Positions 1 to 64,000 of a DNA stretch of 64,000 bases are shown one piece after another. The DNA comes from Sphingopyxis fribergensis (lineage in GTDB: Bacteria; Pseudomonadota; Alphaproteobacteria; Sphingomonadales; Sphingomonadaceae). The notes under the pieces are model-generated. The model was not told where the DNA came from. It searched no databases and worked only from the letters and a program-made list of their open reading frames with translations. The translations under genes and the position numbers were made by a program. Within the stretch, counting starts at the first letter, position 1. Every line of letters begins with the position of its first letter. The stretch is taken from contig NZ_CP009122.1 in NCBI RefSeq assembly GCF_000803645.1, positions 4,874,501 to 4,938,500 on the forward strand, read 5' to 3'.

Positions 1-1
1 C

Positions 2-382
2 CCGAAAGGGAGTGACGCACTGGCGCTGGCGCTGCGCCTTGATCAGGCGTGCGACGAGGCGAAAGCCGCCTATGCGGTCACCGGCGAGGTAGCCGCTCAA
101 ATCTATGCCCCCTATCTTTCTTCCATCTCGCAGCTTCGTTGCCGGATCGAGCCCGGGCAGAAGCTGATCGAGGCGCTGCTCAATCTCGACGCCCGGCCCG
201 TGGCGGAGGGGTGGAATCTCGGTATCATCGAGGCGAAGAGCCGGCGCGATGTCGCGGTCGGCCAACGGATCGATGGCGTCTGCTATGCGCCGCCGCTGCA
301 GGTCTATCTCGACCTGCTCCAGGCGTCCGGCCGTTCCCGTGAATTGGCGATGCACCTCCGTAGCGAATGTCTGGATAAATAA
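2..382 (+). CDS. AbiEi-like regulator/antitoxin, 5' truncated by the window
   Basis: The reading frame is open from the first bases of the window to a TAA at 380-382, giving 126 visible residues; the N-terminus lies outside. The C-terminal stretch PPLQVYLDLLQASGR followed by a short helix resembles the end of AbiEi-family (type IV) antitoxins, where a similar LVY-DL---G-R-EEAA pattern is seen. The stop codon overlaps the ATG of the next gene by one base (TAATG), so the two are translationally coupled. The coupling to a nucleotidyltransferase-fold gene supports an antitoxin/regulator role. The missing N-terminal winged helix cannot be checked here, so family assignment is moderate. Confidence 0.55.
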   Translation, partial: PKGSDALALALRLDQACDEAKAAYAVTGEVAAQIYAPYLSSISQLRCRIEPGQKLIEALLNLDARPVAEGWNLGIIEAKSRRDVAVGQRIDGVCYAPPLQVYLDLLQASGRSRELAMHLRSECLDK

Positions 383-1290
383 TGCCCAAACCACAGACGA
401 TCAGCGGCTATGAGGACATGGTCACCGACGCGTGCGAGCGCGTACTGGTCACGCTCCTGCGCGGGCTTGGACCATGGAAGGATTCGGTCTTTCTCGTCGG
501 CGGACTCGCGCCGCGCTATCTCGTGACCGCCAGGCCGCCGAAAGTCCCGAAACATGCGGGCACGGGTGACGTCGATATCGTCGTCGACGTCGGAATCCTC
601 ACGACGACCGAAGCCTACAGTACGCTAGAAGAAAATCTAAAGGCGATGAACTTCGAGCGCGCCGAGAATGAAAAGGGTGCGAAGCAATCCTGGCGGTGGC
701 GCGCCGAGATCGAGGACGGCACGACGATGATCCTCGAGTTTCTGGCGGACTCGCCGGAACTTGGAGGCGGCAAGGTAAAGGAACTTCCTTCGGACGGAAA
801 TGTCTCGGCGTTGAACATCCCCCACGCTTCCATGGTGTTCGACCATCACGGGACCGTCGAAATCACGGCGGACCTGCTGAACGGTAAGGGCCGTGCCACC
901 GAGGTCGTGCGCTACGCTGATATCGTCACCTTCACCTGTCTCAAGGCCTTTGCTTTCGATCAGAGGTTCGAGCGCAAGGATGCGCACGACCTGATCTACT
1001 GCATCGAGAATCTGGAAGGTGGCGTCGGCGCGGCGCAATCCGCATTCGCGGCTGCACTGACCGGTCCGCATGCCGAGGCGATACGCGAGGCTCTTACTCG
1101 CATGGCGGCTCGCTTCCGCGATCCCAATCCCGACGAGAGCTATTTGCGCGACGGGCCCGTCGCCGTGGCAAGTTTCGAAGACGACGAAGCCGATGTCTCG
1201 GCCGACCCCGATCTGCTGAACGCCCGGATCTTGCGGCAGCGACATGCCGCGGAAATTATGGCCGACTTCCTCAAGGCATTCGAAATCTGA
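382..1290 (+). CDS. AbiEii-like nucleotidyltransferase-fold protein (predicted type IV toxin)
   Basis: A 302-aa protein. Near residues 39-41 there is a VGG motif, and at 61-66 TGDVDIV supplies the G-x-D-x-D acid pair (D63, D65) of the nucleotidyltransferase fold. Spacing from GG to DxD fits AbiEii/MenT-type enzymes, which use NTPs to modify targets such as tRNA acceptor ends. It directly follows, and overlaps by one base, an AbiEi-like gene, the normal antitoxin-toxin order of type IV systems. The C-terminal third contains no recognised domain. It could instead be a housekeeping-like DUF family with the same fold. Toxin function is inferred from fold plus context only. Confidence 0.55.
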   Translation: MPKPQTISGYEDMVTDACERVLVTLLRGLGPWKDSVFLVGGLAPRYLVTARPPKVPKHAGTGDVDIVVDVGILTTTEAYSTLEENLKAMNFERAENEKGAKQSWRWRAEIEDGTTMILEFLADSPELGGGKVKELPSDGNVSALNIPHASMVFDHHGTVEITADLLNGKGRATEVVRYADIVTFTCLKAFAFDQRFERKDAHDLIYCIENLEGGVGAAQSAFAAALTGPHAEAIREALTRMAARFRDPNPDESYLRDGPVAVASFEDDEADVSADPDLLNARILRQRHAAEIMADFLKAFEI

Positions 1291-1342
1291 TGACGAAGGC
1301 TGTGATCGCAGTTTCGTTCCGGCGCATTCCAAGAGCTTGCCC

Positions 1343-2059
1343 GTGAACAAAGCGATCATAGTCGGCGCGAGTTCAGGGATCGGCCGAGAGCTGGCGATGC
1401 TGCTCTCGCATCATGGCTATTCGGTTGGCGTCACCAGTCGGCGCCGCGACCTGCTCGCCAATCTCGCTGGCAATTCTTCCGGTTCGATAATCTACGAGGC
1501 GTTCGACGTGGCCGACACGACCGCGATGCAACGCGGACTCGCCGCCCTGATCGAGCGGCTTGGCGGGCTCGACTTGCTGGTGATCAGTGCCGGGGTCGGC
1601 CACATAAATGCCGATCTTGTCTGGGAGGCGGAACGCGAGACCATCGCGGTGAATGTCGAAGGTTTCGCGGCCGCGGCCAATATCGGCATGCAGCACTTCA
1701 TCGCCCAAGGCACGGGGCATCTGGTGGCCATTTCGTCGATCGCGGGATTGCGGGGAAGCGGCGACGCGCCTGCCTACAATGCGTCCAAGGCCTTCGTCTC
1801 CAACTATATGGAGGCGCTACGCCAGAACATGGCGCGCCGGGGCCTGCCGATTGCAACGACCGACGTGCGGCCCGGCTTCGTCGACACCGCGATGGCGAAG
1901 GGTGACGGACTCTTCTGGGTTGCTTCGCCTGAAAAGGCGGCGAAGCAGATCTACGGCGCCATCCGCGCCCGTAAGTCTCATGCCTATGTCACCAAACGCT
2001 GGTGGCTCGTCGCTGGCCTGATGAAACTTCTGCCGAACGCCATCTACGACCGACTCTAG
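1343..2059 (+). CDS. SDR-family NAD(P)-dependent oxidoreductase
   Basis: A classical short-chain dehydrogenase of 238 aa when started at the GTG at 1343. The N-terminal glycine motif VGASSGIG binds NAD(P). The catalytic Ser lies in the stretch VAISSIAG, followed by Y-N-A-S-K (YxxxK). The longer open frame from 1244 adds about 33 residues that overlap the previous gene and lack homology to SDRs, so GTG 1343 is preferred; the aagag upstream is only a weak ribosome site. Substrate is not predictable. It sits between the toxin-antitoxin-like pair and the convergent defence-like operon and is not obviously linked to either. Confidence 0.85.
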   Translation: MNKAIIVGASSGIGRELAMLLSHHGYSVGVTSRRRDLLANLAGNSSGSIIYEAFDVADTTAMQRGLAALIERLGGLDLLVISAGVGHINADLVWEAERETIAVNVEGFAAAANIGMQHFIAQGTGHLVAISSIAGLRGSGDAPAYNASKAFVSNYMEALRQNMARRGLPIATTDVRPGFVDTAMAKGDGLFWVASPEKAAKQIYGAIRARKSHAYVTKRWWLVAGLMKLLPNAIYDRL

Positions 2060-2069
2060 CCGCTCGCGA

Positions 2070-5006
2070 TCATCGCCCGTGGCAGATTTTGTATTTCTTG
2101 CCAGAACCGCAGGGACATTTTTCGTTGCGGCCGACCTTTTTCCTCGGCTCAACCTCCCTGGGGGCACCGCGACGCTGATCGAACAGCGCCTGCAAAGGGG
2201 CAGGAATCACAACCTGTCGCTGCGGGGGACCGCCTTTGCGCCGAACCTCGCGAATGATGGCCTTCTGCTCCTGGAATGCCGCGCGATGGTTCGGATCCAT
2301 CGCATCCTCGAACGGCAGCAGCCGCTCGACCTCGTTCGCCGCCGCATCATGGTCGCCGCAGTACGCAAGAACCACCGCATATAGAGCGCGAGCTTCGAGA
2401 ACGGGCCCCGCGAGGCCCGCGCCTTGCAAGATGGGGAAGATGTTCCGTTCGAAGGCCTCGCGGGCGCTTATGAAGTCGTTCACCCAGACCAGTTCTTCGA
2501 CAAGATCGAGACCAACCCGGACGAATGACTGGTAGGATTGCGACAGTTCGTAGAATTTCATCGCATGGATGCGTGCGAGAGTAGATCGCTGGCTCTTCCG
2601 GCCCAAGGCCTGCGCGAAAAGATCGTGACTGTCTGCCAGATGTTTCAGCCGATCGGTGAGATCTTCGTCTTTGGGAAGAAGCTCCCGAAGTTCGGGGGCG
2701 TTCCGTCCTATCACATCGTCGGGCCTGATCCCGAGCTCCCGATAATATTCGCCGATGAGGGCGAGTGCCTCACTTACCGCTGTATCGTTGTCGCCGAGCT
2801 TGAAGAGGGCGAGGGCGCGATTGTAGCGAAACACGCGCAGATGTTCGGGCTGGTCGGGAAGTCGATCCGAAACTTCGTCAAGCATGGCCCGGACGCCATC
2901 AATGTCGCCAAGCTCGGACAAGAGCAACATCCGCTTCATGCCCCAGGCCATCCACTCCTCGTCGCCGAGCTCGTTCGCCCTCAGCAGCGATTCCATCTCG
3001 TCGACCCGCTCCCGGCCGGCCTCATAATCTCCCTCGCGCAGATCATTGAAGACCAGGCCGTCGAGCGCCCACAGCCTTGTCTCGGCATCTCCGTTCGGAT
3101 CGGCCGCGATCGTCAGCAGATAGGGTTCGATTTCCGGCCAGACCCCGAGTTCGTGGAACAATTCGTCTGTGGCAAACTGCACCAATATTCTCGCCTGACC
3201 GAGAAGCCCGAACAGACGGATGAGCAGTCCTAACTTCGCGAGGCTCCAGTTGGTCCGGATCGAGCTTACGATGACCCGCTGCAGCGAGCCCAAGGCTTTC
3301 TGCTCGAAGTCCTGACCCTTTGCCGAGACGTCCGCTTTGCCGAGTATCCTCACCGCGTCGTGAATTTTTAGGCCGCTATTCCCGAATAATTCCAGCGCAC
3401 CCGTTGCGGGAAGCGCGCGCAACCGGGCCGTGGCCGCCTTCGCGTCGATGTCGCATGCGGCTTGAAGCAAGGCACTGGCTTCGTCCCGTGAGAGCGCGAC
3501 ATCGGCGAGGCTCAGGACCGCGATCGTTTCTCTGTCGACCGGCGGCAAGCCTTCGAACGCGCGCCTCAGGATAATCTCTTGAGCCGTCTCGACGATATTG
3601 GTCTGCTGCTCGATATCCGTACAAAAGGCCCTAATGTCGCCGCCATATTCGCGCGCCGCGATCGTCGCCGCATTGAGTACATAAAATGGCAGGCCTCCGG
3701 TAATTCTGGATAGCCGCTCGCAATCGCCGAAATCGGCACGGCAACCAGCATCTTGAACTGCCGCCGCGATAGTGTCTTCGTCCCAGCCGTTCAGAGTCTC
3801 GGCTTGAATATCTAGTCCTGCTTCGAGTTCGGCGATGTGCCGACCCGGTTGGCTCAGCAGGACAAATCGGAGATTGGGGCCCCGTGCTACCAGCGCCTCT
3901 ATATCGGCCGCGGGAATGCGGTGGCTGTTATCGATGACGACAGCCGCGTGAAGGCCGTCTTCGCCGAGCTTGATGCTCAGCGCGCTCACCATGTCCAATC
4001 CGCTCGCGCCCGGCAGAAGAATTTCGCCGAGCTTGTCGTTGGAGCGACCGAACATCTTCGCCGCCACTTCGCGCGCTACCGCTGACGCGAGCGCGGGTCC
4101 CGGCGTGTCCCCAACGTCGAGATAGGTGACCGGGAGCGCAGCATGGACCGCGGCCTCGGCCATCCAGGCGGTTTTCCCCGAGCCCGAAAGTCCCGCTATG
4201 ATGCGGACGGGCTGGTCACTTAGCAGGGCGGGTTCGTCGACCTGGGCGCGGTACACCGGGGGCGGCGCCGGAAGCTGCTGCATCTGGACCACGAGCTGCT
4301 CGAACAGGTCCGGCAATTCCTCGCGGGAAAAACTGTGATCCTCGCGCGGAGGCGTGCCAGCGGATGCGAGCATGACCATGGCGGCCAGCTTCCAGGTCAG
4401 CGTCTCCGGCCTGAGCAACCCGAATGGCAGCTGCGCCGCGAGATCCGAGCAATATGCAGCCATACCGGCAACATTGTCGGCAGGTCGAGGCAGGCAATTG
4501 TCGGAGGGCTCAGGACCGCCTGGCCAATGCAGCTCGACATCGTCAGGCCAGTCATCCGCGGCAATCTTCTTGAGCAGGGCTGGCGACGGAGGCGCATTCG
4601 TCGCGATCACGAATCTCGCGTCGCCAGCTCGCAGGCCGTTCTGATGATCCGCACGTATGTCCTCGAAACGCTCTAGTGCTCCTGAAATATCACTGGGATT
4701 GAGGACGTCCTGCCGCGTTTTGACCTGCGCATAGATACGGGCGTCCGGAAGCTGGACTTCAATGTCCTCGTCCCGCTCGACGATGATATGTTCGGCTCCC
4801 GCCTTTCCCGCGAGGAGAAGGCACGCTGCCGCGAAAAGATGCTGGTAGAGGAAACCCCTGTGTACGGCCTCGATCCGGATGAGTTGGCGCTCGTCGAGAA
4901 CGAGGAGTTCGTCGACCGGCGGCTGTGGGCGTTCTGCCTCATCCTCCGCGCGGTGATCGGCCGCATTATGACCGGAATTGTCTCCGGGATCTTCTGACGC
5001 GGTCAT
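2070..5006 (-). CDS. Nuclease-like/P-loop NTPase/TPR-like protein with C-terminal SEC-C zinc motif
   Basis: A 978-aa multidomain protein. Residues 45-135 look like a PD-(D/E)xK nuclease: an acidic run near 79-83 (EDIEVQ) and the QVK triad element at 94-96. A P-loop follows at 271-279 (AGLSGSGKT) with a probable Walker B at 355-359 (VVIDN). The middle and C-terminal half is helical, with repeat-like segments resembling TPRs. The last about 22 residues form an SEC-C motif (CPCGSGKKYKICH). This architecture matches STAND-type (nSTAND3-like) defence NTPases. The start at 5006 is chosen because ATG and the upstream gene's TGA overlap (ATGA); an 18-residue longer form is possible. It is the last gene of a three-gene operon. 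No experimental family name is assigned. Confidence 0.75.
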   Translation of the reverse strand: MTASEDPGDNSGHNAADHRAEDEAERPQPPVDELLVLDERQLIRIEAVHRGFLYQHLFAAACLLLAGKAGAEHIIVERDEDIEVQLPDARIYAQVKTRQDVLNPSDISGALERFEDIRADHQNGLRAGDARFVIATNAPPSPALLKKIAADDWPDDVELHWPGGPEPSDNCLPRPADNVAGMAAYCSDLAAQLPFGLLRPETLTWKLAAMVMLASAGTPPREDHSFSREELPDLFEQLVVQMQQLPAPPPVYRAQVDEPALLSDQPVRIIAGLSGSGKTAWMAEAAVHAALPVTYLDVGDTPGPALASAVAREVAAKMFGRSNDKLGEILLPGASGLDMVSALSIKLGEDGLHAAVVIDNSHRIPAADIEALVARGPNLRFVLLSQPGRHIAELEAGLDIQAETLNGWDEDTIAAAVQDAGCRADFGDCERLSRITGGLPFYVLNAATIAAREYGGDIRAFCTDIEQQTNIVETAQEIILRRAFEGLPPVDRETIAVLSLADVALSRDEASALLQAACDIDAKAATARLRALPATGALELFGNSGLKIHDAVRILGKADVSAKGQDFEQKALGSLQRVIVSSIRTNWSLAKLGLLIRLFGLLGQARILVQFATDELFHELGVWPEIEPYLLTIAADPNGDAETRLWALDGLVFNDLREGDYEAGRERVDEMESLLRANELGDEEWMAWGMKRMLLLSELGDIDGVRAMLDEVSDRLPDQPEHLRVFRYNRALALFKLGDNDTAVSEALALIGEYYRELGIRPDDVIGRNAPELRELLPKDEDLTDRLKHLADSHDLFAQALGRKSQRSTLARIHAMKFYELSQSYQSFVRVGLDLVEELVWVNDFISAREAFERNIFPILQGAGLAGPVLEARALYAVVLAYCGDHDAAANEVERLLPFEDAMDPNHRAAFQEQKAIIREVRRKGGPPQRQVVIPAPLQALFDQRRGAPREVEPRKKVGRNEKCPCGSGKKYKICHGR

Positions 5007-5788
5007 CGTGTCGTGAAGGCTGCGACGACCTTGTTCGTCCCGTCCATGAGCAGGCCGCACTGAATGTCGGCGACCAGGACCGTCGAATTCACCGTGATAT
5101 CGGTCGGATTGCTGATCGTCGTCTTGCCATAGGGGTAGGTGGCGCGAACGACATTCGGGAGCTTCGGCACGACAACAAAGGCAATCTTGGCTTGGGGTTT
5201 GAAGGCTTGCGCTTCGGCGACGCTCATGGGGATGGTCCCGATGACCCCACCCTTGTTGGCGATGAAAAGCTCTTCGCCATAGCGCGCCGGTTCACCCTCG
5301 AAGATCGCGTTCTCGGTCCGGGTAATCTTGCTGATGGTGGCCTTCGCCCCGAAGCCATTCTGCGCGGAATAGGTGCCGGTCGTGACCTCGCTGCTCGAAA
5401 TCGTCACGTCGAGGTTGCTGAGGGTGCTGGCCTTCGGACTTTCGACTTTTGCATAATAGAAGGTGTCCCAAGCGCTGAAGTTCGTATTGTCGAACAGGTA
5501 GGACTTCACCTCGAAGGCTCCGAGATCGGCATTATAGGCCAGATATTCCGCGCCTTCGATCTTCTTCGAGATGATGAGGGGGCCGGAGCCGCCCGCTGCT
5601 GCGAGCCGGGCGCGGTATGCATCGCTGGTCTCGAATTCGTCCTTCGGCGCGACGGGCTTGATGGACGCGATAGCCTGGTCGAAGGTCTGGGGCTGCACCA
5701 TGGTGCCCGTATAGGCTGCACAGCCCGATTGCGCCTGCGCCAGTCCCGGCGCGCAGATCAGCGCCGCAGCCAGAATGATTTTCCTCAT
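5003..5788 (-). CDS. Secreted/periplasmic protein of unknown function
   Basis: A 261-aa protein with a clear Sec signal peptide: MRKIILAAALI, a hydrophobic core, and an AQA-Q cleavage region near residue 20. Two cysteines remain in the mature part (near the N-terminus and near the C-terminus) and may form a disulfide. The mature region is rich in beta-prone segments; no enzyme motif is recognised. It lies 39 nt downstream of the TrlF-like gene, and its stop codon overlaps the start of the nuclease-NTPase gene, so it is embedded in that operon. An exported protein between two cytoplasmic ATPases is unusual for a defence operon. It may be an unrelated passenger. Confidence 0.7.
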   Translation of the reverse strand: MRKIILAAALICAPGLAQAQSGCAAYTGTMVQPQTFDQAIASIKPVAPKDEFETSDAYRARLAAAGGSGPLIISKKIEGAEYLAYNADLGAFEVKSYLFDNTNFSAWDTFYYAKVESPKASTLSNLDVTISSSEVTTGTYSAQNGFGAKATISKITRTENAIFEGEPARYGEELFIANKGGVIGTIPMSVAEAQAFKPQAKIAFVVVPKLPNVVRATYPYGKTTISNPTDITVNSTVLVADIQCGLLMDGTNKVVAAFTTR

Positions 5789-5827
5789 TGGTTTTGCTCC
5801 CCCTTGAGCCCGTGCAAAATATCGAGA

Positions 5828-8791
5828 CTAACGCTCCAGGCGAACGCGCAGGCGCCGTGCGCGCTCGCGAAACGCATGTTCCCCGCCCTCGAGAATGTCG
5901 CAGACCATCTTGCGGATCGGTGCATCTTCGAGGCCGCCGCTCGCATAGGCGATCTCGGGCAAGCCATCCCCCGGATGCGGGCCGGCCGATGCAACGATGA
6001 CCTGATCGGCGTCGGTGTTGATCACCAGATTGGCGTTATGCGTGACGATGATGACCTGGCGCTTCGCCTTGGCCTTGAGGAACAGGCCGACGAGTTCATC
6101 ATAGATCGACTTGGGATCGAGATTTTCCTCGGGCTGATCGATGATCAGCGGCCGCTCATCTGCGTTGTCGAGCGCGAGGTACAGCAGCAGGAGTACGATG
6201 CCGCGCGTGCCCGGCGAAAGTTTGCGGATGTCGACCCCATCATAATCGACGCTGTACCGGACTTCGATATGATCGGTGCCATAGAGCCAGCGCGCGAACA
6301 GCTTGAGCCAGCCGCGGAATGCGGCGGCATCGCTGCGCTGTGCGAGAGCATGTTCGAAGAAGCTCTTCTGATATTTTTGGCGAAAGTCTTTGAGCGCCTC
6401 GGTCACTTCTTCGGCGGTCCCACTCTCCCAAACGCCGCGAAGCTCGTCATTCGCGGCCTCGAGCAATTTGCCCTCGCCGCGGAACGGGCCCTGTCGGCGA
6501 AGGTCCAGCAGATCCTCGCCGCGCTTTGCCCACTCCGCCATGTCTGCTCGGCGGGTGACGGTGAATGCAAGCTTCCCGAGCGTCCCGCCCGTCTCGTCCA
6601 TTCGCGCCCGGATGGGTGCGTAAAGGTCGTTGAGGACCTGCTGTTCCGAAAACACCGCTTCGAAGATCCGCCGGTAGCTTGACTGCCTTTCCGTAGGCAG
6701 GCCCTTGGCGCGCTCCTCTGCGCCCTCATAGTCCTTCAGCTTGTCCTGCAGGACCGAGAGCAATTCGGTCTCGGTCGTGATTTTCGTCGACAGGGAATTG
6801 AACCGTTCGCGTGTTTCCTTGTCGACGTTTATGATATCGCCGAGCCGCCGGATTTCCGCATCGAGCCGGCCAAGGGGAAGTCTCGTCAGATCGGCATCGT
6901 CGGCGATGAGCGGGGTCGCTGGATCGGTGATTGCGATATCGATCCCGCGCCACCCGTCACGGTTCTTCCGGGTGGAGGACAGGTTGTCGTTGATGATGCC
7001 GTCCACATTGCCGCTGTACTGCGTCAGAAACGGGTCCCACGCCTCTCCGGCTATGCCGGCATCCTTGTGGCGCTCTTGCGCATCGCGCAGATTTTCGGGC
7101 GCCTGATGGGTCCGGAAGTCCGAAACCTCGTCCTGGACGAGTAGCAACTTCTGCTCGCGATTGGTCAGGCGCCTAACCCGTGCGCGCACTTCGTTTGCCG
7201 CCTCGGTCAGGGCCTCGAGGCGCTTGATCCGGTCCTCGCTGCCTTTGCGGACAAGCTTGCCGCGGTCCTCGGTGAGCTGGGTGATCTTGAGCTTCTTCTC
7301 GTCGACCTGCTTCCGAATGGCCACGATCTGAGATTGCTTCTCGAGCTCGATGTTGATCCGGTCGGACAATTCCTCGAGCTTCTGTTCTTCGCGGCGTCGC
7401 GCCTCGCGGAACCGGGCTGCCTTGAGGTCGCGAAGGTCCGCAAAATCGACCGCGCCCTCTCGCTCGGTCGGGCTGTGGGCGTCAAAGACCACGCGCTCGA
7501 CTTCCGACAGCAGGCCATCGGTCATTCCCTCCGGTGAGCAGAGCGATTCCACGAACTGCTGTGTCAGGTATCGAGCGCGGGCGTAGCCGTCCCATGCCGC
7601 CGCGGCATTATCGAGGCCGCGTTCGGTGACAACGCCATTGCCCCAATCGAGCTTCACCGTCGCATCGTCGAGATATTCGCTCGCCCGAACCAGGAAAGAC
7701 TGCATAGGGAGCTGGTCGGCATGGGCATCGCAGCCCGCTGCGATCATGTCGGCCAGCGCGGTCTTGCCGGACCCGCGCGCACCAATGATCGCGACGAGGC
7801 CCGGGTTGAGATCGATCACCGAATTGGGGGCCCACGGCGCATTCGTCAGGGTCACACGGTGGATCGTCTCAGACGGCGCAGCTGCGGGCGGCGCCTCGGT
7901 CCCGACGTAAGCGCGGCCCTCGGGATCGATGCAGGCCTGCTTCAGTCCGTCGAATGTCGCCGCACCTTTGATCCAGGTATAGCGGTCGCCATCGGGCGCG
8001 CCCGTTCGTTCCACAGAATGCCCGTCGCTGCCGTGCATGCAGGGCTTGAGCCCGCCGTAGGTCTCGCAGATATGCTCGCGACTGGTTTTTCGGCCGAGCC
8101 AAAATTCACGTTGCGCCGGGCTCGACGCGAACATGATGTGAGCAAAATGTTCAATCTGCTGGCGCAAAGCTTGGTCTGCGCCATCTTGAAGTCCCGATGT
8201 CCCATCGCCCTTCGCGCCGGCGACCGCGATCAGGATATTCTCCTGCGCCCAGCTCATCCCCTTATATTCTTCACGGAGCTGATCGAAGCTTACCTTGAAT
8301 TGTTCGGAGCCGTGGCGAAGCGCTGAACGATCATCGGTCAGCTCGGAATTGAGCGAACGTCCCAGGCGGATCAGCTCCGAAGGATTACAGGCGAAGGTGT
8401 CGGTCGTGGTCTTGAAGGTCAGGCGCTGAAGGAAGCGCGTGAGCTGCTCGATATGATCGGGATCGTCGGGGCAGACGAGCAGATGGGCGTTGATCCACGA
8501 CCGCGCGGTTCCCACGCTGAACCGAAGCTCGATATTCGGAAAGATCAGGTCGCAGTCCTTGAGGCGACCTTGCTCCTTGCGCGCGCGAACCTCCTTGTAG
8601 AGTTCAAGCCCGTAATAGTCGGTAATACCGAGCGCACGGATCGCCGGCGTCGCACCCTCGATCGCGGCAAGATAGGCTTCCCAATCGCCCTTGAACTGGT
8701 CGTTGAAGATCGTGCCCGGGGCGTGGACGTGCGGATCCCATCGCAGCCACAACGATCCCGGTCCGATCGATTCCTCTTCCCCCACGGTCAT
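5828..8791 (-). CDS. TrlF-like protein: PHP phosphoesterase domain fused to SMC/ABC ATPase
   Basis: A 987-aa protein. The N-terminus (WDPHVH, His21 and His23) and later His/Asp residues such as MHGSDGHS fit a PHP metal-dependent phosphoesterase domain. A Walker A (IIGARGSGKTA) follows at about residue 335. Long charged coiled-coil segments lie roughly between 450 and 620. The C-terminal ATPase half has the ABC signature LSPGTRG, Walker B PLIIDQPEENLD and H-loop VTHNAN. This is the layout of TrlF-family AAA/ABC-like ATPases and related anti-phage or nucleic-acid repair SMC proteins. ATG 8791 is preferred to the TTG at 8812. It is the first gene of the operon; the substrate is unknown. Confidence 0.8.
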   Translation of the reverse strand: MTVGEEESIGPGSLWLRWDPHVHAPGTIFNDQFKGDWEAYLAAIEGATPAIRALGITDYYGLELYKEVRARKEQGRLKDCDLIFPNIELRFSVGTARSWINAHLLVCPDDPDHIEQLTRFLQRLTFKTTTDTFACNPSELIRLGRSLNSELTDDRSALRHGSEQFKVSFDQLREEYKGMSWAQENILIAVAGAKGDGTSGLQDGADQALRQQIEHFAHIMFASSPAQREFWLGRKTSREHICETYGGLKPCMHGSDGHSVERTGAPDGDRYTWIKGAATFDGLKQACIDPEGRAYVGTEAPPAAAPSETIHRVTLTNAPWAPNSVIDLNPGLVAIIGARGSGKTALADMIAAGCDAHADQLPMQSFLVRASEYLDDATVKLDWGNGVVTERGLDNAAAAWDGYARARYLTQQFVESLCSPEGMTDGLLSEVERVVFDAHSPTEREGAVDFADLRDLKAARFREARRREEQKLEELSDRINIELEKQSQIVAIRKQVDEKKLKITQLTEDRGKLVRKGSEDRIKRLEALTEAANEVRARVRRLTNREQKLLLVQDEVSDFRTHQAPENLRDAQERHKDAGIAGEAWDPFLTQYSGNVDGIINDNLSSTRKNRDGWRGIDIAITDPATPLIADDADLTRLPLGRLDAEIRRLGDIINVDKETRERFNSLSTKITTETELLSVLQDKLKDYEGAEERAKGLPTERQSSYRRIFEAVFSEQQVLNDLYAPIRARMDETGGTLGKLAFTVTRRADMAEWAKRGEDLLDLRRQGPFRGEGKLLEAANDELRGVWESGTAEEVTEALKDFRQKYQKSFFEHALAQRSDAAAFRGWLKLFARWLYGTDHIEVRYSVDYDGVDIRKLSPGTRGIVLLLLYLALDNADERPLIIDQPEENLDPKSIYDELVGLFLKAKAKRQVIIVTHNANLVINTDADQVIVASAGPHPGDGLPEIAYASGGLEDAPIRKMVCDILEGGEHAFRERARRLRVRLER

Positions 8792-8963
8792 GGCGCGGCA
8801 CGCTATCGTCAACAGGGGGGAAACGGAAGTGCCGCCGCCAGATCAAACCATTTTGGATCTATTTTGTGCCGGGGCCTGCGGCCTGATCGCAGGGCGGCTC
8901 GGGCTCGCCGGAACCGCAGGACTTGCCGGCCGTTTCCCAGTGGCAACGTCCATAGGAGCTGTC

Positions 8964-9092
8964 ATGGCAAGCGCACCGCCCGACCCGCATCCCGATTCTC
9001 CCCCGACCGGCCCCGAGCAAGTTCCGGAGCAGGTTCCCCTTCCTGATGACGACGGTCGGGAAAGTGTCGAGGACGTGCCTGACGCAGAATGA
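8964..9092 (+). CDS. Small proline-rich acidic protein (42 aa)
   Basis: A short frame with a good ribosome site: AGGAG at 8954-8958, five bases before ATG 8964. The product is dominated by Pro, Asp and Glu (PDPHPDSPPTGPEQVPEQVP) and is expected to be disordered. Similar short proline-rich proteins are common in sphingomonads; no function is known to me. It is divergent from the TrlF-like gene and followed at 9157 by a stem-loop. It is too short for codon statistics to decide, so it may be non-coding. Confidence 0.4.
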   Translation: MASAPPDPHPDSPPTGPEQVPEQVPLPDDDGRESVEDVPDAE

Positions 9093-9156
9093 TCGTCGGG
9101 CCGCTTGGCTTCTCGCCTGCGGCATGGCGCCCGCATATCTGCGGAGCGGAAATGGT

Positions 9157-9186
9157 AAGCCCCGCTACATCGCTGCAGCGGGGCTT
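9157..9186. terminator. Stem-loop, likely transcription terminator
   Basis: A perfect 10-bp inverted repeat (AAGCCCCGCT / AGCGGGGCTT) around a 10-nt loop. There is no strong T-tract on the + side; the A at the left arm would give a short U run on the - side. It separates the small + gene from the leftward-reading lipoprotein gene. The rest of 9093-9302 has no gene that I can support. Confidence 0.55.
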
Positions 9187-9302
9187 CCCTAGATTGCATC
9201 CGAAGATGCGATCAAATTCTGCCATTCTTTCGTCTGGACAGGTAAGTGAAACGTGCCGGGCGCGCGATGGTTCCGTGGGCTACTTCGAGGCCCGGAATTT
9301 TT

Positions 9303-10208
9303 CTATCGCCGCAGCGTGACCGCGATCGGGCAGTGGTCCGAATAATGCTTCTCGCCGGGCGCATAGAGCGTTTCGCTGAACCCCGTCCGGTCGGCGGCGG
9401 CGCGCCGGTCGAGCACGATATGATCGATGAAACTGTCGTAACGCGGATCGCAGGCCGGCGGCTGGCCCGCGTCGGCGAGCATCAAATCGGCGTTGGCCGG
9501 ATCGCCATCGTCGATTTTAGTCCAGATCGCGTCGCCGGGAAGCGCGAGCCGCCGGTTCCAGTCGCCCAGCACCGCGAAGCGCTCGGGCCCGGCGGCGGCC
9601 GCGTCGATCCAGGCTTCGAGCGCCGGAATCTGGTCCTGGAATATGGGGCAGGCCTTCGCCTCGTTCCCGGAGAAGCAGCCTGACTTGAGGTGGATGCCGA
9701 GAAGGCGGATCGGTGTGCGGCCCTCGGGGCGGAGCGTGATGTCGACGCCCGAGCGAAGCTGTTCGTTGCCGCGCATCAGCGACGTCACATCGGCATGGCG
9801 ATCGAAGGCCATATCCTTGCGGATCGCAAAACCGACCGCTTGGCGGATCACCGTCTGCGACGGGAACTTGCCGCCGCAGGTGCCGCCCGGCGCGCCCTTC
9901 CGCGCTTCCATGATCACGACATATTTGGCGGGGTCGAAGACCCGCGCCGCGGCGGTCTCATTCTCGGCCTCCTGAAAGGCGATCACATCGGCGTCGAGGT
10001 CGTCGACGATGCGGCGCATCGCGGCATAATCGCTGTCATCCCTGGGGTTGCAGCCTTCGCCGTTCCTCGCGGCGAGAAATTCCAGGTTCCAGCTCGCAAG
10101 CTTGAGCGGTTTCGATGGAGCAGACGGGTTCGCGGGTGCGGAGGTCGCGGGCGAGCAGGCGGCAGCCAGCAGGAGCAGGGCGGATGCGATGAGGCGGTGG
10201 GGAAGCAT
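9303..10208 (-). CDS. Endonuclease/exonuclease/phosphatase (EEP) family lipoprotein
   Basis: A 301-aa protein with a lipoprotein signal (hydrophobic core then LLAAAC lipobox, Cys near residue 18), so it is probably anchored in the periplasm or outer membrane. EEP/DNase I-fold motifs are visible: LASWNLEF with Asn/Glu, FQEAEN, GDWNR and the C-terminal YSDHCPI (SDH). These bind a divalent metal and hydrolyse phosphodiesters or phosphomonoesters. Substrate could be DNA, phospholipid or nucleotide. Six or so cysteines in the mature protein suggest disulfides, consistent with export. It is transcribed alone and faces the terminator at 9157-9186. Confidence 0.8.
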   Translation of the reverse strand: MLPHRLIASALLLLAAACSPATSAPANPSAPSKPLKLASWNLEFLAARNGEGCNPRDDSDYAAMRRIVDDLDADVIAFQEAENETAAARVFDPAKYVVIMEARKGAPGGTCGGKFPSQTVIRQAVGFAIRKDMAFDRHADVTSLMRGNEQLRSGVDITLRPEGRTPIRLLGIHLKSGCFSGNEAKACPIFQDQIPALEAWIDAAAAGPERFAVLGDWNRRLALPGDAIWTKIDDGDPANADLMLADAGQPPACDPRYDSFIDHIVLDRRAAADRTGFSETLYAPGEKHYSDHCPIAVTLRR

Positions 10209-10348
10209 CCGCCGCTACTGCCGCACGCCGCCACCGAGTGCAACTCGCCGTGCCGCGCCTTGGCGCGGCGCAGATGGCGCCGATCCGTCCGCGGCGCTAT
10301 AGCGCCCGCCCGGCCGGGATCCTTCCGGCCGCTCAAGGAGATGATTTT

Positions 10349-10624
10349 ATGAACCACGCCGAACTGTCGGACAGCGTCGCAACCGCACTTGGTCTGAGCA
10401 AGGCCGATGCGAAGAAGGCTGTCGATGCCGTTTTCGCTGCGATCACCGACGCCGCCGCCAAGGGCGACGAAGTCTCGGTGAACGGCTTCGGCAAGTTCAA
10501 GGTCAAGGAATCGGCCGCGCGTGAAGGCCGCAATCCCTCGACTGGCGAAACCATCCAGATTGCGGCTTCGAAGAAGCTGACCTTCGGCGCCGCGAAGGCC
10601 GTCAAGGATCGTCTGAACGGCTGA
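10349..10624 (+). CDS. HU-family DNA-binding protein
   Basis: A 91-aa histone-like protein. The N-terminal helical dimerisation half (MNHAELSDSVATALGLSKAD) is followed by the arm region GFGKFKVKESAAREGRNPSTGE, the HU/IHF signature. A strong AAGGAG lies at 10335-10340, eight bases before the ATG. The longer upstream GTG frame from 10238 is rejected. A strong terminator follows at 10632. HU paralogues are common on large mobile elements and may act as nucleoid or recombination accessory factors; as a chromosomal HU it would be equally normal. Confidence 0.93.
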   Translation: MNHAELSDSVATALGLSKADAKKAVDAVFAAITDAAAKGDEVSVNGFGKFKVKESAAREGRNPSTGETIQIAASKKLTFGAAKAVKDRLNG

Positions 10625-10631
10625 GCCGGTA

Positions 10632-10658
10632 CGTCCCGCCGGCGTGCCCGGCGGGACG
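10632..10658 (+). terminator. Rho-independent-type stem-loop after HU gene
   Basis: An 11-bp perfect GC-rich stem (CGTCCCGCCGG / CCGGCGGGACG) with a 5-nt loop starts eight bases after the HU stop codon. No T-tract follows. The remaining 10659-10873 is GC-rich with small palindromes and no supported gene. Confidence 0.7.
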
Positions 10659-10873
10659 GCCGCGCGGCGGCATGTCGGGCGCGGCATCTGATGAGCGCGC
10701 TCTGGCCTCGCAGGCTCGGCCAGGGGTCGCACTTTTGTTTTGGCCGCGCGGCACACTCGGCTCGCTATCCTTGCGGGGCGGCGGCTAGGCACGGGAGCGC
10801 ATCGCACGCCGCCCCGCTGCGGGCTCGCCAAGAGTGCGGTTGTTCGGGCCCTGCGGGCCGGCGACATCATGAC

Positions 10874-11386
10874 CTAGAGCGGAAGTTCCGCCTGTTTGCG
10901 CAAAGGCTCAACGAACAGCGTGCGACGCGGCGGTTCCTCGAACAGCAGCTCGTTCGGCAGGCTGCCGTCGAGCCAATGGTTCGCGTCGCGCCGCTGGATG
11001 ATCACGCCGTGGCGCGACTGATAGGGAATGACATCGGCGCCCGCCGGGATGGTGAGGATGCGGTAGGACAGCGGCCAGTCGGCGAGTGGCGGGTCCCACA
11101 CTGCGGCGAGATAGAAGAAATTGCCGCTGTCGAGCGTCACCCGGTAGCGGTGATCGCCGGTTCCCATGCGAAACTCGGACGCCGGGATCAGGCAGCGGCG
11201 CGCCGGGAAGGCGCGGCCCTCGGCGCGCACGAAACGATAATTGATCCCGTCGCTAAACCGCGGGTCGGAACCCCAAACCGCTTTGACCATTTCGATCTCG
11301 GTCATATTGTCGGGATTGCGCCGGACGAGCGCTTGCACGCCTCCGCTCGGGGCGTCGGGATCGAAAGGGGTTGGCGCGATACCCAT
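10874..11386 (-). CDS. SRAP-family (YedK/HMCES-like) protein lacking the catalytic cysteine
   Basis: About 170 aa from ATG 11386. Family signs are AVWGSDPRF, the Glu-bearing RCLIPASEF, and the His-bearing PYQSRHGVI, which match the SRAP core (Glu and His of the active site). It has no Met-Cys N-terminus: neither ATG 11386 nor the upstream start at 11449 gives MC. SRAP enzymes use Cys2 to form a thiazolidine with abasic sites in single-stranded DNA, so this copy is probably inactive or has changed role. It is divergent from an intact SRAP gene across a LexA box. It could be a decayed paralogue whose N-terminus has been lost. Confidence 0.75.
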   Translation of the reverse strand: MGIAPTPFDPDAPSGGVQALVRRNPDNMTEIEMVKAVWGSDPRFSDGINYRFVRAEGRAFPARRCLIPASEFRMGTGDHRYRVTLDSGNFFYLAAVWDPPLADWPLSYRILTIPAGADVIPYQSRHGVIIQRRDANHWLDGSLPNELLFEEPPRRTLFVEPLRKQAELPL

Positions 11387-11391
11387 ATGTG

Positions 11392-11406
11392 GAACATAAT
11401 GGGAAC
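11392..11406. promoter_or_regulatory. LexA (SOS) box, GAAC-N7-GAAC
   Basis: GAAC at 11392-11395 and again at 11403-11406 are separated by seven bases, which reads GTTC-N7-GTTC on the minus strand. That is the alphaproteobacterial LexA operator. It lies between the divergent SRAP genes, six bases from the minus-strand ATG and 35 from the plus-strand ATG, so it can repress both. Confidence 0.8.
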
Positions 11407-11441
11407 GATGTTGAGTCGCAAGGGCGAGGGGGCCGACGCGC

Positions 11442-12059
11442 ATGTGCAATGATTATCGGCTCGAAATTGACATCGCGTCGATCGCCGAGGACTTCGACAA
11501 CCTCCAGATCAAGATCGACATGCCCGAGGGCGCACCGAACGTGCCGGCGCGCGAGGATGTCCGCATCACCGATACAGCGCCGATCGTGAAGAGCAGCGAC
11601 GGCGCCGCCGCCGGATCGCTCGTCAACCGGCGCTGGAGCTGGCCCGGACAGGGCGGCAAACCGGTCTATAATGTGCGCTCGGAGCGCCGCGATCTCGGCA
11701 TGCAGCGATGCCTCGTCCTCTGCGACGGTTTCTATGAGTTCACCGATCCCACCGACCCTGCGCAGAAGCGGCTCGACAAGTGGCTGTTCACGCTGAAGGA
11801 CCATCGCTGGTTCTGCATGGCCGGCGTCTGGCGCGACAGCCATGTCGGCGAAGCCTTCAGCCTCCTGACCATGGACGCAGGTCCCGACATCGCACCCTAT
11901 CACCATCGCCAGATCATTCCGCTGCCACGCGATCAATGGGCCGCTTGGCTCGATCCGCGCGTTCCGGCCGAGGACATATTGAAATGGCTTCCCGAAGGCA
12001 GCCTCGAGGTGACGCAGGTATATGGTAAGCCGCCTGCACAAGGCGCTCTTGCCTTATGA
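11442..12059 (+). CDS. SOS response-associated peptidase (SRAP, YedK/HMCES family)
   Basis: A 205-aa protein with the exposed catalytic Cys2 (MCNDYR). Further conserved positions are Asn77 (YNVRSE), Glu99 (GFYEF) and His154/155 (PYHHRQ). These build the site that covalently crosslinks to and shields abasic sites in single-stranded DNA. The LexA box at 11392-11406 fits damage-induced expression. Its stop overlaps the start of a DUF1810 gene (ATGA). The longest open frame matches the MC start exactly, so the start is secure. Confidence 0.92.
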   Translation: MCNDYRLEIDIASIAEDFDNLQIKIDMPEGAPNVPAREDVRITDTAPIVKSSDGAAAGSLVNRRWSWPGQGGKPVYNVRSERRDLGMQRCLVLCDGFYEFTDPTDPAQKRLDKWLFTLKDHRWFCMAGVWRDSHVGEAFSLLTMDAGPDIAPYHHRQIIPLPRDQWAAWLDPRVPAEDILKWLPEGSLEVTQVYGKPPAQGALAL

Positions 12060-12493
12060 CGAACGAAGAGGGACTCGATCTGTTCGTGACCGCGCAAGAG
12101 CAAATCTACCCGCGCGCGCTCGGCGAGATTCGCCGCGGCAAGAAGTGCTCGCACTGGATGTGGTTCATATTCCCGCAGCTGGCAGGCCTTGGCCGAAGCG
12201 CGACGTCGAAGCTCTACGGTCTCGCGGGAGCCGATGAGGCGCGGGCCTATCTGGCCCATCCGCTTCTCGGCGCGCGCTATGCCGAATGCGTCGAAGCGAT
12301 CCAGGACCTGCCGGCAAGCGACCCGGTGGCGGTCTTCGGCGAGGTCGACGCCGTCAAGCTGCGTTCATCGCTGACATTGTTCGAGGCCGTGAGCCGGCGG
12401 CCGCTCTTCTCCGCCGCGCTCATCCGCTGGTTCGGCGGCGAGCGCGATGAGCGCACCCTCGGCCTGCTCAGCCGCGACGACAGCATGCCGTGA
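12056..12493 (+). CDS. DUF1810 family protein
   Basis: A 145-aa protein with the family's typical N-terminus (LDLFVTAQE), the KKCSHWMWFIFPQ block, GLGRS and the downstream FGEVDAVKLRSSLTLF region. The biochemical role of DUF1810 is not established. ATG 12056 overlaps the SRAP stop codon, implying coexpression with the SOS-controlled gene. It reads toward a convergent cytochrome b561 gene 12 bp away. Confidence 0.88.
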   Translation: MTNEEGLDLFVTAQEQIYPRALGEIRRGKKCSHWMWFIFPQLAGLGRSATSKLYGLAGADEARAYLAHPLLGARYAECVEAIQDLPASDPVAVFGEVDAVKLRSSLTLFEAVSRRPLFSAALIRWFGGERDERTLGLLSRDDSMP

Positions 12494-12505
12494 CGCCGAC
12501 GCGTG

Positions 12506-13063
12506 TCAGCCGCGCGGATTGCGAAACAGCGGCAGCATCCGGTGGAGCACTTCGTCCTTGTCGAAAAAATGATGCTTGAGCGCGCCGAGAACATGCAGCG
12601 CGAGCACGACGTAAATGGCCTTCACCATCAGCTTGTGTATGTCGCCGAGCTCTTCGGCGAGATCCTCGTTCAGCGGTAGCGGAAGATTGGGCGCGGGCAC
12701 GGCGCCGTAAAGCGGCACTTCAGGCGCCCCGCCCGCCGACGCTGCGGCCCAGCCGAGAAGCGGGGCGCCGATCATCAGCACATAGAAGAGGACATGGGTC
12801 GTGCGCGCGAGCATCCGTTCCCATGACGGCATGCCGCCGGGGAAGGCCGGCCAGGGATGGCCGAAGCGCCAACCGAGCCGGATAATGCTGAGCGCGAGGA
12901 TCGTGATCCCGACCGATTTGTGCAGATGATAATAGCCAAGTTTCTCGCTGTCCGAGGCGTCCTCCATCCAGCCGCCAAAGGTGGCATTGGCGATGATCAG
13001 GATGGCGATCGTCCAGTGCAGGACGATCGAGACGGTGGAATAGCGGCTGTGATTCTCACGCAT
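12506..13063 (-). CDS. Cytochrome b561-type membrane protein
   Basis: A 185-aa protein with four hydrophobic segments and histidines in the expected places (IVLHW near the start, HLHKSVG, RTTHVLF, and LALHVLGALKHH). These are likely ligands of two b-type haems. The family moves electrons between quinol and acceptors in the inner membrane; some members protect against superoxide. ATG 13063 is chosen because the product begins with the typical R-Y-S--S-VLHW start; the open frame runs far upstream only because of high GC. It is convergent with DUF1810 and divergent from imuA. Confidence 0.9.
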   Translation of the reverse strand: MRENHSRYSTVSIVLHWTIAILIIANATFGGWMEDASDSEKLGYYHLHKSVGITILALSIIRLGWRFGHPWPAFPGGMPSWERMLARTTHVLFYVLMIGAPLLGWAAASAGGAPEVPLYGAVPAPNLPLPLNEDLAEELGDIHKLMVKAIYVVLALHVLGALKHHFFDKDEVLHRMLPLFRNPRG

Positions 13064-13251
13064 GATTCGCCTCGCAATAGGTCCGTCACCGGTCTTCCAA
13101 TGCTTTGGCGGCGATCCTCGTTCCGTCAGCAGGACGCAGCCGTCACGATCATGAGCCCAATTTGTTTCGCTTTTACAGAGGCCGGGCGGAAGGCGCGCAC
13201 CGATTCCCGGCGGTTCGTCGCGGCCCGCTTGACGCGCCCTTTGACTCGGTG

Positions 13252-13266
13252 GAACATAAAGGGAAC
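13252..13266 (+). promoter_or_regulatory. LexA (SOS) box upstream of imuA
   Basis: GAAC at 13252-13255 and GAAC at 13263-13266 with a 7-nt spacer, matching the alphaproteobacterial LexA operator. It ends 19 bases before the imuA ATG. The spacer differs from the other GAAC-N7-GAAC site at 11392 by a single base (ATAAAGG against ATAATGG). Confidence 0.88.
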
Positions 13267-13285
13267 ATTTGAGTCGATATTTCCC

Positions 13286-14074
13286 ATGAGCACGACGCCC
13301 CAATCTGCACCTCGGCCAAGTGCCAGAGATATCGACGTGCTTCGCGCGGCGGTGGCGCGTGTAGCCGCCTCGCGCGGGCCGGTCTTGCCGTTCGGCGTCG
13401 GGCCGGTCGATCATCTTCTCGCTGGCGGCGGGCTCGATGGCGCAGGCCTGCACGAGGTCACGGGCGCCTCGGCAAGCTGGAGCGATGACGCTGCGGCAAC
13501 GCTCTTCGCGGCTGGAATCGCGTCGCGCTTCGCGGCGGCGCCCGACGTGTCGGCGCTCTGGGCGCTGACGCGGTTCGATCTCTATGCCCCCGGTCTCGAA
13601 CAGGCGGGGCTCGGTCCGGACCGCGTGCTCTATGCTCAAGGCAGGACCGACAAGGAACTGCTGGCGCTGTGCGAGGACGCGCTGCGCGACGGTTCGCTCG
13701 CCTGCGTCGTTGCCGAAGTGAAAGCGGCCGATCAGACCGCGACGCGCCGGCTGCAACTGGCAGCATCCGAGGGCAACACGCCGATGATCCTCTATCGCCG
13801 GTACCGGCGTTATGGCCAATGCCCGCTCGCCGATCCGTCGCTCGCAATGACCCGCTGGCGCATCGGCACCTTGTCGTCGGGCCGCCTCGCCTCGCCCGGC
13901 GTCGGGCGCGGGCGCTGGAATGTCGAGCTGGTCCGGCAGCGCGGCGGGCCGCCTTTTTCCCTCGAACTGGAGGCGTGCGATGACCAGGGTCGCCTCGCTC
14001 TTCCTGCCGCAACTGCCGATCGAGCGGTTGCGCCGGGCAGAACGGACACCGTCGCATTCGGGCACGCCGCCTGA
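13286..14074 (+). CDS. imuA: ImuA (SulA/RecA-like) mutasome component
   Basis: A 262-aa protein with the ImuA-type start region (LPFGVGPVDHLL-GGGL--AGLHEV), a RecA-like fold lacking a classic P-loop. It acts with ImuB and DnaE2 in SOS-induced, error-prone translesion synthesis. ATG 13286 lies just downstream of the LexA box; the upstream open frame is antisense to cytochrome b561. Its end overlaps imuB by 95 bases, more than usual, which may mean the C-terminus is extended relative to homologues. The gene begins a three-gene operon. Confidence 0.9.
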   Translation: MSTTPQSAPRPSARDIDVLRAAVARVAASRGPVLPFGVGPVDHLLAGGGLDGAGLHEVTGASASWSDDAAATLFAAGIASRFAAAPDVSALWALTRFDLYAPGLEQAGLGPDRVLYAQGRTDKELLALCEDALRDGSLACVVAEVKAADQTATRRLQLAASEGNTPMILYRRYRRYGQCPLADPSLAMTRWRIGTLSSGRLASPGVGRGRWNVELVRQRGGPPFSLELEACDDQGRLALPAATADRAVAPGRTDTVAFGHAA

Positions 14075-15781
14075 TCGGGCGCGGGCGGGTCCGCGCTTCC
14101 CCGAGCCTGTCGACGACAATCCCGGCACCTGTTCGGTGCCGCGCGGCGGCGGCTGGCGTCCGGGCGCGCGCTGGGCGCAAGGCACGCACTCCGGCGAGCC
14201 GTCGCTCGACGCCCTCCCGGCGCACCAGCGACCGACGATGCGCGAGCTCGGACGGCGGAGCGAAGCTGCCGCACCGGTGTTCCGGGCGTTGCGCTCGGAC
14301 GACGGGACGTCGGGCGGGATCGCTGCGCCGCTGCCGCCGCTCTGGGGCCTCCGTCCGACGATCGTCGTCGCGCGAACCGGCCAGCGCGACGTCGTGACCG
14401 CCGCCTGTCCGGCGGCGCTCGATCTCGGCCTCGTGCCCGGCATGGCGGCCGCCCATGCCCGCGCGCTGGTCTCCGATCTCGACATACTCGATGCCGCACC
14501 CGACGCCGATCGCGCGTGGCTCGATCGCCTTGCGCTCCACGCCGCCCGCTGCTGGACGCCGACGGCGGCAGTGTCGGGCATCGACGGGCTGTGGCTCGAC
14601 CTGTCGGGCACGACGCATCTCTTCGGCGGCGAAGAGCGTTTCGCGGCGCGTCTGCTCGGTTTTCTAAGGCGCCTCGGCTTCACCGCGCGTGTCGCGATCG
14701 CCGGCACGCCCGGCGCCGCTCACGCGCTCGCACGCGATGGCGGCGCGGGCGTGCGGATCTTGCCGGAAGGAGGCGAGAGCGAGGCGCTGGCGCCTTTGCC
14801 GCTGGCGGCGCTCCGGCTGGCGCCGGAGGCGCTCGCCGCGGCGGCGCGCTTCGGGATCGAGCGGATCGCCGATCTTTATCCGATGCCGCGCGGGCCATTG
14901 GCCCGGCGGCTCGGGCGCGGCGCGGTCGAGCGGCTCGACCAGGCGCGAGGGTTCGTACCCGAGCCGATCGTGCCCGTCGTCCCGTTCGACATGCCCGAGG
15001 CGCGCCGTTCCTTGCTCGAGCCGATCGGGACCGCCGAGGCGATCGAGCAGGTCATCGCCGACCTGCTCGGCGATCTCGTGCTCGCGCTGCGCGAGCGCAG
15101 TCTTGGCGTGCGGAGCCTCGTCTTGCGCTGCGACCGGCTCGACATGGGCGCGCAGTTCGTCACCGTCGGCACGGCGCGCGCGACGCGCGATGCGAAACAT
15201 CTGCTGCGCCTGTTCAGGCTCCGGATCGACCGGATCGAGCCGGGGCTCGGGATCGAGACGATGGTTCTCGCGGCGCCGCAGGTCGAAGCGCTGGCGCCCG
15301 AGGCGATCGCCGCCGTGCTCAACACGGCACGCCAGGCGCCCGACCTCGCTCCGCTCGTCGATGCGCTGGCCGGCCGCGCCGGCGATGCCGCGCTGTTCCG
15401 CCTGTCCGCGATCGAAAGCGATGTCCCCGAGCGCGCGATCGTGCGCGCCGGGCCTTTGGCCCAGCCTGCCGGCTGGCCCGTCTGGCCGCGGCCGATCCGG
15501 ATGCTCGCGCGGCCCGAGGCGCTGTCGGGCGTCGTCGCCTTGCTTCCCGACCATCCGCCGCGCCGCTTCGCGTGGCGCGGGCGGAGCTATGCGGTGGTCG
15601 CAGGCGATGGCCCCGAGCGCATCCATGGCGAATGGTGGCGCCGCCCGGGCGAGATGTGGGCGGTTCGCGACTATTTCCGGGTCGAGGCGACAAGCGGCGA
15701 GCGCTTCTGGCTCTTCCGCCGCGGCGACGCGATCACCGACAAGACGGGTGACCTCAGCTGGTACATGCACGGCGTGTTCGG

Positions 15782-15785
<4 letters not shown>
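13980..15785 (+). CDS. imuB: ImuB, Y-family polymerase-like mutasome subunit
   Basis: A 601-aa protein starting [19 protein letters not shown], the usual ImuB opening. It has Y-family palm, finger and thumb-like segments ([38 protein letters not shown]) and a C-terminal extension with a PPRRFAWRG block typical of ImuB. ImuB is catalytically inactive and bridges the beta clamp to DnaE2. Between residues about 22 and 115 there is a low-complexity Pro/Arg/Ala stretch also seen in many alphaproteobacterial homologues. The stop overlaps dnaE2 (ATGA). Confidence 0.92.
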
Positions 15786-18991
<3,206 letters not shown>

Positions 18992-19177
18992 TGGTGGCCA
19001 AATGCTCCGGTTGCAGGACCACTCCCTCCTTGGCTGCCTGACTGCGGGCCTCGGCTCGCCTCATGCCGTCAACCCCCTGCGGGGGTTCGCCCTCGCGTAC
19101 CGCTCGGTGACGGCGGCTCGCGGGCCCTTCGGTCGGCGCCATCGGGGATGGTCCCGAGCAACCCAAGGAGACACGAC

Positions 19178-19498
19178 ATGGCCACCATCGCAAATCTCAC
19201 CGTCAAGGCCGACGGCAGCTTCGAAGGCACGCTGACGACCCTTCTGGTCACCGCGCCGATCGCGATCGTCCCGAACGGCCGCAAGGTGAAGGACAATGAG
19301 CCCGACTTCCGCGTGATCGCGCGCAAGAACGGCTACGAGGTCGGCGCCGGCTGGACCCGCACGTCGCAGTCGAACGGCACCGAATATGTCTCGGTCACCC
19401 TTTCGGCCCCCGAATTCGGCACGATCTACGCGAATATCGCGAACGCGCCCGGCGACGATCCGATGAAGAAGGTGCTTATCTGGAACCCGCCGAGCTGA
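19178..19498 (+). CDS. DUF736 family protein, copy 1
   Basis: A 106-aa protein with family features: an N-terminal beta segment (MATIANLTVKADGSFEGTL), a central GAGW-type block, and a C-terminal -W-PP ending. DUF736 proteins are found almost only on proteobacterial plasmids and ICEs near conjugation genes; the function is unknown. AAGGAG precedes the ATG. The 186-bp leader (18992-19177) holds a ccccctgcggggg palindrome near 19074 and no gene. The product shares only the fold with copies 2 and 3 in this window. It is followed by a strong terminator. Confidence 0.88.
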   Translation: MATIANLTVKADGSFEGTLTTLLVTAPIAIVPNGRKVKDNEPDFRVIARKNGYEVGAGWTRTSQSNGTEYVSVTLSAPEFGTIYANIANAPGDDPMKKVLIWNPPS

Positions 19499-19505
19499 CC
19501 CCAGC

Positions 19506-19527
19506 GGCCCCGCCTTCGGGCGGGGCC
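19506..19527. terminator. Rho-independent terminator (bidirectional)
   Basis: A 9-bp stem GGCCCCGCC / GGCGGGGCC with a TTCG tetraloop, followed by GTCATTTTT on the plus strand. It separates DUF736 copy 1 from the convergent DUF1289 gene. Confidence 0.9.
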
Positions 19528-19528
19528 G

Positions 19529-19702
19529 TCATTTTTCCTGCGTGAGTTTCGCCAATCGGCGCGGAAGCTCCGAGGCCAGCTTGCGCTGCTGGAATGGCGA
19601 GGCCTTCTTCCAGCTCCGGCATTCGGACTGGGTGCGGCCGCAGCCGGGGCACCAGCCCGTCCGACCGTCGAACGCACATAATTCGATGCAGGGCGAACGC
19701 AT
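19529..19702 (-). CDS. DUF1289 family small zinc-ribbon-like protein
   Basis: A 57-aa protein. It begins MRSPCIELCAF, then GWCPGCGRTQSEC, then W-K-ASPFQQRKLASELPRR, which is the DUF1289 signature with four cysteines likely to bind zinc or an iron-sulfur cluster. The function is unknown. Its start lies 3 bp downstream of the dmeF stop, so it is probably the last gene of the dmeR-dmeF unit. Confidence 0.85.
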   Translation of the reverse strand: MRSPCIELCAFDGRTGWCPGCGRTQSECRSWKKASPFQQRKLASELPRRLAKLTQEK

Positions 19703-19705
19703 CGC

Positions 19706-20668
19706 TCAGTTGCACTCGATCGTGACGTGACGCAGCTCGTGGACCGGCGCGAGGCGCTCGCGGATCGCCGCGCCGGTGAGACCGGCAGGCCCGGCGACGC
19801 TGACGATCGCGGCATGCGCGTCGGGTCCGAGGCGCCATACGTGAAGATCGACGATCCGGGCATCGCCGGGCGCCTCGACCAGCTCGCGGACTTCCTCCGC
19901 CACATGATCGTCGCTCCGGTCGAGCAGGACCGCGGCCGTGTCGCGCATCAGGCTCCACGACCAGCGCGCGATCACGATCGCGCCGACGATCCCCATTACG
20001 GGGTCCATCCACACCCATCCGAGATAGCGTCCCGCAAGCAGGGCTGCGATGGCGAGCACCGACGTCAACGCATCGGCAAGCACATGCACATAGGCCGAGC
20101 GCAGATTATTGTCGCCGCTCTGCGCCATTGGCCCATGGTTGTGATGATGATCGTCGCCATGGCCATGGCCATGACCATGGTGATGTCCGTGCCCATGACC
20201 ATGGTGATGCCCGCCCGACAGCAGGAAGGCGCTCGCAATGTTTACGCCAAGGCCAACCGCCGCGACGACAGTCGCCTCGAGAAAAGCGACGTTGGTCGGA
20301 TTGAACAGTCGCGACACCGCTTCGACGCCGATGCCGAGCGAAACAAGCCCGAGCGCCATCGCCGAGGCAAATCCTCCGAGATCGCCGACCTTGCCGGTTC
20401 CGAAGCTATAGGCCGCGTTGTGCGCATTGCGCTTCGCATAACCATAAGCGATCGCCGCCACGCCGAGGGCACCGGCATGCGTCGCCATGTGGAAACCATC
20501 GGCGAGCAGCGCCATCGATCCCGTGATGTAGCCGGCGATGATCTCGCCGACCATCATCAGCGCGGTCAAAACGACGACGAGCAGCGTGCGCCGGGCATTC
20601 TCGTCATGTGACGCGCCCAGGAACATATGATCGTGGACACGCGCGTCCGCGATGGGGGTAGTGGCCAT
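19706..20668 (-). CDS. dmeF: CDF-family Co/Ni exporter, DmeF-like
   Basis: A 320-aa cation diffusion facilitator. Six membrane segments are visible. Metal-site motifs are LLADGFHM in TM2 and HVLADALTSV in TM5. A long His/Gly loop between TM4 and TM5 (about residues 150-180) and a HDHMFLG N-terminus are typical of DmeF, which exports Co2+ and Ni2+. It lies 9 bp downstream of an RcnR/CsoR-family regulator, the standard dmeRF order. It would protect the host against cobalt or nickel. Confidence 0.9.
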   Translation of the reverse strand: MATTPIADARVHDHMFLGASHDENARRTLLVVVLTALMMVGEIIAGYITGSMALLADGFHMATHAGALGVAAIAYGYAKRNAHNAAYSFGTGKVGDLGGFASAMALGLVSLGIGVEAVSRLFNPTNVAFLEATVVAAVGLGVNIASAFLLSGGHHHGHGHGHHHGHGHGHGDDHHHNHGPMAQSGDNNLRSAYVHVLADALTSVLAIAALLAGRYLGWVWMDPVMGIVGAIVIARWSWSLMRDTAAVLLDRSDDHVAEEVRELVEAPGDARIVDLHVWRLGPDAHAAIVSVAGPAGLTGAAIRERLAPVHELRHVTIECN

Positions 20669-20677
20669 TATGCGATC

Positions 20678-20953
20678 CTATTTGCTGTAGCGGCGGATAA
20701 CGGTGAGCAACTCCTCGGCACCGGCCGCGCGCTCGGCGTCGGTCAGCCCCGGGCGCGAGACATGCTCCTCGAGATGATCGGAGATCACTTCCTCGATGAG
20801 CCCGGCGACCGCGCCGCGGACTGCCGCAACAAGATGCAGGACTTCGGCGCACGGCGCTTGCGACTGGAGCGCTCGCTCGATCGCGCCAACCTGTCCGCTG
20901 ATGCGGCGGACGCGCGCAATGAGTTCGGAATTATCGCCTGAAAGATGTGCCAT
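20678..20953 (-). CDS. dmeR: Metal-sensing repressor of the CsoR/RcnR family, DmeR-like
   Basis: A 91-aa all-helical protein. The opening (MAHLSGDNSELIARVRRISGQV) and the Cys in QSQAPCAEVLHLVAAVRGA fit the FrmR/RcnR group, where the N-terminal His, the Cys and a later His (ISDHLEEH) bind Ni or Co. Metal binding releases the operator. ATG 20953 is chosen over the upstream start at 21157 because the family starts there. The gene directly precedes dmeF. Confidence 0.88.
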   Translation of the reverse strand: MAHLSGDNSELIARVRRISGQVGAIERALQSQAPCAEVLHLVAAVRGAVAGLIEEVISDHLEEHVSRPGLTDAERAAGAEELLTVIRRYSK

Positions 20954-20976
20954 AGGGATACCCCCTACCCCTACCC
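20952..20976. promoter_or_regulatory. Candidate DmeR operator (G/C tract with TA steps)
   Basis: Immediately upstream of dmeR lies ATAGGGATACCCCCTACC followed by another CCTACCC. RcnR/DmeR-type operators are a G or C tract flanked by TA-rich half sites. The fit is by eye only and overlaps the start codon. Confidence 0.4.
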
Positions 20977-21285
20977 AAGGCAGAAGGCAAGCAACCTCGT
21001 GTGGAGAGGCACGATCGCCAAGTCCCACTACAGGGGCCACGGCGCACGCAGATTGTGGTCCGGGAGGAAGGCGCAAGGGCCTCCAGTCCCCGCGAAACCA
21101 TACCCGCTCTCGATAGCCGCTGATCCCTGGGCTCGAAGCCGGGCCTCCTTCAATCAACCCGTGAAGGGTCCGCTACGCTTCGCGTGCGGCCGCAGCCTTG
21201 CTGCGGTGATTGCGGCCCGCCCCCGGCCGGCGGGGCGACTGTCGAGCGGGAACGGTCCCGCTCCGAAAGGACAGGAGCCAAACCC
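20977..21285. other. Non-coding leader between dmeR and the transfer accessory genes
   Basis: No supported gene. It contains a stem-loop at 21244-21263 (GAGCGGGA, ACGG loop, TCCCGCTC) just ahead of the ribosome site of the small gene at 21286. It should hold the divergent dmeR promoter and a rightward promoter; I cannot place -35/-10 boxes with confidence. Confidence 0.5.
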
Positions 21286-21450
21286 ATGCCGCTTTCCACC
21301 GCTCAATCGCTCGGCTGGAGCCTCGCCCGCACGATGATGACGATCATCGTCCTTATCGAAACGACAAAAGGCTATGCGGTGATGCCCATCGAAGAGTTCG
21401 ACGGCGACCCCGAACACATCGTGTGCGAATATGACCCGTTCAACCGCTGA
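21286..21450 (+). CDS. Small conserved-looking ICE protein (54 aa), unknown
   Basis: ATG 21286 is preceded by AGGAG at 21273-21277. The product starts MPLSTAQSLGWSLARTMM and has a hydrophobic patch, then an acidic end (EEFDGDPEHIVCEYDPF). No known domain is recognised. Its position at the head of a conjugation accessory region suggests an ICE gene of regulatory or structural type, but nothing in the sequence proves this. Confidence 0.55.
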   Translation: MPLSTAQSLGWSLARTMMTIIVLIETTKGYAVMPIEEFDGDPEHIVCEYDPFNR

Positions 21451-21573
21451 GCCCGCAAAATTTGCCCCGCGATGGTTCCAGTTCCGGTTCCGTCGCGGGC
21501 GGCTGTCTGCTAGATTGACGGTGCAGACCGCGCTGTGGTGGTGGTGGAGAGCGCGTCCCCAGGGAGGACGCTC

Positions 21574-22062
21574 GTGACTTTCATGCTTATCCTCGGCGCT
21601 GCCGCAGGCCTCTATCTCATCTGGCTTCTGTTCCGGCTGGCGGCACTCGCGCTGCCGCTTGGCACCGGCATTGCTCTCGCCTTCGAACTTCTGGACCGGG
21701 GCTATGGCATTGGCGCTGCCCTTGCGATGGCATTCCTGGCGGGGATCCTGCTCCATCTTGCTGGACGGCACCTCTACGCGCACGGCGGATCGACATTGCT
21801 GCGAGCCTGTGTCGCAATGCTCTTCCTCCTCCCGGCGGGGGTCGCAGGCTATTATGGCATGACGGGGATCGTGCGGCTCTTCGCTACGGAGGGCATGCTG
21901 GTGGCGATCCTGCCTATGCTCGCTGCCGTCGTCGCCGCCGTGGCGGCGGTCCGGGGACTTAACGGGTCTTCGGTGGATGCAATTGGTGTCGGCGACCGGG
22001 AACGTGACGATCGCGCACCCGCGATCCCGGCCTCCGCTTCGCCCGCTTCCGACCGCCTCTGA
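21574..22062 (+). CDS. Integral membrane protein, unknown
   Basis: GTG 21574 follows AGGGAGG at a good distance, giving 162 aa; a longer GTG start at 21535 is less likely. Four hydrophobic segments run from about residue 3 to 125, and the tail is hydrophilic with Ala/Ser/Pro. No family is recognised. It lies between the small ICE gene and DUF736 copy 2. The 262 bases after it (22063-22324) are a GC-rich leader with no gene. Confidence 0.5.
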   Translation: MTFMLILGAAAGLYLIWLLFRLAALALPLGTGIALAFELLDRGYGIGAALAMAFLAGILLHLAGRHLYAHGGSTLLRACVAMLFLLPAGVAGYYGMTGIVRLFATEGMLVAILPMLAAVVAAVAAVRGLNGSSVDAIGVGDRERDDRAPAIPASASPASDRL

Positions 22063-22324
22063 GTCCTTCGCTCCCGCCGCAGGAACACGGTCTCTTCCCT
22101 GCGCGATCTGCCGGCAAGCCGCTGCGCTGAGCCCGCTGGCCGCAACGGCGCTCCCCGATTTTCTTCCCCCGGCGTGCCGCCGTTCCTCGCGGACCAAGAA
22201 AATCGCTGCGCTGCCGTCCTTTGCTTCGCTCCGGGCCTGCGGCTGCGGCGCGGTCTCCTTTCCGGCCACCGATGCGCATCGAGACCGCGATCCTGCGGCT
22301 CGAAAGCAAGGAAAGGACTTCAAG

Positions 22325-22636
22325 ATGGCCAAGATCGGAACCTTCAAGAAAGCGAAGGGCGAATATCGGGGCGCAATCGCGAGCCTCGCCCTCTCGGTCG
22401 ACGCGGTTCGCATCGTCCCCGAGGACAATCCCAAACCCAGCGCTCCGACCCACCGCATCTATGTCGGCGACGTCGAGGTGGGTGCGGCCTGGGAGAAGAC
22501 CAGCCAGGACGACCGCACCTATCTCTCGACCAAGTTCGACGACCCGAGCTTCACCGCGCCCATCTTCGCGCAGCTCTTCGAAGGAAGCGACGGCGACTAT
22601 GACCTCGTCTGGACCCGTCCCCAGCGGCGGGACTGA
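22325..22636 (+). CDS. DUF736 family protein, copy 2
   Basis: A 103-aa protein starting MAKIGTFKKAKGEYRGAIAS, with VGAAWEKTSQDDRTYLS and a terminal DYDLVWTRP block that are typical of DUF736. It lies in the transfer accessory cluster. Function is unknown. AAGGAAAGGAC precedes the ATG. It is followed by a strong stem-loop, so it is probably transcribed as its own unit. Confidence 0.92.
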   Translation: MAKIGTFKKAKGEYRGAIASLALSVDAVRIVPEDNPKPSAPTHRIYVGDVEVGAAWEKTSQDDRTYLSTKFDDPSFTAPIFAQLFEGSDGDYDLVWTRPQRRD

Positions 22637-22643
22637 TCGAGCA

Positions 22644-22670
22644 CGCCGCCCGGCCGCAAGCCGGGCGGCG
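22644..22670 (+). terminator. Stem-loop terminator after DUF736 copy 2
   Basis: An 11-bp stem CGCCGCCCGGC / GCCGGGCGGCG with a CGCAA loop, followed shortly by CTCATTTTG on the plus strand. Confidence 0.75.
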
Positions 22671-22819
22671 ATACTCTCATTTTGAGGCTTTTCGCGCGGG
22701 GATTCTCCGCCGCAATGCGTTACGATGATCCTTTGCATGCCGCTAACCATGTTCCAGCCGATGCGGGCAAGCTGCTGATAGGCTTTGCTTTCATTCCTGA
22801 AGATCAGCCGGAGGTGCGA

Positions 22820-23603
22820 ATGGATCAGGTCGTCGATTGGCAATCGCCATATTTTCCGAGAATATTCGAAACATATGATCGCGCCGATTTCGCGCAGGAG
22901 TTCCTGCGCCGAAGCCCGGCCTATCGCCGCGCCTATCGTTCGGCCGCGTTGGCGCCGACGCGGCGGCGCACCGCGCGCCTCGCTGGGCTGGCGCGACGAT
23001 GGGGGTTGGTCTTTCGCCCTAGACCCTGACCGATCCGTCACCGAATCCCCCGCGCTCTGGCAGCCCGAGGCCTGCGCGCATGTCGCCATCGCCGAACCGG
23101 CGCCCGACGGCTTTGCCGCGCCGCGGCTCGCCGAGCTCATCGCCTCCGCGGATATCGCCTCCGAGATCATCCTGCCGGGCGAGTGGCATCTCGTGTTCGT
23201 GGCCGACGGACGGCGCTTCCGCCTCTGGCTTCGCCGCTTCCTCGCCGATGAACGGCTCGCCTATGTAAATCCGGCCGATCCGCACAGCGAGCTGCGGATG
23301 GCCGTGAGCCTCGCCGTACAGCGCCGCTTCTCGGCGGGCGTCACGACGCATCGCTTCCTGCGGGGAGGCGCCCCCGGACCATCCGAGCGCTGGCGTCTCA
23401 TCCAGTGGCTGCGGCTCCTCGACGCCTCCGCCGAAGGGCGTTCGGCGCGCGACATCGCCGCCGCCCTCATCCTCGACGATGCCCAGGATTTCTCGGCCGC
23501 CGACTGGGACGGATCGAGCGAGCGCCGTCGCATCGCGCGCTGGCACCGCGCCGCGGTCGCGATGCGCGACGGCGGCTATCAGGAGCTGCTCGGCGCCGCC
23601 TGA
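22820..23603 (+). pseudogene. DUF6499-DUF2285 transfer-region regulator, split by a +1 frameshift
   Basis: ATG 22820 (GGAGG at 22810-22814) starts MDQVVDWQSPYFPRIF--DRADFAQEFLRR, the DUF6499 N-terminal domain. Its frame stops at 23029. The next frame then continues DPDRSVTESPALWQPEACAH through GEWHLVFVADGRRFRLWLRR to 23603, a DUF2285 domain. In intact homologues these form one protein. Removing one G from the GGGGG tract at 23001-23005 joins the two as ...ARRWGWSFALDPDRS..., so an indel there is the likely cause. It may be a true mutation, a sequencing error or a slippage switch. Homologues are thought to be DNA-binding regulators of ICE transfer. Confidence 0.75.
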
Positions 23604-23731
23604 TCGGGACATTCCGCGCGTCGTCACTTTGTCCGTTCCTAAACCGCATCCCGATTTCCGAATGTCGCCGCCTCTCCGCCGGAGCCCCCCACGGGACCCG
23701 GCGCTGCGAACGGAGGCCCCTTTTGAGCGAC

Positions 23732-23974
23732 ATGCATACCCCCATTTCGCCGCGCTACCTCAAGACGCCCGACGCTGCGCTGCACCTCGGCCTGTCGAGC
23801 CGGACGCTCGAAAAACATCGCTGCTTCGGAACGGGTCCCGAATACCGCAAACTCGGCGGGCGGATCGTCTACGCGATCGCTGATCTCGACGCCTGGGCCG
23901 AGATCGGCCGCAAGAAGTCGACATCCGATCCCGGCAAGGGCGTCGTCCATCCCGCGCGCCCGGTCCGCCGCTGA
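23732..23974 (+). CDS. Helix-turn-helix (AlpA/excisionase-like) protein
   Basis: An 80-aa protein with a MerR-like winged helix-turn-helix: SPRYLKTPDAALHLGLSSRT, then TGPEYRKLGGRIVYAIADLD. Such proteins act as excisionases or regulators of ICE transfer. A TTG start at 23723 adds three residues and sits closer to the upstream GGAGG; either is possible. The stop overlaps the DUF2840 start (TGATG), which places it at the head of an operon that ends with the lytic transglycosylase gene. Confidence 0.82.
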   Translation: MHTPISPRYLKTPDAALHLGLSSRTLEKHRCFGTGPEYRKLGGRIVYAIADLDAWAEIGRKKSTSDPGKGVVHPARPVRR

Positions 23975-24495
23975 TGCGCTCCGCCCAGAACATCCCGCCC
24001 GCTCCCGGCGTGCAGCCGGTCGCGGCGACCGCGAGCGGTCTCACCGACCTTGAGCTGACCTGGATCGAGCAGCGGCTCGAGAATTGGCTGCGCTTCGGCC
24101 GCGTCGCCGCCGAGCGCATCGTCAGCCGCCGGACGCGCATCGTCTCCTTCCGGCCCGAGGCCGTCTTCGGCTTCGTCCGTTGGGGCGCGAACGATTTCGG
24201 CACGATCTTCTCGAGCATCTCGGTCATCGCGGCGCCCGCGCCCCGCGCCCCCTTCGCGACGCATCCCTACGTGCGTCCCGGAGGCGACATCCTGCTCCGC
24301 GTCGACGGTTGGCCGAAGGTCCAGCAGGTGCTCTCGGCGATCGATGCGATCGAGGCCGACGGGCTCGACCCGTGCGAGACGGCGCCCGATCATTGGCGCC
24401 ACATCGGCAGCCATATCGCCGCCGGACTGCCGTTCCGGCCCTATGGTCCGGAGCGGCACCGGGCATGGCTCCAGCGCAAGGCGATCGCGCCATGA
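23974..24495 (+). CDS. DUF2840 domain protein
   Basis: A 173-aa protein with the DUF2840 pattern: LTWIEQRLENWLRFGR, SFRPEAVFGFVRWGANDFGT and PYVRPGGDILLRVDGWPKVQ. The family occurs next to traF in sphingomonad and rhizobial conjugation islands; function is unknown. It overlaps its neighbours at both ends (TGATG before, ATGA after), consistent with coupled translation. Confidence 0.9.
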   Translation: MRSAQNIPPAPGVQPVAATASGLTDLELTWIEQRLENWLRFGRVAAERIVSRRTRIVSFRPEAVFGFVRWGANDFGTIFSSISVIAAPAPRAPFATHPYVRPGGDILLRVDGWPKVQQVLSAIDAIEADGLDPCETAPDHWRHIGSHIAAGLPFRPYGPERHRAWLQRKAIAP

Positions 24496-25082
24496 ACCGC
24501 CGCTGGTTCCGCGCAACCGCGGCGAGCGCTACGCTCTTCGCGGGGCTGTTCGTCGCGGCGGCAGCGCTCGCGCCGAAACCGCGCCTCATCTGGAACGCGA
24601 GCCCGAGCGTTCCGATCGGCTTCTACCGCGTCGATGTCGGCGCCGATCCCGAGGTCGGCGACCTCATCCTCTTCCACCCGCCCGAGGCGGTCGCGACGCG
24701 CCTCGCGGTGCGCGGCTATGTGCCGCGCGGCGTGCCGCTCCTGAAGCATGTCGCCGCCGGTGAAGGCGCGCTCGTCTGCCGCAGCGGCACCTTCGTGACG
24801 ATCGACGGCGCGCCGGCAGCGCGCGCGCGGGACGCGGACCGCCTCGGGCGGTCGCTGCCGCGCTGGCTCGGCTGCCATCTCCTGCGCCCCGGCGAACTGT
24901 TCCTCCTAAACCCCGCGCCCGACAGTCTCGACGGCCGATATTTCGGACCGCTCCCCGACACCGGCGTCGTCGGCGTCGCGCACCCGCTTCTCGTGCGCGA
25001 TGCGCCCGGCGCGCCGCTGCGCTGGCGCCGTGACGCCGATCGCTCCGCATTCACCCTCGAAGGAAAGGATATGTCCTCATGA
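24492..25082 (+). CDS. traF: TraF-like S26 signal peptidase
   Basis: A 196-aa protein with an N-terminal membrane anchor and the catalytic serine motif SPSVPIGFYR (Ser39). The matching lysine is Lys85 (PLLKHV). TraF of IncP-type systems is an S26 protease that processes and helps cyclise the TrbC pilin. The gene overlaps both neighbours by ATGA junctions. The downstream trbC gene at 36705 encodes its likely substrate. Confidence 0.9.
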   Translation: MNRRWFRATAASATLFAGLFVAAAALAPKPRLIWNASPSVPIGFYRVDVGADPEVGDLILFHPPEAVATRLAVRGYVPRGVPLLKHVAAGEGALVCRSGTFVTIDGAPAARARDADRLGRSLPRWLGCHLLRPGELFLLNPAPDSLDGRYFGPLPDTGVVGVAHPLLVRDAPGAPLRWRRDADRSAFTLEGKDMSS

Positions 25083-25411
25083 TTATCGGAAGCTTTCAAA
25101 CTGCTGGCGACGGCTATGCCGGACAGATCCGGACGCTGCTGCTCGATGCGATGATCGCGATCGTTCCGGCGAAGCCGAACGACGCGGAAAATGCGCCGGC
25201 CTGGCGCGTCCTGCTCGTCGAAGCCGATACCGGCGTGGAGATCGGGGCAGGCTGGGAACGCCGCAGCGAACGCGCCGGCTCCTATATCGCCCTGCAGATC
25301 GACGATCCGGCGCTCGCGGTTCCGCTGCGCGCCAATCTGCTCCGTTCGACGCAGAACGAGGATGAATATCATCTCCTCTGGACGCGTCCCGTTCCACGCG
25401 AACAAGCGTGA
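25079..25411 (+). CDS. DUF736 family protein, copy 3
   Basis: A 110-aa protein with MIIGSFQTAGDGYAGQI, EIGAGWERRS and a terminal EYHLLWTRP block. It is a third, diverged DUF736 copy placed inside the traF operon. It overlaps traF (ATGA) and the next gene (GTGA). Function is unknown. The different context of the three copies suggests separate acquisition or distinct roles. Confidence 0.9.
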   Translation: MIIGSFQTAGDGYAGQIRTLLLDAMIAIVPAKPNDAENAPAWRVLLVEADTGVEIGAGWERRSERAGSYIALQIDDPALAVPLRANLLRSTQNEDEYHLLWTRPVPREQA

Positions 25412-26130
25412 GCATCATGCATCCGGCTCGCTCGGCGCGCGTCCGCGCCGTGCGCCTCGCCTTGCTGCTGCTCTGCTCGGCGAGCGCCGCCCCGGACCGG
25501 GCATGGGGCGCGGCACCGGCGGAAGAGCCGACGGCCGCGGCCCACCCCTATGCCGCTCATGTGGCGGAGGCATCGCATCGCTTCGGCGTTCCGGAGGTCT
25601 GGATATGGCGCGTGATGCATGTCGAGAGCCGCGGAAAGCCGCGGGCGCTCTCGCATGCCGGTGCAATGGGGCTGATGCAGATCATGCCCGCAACCTGGGC
25701 GATGCTGACGGCGCAGCATCGTCTCGGGTCCGACCCCTTCGACGTGCGTGCCAACATCCTCGCGGGCGCGGCCTATCTGCGCGCGATGTGGGACCGATAT
25801 CGCGACGTTCGCCTCATGCTCGCTGCCTATAATGCAGGCCCCGGCCGCGCCGACGCCTATGCAGCGGGGCGGCGCGGCTTGCCCGCCGAGACGGTGGCTT
25901 ATGTCGCAGCCATCGCGCCCGCGCTCGGTGCGCCGGCTGCTCCGTCATCTGCGATGGCGCGGACTGCCGAACCGCCGAGCTGGCGCAGCGCCTCGCTCTT
26001 CGCCGAGCAGCGATCGGACACGCCGGCTGCAACTTCGGTGCAGCGCGGCGACGCCGCGCCTGCTGGGCCGTCGAATTCCGCGCCTGCTCCCTCGCCCCTC
26101 TTCGTCCCGCTTTCCGGGGACAATCGGTGA
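25408..26130 (+). CDS. Lytic transglycosylase of the conjugation system (VirB1-like)
   Basis: A 240-aa protein with an N-terminal signal sequence. The SLT domain shows VMHVESRGKPRALSHAGA (catalytic Glu), MGLMQIMPATW, and LMLAAYNAGPG. It would open peptidoglycan for assembly of the mating channel. The C-terminal 60 residues are Ala/Pro/Ser-rich and probably disordered. The GTG start overlaps the DUF736 stop (GTGA). It ends the operon that begins at 23732. Confidence 0.92.
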   Translation: MSIMHPARSARVRAVRLALLLLCSASAAPDRAWGAAPAEEPTAAAHPYAAHVAEASHRFGVPEVWIWRVMHVESRGKPRALSHAGAMGLMQIMPATWAMLTAQHRLGSDPFDVRANILAGAAYLRAMWDRYRDVRLMLAAYNAGPGRADAYAAGRRGLPAETVAYVAAIAPALGAPAAPSSAMARTAEPPSWRSASLFAEQRSDTPAATSVQRGDAAPAGPSNSAPAPSPLFVPLSGDNR

Positions 26131-26353
26131 TGGTCGTCCTGGCGATATTTGCTGGAGTGCGCCGGTCCATGGATAGGCACTGCTTGGCGTTCAGAAGGGG
26201 TTCGGGGGGATGGCAAGATAAAAGACCTGCCAGCTCGCCGGCAGATTGTGGTTGGATTACAGCGCTTTATGCGTATGGCACCCCCCTCCGGCTGCCATAT
26301 CGACCTCTGGATTTCCGAGGCAGAACAAGCGCTTACGATATGGCACCGGCGTT
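26131..26353. other. Intergenic region before relaxase; candidate oriT
   Basis: A 223-bp gap without a supported gene. It contains a perfect 10-bp inverted repeat TGCCATATCG (26293-26302) / CGATATGGCA (26336-26345), and a smaller CTGCC...GGCAG pair near 26228. Transfer origins of VirD2-like relaxases are often found next to the relaxase gene and contain inverted repeats. I cannot identify a nick site. Confidence 0.35.
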
Positions 26354-28099
26354 GTGAGCGGCGACGAGCATGATTTTCGGGTGCGACCGGGAAGGGGTCG
26401 CGATGCGGGTTCGGGATCGGCGCGGCGCGGGAAGAGGCTCGCGGCGCAGGTGCGCAAGGCAGCCGCCCGCTCGGGTTACACCCGCTCCCGTCGGGGCGGC
26501 GGCGGTCGCAGCGGAACCGGTCGGCATGGCCGCGGCCGCGCCGCGCTTGCGACGATCCGGCGCGGCCCCGCGCAGCGCCGCGTGACGGTCATGGCGCGCA
26601 TCGTCCGGCATAAGGGCGCGCAGTTTCGCTCCGCGCCTCTCGCACGGCATATCGCTTATCTCGAACGCGACGGCGTCACCCGCGATGGTCGCGATGCCAT
26701 GATGTTCGATGCGTCTGGAGATACCGCCGACCGCGAGGCCTTTGCCGATCGCTGCGCCGACGATCGCCATCATTTCCGTTTCATCGTCAGCCCTGAAGAT
26801 GCGGAGCAATTGCAGGACCTTCGGACCTTCACCCGCGATCTCATGGGCCGGATGGAGAAGGATCTCGAGACCCGGCTCGACTGGGTGGCGGTCGATCACT
26901 GGAACACCGACAATCCGCATATCCATATACTCCTGCGCGGCGTCGCCGAGGACGGAAGCGACCTGGTCGTCGACCGCGCTTATATGTCGGAAGGCGTGCG
27001 CGGACGGGCGTCGGAGATCGCGACCCTCGAACTCGGCCCGCGAAACGAACAGGAGATCGACGCGAGCCTCGTGCGGGAGACGGGCGCCGAGTGTTGGACC
27101 GGGCTCGATGCGCGCCTGCGCGAACGCGGCGGCGAAACGGGGATCGTCGATCTTCGTCCCGACCCAAGCTCGCCGCCGGGCCGCGATCGGCATCTCATCG
27201 GACGTGCGGCGAAGCTCGAGGCGCTTGGGCTTGCGACGCGCCTTGGACCCGGCATTTTCGAGATCGATCCGCGCGCCGAAACCCTATTGCGCGACCTCGG
27301 CGAGCGAGGCGACATCATCAAGGGCGTCCACCGCGCCATGCGCATGCAAGGGCTCTCCTTCGACGCATCGAGGCTCGCCCTTCACGGCGAGGCGGAGCGT
27401 TCGGGCCTCGTCGGGCGGCTGGTCGCACGCGGCCTCGACGATGAGCTTGCCGGCTCCGCCTTCGCCATCGTCGACGGGACCGATGGACGGACCCATCACA
27501 TCAAATTCTCCGATCTCCAATGGACCGGGGACGCGAAGCCGGGCGCGGTCGTCGAGCTGCGGCGCTGGGAAGGACGCGACGGCGGCGAGCATCTCTCGCT
27601 CGCCCTGCGATCGGACCTTGCGGTCGCCGACCAGACATCCGCGCGCGGCGCAACCTGGCTCGACCGCGAGCTGGTCGCGGCGAAGCCCACGGCAGGAACC
27701 TCGGGCTTCGGCATCGATGTTCGCCGCGCCATGGCAGCGCGCGCCGAGTTTCTCGCGAGCGAAGGCCTCGCGAGCCGACAGAACGGCAAGCTCGTACTGG
27801 CGCCCGATCTCATCGAAACGCTGAAGCGGCGCGACCTCGAGGCGGCCTGCGAAACCATCGCCGCGCGCACCGGGCTCGCGCATCGCCCGCCGGCCACCGG
27901 CGACGCGGTGAGCGGGACCTACCGCGAGCGCGTGTCGCTCGCCTCGGGGCGCTTCGCGATGATCGACGACGGCCTTGGCTTTCAACTCGTGCCCTGGCGC
28001 CCGGCGCTCGACCGGCACCTCGGGCAGCATGTCACCGGCACCGCCACCGCGGGCGGCATCGACTGGAGCCTTGGCCGCGATCGCGGGATCGCAATCTGA
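26354..28099 (+). CDS. VirD2-like relaxase with DUF3363 domain
   Basis: A 581-aa protein from GTG 26354. The N-terminus (VSGDEHDFRVRPGRGR) is typical of sphingomonad and rhizobial relaxases. Motif I/III elements are visible: RHKGAQFRSAPLARHIAYLERDG region, and DHWNTDNPHIHILLRG with the metal-binding HxH near residues 189-191. The DUF3363 region follows to the end. It nicks oriT and carries the strand through the channel. The next gene, traG, starts 13 bp downstream. The longer frame from 26246 is rejected because it would include the inverted repeat region and lacks family similarity. Confidence 0.92.
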   Translation: MSGDEHDFRVRPGRGRDAGSGSARRGKRLAAQVRKAAARSGYTRSRRGGGGRSGTGRHGRGRAALATIRRGPAQRRVTVMARIVRHKGAQFRSAPLARHIAYLERDGVTRDGRDAMMFDASGDTADREAFADRCADDRHHFRFIVSPEDAEQLQDLRTFTRDLMGRMEKDLETRLDWVAVDHWNTDNPHIHILLRGVAEDGSDLVVDRAYMSEGVRGRASEIATLELGPRNEQEIDASLVRETGAECWTGLDARLRERGGETGIVDLRPDPSSPPGRDRHLIGRAAKLEALGLATRLGPGIFEIDPRAETLLRDLGERGDIIKGVHRAMRMQGLSFDASRLALHGEAERSGLVGRLVARGLDDELAGSAFAIVDGTDGRTHHIKFSDLQWTGDAKPGAVVELRRWEGRDGGEHLSLALRSDLAVADQTSARGATWLDRELVAAKPTAGTSGFGIDVRRAMAARAEFLASEGLASRQNGKLVLAPDLIETLKRRDLEAACETIAARTGLAHRPPATGDAVSGTYRERVSLASGRFAMIDDGLGFQLVPWRPALDRHLGQHVTGTATAGGIDWSLGRDRGIAI

Positions 28100-28112
28100 G
28101 AAAGGATGAACG

Positions 28113-30083
28113 ATGAGCGACAGGATATTATGGGGCCAGATCTTCGCGGTGCTGCTGATCGTCCTCGCGGCGGTCTGGACCGCGACCCAAGCGACGGCGG
28201 AAGCGCTCGGATTTCAGGCGGCGCTCGGTGCCCCCTGGTTCCGCATCGGCGACTATCCCGTCTATCCCCCGCCCGCCTTCTTCTGGTGGTGGTTTGCCTT
28301 CGACGCCTATGCGCCGCCGATCTTCTATCGCGGTGCCGCGATCGCCGCGTCGGGCGGGCTGCTGTCGGTTGTTGTCGCGATCAGCATGTCGGTGTGGCGT
28401 GCGCGCGAGCGCCGGCGGGCCGAGACCTACGGATCGGCACGCTGGGCGCAGGAGCGTGAGATACGGGCTGCCAACATGCTCGGCCCCGATGGCGTCATTC
28501 TCGGGCGCATGGCCGGAACATACCTGCGTCACGATGGCGCCGAGCATGTCCTCTGCTTCGCGCCGACCCGATCCGGAAAGGGCGTCGGCCTCGTGGTGCC
28601 GACCCTGCTGACTTGGCCGGGGAGCTGCATCGTCCATGACATCAAGGGCGAGAACTGGCAGCTCACTGCGGGCTTTCGCGCAAAGCATGGCCGGGTGCTG
28701 CTCTTCGATCCGACCAACCCCGCATCGGCCGCCTATAATCCGCTCCTCGAAGTCCGGCGCGGCGCGTGGGAAGTACGCGATGTGCAGAATGTCGCCGACG
28801 TGCTGGTCGATCCCGAAGGAAGCCTCGAGCGCCGAAACCACTGGGAGAAGACAAGCCACGCCCTGCTCGTCGGCGCGATCCTCCATGTTCTCTACGCCGA
28901 GGAGGAAAAGAGCCTTGCCGGTGTCGCGGCCTTTCTGTCGAACCCCGAGCGCAAGATCGAGGCGACGCTCCACCGGATGAAGACCACCAGCCATTTGGGA
29001 GATCGCGTCCACCCGGTCGTCGCCGCGGCGGCGCAGGAGCTGCTCAACAAGAGCGAGAATGAGCGGTCCGGCGTGCTGTCGACCGCCATGTCCTTCCTCG
29101 GTCTTTATCGCGATCCGGTGATCGCCAAGGTCACGGGACATTCCGAGTGGCGCATCGCGGACCTGATCGGAAGCGAGCGCCCGGTCTCGCTCTACCTCGT
29201 GGTGCCGCCCGGCGATATCAGCCGGACCAAGCCGCTCATGCGCCTGATCCTCAACCAGATCGGGCGGCGGCTGACCGAGGAGCTGAATCCCAAGGCACGG
29301 TCGCAACGGCTGCTGTTCATGCTCGACGAGTTTCCCGCGCTCGGACGTCTCGATTTCTTCGAAAGCGCGCTCGCCTTCATGGCGGGCTATGGCATCAAGG
29401 CCTTTCTGATCGCCCAGTCGCTCAACCAGATCGAGAAGGCCTATGGCCAGAGCAATGCGATCCTCGACAATTGCCACGTCCGGGTCAGTTTCGCGACGAA
29501 CGATGAGCGCACCGCCAAACGGATTTCCGATGCGCTTGGCACTGCGACCGAGCAACGCGCGATGAAGAATTATGCCGGCCATCGGCTCTCGCCCTGGCTC
29601 GGCCATTTGATGGTGTCGCGCACCGAAACCGCCCGGCCGCTGCTCACCCCCGGCGAAGTCATGCAGCTCCCCCCGGACGACGAGATCGTGATGGCCGCCG
29701 GCCTCGCACCGATCCGGGCCAAGAAGGCGCGCTACTATGGCGACCGGCGCCTGGCCGGCCGCGTCATTCCGCCGCCCGCACCCGGTCGCGGTCTTCCCGC
29801 CGGCCACGATTGGATGGCCGACCGGGTACAGCAGCCGATGGAGACGAAAGCGAAGGCGGCGGAGGACGATGACGCGGCCAATGGCGGCATTCGGCAGGAA
29901 CCCGAACTTCCCGTCCATGAGGATATCGCGCCGCCGCCGCCGCGCAGCGTCAATGGCGAGTTTGATTTCACCGAGGACGGAGCACAAGCCGATGCAGCGC
30001 GGCTTCGCGCCGCCGCGGATCGGCGGATGGCGCGGCGCGCTCAAGCTGCCGCGCTCGATCCCGACGATGGGATCCAGCTGTGA
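28113..30083 (+). CDS. traG: TraG/VirD4-type coupling protein
   Basis: A 656-aa inner-membrane ATPase. Three hydrophobic segments lie within the first 95 residues. Walker A is APTRSGKG (about 150-157), and Walker B is LLFMLDEF. The block ARWA and HDIKGENW are typical of VirD4/TraG. It brings the relaxase-DNA complex to the secretion channel. The acidic C-terminal tail (about 560-656) is probably disordered. Its stop overlaps a CopG-like gene (GTGA). Confidence 0.95.
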   Translation: MSDRILWGQIFAVLLIVLAAVWTATQATAEALGFQAALGAPWFRIGDYPVYPPPAFFWWWFAFDAYAPPIFYRGAAIAASGGLLSVVVAISMSVWRARERRRAETYGSARWAQEREIRAANMLGPDGVILGRMAGTYLRHDGAEHVLCFAPTRSGKGVGLVVPTLLTWPGSCIVHDIKGENWQLTAGFRAKHGRVLLFDPTNPASAAYNPLLEVRRGAWEVRDVQNVADVLVDPEGSLERRNHWEKTSHALLVGAILHVLYAEEEKSLAGVAAFLSNPERKIEATLHRMKTTSHLGDRVHPVVAAAAQELLNKSENERSGVLSTAMSFLGLYRDPVIAKVTGHSEWRIADLIGSERPVSLYLVVPPGDISRTKPLMRLILNQIGRRLTEELNPKARSQRLLFMLDEFPALGRLDFFESALAFMAGYGIKAFLIAQSLNQIEKAYGQSNAILDNCHVRVSFATNDERTAKRISDALGTATEQRAMKNYAGHRLSPWLGHLMVSRTETARPLLTPGEVMQLPPDDEIVMAAGLAPIRAKKARYYGDRRLAGRVIPPPAPGRGLPAGHDWMADRVQQPMETKAKAAEDDDAANGGIRQEPELPVHEDIAPPPPRSVNGEFDFTEDGAQADAARLRAAADRRMARRAQAAALDPDDGIQL

Positions 30084-30499
30084 TCCGATCGCATGTCAAA
30101 CAGACATTCCGGATCGAAACCGGCCTGTCGCGCGACCTGACAGACCTTGCCCGCCGACGCGGCCTCACCCGGACCGAAGTGCTGGAGGCTGCACTGCGCT
30201 CCTTTCTCTCGCCCGATCAGGAGGAGCGGATCGAGGCGCTGTTGACCCGGCGCCTCGACCGCATCGGCCGCCAGCTCGACCGCATCGAATGGCATGGCGA
30301 AATGTCGGGAGAAGCGATGGCCCTGTTCGTTCGACACTGGCTCACGAGCACGGCGCCTTTGCCCGATGATGCATTGCCGGCCGCGCAGGCCAGCGGGAAG
30401 CGGCGGTGGGAGGCTTTCGTCGATGCCCTTTCACGTAGGATGGAAGTTGGACCAAAGCTCGCCGCGGAGCTGATGCGTGATGTCGGCGGTTCCAATTGA
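30080..30499 (+). CDS. CopG-family ribbon-helix-helix protein of the transfer region
   Basis: A 139-aa protein. The N-terminal VKQTFRIETGLSRDLTDLAR followed by GLTRTEVLEAALRSFL fits a ribbon-helix-helix. It usually sits between traG and trbB in Trb-type ICEs, and may regulate transfer genes. Here trbB is 5.2 kb further on, because cargo lies between them. The GTG start overlaps the traG stop. Confidence 0.85.
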   Translation: MIRSHVKQTFRIETGLSRDLTDLARRRGLTRTEVLEAALRSFLSPDQEERIEALLTRRLDRIGRQLDRIEWHGEMSGEAMALFVRHWLTSTAPLPDDALPAAQASGKRRWEAFVDALSRRMEVGPKLAAELMRDVGGSN

Positions 30500-30513
30500 A
30501 GCCTTTAACCGGC

Positions 30514-30753
30514 TCATCCAGCCCGCAGTTTTAAGAGAAAGCTGATGGCCTCGGCGGGGACACCGCACAGGGCAGCCGCTAGCAGCAGTATCGCGAGAGC
30601 CAGATATTTGGCCAGAGGAGTTCGGCACAGCTCGAGAAGCACCGCCGATTTGTGGCGGCCCAATTGCACAAGCGCCATGAACTGGGCGAGCTCGGCCTCA
30701 CGGTCAGTCATCGGACGATCACCTACGGGCGGGAGAGGGGGCATGTCGGTCAT
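30514..30753 (-). CDS. Small membrane protein, unknown
   Basis: A 79-aa protein from ATG 30753, with AGG seven bases upstream. The front is hydrophilic (TDREAELAQFMALVQLGRHK); one hydrophobic segment near residues 49-66 (YLALAILLLAAALCGV) suggests a single membrane anchor. No domain is recognised. It is oriented against the trb genes and opens the inserted cargo block. The gap 30766-30949 holds nothing I can support. Confidence 0.45.
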   Translation of the reverse strand: MTDMPPLPPVGDRPMTDREAELAQFMALVQLGRHKSAVLLELCRTPLAKYLALAILLLAAALCGVPAEAISFLLKLRAG

Positions 30754-30949
30754 CACAAACCTCACGGATTCATCGCAAAAATGGCGCGCTGTTACAGATG
30801 CGCGTGCGGGTTACCGTGAGGGATAAGCCCTCCGGGCTGGAGTGCCCCTCAGGCGAGTCGCTTGTCAACAGGGTGAATCGCAATTTTATCAACAGTCGGG
30901 GGTGCGTCTGGGGATATCTTGCCGCATTTCCGGGAAAGCCGGAGTTCGT

Positions 30950-31579
30950 TCAGTCCTCTTCGCCCTGCTGCTCGCGCTCGCGTAGTCTCTCGGCATAGCG
31001 GTAGCTCGCTTCGACGGAGTGATAGTCATCGGCGTAGCGATCGATGTCGCCGAGCGCGCATTCGACCTCATAGGCCACCGTATGGGGAGACGAGCCCGGG
31101 CGCTTTCGGCCCAGCCAGCGCTCTAGCTTGTCGAAGCGGCTCTGCATCCCCTGCACGCTGCATGCGATGCGCAGATCGTCGAGATTGCTGCTCGTTCGAT
31201 TGCGGCTCCAGGCCCTGCAGGCGAACTCAAGCTCTTCACCCCGTGTCGGAGGGCGATCGCTGAGATCAGCCCCACCATCTTTCGCAAGGGTCGGGTCGGC
31301 CTGTACACCGGCAAGGCCCGCACTGAGTGCCTCGCACAGTTCGCTATGATATTTATCCCGGAGCGCGGCGTCCCAATCATAGGGGCCAGCGCCGACGAAA
31401 AGATGCGGCAGCTTGAAATGCGCCCCCACTGCCTTCGGCAGCATCTTCTCGATCCGGATCACTCCGCGAATGACGCCGAGAAGGCGCTCGGCGTCGATCC
31501 CGGCCCAGGGCCGCGCCAGATTTTCGAGCGCGCCAAGGTTCGAATTGGTGGGCGTGTCCCCCGTGTTCCAGTATCGCAT
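30950..31579 (-). CDS. Hypothetical protein, cargo operon gene 3
   Basis: A 209-aa mostly helical, charged protein, with no recognised motif. It starts two bases after the previous gene's stop, so it is translationally coupled to the 31582-32298 gene. Two segments could be coiled coil near the C-terminus (YAERLREREQQGEED). Cys residues are few. A role in phage defence or stress is possible from context only. Confidence 0.55.
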   Translation of the reverse strand: MRYWNTGDTPTNSNLGALENLARPWAGIDAERLLGVIRGVIRIEKMLPKAVGAHFKLPHLFVGAGPYDWDAALRDKYHSELCEALSAGLAGVQADPTLAKDGGADLSDRPPTRGEELEFACRAWSRNRTSSNLDDLRIACSVQGMQSRFDKLERWLGRKRPGSSPHTVAYEVECALGDIDRYADDYHSVEASYRYAERLREREQQGEED

Positions 31580-31581
31580 GG

Positions 31582-32298
31582 TCAGTGCTTCAGTTTCTCT
31601 TTGGCCTTGATCCCTAATATGGCTTTCGCTTCCTCGCTCGCATTCTTGCCGATCTCGTCGAGGCGCTTTCTCACTATGGGGTCCGCGAGGAGCTGAGCCT
31701 TGGGTCCTTCGCCGGAACCGCAGACGACAGCATAGAAGAGCCGGTATAGCTCCTGTGCATGCTCGGCTCCGGCCACGGCAGCGTCGATGTCGCCCTGCCG
31801 GTAAACCAGTATGTCCTTGTCATCGATGGGTTCGGGCCTGATCACGCCGCGTCCATCGGGCAATATCTCAGATCTTTGTCGATGGCTGACATTATGGTTC
31901 ACGATCGTCTTCGGATGGGTGAGCAGGATTGCATCCGGCAGTTCGGAGCTATGACCCCAGACGCGGTGCGCAAACTGGTTACGCTCGGTTCGCGAGGTCT
32001 CGGCCACCGACCCGATGGTCTGCAGGAGCAATTGCTGCCATTCAGGAAGCGCTTCCTTGGCCGCGGCGTTGAGCGCCGACCTCTGGCCTCCCGAATTGAC
32101 GAGCGAAAGATACATGGCCGTGCCCACCGCGATATCGGCTTTCAGCATGCGGCTGAGGATGCTCGCGAGATCGCCATCGATGTGGGCCCAGAGCGCTATG
32201 ATATAGGCTACATCAGCCGCGAACGGCGAACGGCGCAAAACGCCGGGGCCAAAGAACAGCTGCCCATCGGGCGCGACATCGAAAAGGCGTTCGGGCAT
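31582..32298 (-). CDS. Hypothetical protein, HEPN/Abi-like helical region possible
   Basis: A 238-aa protein from ATG 32298. A central helical region contains R-x-E-R-N-x-F-A-H (TSRTERNQFAHRVWGH), which resembles the R-x4-6-H RNase motif of HEPN-type or Abi-like proteins; this is a visual match only. The C-terminus is Lys/Glu-rich. The start overlaps the thioesterase stop by one base (TGATG). The longer frame to 32496 is antisense-like and rejected. Confidence 0.5.
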   Translation of the reverse strand: MPERLFDVAPDGQLFFGPGVLRRSPFAADVAYIIALWAHIDGDLASILSRMLKADIAVGTAMYLSLVNSGGQRSALNAAAKEALPEWQQLLLQTIGSVAETSRTERNQFAHRVWGHSSELPDAILLTHPKTIVNHNVSHRQRSEILPDGRGVIRPEPIDDKDILVYRQGDIDAAVAGAEHAQELYRLFYAVVCGSGEGPKAQLLADPIVRKRLDEIGKNASEEAKAILGIKAKEKLKH

Positions 32299-32714
32299 CA
32301 GCCGCGATCCAGGCCGCCCGTGGACACCACCCGTGCCGAGGCCGTCGCGCGCGCCACGCATCGGCCCTCGGCGTCGAAAAGCTCGCCCTCGAGAAAGGCG
32401 ACCGTCTTCCCCAATTGGACGATCCGGCCGACACCGGTGAAGCTGCCCGGCCGCGCGGGAGCGAGATAGCTGATGTTGAGCGAGATGGTTGCGCAATAAT
32501 AGGCGCCCCCCGATTTCACGAGAACCGTCGGTCCCAGCGTATCGTCGAGCATCGCAGCGACGAAGCCGCCCTGGATATTGCCTCCGGGATTACAGAAGGC
32601 GGGCTTCCCTTCCATTCTCACCCGTATGGTGCCGGTGGCTTCCTCGGCCTCGATAAGCTCCCAGCCAAGTGTTTCTGCGCAGGGCGGGCGTGCGAAGCTG
32701 TCGAATATGCTCAT
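32298..32714 (-). CDS. PaaI-family hotdog-fold thioesterase
   Basis: A 138-aa protein. The hotdog signature GGNIQGGFVAAMLDDTLG and the following beta strands (ISLNISYLAPARPG and FLEGELFDAEGRCVARA) match PaaI/YbgC-like acyl-CoA thioesterases. ATG 32714 is chosen for spacing to GGGAG; an ATG two codons upstream is also possible. It leads a three-gene leftward operon with two unknown proteins. Why a metabolic hydrolase sits with them inside an ICE is unclear. Confidence 0.85.
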   Translation of the reverse strand: MSIFDSFARPPCAETLGWELIEAEEATGTIRVRMEGKPAFCNPGGNIQGGFVAAMLDDTLGPTVLVKSGGAYYCATISLNISYLAPARPGSFTGVGRIVQLGKTVAFLEGELFDAEGRCVARATASARVVSTGGLDRG

Positions 32715-32897
32715 GTCCATCTCCCGATGCTGCCCGGCTAGTGCAGGCATTCGGCAGCATAGTGACGGGCCTCTCCCCCAAACTCCAGACCTGTCGCAAT
32801 CAGCATTCCATCCTGGACCAATCTGTCTGGTCATGCTCGCTTTTCTCCGGGGGCGAATGCTGGCATCCCCGGTGCTCCATCACATTGGGAGAGAATA

Positions 32898-33128
32898 ATG
32901 GACGAAGACGCTTTGTTCGCGGTTGGAACAGTCCTGGCGGCGATCGGCGGCCTGCTGGAACGAAAGGGCGTCTGTACCACCACCGAATTTGCCGAAACTC
33001 TTGGCGGCGTTGCCCTGATGACCGCCGAGTCCGGTGAGCAGTACCGGAACCGTGCCGCCTATGTCGGCAGTTGGGCACAGATGGTGCGCGCTGCCGCCGA
33101 ACATGCTGGCGGCGCGCGCGAGCATTGA
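32898..33128 (+). CDS. Small hypothetical protein (76 aa)
   Basis: ATG 32898 has a nearby GGGAGAG. The product is MDEDALFAVGTVLAAIGGLLERKG followed by a neutral helical stretch and ends with AEHAGGAREH. No domain is recognised. It is the only rightward gene in the cargo block and converges on radC, 7 bp away. Confidence 0.5.
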   Translation: MDEDALFAVGTVLAAIGGLLERKGVCTTTEFAETLGGVALMTAESGEQYRNRAAYVGSWAQMVRAAAEHAGGAREH

Positions 33129-33135
33129 CCCACCC

Positions 33136-34122
33136 TCATTCGGCGCCAGCTTCGAAATAGGCGCGCATCCGGTGGGCAATGACTGGGTCGAGCCGGATGA
33201 AAGTCCGGCGGCCGTCGATCGGATCGGGCACGCGGCGCGTAATCCCGGCATCGCAGAGGCGCTGTGCCAGCCTCAACGCGCTGCTCATTGGGATCGAGGA
33301 TGTGACGCACAGCGCGCTGATGGAGAGACGCTTGCGTTCGCATTCGTGAACGAAGAGATCGATCAGCATCTCCCAAGCGGGATCGCCGAATAGTTCGGGT
33401 GTCCCGATCAGCTGCTGGCGGAGGAGGCGCCTGCGCATTGCGGCCCTTGCATTGGCCAGCGCAATGTCCCCGTGGTCGATGCGCGCGGGACCTCCCGGAC
33501 TTCGCAATGTGAAGGAGGCTGACGGAATGGGCGTCCCGGCAAGAGTGTCATTGCTGATGACGTGATGACAGTGGGTTGATGTCACGACGATGTGGTCGAT
33601 GATCTCGACGTTGAGCGACCGTCCGATCATTTCGAGCTTCCGCGTCGCTTCGATGTCCTCGACGCTGGGGCGATGGTCGCCGCTCGGATGGTTGTGCACG
33701 AGGATCAGCCCGGCGGCATTGAGTTCGAGCGCACGCCGGAAGATCGTCCGGGGGTAGATGGCAAGCTGGGCAAGTGTACCGCTTTGCAAAACTTCGTCGG
33801 CAAGAAGATGTCGCCCGCCGTCGAGAAAAAGGATGCGGAGCCGTTCGTCGGAAAGCGAGCCCATCGACATGATAAGATAGGAGCGCAGCCTCCGATCGAA
33901 AGGATCGATGCTGATACCTCGAAGGTCGCCTGAAAAGCTCTCGGCGGCGAGCTTGCGCGCCTCGAGAATGACCTCTGCCACCTGCGGCGCGTCGCCAATT
34001 ACGCGAGCAAGTGCTTCGGGCGACTGCGCCCAAATGCGGCTGATCGAATGAAACGCAGCAAGAAGCTGGTCGGCTAGTGCTTCGCAGCGTTCCGGCTCGA
34101 TGGTCGCAATGAAATGTACCAG
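33136..34122 (-). CDS. radC: RadC-family JAB-domain protein with C-terminal winged helix; start unresolved
   Basis: About 330 aa. An N-terminal HhH-like region (EALADQLLAAF--SISRIWAQSPEALARVIG) is followed by the JAB/MPN metal motif ILVHNHPSGDHRPSVEDIEATR. The final about 100 residues look like a MarR-type winged helix (RKRLSISALCVTSSIPMSSALRLAQRL). RadC homologues are frequent on ICEs and may take the place of restriction-evasion or recombination factors. No ATG, GTG or TTG exists in frame between about 34122 and 34566 near the family's normal start; the boundary given is a CTG and is approximate. It overlaps the gene at 34074. Confidence 0.75.
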   Translation of the reverse strand: MVHFIATIEPERCEALADQLLAAFHSISRIWAQSPEALARVIGDAPQVAEVILEARKLAAESFSGDLRGISIDPFDRRLRSYLIMSMGSLSDERLRILFLDGGRHLLADEVLQSGTLAQLAIYPRTIFRRALELNAAGLILVHNHPSGDHRPSVEDIEATRKLEMIGRSLNVEIIDHIVVTSTHCHHVISNDTLAGTPIPSASFTLRSPGGPARIDHGDIALANARAAMRRRLLRQQLIGTPELFGDPAWEMLIDLFVHECERKRLSISALCVTSSIPMSSALRLAQRLCDAGITRRVPDPIDGRRTFIRLDPVIAHRMRAYFEAGAE

Positions 34123-34559
34123 GACCGATCGCTGCCGGCCTGAGCCAATCGCTTTTGGTGTTGCCAGGTTGCGGCCACGAGGAGCGGCGGAAGAAGCCAG
34201 GATGCAGCAACCTGCATCGTCAGATAAGCTATCGGATGAAGGTCCATGTCGATCGCGCGGGTCGTGTGAGCCAGCAGCGGAAGGAATTGCAGGACCGCCG
34301 CCAGCATGGGCCAGAAACGATAGGCCGTCAGCGCTACGGTCATCGTCGCGGCCGCCGCTATCAGATCGATCAGGAGGTGACCCGCATCGACCGAGAGGAA
34401 ATTCACCGCGAATATCAGGTGTAGAGCTTGGTCGGAAATCAGCATGAACAGGAGAATGGCTGCTACTGCCTTCTCCGGGCCGCCCCCTTTCCGGAGGGCG
34501 TAGACGAGAGCCACCAGCAGCAATGTCACGAAGATTGCGATCCGCAGCATCGCGCTCAT
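34074..34559 (-). CDS. Polytopic membrane protein, unknown
   Basis: A 161-aa protein with about five hydrophobic segments (IAIFVTLLLVALVYAL, AVAAILLFMLI, LHLIFAVNFL, LLIDLIAAAAT, FWPMLAAVLQFLPLLA). No family is recognised. Its stop overlaps the N-terminal region of radC in another frame. It could help translate radC through coupling, which would explain that gene's missing normal start codon. Confidence 0.55.
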   Translation of the reverse strand: MSAMLRIAIFVTLLLVALVYALRKGGGPEKAVAAILLFMLISDQALHLIFAVNFLSVDAGHLLIDLIAAAATMTVALTAYRFWPMLAAVLQFLPLLAHTTRAIDMDLHPIAYLTMQVAASWLLPPLLVAATWQHQKRLAQAGSDRSWYISLRPSSRNAAKH

Positions 34560-34591
34560 TCACCATGCCGATGGCCCATCGTCAATGTCGC

Positions 34592-34924
34592 TCAGCTCAC
34601 CAGGGCAATCTTCGCCGGGCCAGCCTCGGCAACTGCCGGGCATTCGTGAAGATCGAGGCCCGACGTTTCACGGCCGATGTCGGCAAGGTCGCCATGAACA
34701 CGAAGGATGTCGCCGCTCACACCAACCAGCGCCAGCTGCGCCTCGGCAATACGGCGGATCGTCGCATGGCCCTTGGCAGCGGGGACGCCTGCCGTGTCGC
34801 GACGTGCGGTTACCACTTCCGCCATGAGCGACGATACGGCGATAAGGGCGCCGTCTATCTGTGCCTCAGCGGCAGGCACCACTTTCTGCAACCGCTCGGC
34901 CGCAACGTTGTTCAGATTTTGCAT
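34592..34924 (-). CDS. Small conserved-looking sphingomonad protein, unknown
   Basis: A 110-aa helical protein from ATG 34924, with GGAGAGGAG about eight bases upstream. It starts MQNLNNVAAERLQKVVPAAE and is rich in Ala/Val. The sequence looks like a four-helix or phasin-like bundle, but no named family is supported. It forms a pair with the LuxR-like membrane regulator upstream (34986-35504). Confidence 0.6.
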   Translation of the reverse strand: MQNLNNVAAERLQKVVPAAEAQIDGALIAVSSLMAEVVTARRDTAGVPAAKGHATIRRIAEAQLALVGVSGDILRVHGDLADIGRETSGLDLHECPAVAEAGPAKIALVS

Positions 34925-34985
34925 AGACTCTCCTCTCCGGGGAAGCGCACCGCGCTCCCGGACCATGGTTCAACAAGAGTTGGGA

Positions 34986-35504
34986 TCAGGCCGCGGCGAG
35001 CCGGGTCAGCGAATGACCGATCGACAGGCCTGCGATCACCATGAGCAGGATCGCAATGAGCAAACTCACGACGATCACGACCCGGGCCTGAGGCCTGTAA
35101 TTTGGCCTCAGCAAATCCCTGAACGGAGAGCCTTCGCTCCGAGGCCCGGCTCGGCTTGCCAAATTATCGTTCAGATGCAGCAAGCTGGCGGGGTCACCGT
35201 CCGGGAAGTCGGATGGCACCAGCTCGGGGGCTGGCGGTAGTATGACCGGATCACATGGTATCCGATCATAGGTCTGGCGCAGCCGCGCATAGATGATCGC
35301 GGTCTCGTCACGGTTGGCCGCGCCCAGCGTGTCGCGTGCGGTGGTGAGCCGCAGATCCACCGCCTGCTTCGATATGTCGAGGTCGCGGGCGATCTGTTTC
35401 GAGGTTTTTCGTTCCAGCAGCAAATCGAGACAGGCCCGCTGCTTTTCTGTCAAGCGCGTCCACCTCAAGAACTCGTCCGAATGCTGCGACCCCGAATCAC
35501 TCAT
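34986..35504 (-). CDS. LuxR-type HTH protein with C-terminal membrane anchor
   Basis: A 172-aa protein. Residues 15-65 form a LuxR/sigma-4-like HTH: RLTEKQRACLDLLLERKTSKQ then ISKQAVDLRLTTAR. The C-terminus has one strong hydrophobic segment (VVIVVSLLIAILLMVIAGL, about 143-161). Thus it is a membrane-tethered DNA-binding protein. It is divergent from trbB (220-bp spacer), a position from which it could control the mating-channel operon. It could be released or act at the membrane; no sensor domain is visible. Confidence 0.75.
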   Translation of the reverse strand: MSDSGSQHSDEFLRWTRLTEKQRACLDLLLERKTSKQIARDLDISKQAVDLRLTTARDTLGAANRDETAIIYARLRQTYDRIPCDPVILPPAPELVPSDFPDGDPASLLHLNDNLASRAGPRSEGSPFRDLLRPNYRPQARVVIVVSLLIAILLMVIAGLSIGHSLTRLAAA

Positions 35505-35724
35505 CCTGACACTGTTGTCAAAATTACGCTCGGCACAACCCGCCGACCTTCATTTAATCGCCACCGAATCGGAACTGATCGCATCGCGGCCTACGCCATT
35601 CTCTGTCTTTCTTACCCACAGTACGACGCGCGCAAATCTCTGTTGAAAATAGTGAATCTCTGCGTCTCTTACTCGTCCCCGTCGAGCCGGGCGTCCTTGC
35701 CCGGACCATCCAACGGGGACTATC

Positions 35725-36702
35725 ATGGGCGCAGAGCCGGTCCGTTTCGAGGCGCAGGGGCGTGGTGCCCGCATGCTGCGTACAGCGCTTGGCGGCGCAA
35801 TTGCCGAGTGGCTTGCCGACCCCGCGGTCATCGAAATCATGCTCAATCCTGACGGTCGGCTCTGGGTCGATCGCCTCGGCGCAGGGATCACCGATAGCGG
35901 TATCCTGCTCGCGGCCACCGACGGTGAGCGCATCATCCGGCTCGTGGCGCATCATGTCGGCGCCGAGGTCCATGCCGGGTCGCCGCGCGTGTCGGCCGAG
36001 CTTCCCGAAAGCGGCGAGCGCTTTGAGGGTCTGTTGCCGCCCGTGGTCGCGGCGCCGACCTTCGCGATCCGCAAGCCCGCGGTCGCCGTCTTCTCGCTCG
36101 GCGATTATGTCGCAGCCGGCATCATGTCCGCACCGGCGGCCGAGGCGCTACGCTCCGGGGTCGCCGAGCGCCTCAATATCCTCGTCGCCGGCGGAACCGG
36201 GACGGGCAAGACGACGCTCACCAATGCCCTGCTCGCCGAGGTCGCCAAGACCAGCGAACGCGTCGTCCTGATCGAAGACACCCGCGAGCTCCAATGCGCG
36301 GCTCCGAACCTCGTCGCGATGCGCACCAAGGATGGGGTCGCGTCGCTGTCCGATCTCGTCCGTTCCTCGCTTCGGCTTCGGCCGGACCGCATCCCGATCG
36401 GCGAGGTCCGCGGTGCCGAGGCGCTCGACCTTCTGAAGGCTTGGGGCACCGGACATCCCGGCGGCATCGGCACGATCCACGCGGGCAGCGCGATCGGCGC
36501 GCTCCGCCGCATGGAGCAGCTCATTCAGGAAGCCGTGATCACGGTCCCACGGGCCCTCCTCGCAGAAACGATCGATCTCGTTGCCGTTCTCGTGCGCGAC
36601 GGCGCCGGGCGGCGCCTTGCCGAACTCGCCCGCGTCGACGGTCTCGATGCGTCGACCGGCGACTATCGCATCACCCCCCTCTTTACCCCCGAAGGAGACT
36701 GA
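35725..36702 (+). CDS. trbB: TrbB, VirB11-type secretion ATPase
   Basis: A 325-aa hexameric-ATPase-type protein. Walker A is GGTGTGKT at 156-163. The Asp box ([10 protein letters not shown]), His box ([14 protein letters not shown]) and Walker B-like region ([12 protein letters not shown]) are all present. It powers pilus and channel assembly. It opens an eleven-gene rightward operon, with short gaps or ATGA overlaps to 44946. The 220 bp upstream hold its likely promoter. Confidence 0.95.
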
Positions 36703-36704
36703 CC

Positions 36705-37037
36705 ATGACCCACGCCGCCCGGCGGGAGGCGCCGCGCTTCCTGCTCGCCTCGACCGCTCTCTATGTCGCGCTCGTTACCGCCTTGCCCGCTCGGGCCGGT
36801 GGCTCGTCGATGCCGTGGGAAGCGCCGCTGCAATCGATCCTCGAAAGCGTCGAGGGGCCCGTCGCGAAGGTGATCTCGCTGATCATCATCATCATCACCG
36901 GGCTGACCATCTCGTTCGGCGACACGTCGGGCGGTTTTCGCCGCATGGTCCAGATCGTGTTCGGGCTGTCGATCGCCTTCGCGGCGTCGAGCTTCTTCCT
37001 GACCTTCTTTTCCTTCGGCGGCGGAGCCGTCGTCTGA
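36705..37037 (+). CDS. trbC: TrbC pilin precursor (VirB2-like)
   Basis: A 110-aa protein with a signal sequence (LVTALPARAGG), then two hydrophobic segments (VAKVISLIIIIITGL and IVFGLSIAFAASSFFLTFF), the layout of TrbC/VirB2 pilins. GAAGGAG precedes ATG 36705. The pilin is probably processed by the TraF peptidase at 24492. Confidence 0.9.
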   Translation: MTHAARREAPRFLLASTALYVALVTALPARAGGSSMPWEAPLQSILESVEGPVAKVISLIIIIITGLTISFGDTSGGFRRMVQIVFGLSIAFAASSFFLTFFSFGGGAVV

Positions 37038-37306
37038 TGGATGCCCCGGCCGAAGTCACCGGTTTCTTCGCGCCCGTGCACCGCGCGCTCGCCGAGCCGA
37101 TCCTGCTCGGCGGCGCGCCGCGCGCCCTCGCGATCGCCAATGGCACGCTCGCGGCCGGGATCGGCCTTGGCCTCCGCCTCTGGATCGCGGGTCTCGTCCT
37201 CTGGATCGTCGGCCATGCGCTCTCGGTCTGGGCGGCGCGCCGCGACCCGCAATTCGTCGACGTCGCCAAGCGTCACCTCAAATATCCTGTCTGGATGCGG
37301 CCATGA
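37037..37306 (+). CDS. trbD: TrbD (VirB3-like) membrane protein
   Basis: An 89-aa protein with an N-terminal PVHRALAEPILLGGAPRAL, then a hydrophobic hairpin. This is the TrbD/VirB3 pattern. It overlaps trbC by one base (TGATG) and trbE by ATGA. It is a partner of the TrbE ATPase at the inner membrane. Confidence 0.92.
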   Translation: MDAPAEVTGFFAPVHRALAEPILLGGAPRALAIANGTLAAGIGLGLRLWIAGLVLWIVGHALSVWAARRDPQFVDVAKRHLKYPVWMRP

Positions 37307-39744
37307 TGAACCTCGCCGAATATCGCTCGAAGTCGGCCTGCCTTTCCGATTATCTCCCCTGGGTCGCGCTGGTCGCCGAGGGCGCGGTGCTCAACAAGGA
37401 TGGCTCGTTCCAGCGAACCGCGGCCTTCCGCGGCCCCGATCTCGACAGCGCCACCCCCGCCGAACTCGTCGCGGTCACCGCCCGGCTCAACAATGCGATC
37501 CGGCGCCTCGGCTCCGGCTGGGCCTTGTTCGTGGAGGCGCAGCGGCTGCCGTCGAGCGATTATCCCGCATCCTCATTTCCCGATCCGGCATCCGCTCTTG
37601 TCGACATGGAGCGCCGCGAGCAATTCCGGGAGGAAGGGGCGCATTTCGAGAGCCGCTATTATCTGACCCTCCTGTGGATGCCGCCGGCCGAGGATGCCTC
37701 GCGGGCGGAGGGCTGGCTTTATGAGGGTATGGAGCGCTCGGGGGTCGATCCGAAGGAGCATCTCGCGAGCTTCATCGACCGGTCGAACCGCATCCTTCAT
37801 CTCGTCGAAGGCTTCATGCCCGAGGCCGAATGGCTCGATGACGGCGAGACGCTGACCTATCTCCATTCAACCGTATCGACGAAGCGGCAGCGTGTCCGGG
37901 TTCCCGAGACGCCAGTCTATCTCGACGCGCTGCTGACGGACCAGCCGCTCATCGGCGGGCTTGAGCCGCGGCTCGGCGAGCAGCATCTGCGGACCCTGAC
38001 GATCACGGGCTTTCCGACCGCGACCTGGCCCGGCCTCCTCGACGATCTCAACCGGCTGGCCTTCGCCTATCGCTGGTCGACCCGCGCGATCATGCTCGAC
38101 AAGACAGACGCGACCAAGCTGCTGACGAAAATCCGGCGACAATGGTTCGCCAAGCGCAAGTCGATCGCGGCGATCCTCAAGGAGGTGATGACCAACGAGC
38201 AATCGGCGCTCGTCGACAGCGATGCCTCGAACAAGGCGGCCGACGCCGACATGGCGTTGCAGGAGCTCGGCGCCGATCATGCCGGCGTCGCCTATGTGAC
38301 CGCGACCGTCACCGTGTGGGACAGCGACGCGGCCCTCGCCGCCGAGAAGCTCCGGCTGGTCGAGAAAGTCATCCAGGGGCGCGACTTCACCTGCACGATC
38401 GAGGGCATGAACGCGATCGAGGCCTGGCTCGGGAGCCTGCCCGGCCACGCCTACGCCAATGTCCGCCAGCCGCCGATTTCCACCCTCAACCTTGCCCACA
38501 TGATCCCCCTGTCTGCCGTGTGGGCGGGGGCGGAACGGGACGAGCATTTCGGAGACGCCCCCTTGCTCTATGGCAAGACCGAAGGCTCGACCCCGTTCCG
38601 CCTTTCCCTCCATGTCGGCGACGTCGGTCATTGCCTCGTCGTCGGTCCGACGGGGGCAGGCAAATCGGTGCTGCTCGCGACGATGGCGATGCAGTTTCGC
38701 CGCTATCCGGGCTCGCAAATCTTCGCGTTCGATTTCGGCGGCTCGATCCGCGCCGCAGCCCTCGCGATGGGCGGGGACTGGCAGGATCTTGGCGGGGCGC
38801 TCCACGATGGCGAGGGCGGCGTGGCGTTGCAGCCGCTCGCCCGGATCGACGAGGCGTCCGAGCGGAGCTGGGCTGCCGAATGGCTCGCCGCGCTGTTCGC
38901 GGGCGAAGGCATGATGATCGACCCGGCGGCGAAGGAGCATCTCTGGTCGGCGCTGACCTCACTCGCGACGGCGCCTGTCGCCGAACGCACGCTGACGGGG
39001 CTCGCGGTGCTTCTCCAGTCGCGCGACCTCAAGCAGGCGCTCGCGCCCTATTTGGTCGGCGGACCCTGGGGGCGGCTGCTCGATGCCGACGAGGAGCGCA
39101 TCGGGGCCGCGCGCGTGCAGGCCTTCGAGACCGAAGGCCTTGTCGGCGCCGCGTCGGCGGGACCCGTCCTGTCCTATCTGTTTCACCGGATCGCCGGACG
39201 GCTCGACGGCTCGCCGACGCTCATCATCATCGACGAAGGCTGGCTCGTGCTCGACAGCCCGGCCTTCGCGGCGCAGCTCCGCGAATGGCTGAAGACGCTC
39301 CGCAAGAAGAATGCGAGCGTGGTCTTCGCGACGCAGAGCCTTGCCGACATCGAAACCTCTAGCATCGCACCCGCGATCATCGAGAGCTGTCCGACCCGCA
39401 TATTTCTGCCGAACGAGCGCGCGCTCGAGCCGCAGATTGCCCGCATCTACGAGCGCTTCGGTCTCAATGACCGGCAAATAGAGATACTGAGCCGGGCGAC
39501 CCCGAAGCGCGACTATTATTGCCAGTCGCGGCGCGGCAATCGCCTCTTCGACCTGGGGCTAGGCGAGGTTGCGCTCGCCTTCACCGCGGCATCTTCGAAG
39601 ACCGATCAGACGCGCATCGCGGAGCTGTTCGCAGCGCACGGCCCCGAAGGGTTCGCGGCCGCCTGGCTTTCCCACCGCAAGCTCGAATGGGCGGCCGAGC
39701 TGCTCCCCACCATTGCCGCCCCCAATGAGGAGTGCCCCCGATGA
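37303..39744 (+). CDS. trbE: TrbE, VirB4-type ATPase
   Basis: An 813-aa protein. Walker A is GPTGAGKSVLL near 447, and Walker B is LIIIDEGWLVL near 640, followed by RKKNASVVFATQS. It is the main energy-providing ATPase of the type IV secretion channel. The ATGATG start leaves the choice between 37303 and 37306. It overlaps trbD and trbJ. Confidence 0.95.
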   Translation: MMNLAEYRSKSACLSDYLPWVALVAEGAVLNKDGSFQRTAAFRGPDLDSATPAELVAVTARLNNAIRRLGSGWALFVEAQRLPSSDYPASSFPDPASALVDMERREQFREEGAHFESRYYLTLLWMPPAEDASRAEGWLYEGMERSGVDPKEHLASFIDRSNRILHLVEGFMPEAEWLDDGETLTYLHSTVSTKRQRVRVPETPVYLDALLTDQPLIGGLEPRLGEQHLRTLTITGFPTATWPGLLDDLNRLAFAYRWSTRAIMLDKTDATKLLTKIRRQWFAKRKSIAAILKEVMTNEQSALVDSDASNKAADADMALQELGADHAGVAYVTATVTVWDSDAALAAEKLRLVEKVIQGRDFTCTIEGMNAIEAWLGSLPGHAYANVRQPPISTLNLAHMIPLSAVWAGAERDEHFGDAPLLYGKTEGSTPFRLSLHVGDVGHCLVVGPTGAGKSVLLATMAMQFRRYPGSQIFAFDFGGSIRAAALAMGGDWQDLGGALHDGEGGVALQPLARIDEASERSWAAEWLAALFAGEGMMIDPAAKEHLWSALTSLATAPVAERTLTGLAVLLQSRDLKQALAPYLVGGPWGRLLDADEERIGAARVQAFETEGLVGAASAGPVLSYLFHRIAGRLDGSPTLIIIDEGWLVLDSPAFAAQLREWLKTLRKKNASVVFATQSLADIETSSIAPAIIESCPTRIFLPNERALEPQIARIYERFGLNDRQIEILSRATPKRDYYCQSRRGNRLFDLGLGEVALAFTAASSKTDQTRIAELFAAHGPEGFAAAWLSHRKLEWAAELLPTIAAPNEECPR

Positions 39745-40457
39745 AGAAGAATATCGTCCGCGCCGTCGCTGCCGCGGCACTTGTGTTGCTGCCCGTGTCG
39801 GGCGCGATGCTGGCCGTCCCGGCGAGCGCCCAGCTCGGCGGCATCGTCCACGATCCGCGCAACTATTCGCAGAATATCCTGACCGCGGCGCGCACGCTCG
39901 AGCAGATCAACAACCAGATCAAGCAGCTGCAGAATCAGGCGACCTCGCTGATGAACGAGGCGAAGAACCTCAACAGCCTGCCGACATCGACGCTGGGCAC
40001 GCTCGAGGCGCAGGTCGACCAGACGCGCCAGCTCCTCGCGCAGGCAGAGGGCATCGCGTTCAACGTGTCGGACATCCAGAAGGGGTTCGAGGCGCGCTAC
40101 AAGGGCGGAGCGCTGACGGGCTCTGCCGCCGAGATGGTCGCCAATGCCGAGGCGCGCTGGAAGGACAGCGTCGGCGCCTTCGAGGATGCGATGAAGGTGC
40201 AGGCCGGCATCGTCACGAACATGGGCGGAACGCGGACGTCGATCTCGACGATCGTCGGCGCCAGCCAGTCGGCAACCGGCGCGCTGCAGGCCGCGCAGGC
40301 GGGCAACCAGCTGCTCGCCATCCAGTCGCAGCAGATCGCCGATCTCGCCGCCGTCATGAGTGCGCAGGGCCGCGCCGAGATGCTCGATGCCGCGCGCGCG
40401 GCGGCCGCCGAGGCCGAAGGCCGCGAGCGCTTCCGCCGCTTCCGCAAGGGCAATTGA
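39741..40457 (+). CDS. trbJ: TrbJ (VirB5-like) channel component
   Basis: A 238-aa protein with a signal sequence ending ASAQ, then a long helical region rich in Gln/Asn (LEQINNQIKQLQNQATSL), which is typical of TrbJ. It is exported and probably associates with the pilus. It overlaps trbE (ATGA). Confidence 0.92.
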   Translation: MKKNIVRAVAAAALVLLPVSGAMLAVPASAQLGGIVHDPRNYSQNILTAARTLEQINNQIKQLQNQATSLMNEAKNLNSLPTSTLGTLEAQVDQTRQLLAQAEGIAFNVSDIQKGFEARYKGGALTGSAAEMVANAEARWKDSVGAFEDAMKVQAGIVTNMGGTRTSISTIVGASQSATGALQAAQAGNQLLAIQSQQIADLAAVMSAQGRAEMLDAARAAAAEAEGRERFRRFRKGN

Positions 40458-40458
40458 G

Positions 40459-40710
40459 ATGGGCCGGGCGGGCGGGCTGGTGATGGGGGCAATCGTCCTG
40501 GGTCTTGCGCTGACCCTTGCCCTTGTCGCCGCGCTCGATCCGCCCGCGCCCCGTGCGTCCGCCCCCGCGATCTCCGGGGCGGACGCACCCCCCGATTATG
40601 GCGACACGCTTCGTCGCTGCCGAACCGCCACCGAAGCCGATCCCGAATGCGAGGCGGCCTGGGAAGCGAAGCGGCGCCATTTCTTCCGGACCGAAAAGAG
40701 CAAGCCATGA
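40459..40710 (+). CDS. trbK: TrbK-like entry-exclusion protein
   Basis: An 83-aa protein. It has one N-terminal hydrophobic segment, then a region with two cysteines (RRCRTATEADPECEAAWEAKR), which fits the TrbK-alt family between trbJ and trbL. It probably blocks redundant transfer into a cell already holding the element. It is not a standard lipoprotein like IncP TrbK. It overlaps trbL. Confidence 0.82.
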   Translation: MGRAGGLVMGAIVLGLALTLALVAALDPPAPRASAPAISGADAPPDYGDTLRRCRTATEADPECEAAWEAKRRHFFRTEKSKP

Positions 40711-41993
40711 ACGACACCGGCGTCATCGATAATTTCCTGTCGGTCTTCTCGACCTATATCGACAGCGGGTTCGGTCTGCTCGGCGGCGAGGTCGGCTTCC
40801 TGTCCTCGACGCTGATCGTGATCGACATAACGATCGCGGCGCTCTTCTGGGCATGGGGCACCGACGAGGATGTGCTGCAGCGGCTGGTGAAGAAGACGCT
40901 CTATATCGGCGTCTTCGCCTTCATCATCGGCAATTTCCAGGCGCTGGCCACGATATTGCTCGAGAGCTTCGCCGGGCTGGGCCTGAAAGCGGCAGGAAGC
41001 GCGATGGCGATCGGCGATTTCATGCGCCCCGGCATGATCGCGTCCACCGGCCTCGATGCCGCCGAGCCCTTGCTCGACGCGACCGCCGATCTTGTCGGCC
41101 CGGTGGGGCTCTTCACCAACTTCGTCCAGATCCTGATCCTGCTGATCGCCTGGGTGATCGTCGTGATCGCCTTCTTCATTCTCGCGGTGCAGGTCTTCGT
41201 CACGATCCTGGAGTTTAAATTGGTGACGCTCGCGGGCTTCGTCCTGCTGCCCTTCGCCTTCTTCGGACGTACCGCCTTCATGGCCGAGCGCGTCCTCGGC
41301 CATATCATCTCCTCGGGCATCAAGCTGCTCGTGCTCGCGGTCATCACCGGCATCGGCACGACCCTCTTCCAGCGCTTCATGGACGCGGGGCTCGGGACCG
41401 AACCCGACATCCGCGAGGTGATGGCGATCGCCCTCGGCGCCTTGACCCTGCTCGGTCTCGGCATCTTCGGTCCGAGCGTCGCCAACGGCATCGTGGCGGG
41501 CGGCCCGCAGCTCGGCGCAGGCGCCGCCGCAGGCACGACCCTCGCGGCCGGCGCCACGATCGCCGCCGGGGCCGCCGGCGCGACGCTGGCGGCGGGCGCG
41601 GCGAGCAGCGCCGTCGGTCGCACCGCGCTCGGCGCCTCGCGCGCGTCCGGCAGCGCTTCGGCATCCTATGCCCGGGGCGCGGCCGGGAAGAGCGGGATGC
41701 GGGCGTTCGGTGCGGGGCTCGCCAATGTGGCGCGTGACACGGCGCGCGGCGCGGGTTCGCCGCTCCGCGCCGCGGCTGACCGCCTGCGTCAAAGCTATGC
41801 CGCGGGGCAGGCGGGCAAGTCCGTGGCCGGCGCTGCCACCGCGAGCGACGGCGCGGCGTCGCCCCCGACCTGGGCGGCCGCCATGAAGCGACGTCAGGCC
41901 GTCACCTCGGGCGCCACCATCGCCTCGCAGACCCTCAAGGCCGGCGACAGCCATGGCGCCGGCTCCGCTCCCGACATCAGCCAGAAGGATTGA
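40707..41993 (+). CDS. trbL: TrbL (VirB6-like) polytopic channel protein
   Basis: A 428-aa protein with 5-6 membrane segments in the first 275 residues (e.g., IFIIGNFQALATILL and WVIVVIAFFILAVQVFVTIL), and a Gly/Ala-rich region followed by a low-complexity tail. This is the TrbL/VirB6 profile. ATG 40707 overlaps the trbK stop. It forms part of the inner-membrane channel. Confidence 0.93.
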   Translation: MNDTGVIDNFLSVFSTYIDSGFGLLGGEVGFLSSTLIVIDITIAALFWAWGTDEDVLQRLVKKTLYIGVFAFIIGNFQALATILLESFAGLGLKAAGSAMAIGDFMRPGMIASTGLDAAEPLLDATADLVGPVGLFTNFVQILILLIAWVIVVIAFFILAVQVFVTILEFKLVTLAGFVLLPFAFFGRTAFMAERVLGHIISSGIKLLVLAVITGIGTTLFQRFMDAGLGTEPDIREVMAIALGALTLLGLGIFGPSVANGIVAGGPQLGAGAAAGTTLAAGATIAAGAAGATLAAGAASSAVGRTALGASRASGSASASYARGAAGKSGMRAFGAGLANVARDTARGAGSPLRAAADRLRQSYAAGQAGKSVAGAATASDGAASPPTWAAAMKRRQAVTSGATIASQTLKAGDSHGAGSAPDISQKD

Positions 41994-41997
41994 ACCC

Positions 41998-42681
41998 ATG
42001 TTTCGACGCCCGTCCCAACATTATGGCAAGTCCCCGGTCCCGGTTACGCCCTACCAGCGCGCGGCGCAGGTCTGGGACGACCGCATCGGCTCGGCCCGCA
42101 CCCAGGCGAAAAGCTGGCGCCTCGCCTTCTTCGGCTGTCTCGCGCTTTCGGGCGGACTCGCCTCGGCGCTCGTGTGGCAGTCGCTCCGCGGCACGATCAC
42201 CCCTTGGGTCGTCGAGGTCGACAAGCTCGGCGAGGCAAGATCGGTGGCGCCCGCCGATGCCGACTTTTCGCCGACCGACCCGCAGATCGCATTCCATCTC
42301 GCGCGCTTCATCGAGCATGTCCGCTCGATCCCGGCCGATCCGGTGGTGCTCCGAAAGGACTGGCTCAGCGCCTATGACTTCACCACGCCCAAGGGCGCGC
42401 AGGCGCTGAGCGATCACGCCCGCGCGAACGATCCCTTTGCCGAAGTCGGCAAGATGCAGGTCGCCGTCGATGTATCGAGCGTCATCCGCGCATCGCGCGA
42501 CAGCTTTCGCATCGCCTGGACCGAGCGCCGCTATCAGGATGGCAGCCTGGTCGAGACGTCGCGCTGGTCGGCGATCCTGACCACCTCGATCCAGCCGCCC
42601 CGCACTCCCGACGCCCTGCGCCGGAACCCGCTCGGCGTTTTTGTCACCGCTATTTCTTGGTCGAAGGAGCTCAGCCAATGA
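41998..42681 (+). CDS. trbF: TrbF (VirB8-like) inner-membrane protein
   Basis: A 227-aa protein. A cytoplasmic N-terminus (SPVPVTPYQRAAQVWDDRIG) precedes one membrane segment and a VirB8-like periplasmic domain (ITPWVVEVDKLGEA, then WTERRYQDG). This is typical of TrbF. It overlaps trbG by ATGA. Confidence 0.94.
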   Translation: MFRRPSQHYGKSPVPVTPYQRAAQVWDDRIGSARTQAKSWRLAFFGCLALSGGLASALVWQSLRGTITPWVVEVDKLGEARSVAPADADFSPTDPQIAFHLARFIEHVRSIPADPVVLRKDWLSAYDFTTPKGAQALSDHARANDPFAEVGKMQVAVDVSSVIRASRDSFRIAWTERRYQDGSLVETSRWSAILTTSIQPPRTPDALRRNPLGVFVTAISWSKELSQ

Positions 42682-43514
42682 TCCGCCTTACCCTTCTTCT
42701 CGGCGCTGCCGCGCTCGCGCTGCCGGCGCAGGCGGCACCCGCCGATCCGCGCACGCAGGTCGGCCGCGCGAACGACGCGGCGCGCGTCCAGCCCGAGCGC
42801 GCGACCTTCCTCAACGCCATCCAGAAATATGCCTGGGCCGATGGCGCGCTGTTCCAAGTCTACACCGCCCCCGGACAGGTCACCGACATCGCATTGCAGG
42901 AAGGCGAGGAGCTTGTCGGTCCGGGGCCTGTCGCGGCCGGCGACACCGTGCGCTGGGTGATCGGCGATACGGTGAGCGGGACGGGCGCGTCGCGCCGCGT
43001 CCATATTTTGGTGAAGCCCACGCGCCCCGACATCATGACGAATCTGGTCATCAACACCAGCCGTCGGACCTATCACATCGAGCTGCGCGCGACCCCCGCC
43101 ACCTATATGGCGGCGGTCTCCTGGTCCTATCCGCAGGACGAGCTGATCGCGCTTCGCTCCGCCGAGACCGAACAGGCGCGGCTCGCTCCGGTTGCAGGCG
43201 GGATCGATTTCGCGGCGTTGAGTTTTGCGTATCGCATCTCCGGCGCGAAGGTCCCCTGGCGGCCGGTGCGCGTTTTCGACGATGGGCGCCAGCTCTTCGT
43301 CGAGTTCGGTGCTGCGATCGCAACCGCGGACATGCCCCCGCTGTTCGCGGTCGGCGAGAAAGGCGCGGCGGAGCTGCTCAACTACCGGGTCGACGGCCGT
43401 TACATGATCGTCGACCGCCTTTTCGATCGCGCTGAACTCCGGCTGGGGAGCGGGCGCGGCGCCAAGGCCGTGCGGATCGAACGCGAAACGCCGCGCGCGC
43501 GAGGCCGGTCGTGA
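42678..43514 (+). CDS. trbG: TrbG (VirB9-like) outer-membrane complex protein
   Basis: A 278-aa protein with a signal sequence ending AQA-A. The VirB9 features are present: VYTAPGQVTDIALQEGEEL and the C-terminal IVDRLFDRAELRLG. It forms the outer-membrane core with TrbI. The start at 42678 is preferred to 42657 because of the signal peptide and the ATGA overlap. Confidence 0.94.
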   Translation: MIRLTLLLGAAALALPAQAAPADPRTQVGRANDAARVQPERATFLNAIQKYAWADGALFQVYTAPGQVTDIALQEGEELVGPGPVAAGDTVRWVIGDTVSGTGASRRVHILVKPTRPDIMTNLVINTSRRTYHIELRATPATYMAAVSWSYPQDELIALRSAETEQARLAPVAGGIDFAALSFAYRISGAKVPWRPVRVFDDGRQLFVEFGAAIATADMPPLFAVGEKGAAELLNYRVDGRYMIVDRLFDRAELRLGSGRGAKAVRIERETPRARGRS

Positions 43515-44734
43515 CGGCGCCCGAACAGCCGGGCACGGAAGCTGTGCCCGCCGAGGCCGAGGTTGCGCCGATCGCCCCTGCGAGCCCCGATGCGTTCCGC
43601 TTGGCGGGTGAGACTCCGCGGGTCATGCGTCTGTCACGGAAAACGCTGGCGGTTATCGGCGGGGCCGGCGGTCTTGCGATTGCGGCATCGCTCATGTGGG
43701 CGCTGCGAACGCCGGCCCCGGCCGAGCGTCGGGAGCTCTATGAAGCGAGCAACAATGCGCGGCCCGACGCGGTCCCCGGAGCACCCGCCGATTATGGCGC
43801 CGTGCCGAAGCTCGGTCCGCCGCTCCCCGGCGACCTTGGCCGGCCGATCGTTGCGGCGCAGGGGAGCGGCGAAGCCATCCCCGTCCCGCCGATCGGCGCG
43901 GAAGGGCGCAATCCTCCCGATCCGCGCGTGGCGGCCGCCGAACAGGCGCGGCAGCGGGCACTGCAGGAGCGCGAGAGCGCCCAGACGAGCCGGCTCTTTC
44001 TGGGGGGCGGAACCGCAAGTTCCGCAGCAACAGATATTGTGCCCGCCGAGGCGGCCGCGCCCGAACAGGCGGCGGAGCCTCGCACGGCCAATGAGGGGCG
44101 GCGTCAGTTTCTGGCATCGGGTTCGAAACGGCCCCTCGAAAGTGGCGAGCGGCTGATCGCCCCGAGCTCCGCGCTGATCGTCCAGGCCGGGACTGTCATT
44201 CCGGCAGCGCTCATCACGGGCATACGCTCGGACCTTCCGGGCCAGATCAGCGCGCAGGTGACGCAGAATATCTATGACAGTCCGACCGGGCGTATCCTGC
44301 TCATCCCGCAAGGGTCGCGGTTGATCGGCGAATATGACAGCGAGATCGCGGCGGGACAGAGCCGGGTGCTCCTCGCATGGGATCGCCTCATCTTGCCCGG
44401 CGGACGATCGATCCGCCTCGAACGGCAGCCCGGCGCCGACGCCGCAGGCATGTCGGGGCTGGAGGATCGGGTGAACAATCATTGGGGCCGGATGGTCCGC
44501 GCCGCGCTCGTCTCGACCCTGCTCGGGGTCGGGAGCGAGCTCAGCGTCGGCGGCGACGACGAACTCGCCCGGGCGCTCCGCTACGGGATGCAGGACAGCA
44601 CGAGCCAGGCCGGGCGCCGCATCGTCGAGCGCGAACTGGCGGTGCGTCCGACGCTCACCATCCGGCCGGGTTTCGCGCTCCGCGTAGTCGTCACCCGCGA
44701 CCTTATTCTCGAGCCGCAGGCGGATTGGAGATGA
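43511..44734 (+). CDS. trbI: TrbI (VirB10-like) energy-sensing core protein
   Basis: A 407-aa protein. A cytoplasmic N-terminus leads to one membrane segment near residue 45 (LAVIGGAGGLAIAASLMWAL), a proline-rich linker, and a VirB10 domain (IVQAGTVIPAALITGIRSDL, then GSRLIGEYDSEI, and VNNHWGRM). It spans both membranes. The GTG start overlaps the trbG stop (GTGA). Confidence 0.95.
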   Translation: MTAPEQPGTEAVPAEAEVAPIAPASPDAFRLAGETPRVMRLSRKTLAVIGGAGGLAIAASLMWALRTPAPAERRELYEASNNARPDAVPGAPADYGAVPKLGPPLPGDLGRPIVAAQGSGEAIPVPPIGAEGRNPPDPRVAAAEQARQRALQERESAQTSRLFLGGGTASSAATDIVPAEAAAPEQAAEPRTANEGRRQFLASGSKRPLESGERLIAPSSALIVQAGTVIPAALITGIRSDLPGQISAQVTQNIYDSPTGRILLIPQGSRLIGEYDSEIAAGQSRVLLAWDRLILPGGRSIRLERQPGADAAGMSGLEDRVNNHWGRMVRAALVSTLLGVGSELSVGGDDELARALRYGMQDSTSQAGRRIVERELAVRPTLTIRPGFALRVVVTRDLILEPQADWR

Positions 44735-44946
44735 GTCGGCTGCGACTTGGGCCGATCGTCGAGGAGAAGCCGGTCAAGGCTACTGTCGAACTCACGGGCA
44801 AGCTTGCGCGCGATCTCGCTGACTATGCCGCGGCACATGCGAAGGAAAATGGCCTGTCGGAGCCGTTGTCGATCGAACGGCTCATACCGCCGATGCTGGA
44901 ACGGTTCGTCGCGACCGATCGCGGTTTTGCGAAGGCGCGGCGTTAG
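44731..44946 (+). CDS. DUF2274 protein closing the trb operon
   Basis: A 71-aa protein starting MSRLRLGPIVEEKPVK, with VELTGKLARDLADYAAAHA and PMLERFVATDRGF, the DUF2274 pattern. The family is nearly always the gene after trbI in such ICEs; it looks like a ribbon-helix-helix regulator. ATG 44731 overlaps the trbI stop (ATGA). Confidence 0.9.
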   Translation: MSRLRLGPIVEEKPVKATVELTGKLARDLADYAAAHAKENGLSEPLSIERLIPPMLERFVATDRGFAKARR

Positions 44947-44996
44947 GCGGTAAAGAGTATTTTGTATGCGCACACAGGGTCGATTATGATCGCCCT

Positions 44997-46865
44997 GTGG
45001 ACGAGCATTTTGCTCCTGAGCGGCCGACCCAACCTCCGCGGCCTTGCACAACGAAGCCCGATCCCTCGGGCTTGCGGGTGCCATTCGCTGCATGCGGCGA
45101 TGGCGTGGTTCGGCACGTCGAACAGATCGTATCGCACCGCGACGGCCCCTTTACCTGCCTTGGATGCAAGGAACGACTGACCCTTCGGCTCCCGAAGAAG
45201 ATGCGGAAGCATTTCGCGCACCAGTCCGACAGCCGATGCTCAGGCGAGACGGCCCTGCATCTCTACGCCAAGCTGCTGCTGGCTGCTGTCCGGTGGGTCA
45301 CCCTGCCAAGCCTTGTCCTCCGCGAGGAGCGATTGGAGGAGGTCGTTTTCGAAGGCGGGCAATTCGCGCTCGACGAGGTGAGGCTAGAGACATCGGAGGG
45401 CGATTTTCAGCCCGATGCCATGGTGTGGATCGGGTCCGATCGCCGCGCGGTGGAATTCAAGGTGTCGCACGCGGTCGATGAGGAGAAGCAGCAGAAGGTC
45501 GCGCGCGCAGGCTGCCCGATGATCGAGATCGATCTTTACGGAGTGCGTTGGCGCCAGCTTGATGGCGCCGAACTCGACCAGCAGATTTTGCACGACGCAC
45601 CGCGGCACTGGATCCATCATCCGGATCGCGAGCGTTCCGCGCAGCGCCTGTCCGAGCGGGTCACGGCGGAAGCGACGCGCAAGGGCGAGGCGCTCCGATG
45701 GCATATCCGGGAGCGACCGCAGAAGCCTCCCGTCGATACCGAATGGGTCGCGGAGATCATGGCCGACCTGCAATATGCCGAACTGGACTATCTGCTCGGG
45801 GCCAAGAGCCGGATGGGCCATTGGTTCACGGTAAGGCCGCAGCTTTGGCAGGCGGCGCTCGTGCATGCCCTGATCTACACGCCGAGCATCAAATACTCGG
45901 CGGGATCGGACATCCATATCCATGGCGAGTGGCCGAACGAGGCCAATCTCGAGAGCGTGCTGCCGACATGGATGCTGCGCACCGACCTCAGCAATTACAA
46001 ACCGAACGCGCTGGCAGCGGCCGGCTACTCGCGGGAGAGTTTCGGGTCGCCCAGCCAAGCCGTGACCGAATATCTCTTCAATCTCTTCACCGATCGGCAG
46101 GCTGTGGTGTGGGAGCGTGACGAGCAGCGCTTCTATGTCGACCCCGATCTTCATGCCCGCGTTCACAATCGCTACGACCTTGAGCGCACCGTTGCCTGCA
46201 TCGCCAAGGATGCCGGCCATCCCGATCCCGATGGTTTCAGCCGGCGCTGGATGCGGCGATATAATGTCGACGGCCGAAATCCTTGGAAGGTGGCGGCGGA
46301 AGGCGGCGATGATTTTCACGCGCTGGACAAGCGGGTCCGGGCGATCTTCGACATGTCGCGCAGCTATCGCGACCTTCCCATCGTCGACGATCTTTGCGGA
46401 TTGCCCTTTCAGGAGTGGCGCGACGGTATCCGACAGAAGCGCGAGGCGAAGGAAGCCGCCGAGCGCAAGCGGATCGAAGACGCAAAGGAAAGCCGGCGGC
46501 GGAACTTCGCCATTGCCGCGAAAAACGCGCTCAAGGACGAGGCCGAGACCTGGCTCGCATCGACGGTGGTCGATGGAGTGCCGATCACCGAGTGGGCGTG
46601 TGGCAGCGACGATCTCTATTGGCGAGCCTTCAGCCATATCGAGCGCGCCGAGGACGTGAGGAAGCGCCGGGTTTTGGCGGCGGAAGCGGCGGAGGAATTT
46701 CGTAAGCGGCTCACGACCGCCTCCAACAAGGCCTTCCGCGATCCCGACCGCGCGCACCTTTTTCTCAACAGTGCGCACCCGAAGCTTGCCGGTCGTCGCC
46801 CGATCGAAGCTTGTGAGACCGATGCGGATTTGAGAGTCGCTCTGGCGCTTCTCCCGAAAGTGTAG
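44997..46865 (+). CDS. CoiA-like nuclease fused to a C-terminal MbcA/ParS/Xre-type domain
   Basis: A 622-aa protein from GTG 44997. The N-terminal zinc region has C54-x2-C57 and the KHFAHQSD plus SGETALHLYAK motif typical of competence protein CoiA. A PD-(D/E)xK core follows: Asp140, then Glu153-x-Lys155 (AVEFKVSHA). Residues 170-560 are largely helical with no recognised domain. The last about 35 residues (FLNSAHPKLAGRRPIEAC-T) resemble the toxin-binding domain of MbcA/ParS/Xre antitoxins. It is separated from the trb operon by 50 bp and from the next cargo gene by 61 bp. Function is inferred: a DNA-acting effector in ICE cargo. Confidence 0.7.
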   Translation: MDEHFAPERPTQPPRPCTTKPDPSGLRVPFAACGDGVVRHVEQIVSHRDGPFTCLGCKERLTLRLPKKMRKHFAHQSDSRCSGETALHLYAKLLLAAVRWVTLPSLVLREERLEEVVFEGGQFALDEVRLETSEGDFQPDAMVWIGSDRRAVEFKVSHAVDEEKQQKVARAGCPMIEIDLYGVRWRQLDGAELDQQILHDAPRHWIHHPDRERSAQRLSERVTAEATRKGEALRWHIRERPQKPPVDTEWVAEIMADLQYAELDYLLGAKSRMGHWFTVRPQLWQAALVHALIYTPSIKYSAGSDIHIHGEWPNEANLESVLPTWMLRTDLSNYKPNALAAAGYSRESFGSPSQAVTEYLFNLFTDRQAVVWERDEQRFYVDPDLHARVHNRYDLERTVACIAKDAGHPDPDGFSRRWMRRYNVDGRNPWKVAAEGGDDFHALDKRVRAIFDMSRSYRDLPIVDDLCGLPFQEWRDGIRQKREAKEAAERKRIEDAKESRRRNFAIAAKNALKDEAETWLASTVVDGVPITEWACGSDDLYWRAFSHIERAEDVRKRRVLAAEAAEEFRKRLTTASNKAFRDPDRAHLFLNSAHPKLAGRRPIEACETDADLRVALALLPKV

Positions 46866-46910
46866 CGGAGCAGGCCGGAAGGAATTCCCGCTCGCGTGTG
46901 AAATCGCGAT

Positions 46911-46925
46911 GTTCTAGACTTGTTC
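46911..46925 (+). promoter_or_regulatory. LexA (SOS) box abutting the start of the 1068-aa nuclease gene
   Basis: GTTC at 46911-46914 and GTTC at 46922-46925 are separated by seven bases, matching the alphaproteobacterial LexA operator in direct form. It ends one base before ATG 46927. Repression here would be tight, and no ribosome site fits between the box and the ATG. Translation could be leaderless or start later, e.g. ATG 46993. Confidence 0.78.
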
Positions 46926-46926
46926 T

Positions 46927-49900
46927 ATGGACCAGCCCGACGATTCGGCCGATCAGCTTGCGGCAACACGCGCCATCCTTCCCTCGGAATTCATGCGCCA
47001 GCTGAGACCCGACGAGTTTTCCGATAGCGGGTCCGAGCCTGCCTTCATCCTCGAAGCCTATGAGCTGGAGCAGCGCCTCGAGTATGTCACGGCGCGCAAC
47101 GAGACCCATGATTTCGAGATTTTCTGTCGGAAGCTTTGCGAGCGGATCGTCTGCAAGAATCTGAAGCCTGCGACGGGCCCGGAGGGCGGCGGTGACAGCA
47201 AGGCCGACAGTGAGACCTTTGCGGTCTCCGACGAGATTACGACACTTCACTATGTCGGCGAGGCCAACTCTGGAAGCGAGCGCTGGGCGTTTGCTTTCAG
47301 CGCGAAGAAGCAGTGGCAGCAGAAGGCGCGATCGGACATCGAGGGGATCGCGGCGACTGGGCGTCCCTATACGAAGGTGTTCGTCGTCACCTCGCGTTAT
47401 GGCCGCTCCAAAGATGTCGCCAAGATTCAGGATGAGCTGTCAGAGAAATTCGGCTTTCGCGTCGAGATATTCGACCGAAGCTGGATCATCGACCGGGTTC
47501 TGACGCACGGAAATCAGGATATCGCTGTCGACTATCTCGGAGTCGGTAAGCGAAACGAGAAGGCGCGTGTCGGGCCAGCCGACTACGCGCGGTCGCAGCA
47601 ACTCGAAGATCTGGAGAAGGCAATCCAGGACCCTGCCGCTTATGCCGGCATCGAGGCGCAGCGCGTGACCGACGCCCTGCTCGCTGCGACGCTTTCGAAG
47701 GAGTTGGAGCGGCCGCCTTTCGAGACCCATGGGCGATTTGATCGGGCGATCCGCATCGCCGATCAACATGGTCTGCTCAGCCAGCAGATCGAAGCACGCT
47801 ATCAGCGGCTTTGGACGGCCTTCTACTGGTTCGACGAGTTTGACCTCCTGGACCGCGAGTTTGACGCGTTCGCTGAACTCGCGTTTGGCTCGCCCGCGGC
47901 GCGACACGCGGAACGCCTTGCAAACCTTCTGCAATGCCTGATTACGGCGGTCGCACAGGGCTATCGTTCAGCCGAACAGGTTCGCCTCTCGGAACGCCGG
48001 TCCGCGTTGGTCGCTCGCCTCGAATTTTTTGCGGGTCAGAAGGACCGTCCCAACAATGCGCTCGAAGCGCGCACGACCTCCCTAATGCTCGAGATCACCT
48101 CCCTTGCGTTCGATCGACGCGACGAAATCTCCCCCTTTTGGCAGGAAGCCGAAGCTATCCTCGAAGCGGCGTCGGGGCTCGCTGAATATGATGCCGAGCG
48201 GCTCGCGCAGCTGATCGAGGAGGTGGGGCCGCTTGCCGGGAACGATCCGGCCTATGGTGAACTGGTCGACAAGCTCGCAGACTTCATGGGCAAGCGGGTC
48301 GGCGAAGGCGAGAGTGGACGTATTTTGCTGCGAAGGGCGCGGCGGCTCGACACAAATGCGGACCGTCTTGAGATAATTCGTCTGCTCGGACGGGCCACGC
48401 ATCAACTCACCAAGCGCGAATATGCGGAAGAGCTCATCGAAGCGAGCTACATGCTCGCGGTCGCCTATCGGGGCACCGGTACGCTCTGGGCTGCGCGTGC
48501 CGCGGCGCTGTTTGCTGTCGCATCGATAATTGCAGATTCGGAGCACGATAGCCATCCATCGGTCACCCTCGTTCCCGCGTTGATGCTCCTCATCTGGATA
48601 GACATCGAGTTGCGGCTGCTGCCCGAGGCGCTCGACGCGATCCGGATGGTGAATGGTTGCCGAAAGTTGCTGCCGCTCGACGACGCTTCGAAGGTTCGCG
48701 TCGACGAGAGGTTGAAGGAATTTGATGGCGTCCTCACTTGCCAGTTTCTCAACAGCTCGGCCGATGACTTCGAGGCGATGGCGGGCCTCCCGACGGTTCT
48801 GGAACGCCTTGGTTTGCCTATGTCCTGCGGCGCGCTTCTCTACGCCTTGGGCTATGCGGAGCGCCTGGGTGAACGTCAGCCCGAGGAGGAGCCGGAAGGG
48901 GGACTTGAAGGCATGTTCGCGCGCGCGGCCAACCAGCCAGCGGGCGACCTCGGTGGTCGGCCGCTGGTTACCGGCAGCCCGCGACCGCACAGCATCGAGA
49001 CCCGCGTTATCGGCATGCGCGTCGCGGTGCATCTATCGGGCAGCGACACAGCGCTGCTCGCCGGCCAAACCCTGCTGGCGGTTATCGACACGCTGTTTGC
49101 TACGGTTATCGGCCTGCGGATCGGAGCATTCGTCGAGCGCTTTGATATCGATCTCGTGGAAAGCGATGTTGCCACAGCACCGAACGTTGATTTCGATGGC
49201 AATAACATGCGCGCCAAACTTCATTGGCCTGCCGGATCGACACCCGCCGATCATCTCGGTGAGAGCGGAACCCATAGCCAATTCCTGCTTCTCTCAACGC
49301 TGATGCTCGTCGCGACCTCACTCGCCGACCGGCAAAAAATATCTCTGGAGAAGCTTTTTCGGGAAGAATCACTCCTTGAGCGCGTCAGCGCCGCAGTCGC
49401 GAGTTCGAACAGCCGCATCCGGGCGATGAACAGTCCAGCGTCGCGACTGACGGATTGGAACGAGCTATCGCTCGAGCGGTTTCCGCCGAAGGCCGACCGG
49501 CCGGTAATTGTAAGGGTGCCAGAGGCTGATCCCGAAGAAGAAACAATCAGCGAGCGATACGCGACTGGCGATCACCGCAGCGTCGAAGTGCGCTCGATCT
49601 TGGACATTCCGCAATGGGAGCAGGCCCGCTGGATCGGCGTGATGCTCGGTCTGCAGCATGATCTCCCGATCGTCGGATTGCACTTTGAGGATCGCGAGGC
49701 GGGACGCCAAATTTTCGAGCGTTGGCGCGAACGGTTCGGCGCACGAGATGCCAAAGGGGCTATCCACATCGCGATCTTGCGCGAACTACCTGGTCGGCCC
49801 CCGTCCCACTATGCGGTGCTATTGATGGCGGGAACTGAGCCAGGGGATTTCGCTGGTACGCTGGTGAGCATGCCGAGCCGCCTCAAGCTGCTCGAACCTG

Positions 49901-50133
49901 CCGCCGACACGAATCTGAGGTTCTTTCTCGATAACTATCCCGCGGGTGGCTCGTTCATTCTGGTTCCCACTTACGTGAAGGAAAATGGCGAGCCCGATCT
50001 GATGATGGACCTTGCCATACTAAAGCATGACCTCTCGATCCGGAGAGTTGCCGATATCGGCAAGTCCGATTTGGAAATCATCGGAGTGCAGCTTCTCGAG
50101 CAAATGGAGGCGCGCGACGGTTCGCCGCCTTGA
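46927..50133 (+). CDS. Large PD-(D/E)xK-like nuclease with helical repeats; SOS-regulated
   Basis: A 1068-aa protein. The N-terminal region (residues about 60-190) is restriction-endonuclease-like: Glu64 in FEIFCRKLCERI, GGGDSKAD with Asp90, then FSAKKQW with Lys127 and Lys128, and VFVVTSRYGRSKDVAKIQDE. The E/Q of the usual (E/Q)xK is replaced by Ser in SAK. Residues about 230-700 are helical and look repeat-like. The C-terminal third is mixed alpha/beta with no P-loop. The family name is unknown to me. It is the last gene before the integrase and ends tail-to-tail with it, without a gap. An SOS box lies upstream. A phage-defence or DNA-damage effector is a reasonable inference, not proof. 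Confidence 0.65.
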   Translation: MDQPDDSADQLAATRAILPSEFMRQLRPDEFSDSGSEPAFILEAYELEQRLEYVTARNETHDFEIFCRKLCERIVCKNLKPATGPEGGGDSKADSETFAVSDEITTLHYVGEANSGSERWAFAFSAKKQWQQKARSDIEGIAATGRPYTKVFVVTSRYGRSKDVAKIQDELSEKFGFRVEIFDRSWIIDRVLTHGNQDIAVDYLGVGKRNEKARVGPADYARSQQLEDLEKAIQDPAAYAGIEAQRVTDALLAATLSKELERPPFETHGRFDRAIRIADQHGLLSQQIEARYQRLWTAFYWFDEFDLLDREFDAFAELAFGSPAARHAERLANLLQCLITAVAQGYRSAEQVRLSERRSALVARLEFFAGQKDRPNNALEARTTSLMLEITSLAFDRRDEISPFWQEAEAILEAASGLAEYDAERLAQLIEEVGPLAGNDPAYGELVDKLADFMGKRVGEGESGRILLRRARRLDTNADRLEIIRLLGRATHQLTKREYAEELIEASYMLAVAYRGTGTLWAARAAALFAVASIIADSEHDSHPSVTLVPALMLLIWIDIELRLLPEALDAIRMVNGCRKLLPLDDASKVRVDERLKEFDGVLTCQFLNSSADDFEAMAGLPTVLERLGLPMSCGALLYALGYAERLGERQPEEEPEGGLEGMFARAANQPAGDLGGRPLVTGSPRPHSIETRVIGMRVAVHLSGSDTALLAGQTLLAVIDTLFATVIGLRIGAFVERFDIDLVESDVATAPNVDFDGNNMRAKLHWPAGSTPADHLGESGTHSQFLLLSTLMLVATSLADRQKISLEKLFREESLLERVSAAVASSNSRIRAMNSPASRLTDWNELSLERFPPKADRPVIVRVPEADPEEETISERYATGDHRSVEVRSILDIPQWEQARWIGVMLGLQHDLPIVGLHFEDREAGRQIFERWRERFGARDAKGAIHIAILRELPGRPPSHYAVLLMAGTEPGDFAGTLVSMPSRLKLLEPAADTNLRFFLDNYPAGGSFILVPTYVKENGEPDLMMDLAILKHDLSIRRVADIGKSDLEIIGVQLLEQMEARDGSPP

Positions 50134-51417
50134 TCAGGCGGCGAACTTCATCTTTGCCGCCTTCCGCACGCCAGTCTCAAGATGTTTTGCGATCTCGTCC
50201 GAAGTGCGGCTGACCGCCAGCTTCACGGCTTCATCGATATGAACATAGTCCTGCGTCACACTTTGCGACGCGTGGCCTAGCATCGCGCGGATCGTGAGCT
50301 CGGAGAAGCCGAGTTCGCCCGCCATGCTGCCGAAGGTGTGGCGCAGCGTATGCGGCGTTACGCCCTCAATGCCGGCCGAGCGGCATAGTCGGGCCAAGCA
50401 GTCGCTGACGGCGGTAAACGGGCCTTCGCCATTCGACGCGGGAAAGACGTAGGGGCAGCCGGCTATTTCGGGTTGAGCGACGACGATCTTGATCGCCTCG
50501 GGTCCGATCGCCCGAAATTGTGCATCGCTCTTCGTGTCGGGGAACGCGACGTAGCCGCCCATGGGGTTAACCCACTGCCGCTGCAGCGCCTGCGCCTCTT
50601 CGCGCCGATAGCCGGTCAGAAGGAGCGTCCTGACAATTGCGAGCGCAACGGGGTTCTCGGAACCCAGTTCGGCCCGGCCGATCGCCCGACCCAGCAGCTC
50701 GATCTCGGCGATGCTGAGACGCCGGGTCCTTTTCTTGGTCGCGAGCTTCTTCGCGCCCTTCGTAGGATGTTCCGCAATCAGTCCCTTGTGCTTTGCATGG
50801 CCTAGGATGGCCTGGAGGGTGCCGAGGCTCCTCCCGGCAACGCCGGCACCGCCCGTCGGGCGGCCGCCGCGCCCGCCCGAAGGAGGCTTTCGGGTCTGAC
50901 CGGTTGCAATGTCATTTTGCATTGCCTCGACGTCGGCGATCGTCAGCTTCCGCACGAGGCGTTTGCCCATCAGCGGGATGATATGCGTCAGGATGCGGCT
51001 CTCATCCATGTTGAGCGAGGTGTCCTTGATCGGGCGGTTCTTCCGTCCAAGAATGCGGCCGGCTCGCGCTTCGACGAGATACCATTCGCACATCTCGGCG
51101 ACATTGAGATCCTTCCGGACCCGGCGCGACTCCTCTGCGGGATCTTCGCCAGAGGCGACCTTGCCCAACTGAATCTTCGCGAGCTCGCGGGCTTGCTCGA
51201 CCGTCATCACGCCGAAGCGCCCGATCTTCACTCGCCGAACCCGGCCTTCCTCATTCATATACTGGATGACGAAGGTTTTCGTCCCGGTTGCGCCGACACG
51301 GACACCGAAACCTTTGATCTCGGTATCCCAAAGAAATGCCTGGCCTGTCGCTGGTGCAGCCAGCGCATCGACCGTCCGCTTATTGAGCTTCGCAAGCGCC
51401 ACAAGTTCCTCCATCAT
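50134..51417 (-). CDS. int: Tyrosine-type ICE integrase
   Basis: A 427-aa protein with the N-terminal arm-binding DUF4102 domain (LNKRTVDALAAPATGQAFLW--EIKGFGVRV) and a C-terminal catalytic core. Visible residues are Arg in LLTGYRREEAQAL, His-Leu-Arg-His in PHTLRHTFGS, LGHAS and the nucleophile Tyr in TQDYVHI. It recombines attP with the tRNA-Gly 3' end. It reads away from the att site at 51581-51626. ATGATG leaves two start options. A Gly-rich insertion near residues 170-195 (PPSGGRGGRPTGGAGVAG) is unusual for the core. Confidence 0.93.
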   Translation of the reverse strand: MMEELVALAKLNKRTVDALAAPATGQAFLWDTEIKGFGVRVGATGTKTFVIQYMNEEGRVRRVKIGRFGVMTVEQARELAKIQLGKVASGEDPAEESRRVRKDLNVAEMCEWYLVEARAGRILGRKNRPIKDTSLNMDESRILTHIIPLMGKRLVRKLTIADVEAMQNDIATGQTRKPPSGGRGGRPTGGAGVAGRSLGTLQAILGHAKHKGLIAEHPTKGAKKLATKKRTRRLSIAEIELLGRAIGRAELGSENPVALAIVRTLLLTGYRREEAQALQRQWVNPMGGYVAFPDTKSDAQFRAIGPEAIKIVVAQPEIAGCPYVFPASNGEGPFTAVSDCLARLCRSAGIEGVTPHTLRHTFGSMAGELGFSELTIRAMLGHASQSVTQDYVHIDEAVKLAVSRTSDEIAKHLETGVRKAAKMKFAA

Positions 51418-51580
51418 ATTACGCGAGGGTGGCCGATTCGAAAAGTAATGAGGACGTAATAGAAAATCACCGCTTCGCAGGGTAGGGCTAGGATAAATTA
51501 TCGTAGGCCGAAGTCAACAAATGCTTGGATTTTCGTACCTTGGCGTAGAAAAAGAAGCTCTGGGGTATTTGCAGTAATTT

Positions 51581-51626
51581 CTTGCCAAGGTTGGGGTCGA
51601 GGGTTCGAATCCCTTCGCCCGCTCCA
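51581..51626 (+). other. 3' half of tRNA-Gly(GCC): attachment site attR
   Basis: From CTTGCCAAGG (anticodon loop with GCC) through GAGGGTTCGAATCCCTT (T arm) to CGCCCGCTCCA, the sequence equals the 3' end of tRNA-Gly(GCC). The upstream bases do not pair as an anticodon stem and no GCGGGCG 5' acceptor strand is present, so this is a fragment, not a gene. Such repeats arise at one end when an element inserts at a tRNA 3' end. The intact copy should be at the other end of the element. GTTTTT follows, and no gene lies in 51418-51580. Confidence 0.85.
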
Positions 51627-51680
51627 GTTTTTCTAGATATTTGCAATCGATCCCTTCAGCGAAGGGCAATGCCGCGCCAT

Positions 51681-52178
51681 CTAGTTGGACGAAAAGTTCA
51701 GCGAGACGAGCGCGAAGACGAAAAGCAGAACGACGGCGGTGAACAAGGCCATCAGCGCCGTGAACAGGATCGCGCTGGGTGGCCGCTGTGTATATAGGCC
51801 GTCGCTACTATATACAGTGGCGGCTTCGGCAACATCGCCTTCTTCCTCGTCATGCGGTGTCCTCAATAGCGCTGCGCTGATCGCGCTCGCGGGGACCGGC
51901 GTCAGAAATTCGCACCCGAAAAGCCTGCCGTCGCTTCGAACGACGCGCGCGGGCGCGGCGCCGAGTTCGGGCAAGACGAGCAGGAAGGTTTCGCCGATGG
52001 AAAAGGCCGCGTCGGTTTCGATCAGCAGGCCGGTTCGCGACAGGTTGCGGATGATGACGGCGGATTCGACGGCCACCGACCGCGCGGCGACATCGAGGCG
52101 GAGCGTGCGGCGTTGCATCCGCCTGCGGTCGGCCGTTTCGACCGGATCCGCGATATGGGCCAGCAAGGATCTCACCAC
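51681..52178 (-). CDS. PilZ-domain protein with C-terminal membrane anchor
   Basis: A 165-aa protein. The PilZ elements are RRRMQRRTLRLDV (RxxxR) and a later NLSRTGLLIETDAAF (related to D/NxSxxG), which bind cyclic di-GMP. The C-terminus has a hydrophobic segment (AILFTALMALFTAVVLLFVFALV). It may link c-di-GMP to envelope or surface behaviour, fitting the adjacent Lap locus. It is the first backbone gene right of the attachment site. Confidence 0.85.
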   Translation of the reverse strand: MVRSLLAHIADPVETADRRRMQRRTLRLDVAARSVAVESAVIIRNLSRTGLLIETDAAFSIGETFLLVLPELGAAPARVVRSDGRLFGCEFLTPVPASAISAALLRTPHDEEEGDVAEAATVYSSDGLYTQRPPSAILFTALMALFTAVVLLFVFALVSLNFSSN

Positions 52179-52665
52179 TGTCTCCCTTGGCGAATATTTA
52201 TCGGCCGCAACCCTTAATATTGGATTGTCGCGGCGACTTTGCGGGTGTGTCGATCGAGCCGATCATGGCCTCGCGCAGCCCGTCCGGGTTCGCCCTATGC
52301 GAACGCGCGAACGGCGCCGATTCGCCTCTCGGCCGCGCGATCCATGCGACGAGCCGTGTTATTTTATGGATCGAATTGGGACGGAAATCGGCCCGATCCG
52401 CAGCAGCGCGCTTTTGCAGTTCGCCTCATATTTCTTTTAATATCAATGAATCACTGGAATTTCCTTCGCGCTCTTTGAGCGGGCGCTCCGCCCAAATCTC
52501 CCTTGCCTAAAAATGTGTTAACGCGCTTGCGGAGTCTCGAGAATCCATGCTTCCTAATGGGTGGGGAAGGTCCGAGTCGCTCGGACAGTGGGTCGCACTG
52601 ACATTGGAAGAAATTTTGCTGTGCCGTTTTTGCGGCAGGGCGAGGTGCGTTCGAGGGAAATTGAC
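52179..52665. other. Intergenic region upstream of the adhesin remnant
   Basis: A 487-bp stretch with lower GC in the part 52370-52560 (ATTTCTTTTAATATCAATG, then AAAAATGTGTTAAC). It is likely to hold the adhesin promoter and the divergent PilZ promoter. No gene or RNA is supported. Confidence 0.45.
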
Positions 52666-53949
52666 ATGGATGCTTTCGACAATCCGGCGCGGAATGGCAT
52701 GACGGGCCCTGAGCGCGACGGCGCATCGACCGAACCATCGAACCGGGCCGTATCGGGCAGCGAGTTCCTTGCCGCTGCCGCGAATGTGACGGCGGCTGCA
52801 TCGACGATACCGCTGGCAATCCAGGCCATCCTCGTTCCCGACGCAAGCGGACGCATCGTCCTGCCCGCCGGCGCGTCGATTGACGACATCACGATATCGG
52901 GCACCGACCTTGTCATCACCATGCCGAACGGCCAGGTGTTCATCATTCCGGGCGGCGCCGTCGATGTTCCCGCGATCGTCGTCGACGGCGACACGGTGCC
53001 CGCGAGCACCGTCGCACAATTGCTGGAAAATCTGGGCGAGCTGAACCCCGAAGCCGGGGTTCGCAGCTCGGGCGGCAATTTCGCCGATCCCGAAGGCCCG
53101 ATCCAGGATGCTTATGCGCTCGGCGATCTGCTGCCTTACACCCAACTCGCCTTTCCGCAGCCCGAAGACCGCGAACTGCTGCCGGCGGTTCAGGACGAGG
53201 AACCCACGCTCCGCATCGTCACCCCCGACCAGCCCGCCGGGCTGGCGGCGGCAACCGCGAGCGTCAACGAAGCCGGGCTGCCCGCACGCGGCAATGAACC
53301 CGCAGGCAGCAACAGCGCCGCGAACAGCGAAACCACGACGGGTTCGATCGTCTATGGCGCCGGCGACGGCCTCGATTCGCTCACGATCAACGGCACCGCA
53401 ATCACCGCGGTCGGACAGGTCATCATCACTCCGCTCGGCCAATTGACGATCACCAGCCTGGCGCCGGGCAATGTCGGCTACAGCTACACGCTGGCCGACA
53501 ACACCAACGCAAACGCCAATCTGACCGACCCGTTCACCGTGATCGTCACCGACCGCGTGAATGCGGGCGAACAGATCATGCAGGTCGTGCCGCTGGGCGA
53601 CAAATTGCTGATCGAAACGCGCGTTACGCCGCGCGACATCGCCTTCATCAAGGTCGGCGATCCCGCGAACGTCAAGGTCACGGCCTATGATTTCTCGATC
53701 TATGGCGGGCTGAAGGGTCGCGTCGTGCGCGTGTCGGCCGACAGCATCTATGACGAGGTCGAACGGCAGGCCTATTTCACCGTCGTCGTCGAAACGACGA
53801 ACAGCTATCTGACCTCGAACGGCCGGCGGCTGCCGATCACCCCCGGCATGTTATGCGATGTCGAAATCGTGACCGGCAAAAAGTCGGTGCTGAGCTACTT
53901 GCTGAAGCCCGTCTTGAAGGTCAGCGGGTCGGCGCTCACCGAACGCTGA
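52666..53949 (+). pseudogene. Chimera: LapA/BapA adhesin N-terminus fused to LapC/HlyD C-terminus
   Basis: A single 427-aa frame. Residues 1-290 match the start of a giant RTX/BapA-type adhesin: an N-terminal prefix region (RIVLPAGASIDDITISGTDL, VVDGDTVPASTVAQLLE), then a VCBS/Ig-like repeat (GYSYTLADNT, FTVIVTD). Residues 298-427 match the C-terminal end of HlyD-family membrane fusion proteins (GEQIMQVVPLGDKLLIE, IAFIKVGDPANVKVTAYDFS, ITPGM, LSYLLKP). The switch is at about residue 297 (53550-53570). The adhesin body, its ABC transporter and most of lapC are missing, as after a deletion or an assembly collapse. Product function is doubtful. ATG 52666 follows AGGGA. Confidence 0.8.
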
Positions 53950-54962
53950 TTGTTCAGCGCGAGCGTGTAGCTTTTCTGCGACGCCGGGATCGCGGCGAGG
54001 TTCGGCGACGGCTGGCTCCCGCGATAGGCATGAACCCAGCGCCGGTTCTCGCTGAACGACAGCACGGGGCGCACCGAATTGGCCCGGCTGCCGTCGTAAA
54101 GGCGGTCGGTCACATTATCGAGCACGACCTTGCCCGCGTCGGTCTGCACGAGCAGGAAAGCATGGTCGGCGTTTGCCGCAAGGTCGCGAAGCAGCACCAG
54201 CTTCATCCGCTCGGCATCGACCCCGGCGGCTCGCAGCATCTGCATTTTCAGGATCGCGAAATCCTCGCAATCGCCGCTGCCGCGCCCCAGCGTCTGTTCG
54301 GCGGTCGCCCAGAAATCGCGCTGCCGGTAATTGCGGTCGTCGTTCACATAGGCGATTTCACGATTCACCCACTGGTTGACGCGCGCGAGCAGGTCCTGCT
54401 CGGCCAGGCCGGACGACGCATTCGCGCTGCGCAGCTTGCTTTGCATCAGCGCAGCGGGTGCGGCGCGGCGCACATGGTCCCAGCGGGTGTCGAAGCGCGT
54501 GCGCTTGACCAGGATCGCGCGCGTGCCGAGTTCGGCGGCCGGATCATAGTCCGCGGTTTCGGTGAGCGGGGCGAAGATCGACGGCGCGGCGCAGCTTTCG
54601 GGGGGCGCGAAGGAGATCGGGGTGCGGCTCGCGGGTTCGAGCGTGTGGCGAACCGGGAAAGCGGCGAGGCCAGCGGTGACGGGCATAGTGGACCCAAGCG
54701 CCTCAGCGCCCTGCTGGTCGGCGCGAATGCGGTCGAGCGCGCTCGGCGCGCCGCCCAAAATCGCTCGCGAGATGTCAATCGGAGCCGACGGTGCAGCGGT
54801 CACGGCGACTGGACATGCGGCCTTGCTGTCCGCCAACGCCTTGACATTGAGCAGCTTCGACGAGGCGTGCGCCGCCGAGGGCGTCAGCGCCGCGGCGGCG
54901 AGGGCGATGGAGACAGGAAGCCATCGCGAATCGCCAGCGACAAGATGGGCATGCTTTCTCAT
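53895..54962 (-). CDS. lapG: LapG-like periplasmic transglutaminase-fold cysteine protease
   Basis: A 355-aa protein with an N-terminal signal sequence ending AHAS. The BTLCP/DUF920 core shows RGSGDCEDFAILK (catalytic Cys), then ADHAFLLVQT (His) and VVLDNVTDRLY (Asp). LapG cuts LapA-type adhesins at a dialanine site when c-di-GMP is low, releasing the biofilm anchor. The C-terminus overlaps the convergent chimeric frame by 55 bp. Its substrate gene next door appears truncated. Confidence 0.88.
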   Translation of the reverse strand: MRKHAHLVAGDSRWLPVSIALAAAALTPSAAHASSKLLNVKALADSKAACPVAVTAAPSAPIDISRAILGGAPSALDRIRADQQGAEALGSTMPVTAGLAAFPVRHTLEPASRTPISFAPPESCAAPSIFAPLTETADYDPAAELGTRAILVKRTRFDTRWDHVRRAAPAALMQSKLRSANASSGLAEQDLLARVNQWVNREIAYVNDDRNYRQRDFWATAEQTLGRGSGDCEDFAILKMQMLRAAGVDAERMKLVLLRDLAANADHAFLLVQTDAGKVVLDNVTDRLYDGSRANSVRPVLSFSENRRWVHAYRGSQPSPNLAAIPASQKSYTLALNNQRSVSADPLTFKTGFSK

Positions 54963-55048
54963 GCCACCCGATTTGACGGCGCGGCGTGAGGATATGCTTC
55001 ATGACGGTGGTAAACGTAGCATTCAGCATGTTTTGAACGAGGGCGGGA

Positions 55049-55570
55049 TCAGCCGTCCGATTTGAGCGTGAGGGGTAGCCCGACGGTCAGCAGCACCACC
55101 TCGCGCGCGGTCGCCGCGACCGACTGGTTGAGCTGCCCGGCGGCATCGCGGAACGCCCGCGCCAGCGCATTGTCGGGGACGATACCGAGACCGACTTCGT
55201 TGGCGACAAGGATCAGCGAGCCTTCGAACCTCGCGATGGCGTCGCAGAGCTGCCGTCCAGCCAGTGCGATATCGGCTTCGGCGAGGAGCAGGTTCGAGAC
55301 CCAGAGCGTCAGGCAGTCGACGAGCACCACCGCGTCCTTTGCGTTTAGCGCATCGATCGCAGCGGGAAGCGCGCGCGGCGCCTCAACCGTGGTCCAGCGC
55401 GCGTCGCGGTCGGCGCGGTGCCGTGCAATACGATCGCGCATCTCGTCGTCGAACGCTTCCGCGGTCGCGACAAAGACGGGATTGTCTCCGGCCACTTCGG
55501 CGCGGGCCTGCGCATAGCGGCTCTTCCCCGATCGCGCGCCGCCGAGCACGAACAGCGACGACCCGGTCAC
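55049..55570 (-). CDS. cobU: CobU/CobP: adenosylcobinamide kinase / guanylyltransferase
   Basis: A 173-aa protein. The P-loop is [11 protein letters not shown], followed by the conserved YIATA-like [37 protein letters not shown] and [12 protein letters not shown]. It phosphorylates adenosylcobinamide and transfers GMP to give AdoCbi-GDP. It is the last gene of the B12 operon and overlaps cobQ (ATGA). Confidence 0.95.
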
Positions 55571-57018
55571 GCGCCGGCTCCCGCGAGGCGGAGCAGGCCG
55601 TCGATGTCGGCATGCGCCGACAGCTCGGCGGCAATCTCGTCGAGCGCGGCATCGACATCGGCCGCATAGTCGCGGCCGCTGCCCGCAAGGCCGATACGGG
55701 CAAGTAGCGCGCGCCGCATATCGGGCGACGCGAACAGCCCGTGCAGGTAGGATCCGATCACATGGCCCTCGACGGCGCCGTCCTGCGCACCGTCCGCCAA
55801 TATCGCGAAGGGGCTCGCGATGCCGGGACCGACGGTTTCACCCATATGCATTTCATACCCCTCGATAGCCGCGCCAAGAGCCTGACCATGGACGTGGCGC
55901 AAAATCTTCGCGGGCGAGAGTATCGTCTCGACGTCGAGTAGGCCGAGTCCCTCGACCTCGGCCGGCGCCCCCTCGATCCCGAGCGGATCTGCGATGCGCT
56001 TTCCCAGCATCTGATAGCCGCCGCACAGCCCGACGATCAGCCCGCCGCGCCGGTGATGCGCCTTGATGTCGATGTCCCACCCTTCGCGCCGCAGCGCCCC
56101 GAGGTCGGCGATCGTCGCCTTCGAGCCCGGCAGGATGATGATCGCCGCTTCGGCGGGGATCGGCCGGCCCGGCGGCACCATGACGAGCTCGAGCCCGGGC
56201 TCGAGCTTCAGTGGGTCGAGATCGTCGAAATTCGAAATGCGCGGCAGGATCGGGCAGGCGATCAGCTTGCGGCCCTCGCGCGGGTCGGCGGGGCGTTCGA
56301 GGATAACCGCATCTTCGCTCGGCAGGCGCGACGCTGCCGCAAGCCAGGGGATGACGCCGAACCCCGGCCAGCCGCTGCGCGTCTCGATCTCGCGATAGCC
56401 ATCTTCGAACAGAGCCGGGTCGCCGCGGAACTTGTTGATCAGGAAGCCGCGGATCATCGCGGCATCCTCGGTATCGATCACCGCGCGCGTGCCGACGAGC
56501 GAGGCGATGACGCCGCCGCGGTCGATATCGCCGATAAGGACGACGGGGACGTTCGCGGCGCGCGCGAAGCCCATGTTTGCGATGTCGCCGGCGCGAAGGT
56601 TGATTTCGGCGGGCGACCCGGCGCCTTCGACGACGACAATATCGCACTGGCTGCGTAGCCGCTCATAGCTTTCGAGGACCTCGGTCATCAGCGCGCCGCG
56701 CGCTTCGCGAAAATTGCCGCTGCCGAGCGTACCGCGCACCCGTCCATGGACGATCAGCTGCGAAGTGCGGTCGGCCTGCGGCTTCAGCAGCACGGGATTC
56801 ATGTCGCTGTGCGGTAGGGCGCGGCACGCGATGGCTTGCAGCGCCTGCGCGCGCCCGATCTCGCCGCCGTCGATCGTGACCGCGGCGTTGTTCGACATAT
56901 TCTGCGGCTTGAAGGGAAGGACGCGAAGCCCGTGATTGCTGAACGCGCGGCAAAGGCCCGCGACAAGCACCGACTTGCCGACGTCCGATCCGGTGCCCTG
57001 CAGCATCAGCGCAGCCAT
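55567..57018 (-). CDS. cobQ: CobQ, cobyric acid synthase
   Basis: A 483-aa protein. An N-terminal dethiobiotin-synthetase-like ATPase ([12 protein letters not shown], then [11 protein letters not shown]) is followed by a class I glutamine amidotransferase domain with [11 protein letters not shown] (Cys nucleophile) and late [11 protein letters not shown]. It amidates four side chains of adenosylcobyrinic acid diamide. Its start at 57018 (ATG) is preferred to 57054; it overlaps cobD by 13 bp. Confidence 0.95.
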
Positions 57019-57944
57019 GCGATGACCCCTGCAATCAGCCACAGCAGCAGGCACGCGCGCAGATAGACGGCAAGCGCGCGGTCGATGTCACCGCCGCCCG
57101 CGTTGCTGGCCCCGTCGCCGATCCAGTATTTATCGTGCATCACGCCGTCATATGCGATCGGGCCCGCCAGCCGAAGCCCCAGTGCGCCCGCCATCGCGGC
57201 CTCGGGCCAGCCGGCATTGGGCGAGGCGTGCTTGCGCGCATCGCGCCTCAGGACACGCCACCCGCCGCCGCCCGCGAGGCACAGCAGCAGCCCCGACAGC
57301 CGCGCGGGAATCCAGTTCGCGAGGTCGTCCGTGCGCGCCGCCGCCCAGCCGAAGGCGCGCCAGCGGTCCTCGCGGTGGCCGATCAGGCTGTCCGCTGTGT
57401 TAATTGCTTTGTACGCCCAAATGCCCGGAAGACCGAGCAGAAGGAGCCAGAAGAGCGGCGCCGCAATGCCGTCGCAAAAACTTTCGGCGAGGCTTTCGAT
57501 CGCGGCACGCGCGACGCCGGCCTCGTCGAGCGCGGCGGTGTCGCGGCCGACGATCTTGCCGACCGTGCTTCGTGCGCCGGCGAGGTCGCCCGCGTCGATC
57601 CTTTCGCGGACCGCGCGGACATGATCGAAAAGGCTGCGCTGCGCGAGCGCGGGCCAGGCAAGGATGGCCACGACGATCCAGCCCCAGCCGCCAAGCGACG
57701 ATATTAGGAGGTGCTGGAGCGCCCAGCCGGAGCCTCCAACGAATATGAGCAGGATGAGCAGCGTCAGGATACCAAGCGCGCGCCGCGCGCCGAAGCCATA
57801 TTCGGAACGGTTCCACCGCGCCTCGCAACCCTCGATCAAGCGCGCAAACAGCCCGACCGGGTGACCGATGCGGCGATAGAACGCGCGCGGCCAGCCAAAT
57901 GCGGAATCGAGCGCGAGCGCGGTGAGCGCGATCGGCTCAGCCAT
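57006..57944 (-). CDS. cobD: CobD/CbiB, adenosylcobinamide-phosphate synthase
   Basis: A 312-aa membrane protein. It shows the family start region ([21 protein letters not shown]), [33 protein letters not shown] and [11 protein letters not shown]. It joins cobyric acid to aminopropanol phosphate. The start at 57944 overlaps cobC by 8 bp. Confidence 0.95.
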
Positions 57945-58923
57945 CGGCGAGCGCCGCTTCGAGCCGCGCGCGCGCGTCGGCATCGGCGGGCAGACCGATC
58001 CGCAGCCAGTGCGGATGATCGGCGAAAGGGCGGGTCAGGATCGCGCGCCGCGCGAGCCGCTCGAACAGCGAATGCGCATCGTCGACCTCGATCAGGCGAA
58101 AGAGCGGGCAGTCGCCGATCGGTCGATGGCCTTGGCGCGCCAGCAAGGCATCGAGCGCGGTGGCGTCGGCGGGCAGCCGCGCCCGGGTGGCAGCGATCCA
58201 GTCGGGGTCGGCATAGGCAGCGCTCCCGATCGCAATCGCCGCAGCCGACAAGGGCCACGCGCCGAGCCGCTGGCGCAGCGCGGCGACGATGGCTTGCGGC
58301 GCAATGACAAAGCCCAGCCGGACGCCCGCGAGGCCGAAAAATTTGCCGAAGGAGCGAAAGACGATCAGCCTTGCCCCGTCATCGACCGACGGTGCGATAC
58401 TCGCGGTGGGATCGACATCGGCAAAGGCCTCGTCGACCAGCAGCCAGTCATCGGCGCCACGCGCGGTCAGCAGCAGCTGCATCGCCGCGGCGCCCGTCAC
58501 GCGGCCATCGGGGTTGTTGGGATTGGCGAGGATCAGCGTGCCGTCATGCCGTCGTGCTGCTTCGGGATCGATGGGAGCGCAGTCCGCGATCATTTCGTCG
58601 TGGGTGCGATAGCTTGGCGCGATATGCCGCGCGGGGCGGCCGACCAGCGTGCCGGTTAGGCGAAGGCCGATCTCGCTTCCCGGCACCGCGCAGACATGAC
58701 GCGCATCGACCCCAAAAAAGGACGCCGCACTGGCTTCGAGCCGCGTCAGCGCCTCAGGTTCGGGCAGGCGCTGCCAGTCGCACGCCATCTCGGTGGCACC
58801 CGGCCACGGGTGTGGGTTGATTCCGGTCGACAGATCGATCCAGTCGCCCCCATCCTCGTTGGCACCGAAATGGCGTCTCGCGGCCTCGATCCCGCCGCCG
58901 TGCCAGGTCCAGCGCGCGCTCAC
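57937..58923 (-). CDS. cobC: Threonine-phosphate decarboxylase-like PLP enzyme (CobC)
   Basis: A 328-aa class I/II aminotransferase-fold protein. Motifs are DWIDLSTGINPHPWP, ILANPNNPDGRV, WLLVDEAFADV and FRSFGKFFGLAGVRLG (PLP-binding Lys). It makes aminopropanol phosphate for the nucleotide loop. The GTG start at 58923 overlaps the cobS stop (GTGA). Confidence 0.93.
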   Translation of the reverse strand: MSARWTWHGGGIEAARRHFGANEDGGDWIDLSTGINPHPWPGATEMACDWQRLPEPEALTRLEASAASFFGVDARHVCAVPGSEIGLRLTGTLVGRPARHIAPSYRTHDEMIADCAPIDPEAARRHDGTLILANPNNPDGRVTGAAAMQLLLTARGADDWLLVDEAFADVDPTASIAPSVDDGARLIVFRSFGKFFGLAGVRLGFVIAPQAIVAALRQRLGAWPLSAAAIAIGSAAYADPDWIAATRARLPADATALDALLARQGHRPIGDCPLFRLIEVDDAHSLFERLARRAILTRPFADHPHWLRIGLPADADARARLEAALADG

Positions 58924-59639
58924 GCCAGATGCGCCAGCAGCAGCGCGGCGGCGAGCAGCAGGCTTTCGCCCAACTCGATTCCCGCGCCGTGTCCGTCGCC
59001 CGAAATGCCGCCGATCTTGCGCAGCAGCCACGCGCCCCAGAGCAGGACGATCAGGGGTGCGGCGAGCAGCGAGGGCGAAAACCACGCCGCCGCCACGAGA
59101 GCCAGGCTCCAGATCCCGAAATCGATCGGCCGCATCGCATTCCGGAAACGCGCGCCGAGCCCCGCGTGGAGATCGGGCAGCGCGCGCGACCAGACGAGCG
59201 GGCCGATCCGCGCCGCGAACGGGATCAGCGCGATGGCGATAACGGCCTCTGCGTCGAGCAGGGCGTGGAGCAGGACGAGCTTGGCGAGCAGCTGCAGCGC
59301 GATGGCGACGACCGCGAAGCTGCCGACATGCGGGTCGCCGAGCACGGCAAGCAGCTGTTCGCGGTCCTTGTGCGCCGCGCCGCTCGCATCGGCGATGTCG
59401 CCGAGCCCGTCGAGGTGCAGCGCGCCGGTCACCGCGACCCAGATGACGAGCGCACACAACGCCCCCGTCCACGGATCGATCCGCGCGCCGGCCCAGCCCG
59501 CGCCCGCGACAAATGCGCCGACGATCAGGCCGACGGCAGGAAACCAGCGCATCGAAGCCGCGAATTCGTCGCCCGACACCGCGATCCGCGGTGTCGGTAG
59601 GCGCGTCAGGAACTGGATCGCAACGATCAGCCCTTTCAT
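58920..59639 (-). CDS. cobS: CobS/CobV, adenosylcobinamide-GDP ribazoletransferase
   Basis: A 239-aa polytopic membrane protein with FLTRLPTPR near the start, ALHLDGLGDIADASGAAHKDR, and late GGISGDGHGAGIELGE. It attaches alpha-ribazole(-phosphate) to AdoCbi-GDP at the membrane. It overlaps both neighbours by 4-bp junctions. Confidence 0.95.
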   Translation of the reverse strand: MKGLIVAIQFLTRLPTPRIAVSGDEFAASMRWFPAVGLIVGAFVAGAGWAGARIDPWTGALCALVIWVAVTGALHLDGLGDIADASGAAHKDREQLLAVLGDPHVGSFAVVAIALQLLAKLVLLHALLDAEAVIAIALIPFAARIGPLVWSRALPDLHAGLGARFRNAMRPIDFGIWSLALVAAAWFSPSLLAAPLIVLLWGAWLLRKIGGISGDGHGAGIELGESLLLAAALLLAHLA

Positions 59640-60205
59640 GGATAGAGCCCCGCAATCTGTGCGCTGGGCGGCTCGCCCGGCCAGACGCGGAGTGAGAGCA
59701 GCCCGGCGTAAGGCAGGTCGAACGCCCAGAGCTGGCGCTGGTCGAAACCGCACAGCGCATAGAGCGCTGCGCGCATCGCGCCGCCGTGGGTGACGACGAG
59801 GGTGGGGACGGGCGCGAGGTCGGTTATCGCGGCGGAGATGCGCGTGACGAGCGACGACCAACGTTCGCCGCCGGGCGGGGGGTTGGCGTCGGGGTCGTCC
59901 CAGAACCGAGCGAACGCATCGCGGTCGACCGCGCCGCTCGACCGGCCATCCCAATCGCCGAAATCGAGTTCGCGCCAGCGGGGATCGATCGTCAGCGGCA
60001 AACCGGTTGCGTCGCCGATCGCCTCGCCCGCCGCGCAGCTGCGGCGAAGGTCGGAGGCTATGAGATGCTCGATGCCGAGATCTTCGGCTTGCGCGGCGCA
60101 AGCAGCGATGCCCTCGGCCGTCGGCGTGCCATCGGTGCGGCCCATCAGCAGCCCCGGCGTCTCGGGCGCGCCGTGACGTAGCAGATGGAGCGCGAAGCCG
60201 GTCAC
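59636..60205 (-). CDS. Histidine phosphatase, probable alpha-ribazole phosphatase
   Basis: A 189-aa phosphoglycerate-mutase-fold protein with the catalytic LHLLRHGAPE near the start and LVVTHGGAMR in the C-terminal half. Located between cobT and cobS, it probably removes phosphate in lower-ligand assembly (the CobC step of enteric naming). It overlaps both genes by ATGA. Confidence 0.88.
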   Translation of the reverse strand: MTGFALHLLRHGAPETPGLLMGRTDGTPTAEGIAACAAQAEDLGIEHLIASDLRRSCAAGEAIGDATGLPLTIDPRWRELDFGDWDGRSSGAVDRDAFARFWDDPDANPPPGGERWSSLVTRISAAITDLAPVPTLVVTHGGAMRAALYALCGFDQRQLWAFDLPYAGLLSLRVWPGEPPSAQIAGLYP

Positions 60206-61218
60206 AGCGATGCCGAAACCTCGGCCTCGGCAAAGGTCGCCATCCGGTCGTGCACGGCAAGCGCGCTGCGGATGATATTCGCGGCGACCGCTGCTCCGCT
60301 GCCTTCACCGAGCCGCATGCCCAGCGCGAGTATCGGCTGGAGGCCGAGCAGGTCGAGCAGCCGCTTGTGCCCCGGCTCGGCCGAGCAATGGCCCGCGATG
60401 CAATGCGCGGTGATCGCGGCATTGTCGGCCGCGAGCGGGGCGATCGCCGAAGTGCAGATGAAGCCGTCGAGCAGTACGGGCACGCCCAGCTGGCGCGCAC
60501 GCAGGATTGCGCCGGCAATCGCCGCAATCTCGCGCCCGCCGACGCGGCGCAGCGTCTCGAATGCCGAGCGCGGCGCGTCGGCGTGGAAGGCGATGGCCCG
60601 ATCGACGACCGCGGTCTTGCGCGCGACGCCATGGCCGTCGACCCCCGTGCCGGGGCCGACCCATTCGCTCGCATCGCCGCCGAGGCTGCGCGCGCAGAGC
60701 GCGGCGGCGGCGGTCGAATTGCCGATCCCCATTTCGCCAAGGACGATCAGCGCGAGGTCGGCGTCGACAACCGCGGCGCCGCGGTTCAACGCGTCGAGAC
60801 ATTCGGCCTCGCTCATCGCGGCATCGACGGTGAAATCGGCGGTCGGCCGGTCGAGATCGAGCGCGACGACGGTGAGATCGAGTCCCGCCGCGCCCGACAA
60901 GGCGTTGATCGCGGCGCCGCCGCTTGCGAAATTGGCGACCATTTGTGCGGTGACGCTGGGTGGAAAGGCGCTGACGCCATGGACGGTGACGCCATGGTTG
61001 CCGGCAAAAATGGCGGCGCGTGCTCGGTCTATTTGTGGTCGCGCCCGCCCCTGCCAGCCGGCGAAGAAAATCGCGAGATCCTCGAGCCGCCCGAGCGATC
61101 CGGCGGGTTTGGTGAGTTCGGCCTGCCGGACGCGCGCATCGGCTGCGGCATCGGCGTCGGGCCCGCGCAAATCGGCGAGTGCGGCCTCGAAGGCGTGAAC
61201 GGAAGCAAAGCTGGTCAT
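60202..61218 (-). CDS. cobT: CobT, nicotinate-nucleotide:DMB phosphoribosyltransferase
   Basis: A 338-aa protein. Its signature blocks are LTKPAGSLGRLEDLA, FAGNHGVTVHGVSAFP, GEMGIGNSTAAAAL, and ALGMRLGEGSGAAVAA. It makes alpha-ribazole phosphate from 5,6-dimethylbenzimidazole and nicotinate mononucleotide. The start at 61218 gives the typical family length; the upstream frame to 61689 is not coding. Confidence 0.96.
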   Translation of the reverse strand: MTSFASVHAFEAALADLRGPDADAAADARVRQAELTKPAGSLGRLEDLAIFFAGWQGRARPQIDRARAAIFAGNHGVTVHGVSAFPPSVTAQMVANFASGGAAINALSGAAGLDLTVVALDLDRPTADFTVDAAMSEAECLDALNRGAAVVDADLALIVLGEMGIGNSTAAAALCARSLGGDASEWVGPGTGVDGHGVARKTAVVDRAIAFHADAPRSAFETLRRVGGREIAAIAGAILRARQLGVPVLLDGFICTSAIAPLAADNAAITAHCIAGHCSAEPGHKRLLDLLGLQPILALGMRLGEGSGAAVAANIIRSALAVHDRMATFAEAEVSASL

Positions 61219-61622
61219 TCGGCGACAAATCCTGGCGGCGGGGTGCGGGTGATGAAATGGCCTTTGACGCCTTCGGGCCAAAGAGAAAAGGGGACGCGGC
61301 CATGCTCGCTCGCGGCATAATGGACCGCATAATCGAGGATTGCGCGTGCAGATTCCGCGTCGCCTTGAAAACGGCCGAGGACATAGCCGACCTTGTCGGG
61401 CGCGCGCAGGTGGACGGTGCAATGGTCCGCGCACGCAAAGAGGCACGCCATTTCCTGTACCGCGATGCCGGCATAGCGTGGGTCGGCGGCCCTCACCACG
61501 TGCAGCGCCGCGACCAGCCGCGCGCCGCCGCGCAGGCCCGCCGCGTCGACCTGCGCCTCGCGGCTGTGGCGGCAGGTGTTGCACACCACCACCGCCGGAC
61601 CCGGATCGACGCGCGTCAGCAT
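61215..61622 (-). CDS. DUF1636 predicted metal-binding protein
   Basis: A 135-aa protein with cysteine pairs VVVCNTCRH and MACLFACADHCTVHL, a thioredoxin-like ferredoxin pattern (C-x2-C and C-x3-C-x3-C). DUF1636 genes are known beside cobalamin and cobalt genes; the biochemical role is not proved. It overlaps cobT (ATGA) and begins one base overlapped with the upstream membrane protein gene. Confidence 0.88.
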   Translation of the reverse strand: MLTRVDPGPAVVVCNTCRHSREAQVDAAGLRGGARLVAALHVVRAADPRYAGIAVQEMACLFACADHCTVHLRAPDKVGYVLGRFQGDAESARAILDYAVHYAASEHGRVPFSLWPEGVKGHFITRTPPPGFVAE

Positions 61623-62167
61623 CAGGCGGCCGTTGCCGGTTGTGGCGGCGCAGGAACGCCGGCCGCGACAAGCGCGCGGTAGAGGGCATAAAGCCCGATC
61701 AGGATCGCGCCGTTGCGCACGAATTGCTCGGCGAGGAGGTCGGGTGCCATCGCCGTGTGCAGCCCGCCGAGGACAAGCGCCGAGGCGAGGATGATCCCCT
61801 TGAACGCCGTGAACCCCGCCGCATAAGCGAGGCTGAGCCGCGCCGCCGCCGAGCGGTAATCAAGCGCCCGCAGCGCAGCATAGCTTGCGAGCGCAGACCC
61901 GGTCGCCGCAGTGCCGAGGGCGGCACCCCACGCCAGCGTGCTCCCGTCGCGCGGATAGCCGAGCAGGAAGAAGCCGACGAACTGGCTCGCCGCCCACGCC
62001 AGCAGAATCAGCGCGACGCCCTCGCGGCGGCGCAGATGCACCGCCGCGAGCGCCGCAAGCGAGGGGAAGGGCGTCGCGCAGCCGAGCGCGAGCGTCGTTA
62101 CCGTGCTTGCCGACCCGAGCAACGCAACCCACAGCGCCGACGCGCCCCGATCCGACAGCGCGGCCAT
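61622..62167 (-). CDS. Membrane protein of the B12 operon, unknown
   Basis: A 181-aa protein with about five hydrophobic segments. It lies between btuB and the DUF1636 gene and overlaps both by one base (TGATG). Context suggests corrinoid or cobalt transport, but no CbtA, CbiM or BtuC motif is seen. Confidence 0.7.
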   Translation of the reverse strand: MAALSDRGASALWVALLGSASTVTTLALGCATPFPSLAALAAVHLRRREGVALILLAWAASQFVGFFLLGYPRDGSTLAWGAALGTAATGSALASYAALRALDYRSAAARLSLAYAAGFTAFKGIILASALVLGGLHTAMAPDLLAEQFVRNGAILIGLYALYRALVAAGVPAPPQPATAA

Positions 62168-64000
62168 CAGAAGCGCCCCCGGATGCCGGCATAGATGCTG
62201 CGGCCGAGCGAACCGTAACGGAACGCGGTCATATAGTGCTCGTCAAAGATATTCTCGGCGCGCGCGAACAGCTTCACCGTGTCGGACAGCGCAAATTCGG
62301 CGCGCAGGTCGACGAGTGTGTAATCGTCGAGCCGTTGGGCGTTGCTCGCATTATCATAGCTCTTGCCCGACCAGCGAAGCGCGGCGCCGAGTTCGAGCCC
62401 GAAATCGAAGCCATAGCTTGCCGAGGCATTCGCGATATTGCGCGGACGGCGCGGCAGCCAGTTGCCGAAATTGGCGCCCGGCGAGCGGTCTTCGGCGACG
62501 ATCCAGCTATAATTGCCGTCCAGCCGCAGTCCGCCGAGGGTCATCGCGGCGACCGCCTCGACCCCATGCGCTTCGCTGCGCGCGACGTTCAGATAATAGC
62601 CGAAGCGTGGATTGGGCGGGTTGCTGCCGGGAACAAAGCACATCGGGTCGGTCGAGGGCGCCGAGCAGCCATTGTAGATGATCTGGTTGGTCGTCGTACG
62701 GTCGAACCAGGTTGCGCCGACGACGAGCTTGCGATCGAACAGATGCTGCTCGATACCCGCTTCCCAGCCATGCGCTTCCTCGGGGTCGAGCCCGATATTC
62801 CCATATTCGCTGAACAGCTGGTAAAGCCCCGGCGCCTTGAACCCCTCGCCATAGCTTGCGCGCAGCACGGTTCCCGTCGGCAGCCGCCACACGCCGCCCG
62901 CGGCGAACAAGGTCTGCCCGCCGTAGCGGTCATGATCGTCGTAGCGGACACCGCCATTCAGCGTCAGCCCGCTGATCGGCTCGACGCTGAGCTGGCCATA
63001 AACGCTGGTAATCTCGGCCTTGCCGCGCACGAAAGCCGGGAGCGGGGTTGCCAGCGATGCCGAGGGCGATCGGCTGCGGAAGTCCGAACGCTCATTCTCG
63101 ACCCCGAAGATCGCGGTGATGCGATCGCTGACGTCGAAGCTGCCCTGATATTCCCAGCGCTTGTTCTTGCCGTCGGCCTCGAAACTGCGCGGACGCGCGC
63201 GGTCGGGGTTGAAATTGTCGCGATTGGTGTCGGTGTAGGCGTAAGCGATGCGGTTGCGGAAGCGTCCGCCGACGAGGTCGACATTCAGCCCCGCGTAACC
63301 GACGAACTCCTTATTCTGCCCATAATCATTGCTGTCGGTGTTGAAGCCGTCGAATTCGACCCGGCCGCTCGAATAAGTGCCGCGCACCTCGGCGCTGACA
63401 TTGTCGGCGAGCGCGAGTTCGGCGCGGCCCGAAACATTGCTGTTGCGATAGCCGTCGCGCTCAGTCCCGCCGAACGCCTTGGCGTGCGATGAAATGCCGT
63501 CGGTGGTGAAACGCTGGCCGCCGATGCGCCAGTGCAAGGGACCAGTGCGGCCGCCGACTGCGGCGCGCGCACTGACCGTTTGGCGTGACCCGGCCTCGAG
63601 GTCGAAACTGCCTTCGAGCGCCTTTTCGGGCGAGGCGGTCACGACGTTGACGACGCCGCCGATTGCTTGGCTGCCCCAAAGGATCGACTGCGGCCCGCGC
63701 AGCACCTCGATGCGCGAAATATCGCCCGCGAGCAGATTGGTGAAGTTGAAGCCGCCGCCGGTCGACGACGGATCGTTGAGCTTCACTCCGTCGATCACGA
63801 CGACGCTATGCTCCGATTCGGCGCCGCGGATGCGCAGCGAGGTCGACGTGCCATAACCGCCGTTGCGCGAGATGCTGATCCCCGGCGTGCGGAGCAGCAA
63901 TTCGGTGACGCCGATATCCTGCGCGCGGTCGATTGCCGCCTTGTCGAGCACGGCGACCGATGACGGGATCTCGTCGAGGGTCAGCGGTGCGCGCGTCGCG
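62167..64000 (-). CDS. btuB: BtuB-like TonB-dependent corrinoid receptor (5' end outside window)
   Basis: 611 residues visible, with the N-terminus cut. The plug domain includes LTLDEIPSSVAVLD, ISRNGGYGTSTSLRIRGAES and VLRGPQSILWGSQAIGGVVN. The beta-barrel ends with the expected terminal Phe (IYAGIRGRF). It imports vitamin B12 or cobinamide across the outer membrane. It leads the operon. A cobalamin riboswitch would be expected upstream, outside the window. Confidence 0.93.
   Translation of the reverse strand, partial: ATRAPLTLDEIPSSVAVLDKAAIDRAQDIGVTELLLRTPGISISRNGGYGTSTSLRIRGAESEHSVVVIDGVKLNDPSSTGGGFNFTNLLAGDISRIEVLRGPQSILWGSQAIGGVVNVVTASPEKALEGSFDLEAGSRQTVSARAAVGGRTGPLHWRIGGQRFTTDGISSHAKAFGGTERDGYRNSNVSGRAELALADNVSAEVRGTYSSGRVEFDGFNTDSNDYGQNKEFVGYAGLNVDLVGGRFRNRIAYAYTDTNRDNFNPDRARPRSFEADGKNKRWEYQGSFDVSDRITAIFGVENERSDFRSRSPSASLATPLPAFVRGKAEITSVYGQLSVEPISGLTLNGGVRYDDHDRYGGQTLFAAGGVWRLPTGTVLRASYGEGFKAPGLYQLFSEYGNIGLDPEEAHGWEAGIEQHLFDRKLVVGATWFDRTTTNQIIYNGCSAPSTDPMCFVPGSNPPNPRFGYYLNVARSEAHGVEAVAAMTLGGLRLDGNYSWIVAEDRSPGANFGNWLPRRPRNIANASASYGFDFGLELGAALRWSGKSYDNASNAQRLDDYTLVDLRAEFALSDTVKLFARAENIFDEHYMTAFRYGSLGRSIYAGIRGRF

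Follow-up and report, generated by a model that had tools for sequence, protein, structure and literature searches.

Described systems related to the locus

Nuclease-type Avs proteins are ordered nuclease, STAND, and TPR, and the NLR-like route of sensing, oligomerizing, and cutting is established STAND biology. The Cap4 nuclease of CBASS, which carries a SAVED domain behind the nuclease, and LmuA of Lamassu share a nuclease fold with a QxK motif. Ppl, a single-gene phage defence, combines a PHP nuclease with an ABC-type ATPase. It is described as a 3'-5' exonuclease that acts on single-stranded DNA, is unleashed by phage depletion of nucleotides, and detects 3'-OH ends left by phage homing endonucleases (PMC12904381). 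The TRL operon of Photorhabdus (trlR-trlF-trlG) restricts growth at high temperature, and the report on it places the selected mutations in trlG and none in trlF (PMC7554251). Effector pairs have also been described as recurrently acquired by unrelated immune systems (PMC12799240).

A locus of three genes, A, B, and C, was analyzed in a 64,000-nucleotide stretch of the Sphingopyxis fribergensis genome (NZ_CP009122.1, positions 4,874,501 to 4,938,500), hereafter the window. Among the matches listed in open-access PMC, no paper described the trio or a TrlF protein beside a STAND protein. The two large proteins were found to be of defence-associated types, as had been proposed from the DNA (the TrlF family for A, and Cap4–STAND–TPR for C), and an anti-phage function is inferred. 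The three genes are probably largely autonomous modules stacked at a defence hotspot, which lies on an island at tRNA-Gly; the modules are separable and likely co-transcribed.

Organization of the locus and its island

Gene A (5828-8791, 987 aa), gene B (5003-5788, 261 aa), and gene C (2070-5006, 978 aa) are all encoded on the minus strand. Coordinates and junction bases bore out the predicted arrangement of three leftward genes, with a gap of 39 bp between A and B (5789-5827, minus strand) and an ATGA shared by the stop codon of B and the start codon of C (5003-5006, minus strand). The gap holds GGGGGAG, a ribosome-site-like sequence of B, and no terminator-like site was found within it. The short gap, the overlap, and the lack of such a site suggest a joint transcript. 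In comparisons with the A-B-C copies L035 and L037, dN/dS was 0.06-0.07 for A, 0.16-0.18 for B, and 0.13-0.17 for C, which indicates that all three genes are under purifying selection; because of these low values, the reading frames are not attributed to chance. The signal-peptide protein between A and C, whose presence there had been considered unexpected, is real.

The trio sits on a predicted island bounded by copies of the 3' end of a tRNA-Gly gene. An att-like repeat at 51601-51626 (plus strand) is such a copy, and a second copy lies 148.5 kb to its left. Across the genome, the intact tRNA-Gly is the leftmost of three copies, with the 3'-end copies 121 kb and 270 kb rightward, and the trio falls in the right-hand interval (148.5 kb) of this tandem. 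The region as a whole (G000:C1, 4656213-4926126) thereby contains two tandem intervals at tRNA-Gly, of approximately 121 and 148 kb. A tyrosine integrase is encoded at 50134-51417 (minus strand; Arm-DNA-bind_3 and Phage_integrase, over cut-off), and the conjugative-type genes in the window also include those for a T4SS coupling protein, T2SSE, a TraG-type ATPase, and TrbI. The reading of the predicted island as an integrative and conjugative element, made in the original prediction, is therefore supported by gene content and by the tRNA-Gly repeats.

The same island also encodes an impB/mucB/samB-type Y-family polymerase and a DnaE-type polymerase (13920-18991; Pfam). Adjoining the integrase is a gene for a 1068-aa protein without a Pfam match at E up to 1e-4 (46927-50133); the protein encoded beside it carries an N-terminal CoiA domain.

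Gene A encodes a TrlF-family protein

The first gene had been described as a fusion of a PHP domain to an ABC ATPase, and the profile searches agreed. A matched the NCBIfam TrlF model NF045780 with 704.7 bits (cut-off 350) over profile positions 2-943 of 944, which places it in the TrlF family, and it also matched Pfam AAA_21 with 46 bits (cut-off 27). In the PHP region (residues ~12-260; 8012-8758, minus strand), H21, H23, D58, E88, H103, H253, D256, and H258, which we take to be the PHP motif residues, were invariant among 12 aligned subfamily members including A, and no Pfam PHP match was obtained for A itself. The Walker A region (GARGSGKTAL; 7709-7834, minus strand) coincided with an AAA_23 match at residues 324-358 of 20.7 bits, below the cut-off of 27, and its residues G337, G340, K343, and T344 were invariant in the same 12 members. 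The region of the ABC signature, Walker B, and H-loop (5987-6277, minus strand) was covered by the AAA_21 match at residues 849-923, over cut-off, and the motifs SPGTRG, DQPEENLD, and THN were likewise invariant in the 12.

A resembles Ppl in joining a PHP nuclease to an ABC-type ATPase, but its score to the Ppl model NF042955 was 128.7 bits, far below the cut-off of 1000, and A is ruled out as Ppl and assigned to a different family. Only weak matches to Lamassu models were found (25.5 bits for C to LmuA, 32 bits for A to LmuB), and A is better explained as TrlF than as LmuB.

A is a full-length TrlF-family protein, as is TrlF of the Photorhabdus operon, but trlG and trlR are absent beside it. 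It is flanked by B and, beyond 8962, by genes that are conserved in the flank of the hotspot, and B had no Pfam match to the AlbA_2 and HATPase domains of TrlG. TrlF was found over cut-off in 12 of the 385 genomes of the class, the window's own included. When the 11 other class loci were opened, the gene directly behind TrlF carried SLFN_AlbA_2 and HATPase_c_4, the TrlG domains, in three (L114, L115, and L117), and no TrlG-domain gene was seen by eye in L109, L110, and L113, the nearer relatives of A. A non-phage role is conceivable because TrlF is named after a temperature-restriction operon, and the locus might accordingly be a stress or growth regulator. The growth restriction at high temperature speaks for this reading, but the mutations selected in that work lay in trlG, with none seen in trlF (PMC7554251), no trlG-like gene was seen by eye beside A, and C is of the nuclease/STAND type; we regard such a regulator as very unlikely.

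A matched 1090 plasmid records at any level and 40 at 80% coverage, and nine of its subfamily were opened. Neither B nor C was found by tblastn at any of the 20 other TrlF loci (nine plasmid loci and 11 of the class survey). Several of the plasmid TrlF loci neighbored other defence-type genes, including AbiEi/AbiEii, VapBC, CBASS, and restriction genes.

Gene C encodes a Cap4–STAND–TPR–SEC-C protein

Four regions were distinguished in C. For the nuclease domain (residues ~40-190; 4437-4889, minus strand), the predicted PD-(D/E)xK-like character was upheld by fold and not by the Pfam score: Foldseek retrieved Cap4 chains at E 3.3e-4 to 9.6e-4, but the match to PF14130 was 21.0 bits, below the cut-off of 26.2. 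The residues E46, E77, D79, D81, E83, Q94, and K96 were invariant in 16 aligned C sequences, among them the Q94-x-K96 of the QVK that had been singled out at 94-96. The predicted P-loop at 271-279 was equally well conserved, with S274, G275, G277, K278, and T279 invariant in the 16 sequences. It belongs to a STAND-type NTPase region (residues ~260-550; 3357-4229, minus strand) that was assigned by P-loop and fold. The best fold match of C was the STAND–TPR protein 6mfv_A (E 1e-9, TM 0.23/0.33), followed by CED-4; AAA_22 gave 17.7 bits, below its cut-off of 27, and model confidence was low at residues 240-281. A TPR-like superhelix follows (residues ~576-925; 2232-3281, minus strand), and the protein ends in the anticipated SEC-C zinc-binding motif (residues 960-978; 2073-2129, minus strand; PF02810, 37.1 bits, cut-off 20.4).

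The order of an N-terminal effector, a STAND NTPase, and a C-terminal repeat sensor is like that of AVAST; for C, the nuclease and STAND assignments rest on invariant residues and fold, with Pfam scores below cut-off. C differs from Avs by its SEC-C zinc tail and its length of 978 aa. The PADLOC 2023 library returned eight matches for C at E up to 1, none of them to a full-length model and none to an Avs model, and Avs chains were also missing among the best 50 matches listed in either fold search with C, which excludes nothing. C shares with Cap4 and LmuA the Cap4-like nuclease fold and the QxK motif, but instead of SAVED it carries STAND, the TPR superhelix, and SEC-C behind the nuclease. 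It had no SAVED match at E up to 1 and is ruled out as a CBASS Cap4. C was found in four of the 385 class genomes (E up to 1e-3), with the window's own genome counted; in two of the four, C is cut.

Gene B belongs to a phage-associated family

B matched phrog_13753, a family without an assigned function, with 33.9 bits and E 4.6e-8 over profile positions 57-238 of 263, for which there is no curated cut-off. Its only cysteines outside the signal-peptide-like segment, C23 and C244, were invariant in six aligned sequences. The structure model of B, built from four sequences, had a mean pLDDT of 49.8. Its signal-like segment and its two conserved cysteines are the grounds on which an envelope role is proposed for B.

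The family was sparsely distributed. B was found in three of 296 order genomes and one of 385 class genomes (own genome counted in both; E up to 1e-4 in the class), the phrog_13753 profile itself matched in three of 196 order genomes, and homologs occurred in two of 72,556 plasmid records. In L071, the B homolog adjoins a gene for the terminase large subunit (phrog_38, E 2.3e-99), and in the viral contig L179 it adjoins a terminase-domain gene; neither has A or C alongside. The viral contigs gave no match with B alone and one, L179, with the B alignment, and phage records searched with B and then with the L071 homolog gave no match. The plasmid homologs in L064 and L065, and the homolog in L072, had no A nearby and no C except for a SEC-C fragment match in L072. 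These occurrences point to B as a member of a family of phage and mobile-element cargo.

Module exchange at a Sphingopyxis hotspot

A species-genome collection was scanned with six peptide patterns of C, which yielded 28 loci; distant relatives of C would be missed because the scan used such patterns. The order A-B-C with full-length A and C was present at six loci (L031, L032, L033, L034, L035, and L037), and among the 28 it occurred only in near-identical copies of one Sphingopyxis hotspot. Additionally, the L036 contig ends within B, and L055 is a decayed copy. In L047 and L052 (L053 being a further fragment of the L052 assembly), the match to the window stopped at 5791, which is three bases ahead of the start codon of B, and resumed at 8960. 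The interval between 5791 and 8960 was occupied by a different protein, which is also a TrlF (491.6 bits), and by an MgtC-family protein (MgtC tested in L047). Of the other 17 loci, one is L054, and the remaining 16 have neither A nor B.

Both flanks were then searched in 70 genomes of the genus, and eight stretches were opened. L160 and L162, the latter taken as the contig of L047, showed the form TrlF-2–MgtC–B–C. L157 and L158 contained TrlF-2 alone, without B–C, and their homology to the window stopped at 2068, close to the stop codon of C (2070-2072). L159 held other cargo, including an AbiEii gene and a DUF6088 gene. In L161, window position 4469 was joined directly to 49107 with a 7-bp overlap, leaving C from residue 169. 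L163 was taken as the contig of the decayed copy L055, and L164 included left-flank pieces only. In the genome G808, both flanks were found at a spacing equal to that of the window.

This series delimits two separate modules, a TrlF cassette slot at 5792-8961, which holds either A or a different TrlF with MgtC (homology ending at 5791 and resuming at 8960-8962 in L047 and L160), and a B–C unit at 2069-5791, present or absent as a whole (homology ending at 2068 in L157 and L158 and at 5791 in L047 and L160). Among the opened hotspot copies, B–C was not found without TrlF except in L036, which ends in B, L161, which carries the deletion, and the decayed L163. The L161 junction (8098-15085), seen in one isolate, deprives C of most of its nuclease domain.

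In strain H053, a single contig holds two copies of the region (L033 and L034), which are inverted relative to each other. Both copies carry an identical 11-bp frameshifting deletion in B, and A and C are full length. This frameshift and the absence of B from L054 rule out B as an obligate part.

The original prediction of one three-gene system was not sustained. The co-occurrence check across genomes, set beforehand as its refutation, found that the three genes rarely co-occur, and the gene neighborhoods rule out a single conserved trio, since the A-B-C order was confined to the one hotspot. We favor stacked modules because the slot of A was exchanged while B–C stayed (L047, L160), because TrlF occurred at the hotspot site without B–C (L157, L158), because 34 of 37 C loci lacked TrlF within the DNA opened and all 20 other TrlF loci opened lacked B and C, and because B homologs occurred without A or C and B was frameshifted in H053.

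Neighbors of C and the TrlF–C association

Of the 37 C loci, two represent the hotspot forms and one is L054. The other 34 include 16 plasmid loci, opened from 54 plasmid records with a match. Near-copies and fragments (L031-L037, L052, L053, L055, L056, and the viral contig L070) were excluded. The DNA ahead of C is short on some contigs, at 842 bases in L041 and 2346 in L042, and L050, L058, L121, and L122 carry only part of C.

A profile of B found it at the window only, and tblastn added L047. The restriction of B to these two of the 37 loci bears on the reading of B and C as a functional pair, in which translation of C is coupled to B and one two-layer module delivers both an envelope factor and an NLR-like nuclease of the cytoplasm. 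The two genes occur side by side in the A-B-C and TrlF-2–MgtC–B–C forms, are both missing from L157 and L158, share the ATGA overlap, and have similar dN/dS, but B homologs occurred without C, B was broken in H053 while C was full length, and the two proteins are expected in different compartments. Such a pair is distinctly improbable.

The 427 ORFs neighboring C were searched with a profile derived from 23 TrlF proteins. TrlF was near C at three loci (the window, L047, and L054) and was not found within 6 kb of C, or within the shorter contig, at the other 34, including all 16 plasmid loci; in L173, an ORF of 109 aa scored 17.9 bits and was disregarded. From these neighbor surveys, C therefore appears to occur mostly without TrlF and to land beside many partners. 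In L054, a Parvularcula MAG, the TrlF stop overlaps the C start by ATGA with no B between, and the eight C-terminal residues of this TrlF, RLRVRLER, are those of A (frame read by eye); at this locus, 1364 bases are masked, and the row for its C contains 85 X.

Three TrlF lineages stand upstream of two C lineages. Adjacency to TrlF required two changes on the C tree (22 rows), and two are forced by its starred branches; association with C, a trait of three proteins on the TrlF tree (23 rows), required three. Label shuffles needed as few changes in 42 of 500 cases on the C tree and in all 500 on the TrlF tree. The labels alone show no clustering because the shuffles did as well, and both trees are limited by long branches and small numbers. 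In G505, TrlF and C lie on different contigs, and in the Agrobacterium plasmid records CP039912 and AFSD01000008 both are present but far apart.

These data can be read as a two-component system in which TrlF, as a sensor or processor of phage nucleic acid, licenses C or protects against the toxicity of C, with B having been inserted between the two in Sphingopyxis. Adjacency that arose at least two times on the C tree with three TrlF lineages, the ATGA overlap in L054, and the scarcity of both families (TrlF in 12 and C in four of the 385 class genomes) would fit it. Weighing against it are the 34 C loci without TrlF and the 20 of 20 other TrlF loci without C, the separate placement in G505 and both plasmid records, the shuffles, and the fact that defence genes cluster anyway, and we hold this system to be unlikely. 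A more elaborate version is improbable: a layered cassette in which translation links an envelope exclusion protein of phage origin to an NLR-like Cap4 nuclease, and in which neither works without the interchangeable TrlF upstream, the slot serving as a sensor or licence for C that was chosen three times independently. Against purely stacked cargo, TrlF stands upstream of C three times, from three TrlF lineages and once with an ATGA overlap, which independent genes would not readily produce, and recurrent TrlF–C pairing is a possible leftover signal. The junctions that suggest a joint transcript and the rarity of B–C without TrlF among the opened hotspot copies count on the same side. In the study on effector pairs, modules likewise moved between otherwise unrelated immune loci, but the nuclease and protease of those pairs act through a coupled mechanism, whereas the association here is one of gene arrangement (PMC12799240).

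Clustering of the neighbors of the 37 C loci revealed recurrent mobile-element, N6-methylase, and DUF3800 genes. N6-methylase genes lie beside distant C homologs in L043 (1999-5623), L120 (3297-6891), L171 (7734-9014), and L059 (6258-7886). Those of L043/L044 and L120 are type-IIG-like with a companion of 253-255 aa, and that of L059 is a different one. The pairing of a methylase with C may have as much support as that of TrlF with C. DUF3800 genes were directly downstream of C homologs in L046 (12820-13962), L168 (7347-8510), L169 (7342-8457), and L045 (12784-13812); the first three had a Pfam match, the L045 gene had none and is 74% like that of L046, and the L168 gene matched PADLOC PDC-S51. 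In the related loci L038 (8621-9721), L039 (2220-3320), and L040 (8618-9718), the gene immediately upstream of C is a DUF4238 gene, with a Pfam match in L038 and at least 92% likeness in the other two.

Proposed functions and implications

Under the preferred reading of stacked modules, A and C should each work alone. A would be a TrlF-type, ATP-gated PHP nuclease that, by analogy to Ppl, may attack phage nucleic acid once phage activity releases a nucleotide brake. C, by domain order from sequence and fold, would be an NLR-like single protein: its TPR/SEC-C tail might sense a phage product, the STAND NTPase would then oligomerize, and the Cap4-type nuclease would degrade DNA. This route is proposed for C because of its domain order and STAND biology. 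B is probably exported and disulfide-bonded, and its most likely site of action is the envelope, where it could serve in superinfection exclusion, for instance; it is carried along with C, and the phage linkage of its family was observed.

The hotspot presents a natural series at one site, from A-B-C and other-TrlF–MgtC–B–C to TrlF alone and other cargo. With near-identical flanks, a comparison of these arrangements can test whether TrlF cooperates with an NLR-like nuclease. The Cap4–STAND–TPR–SEC-C family is marked as a plasmid and island gene that occurs mostly without TrlF, and an operon-like trio can be the product of recent stacking.
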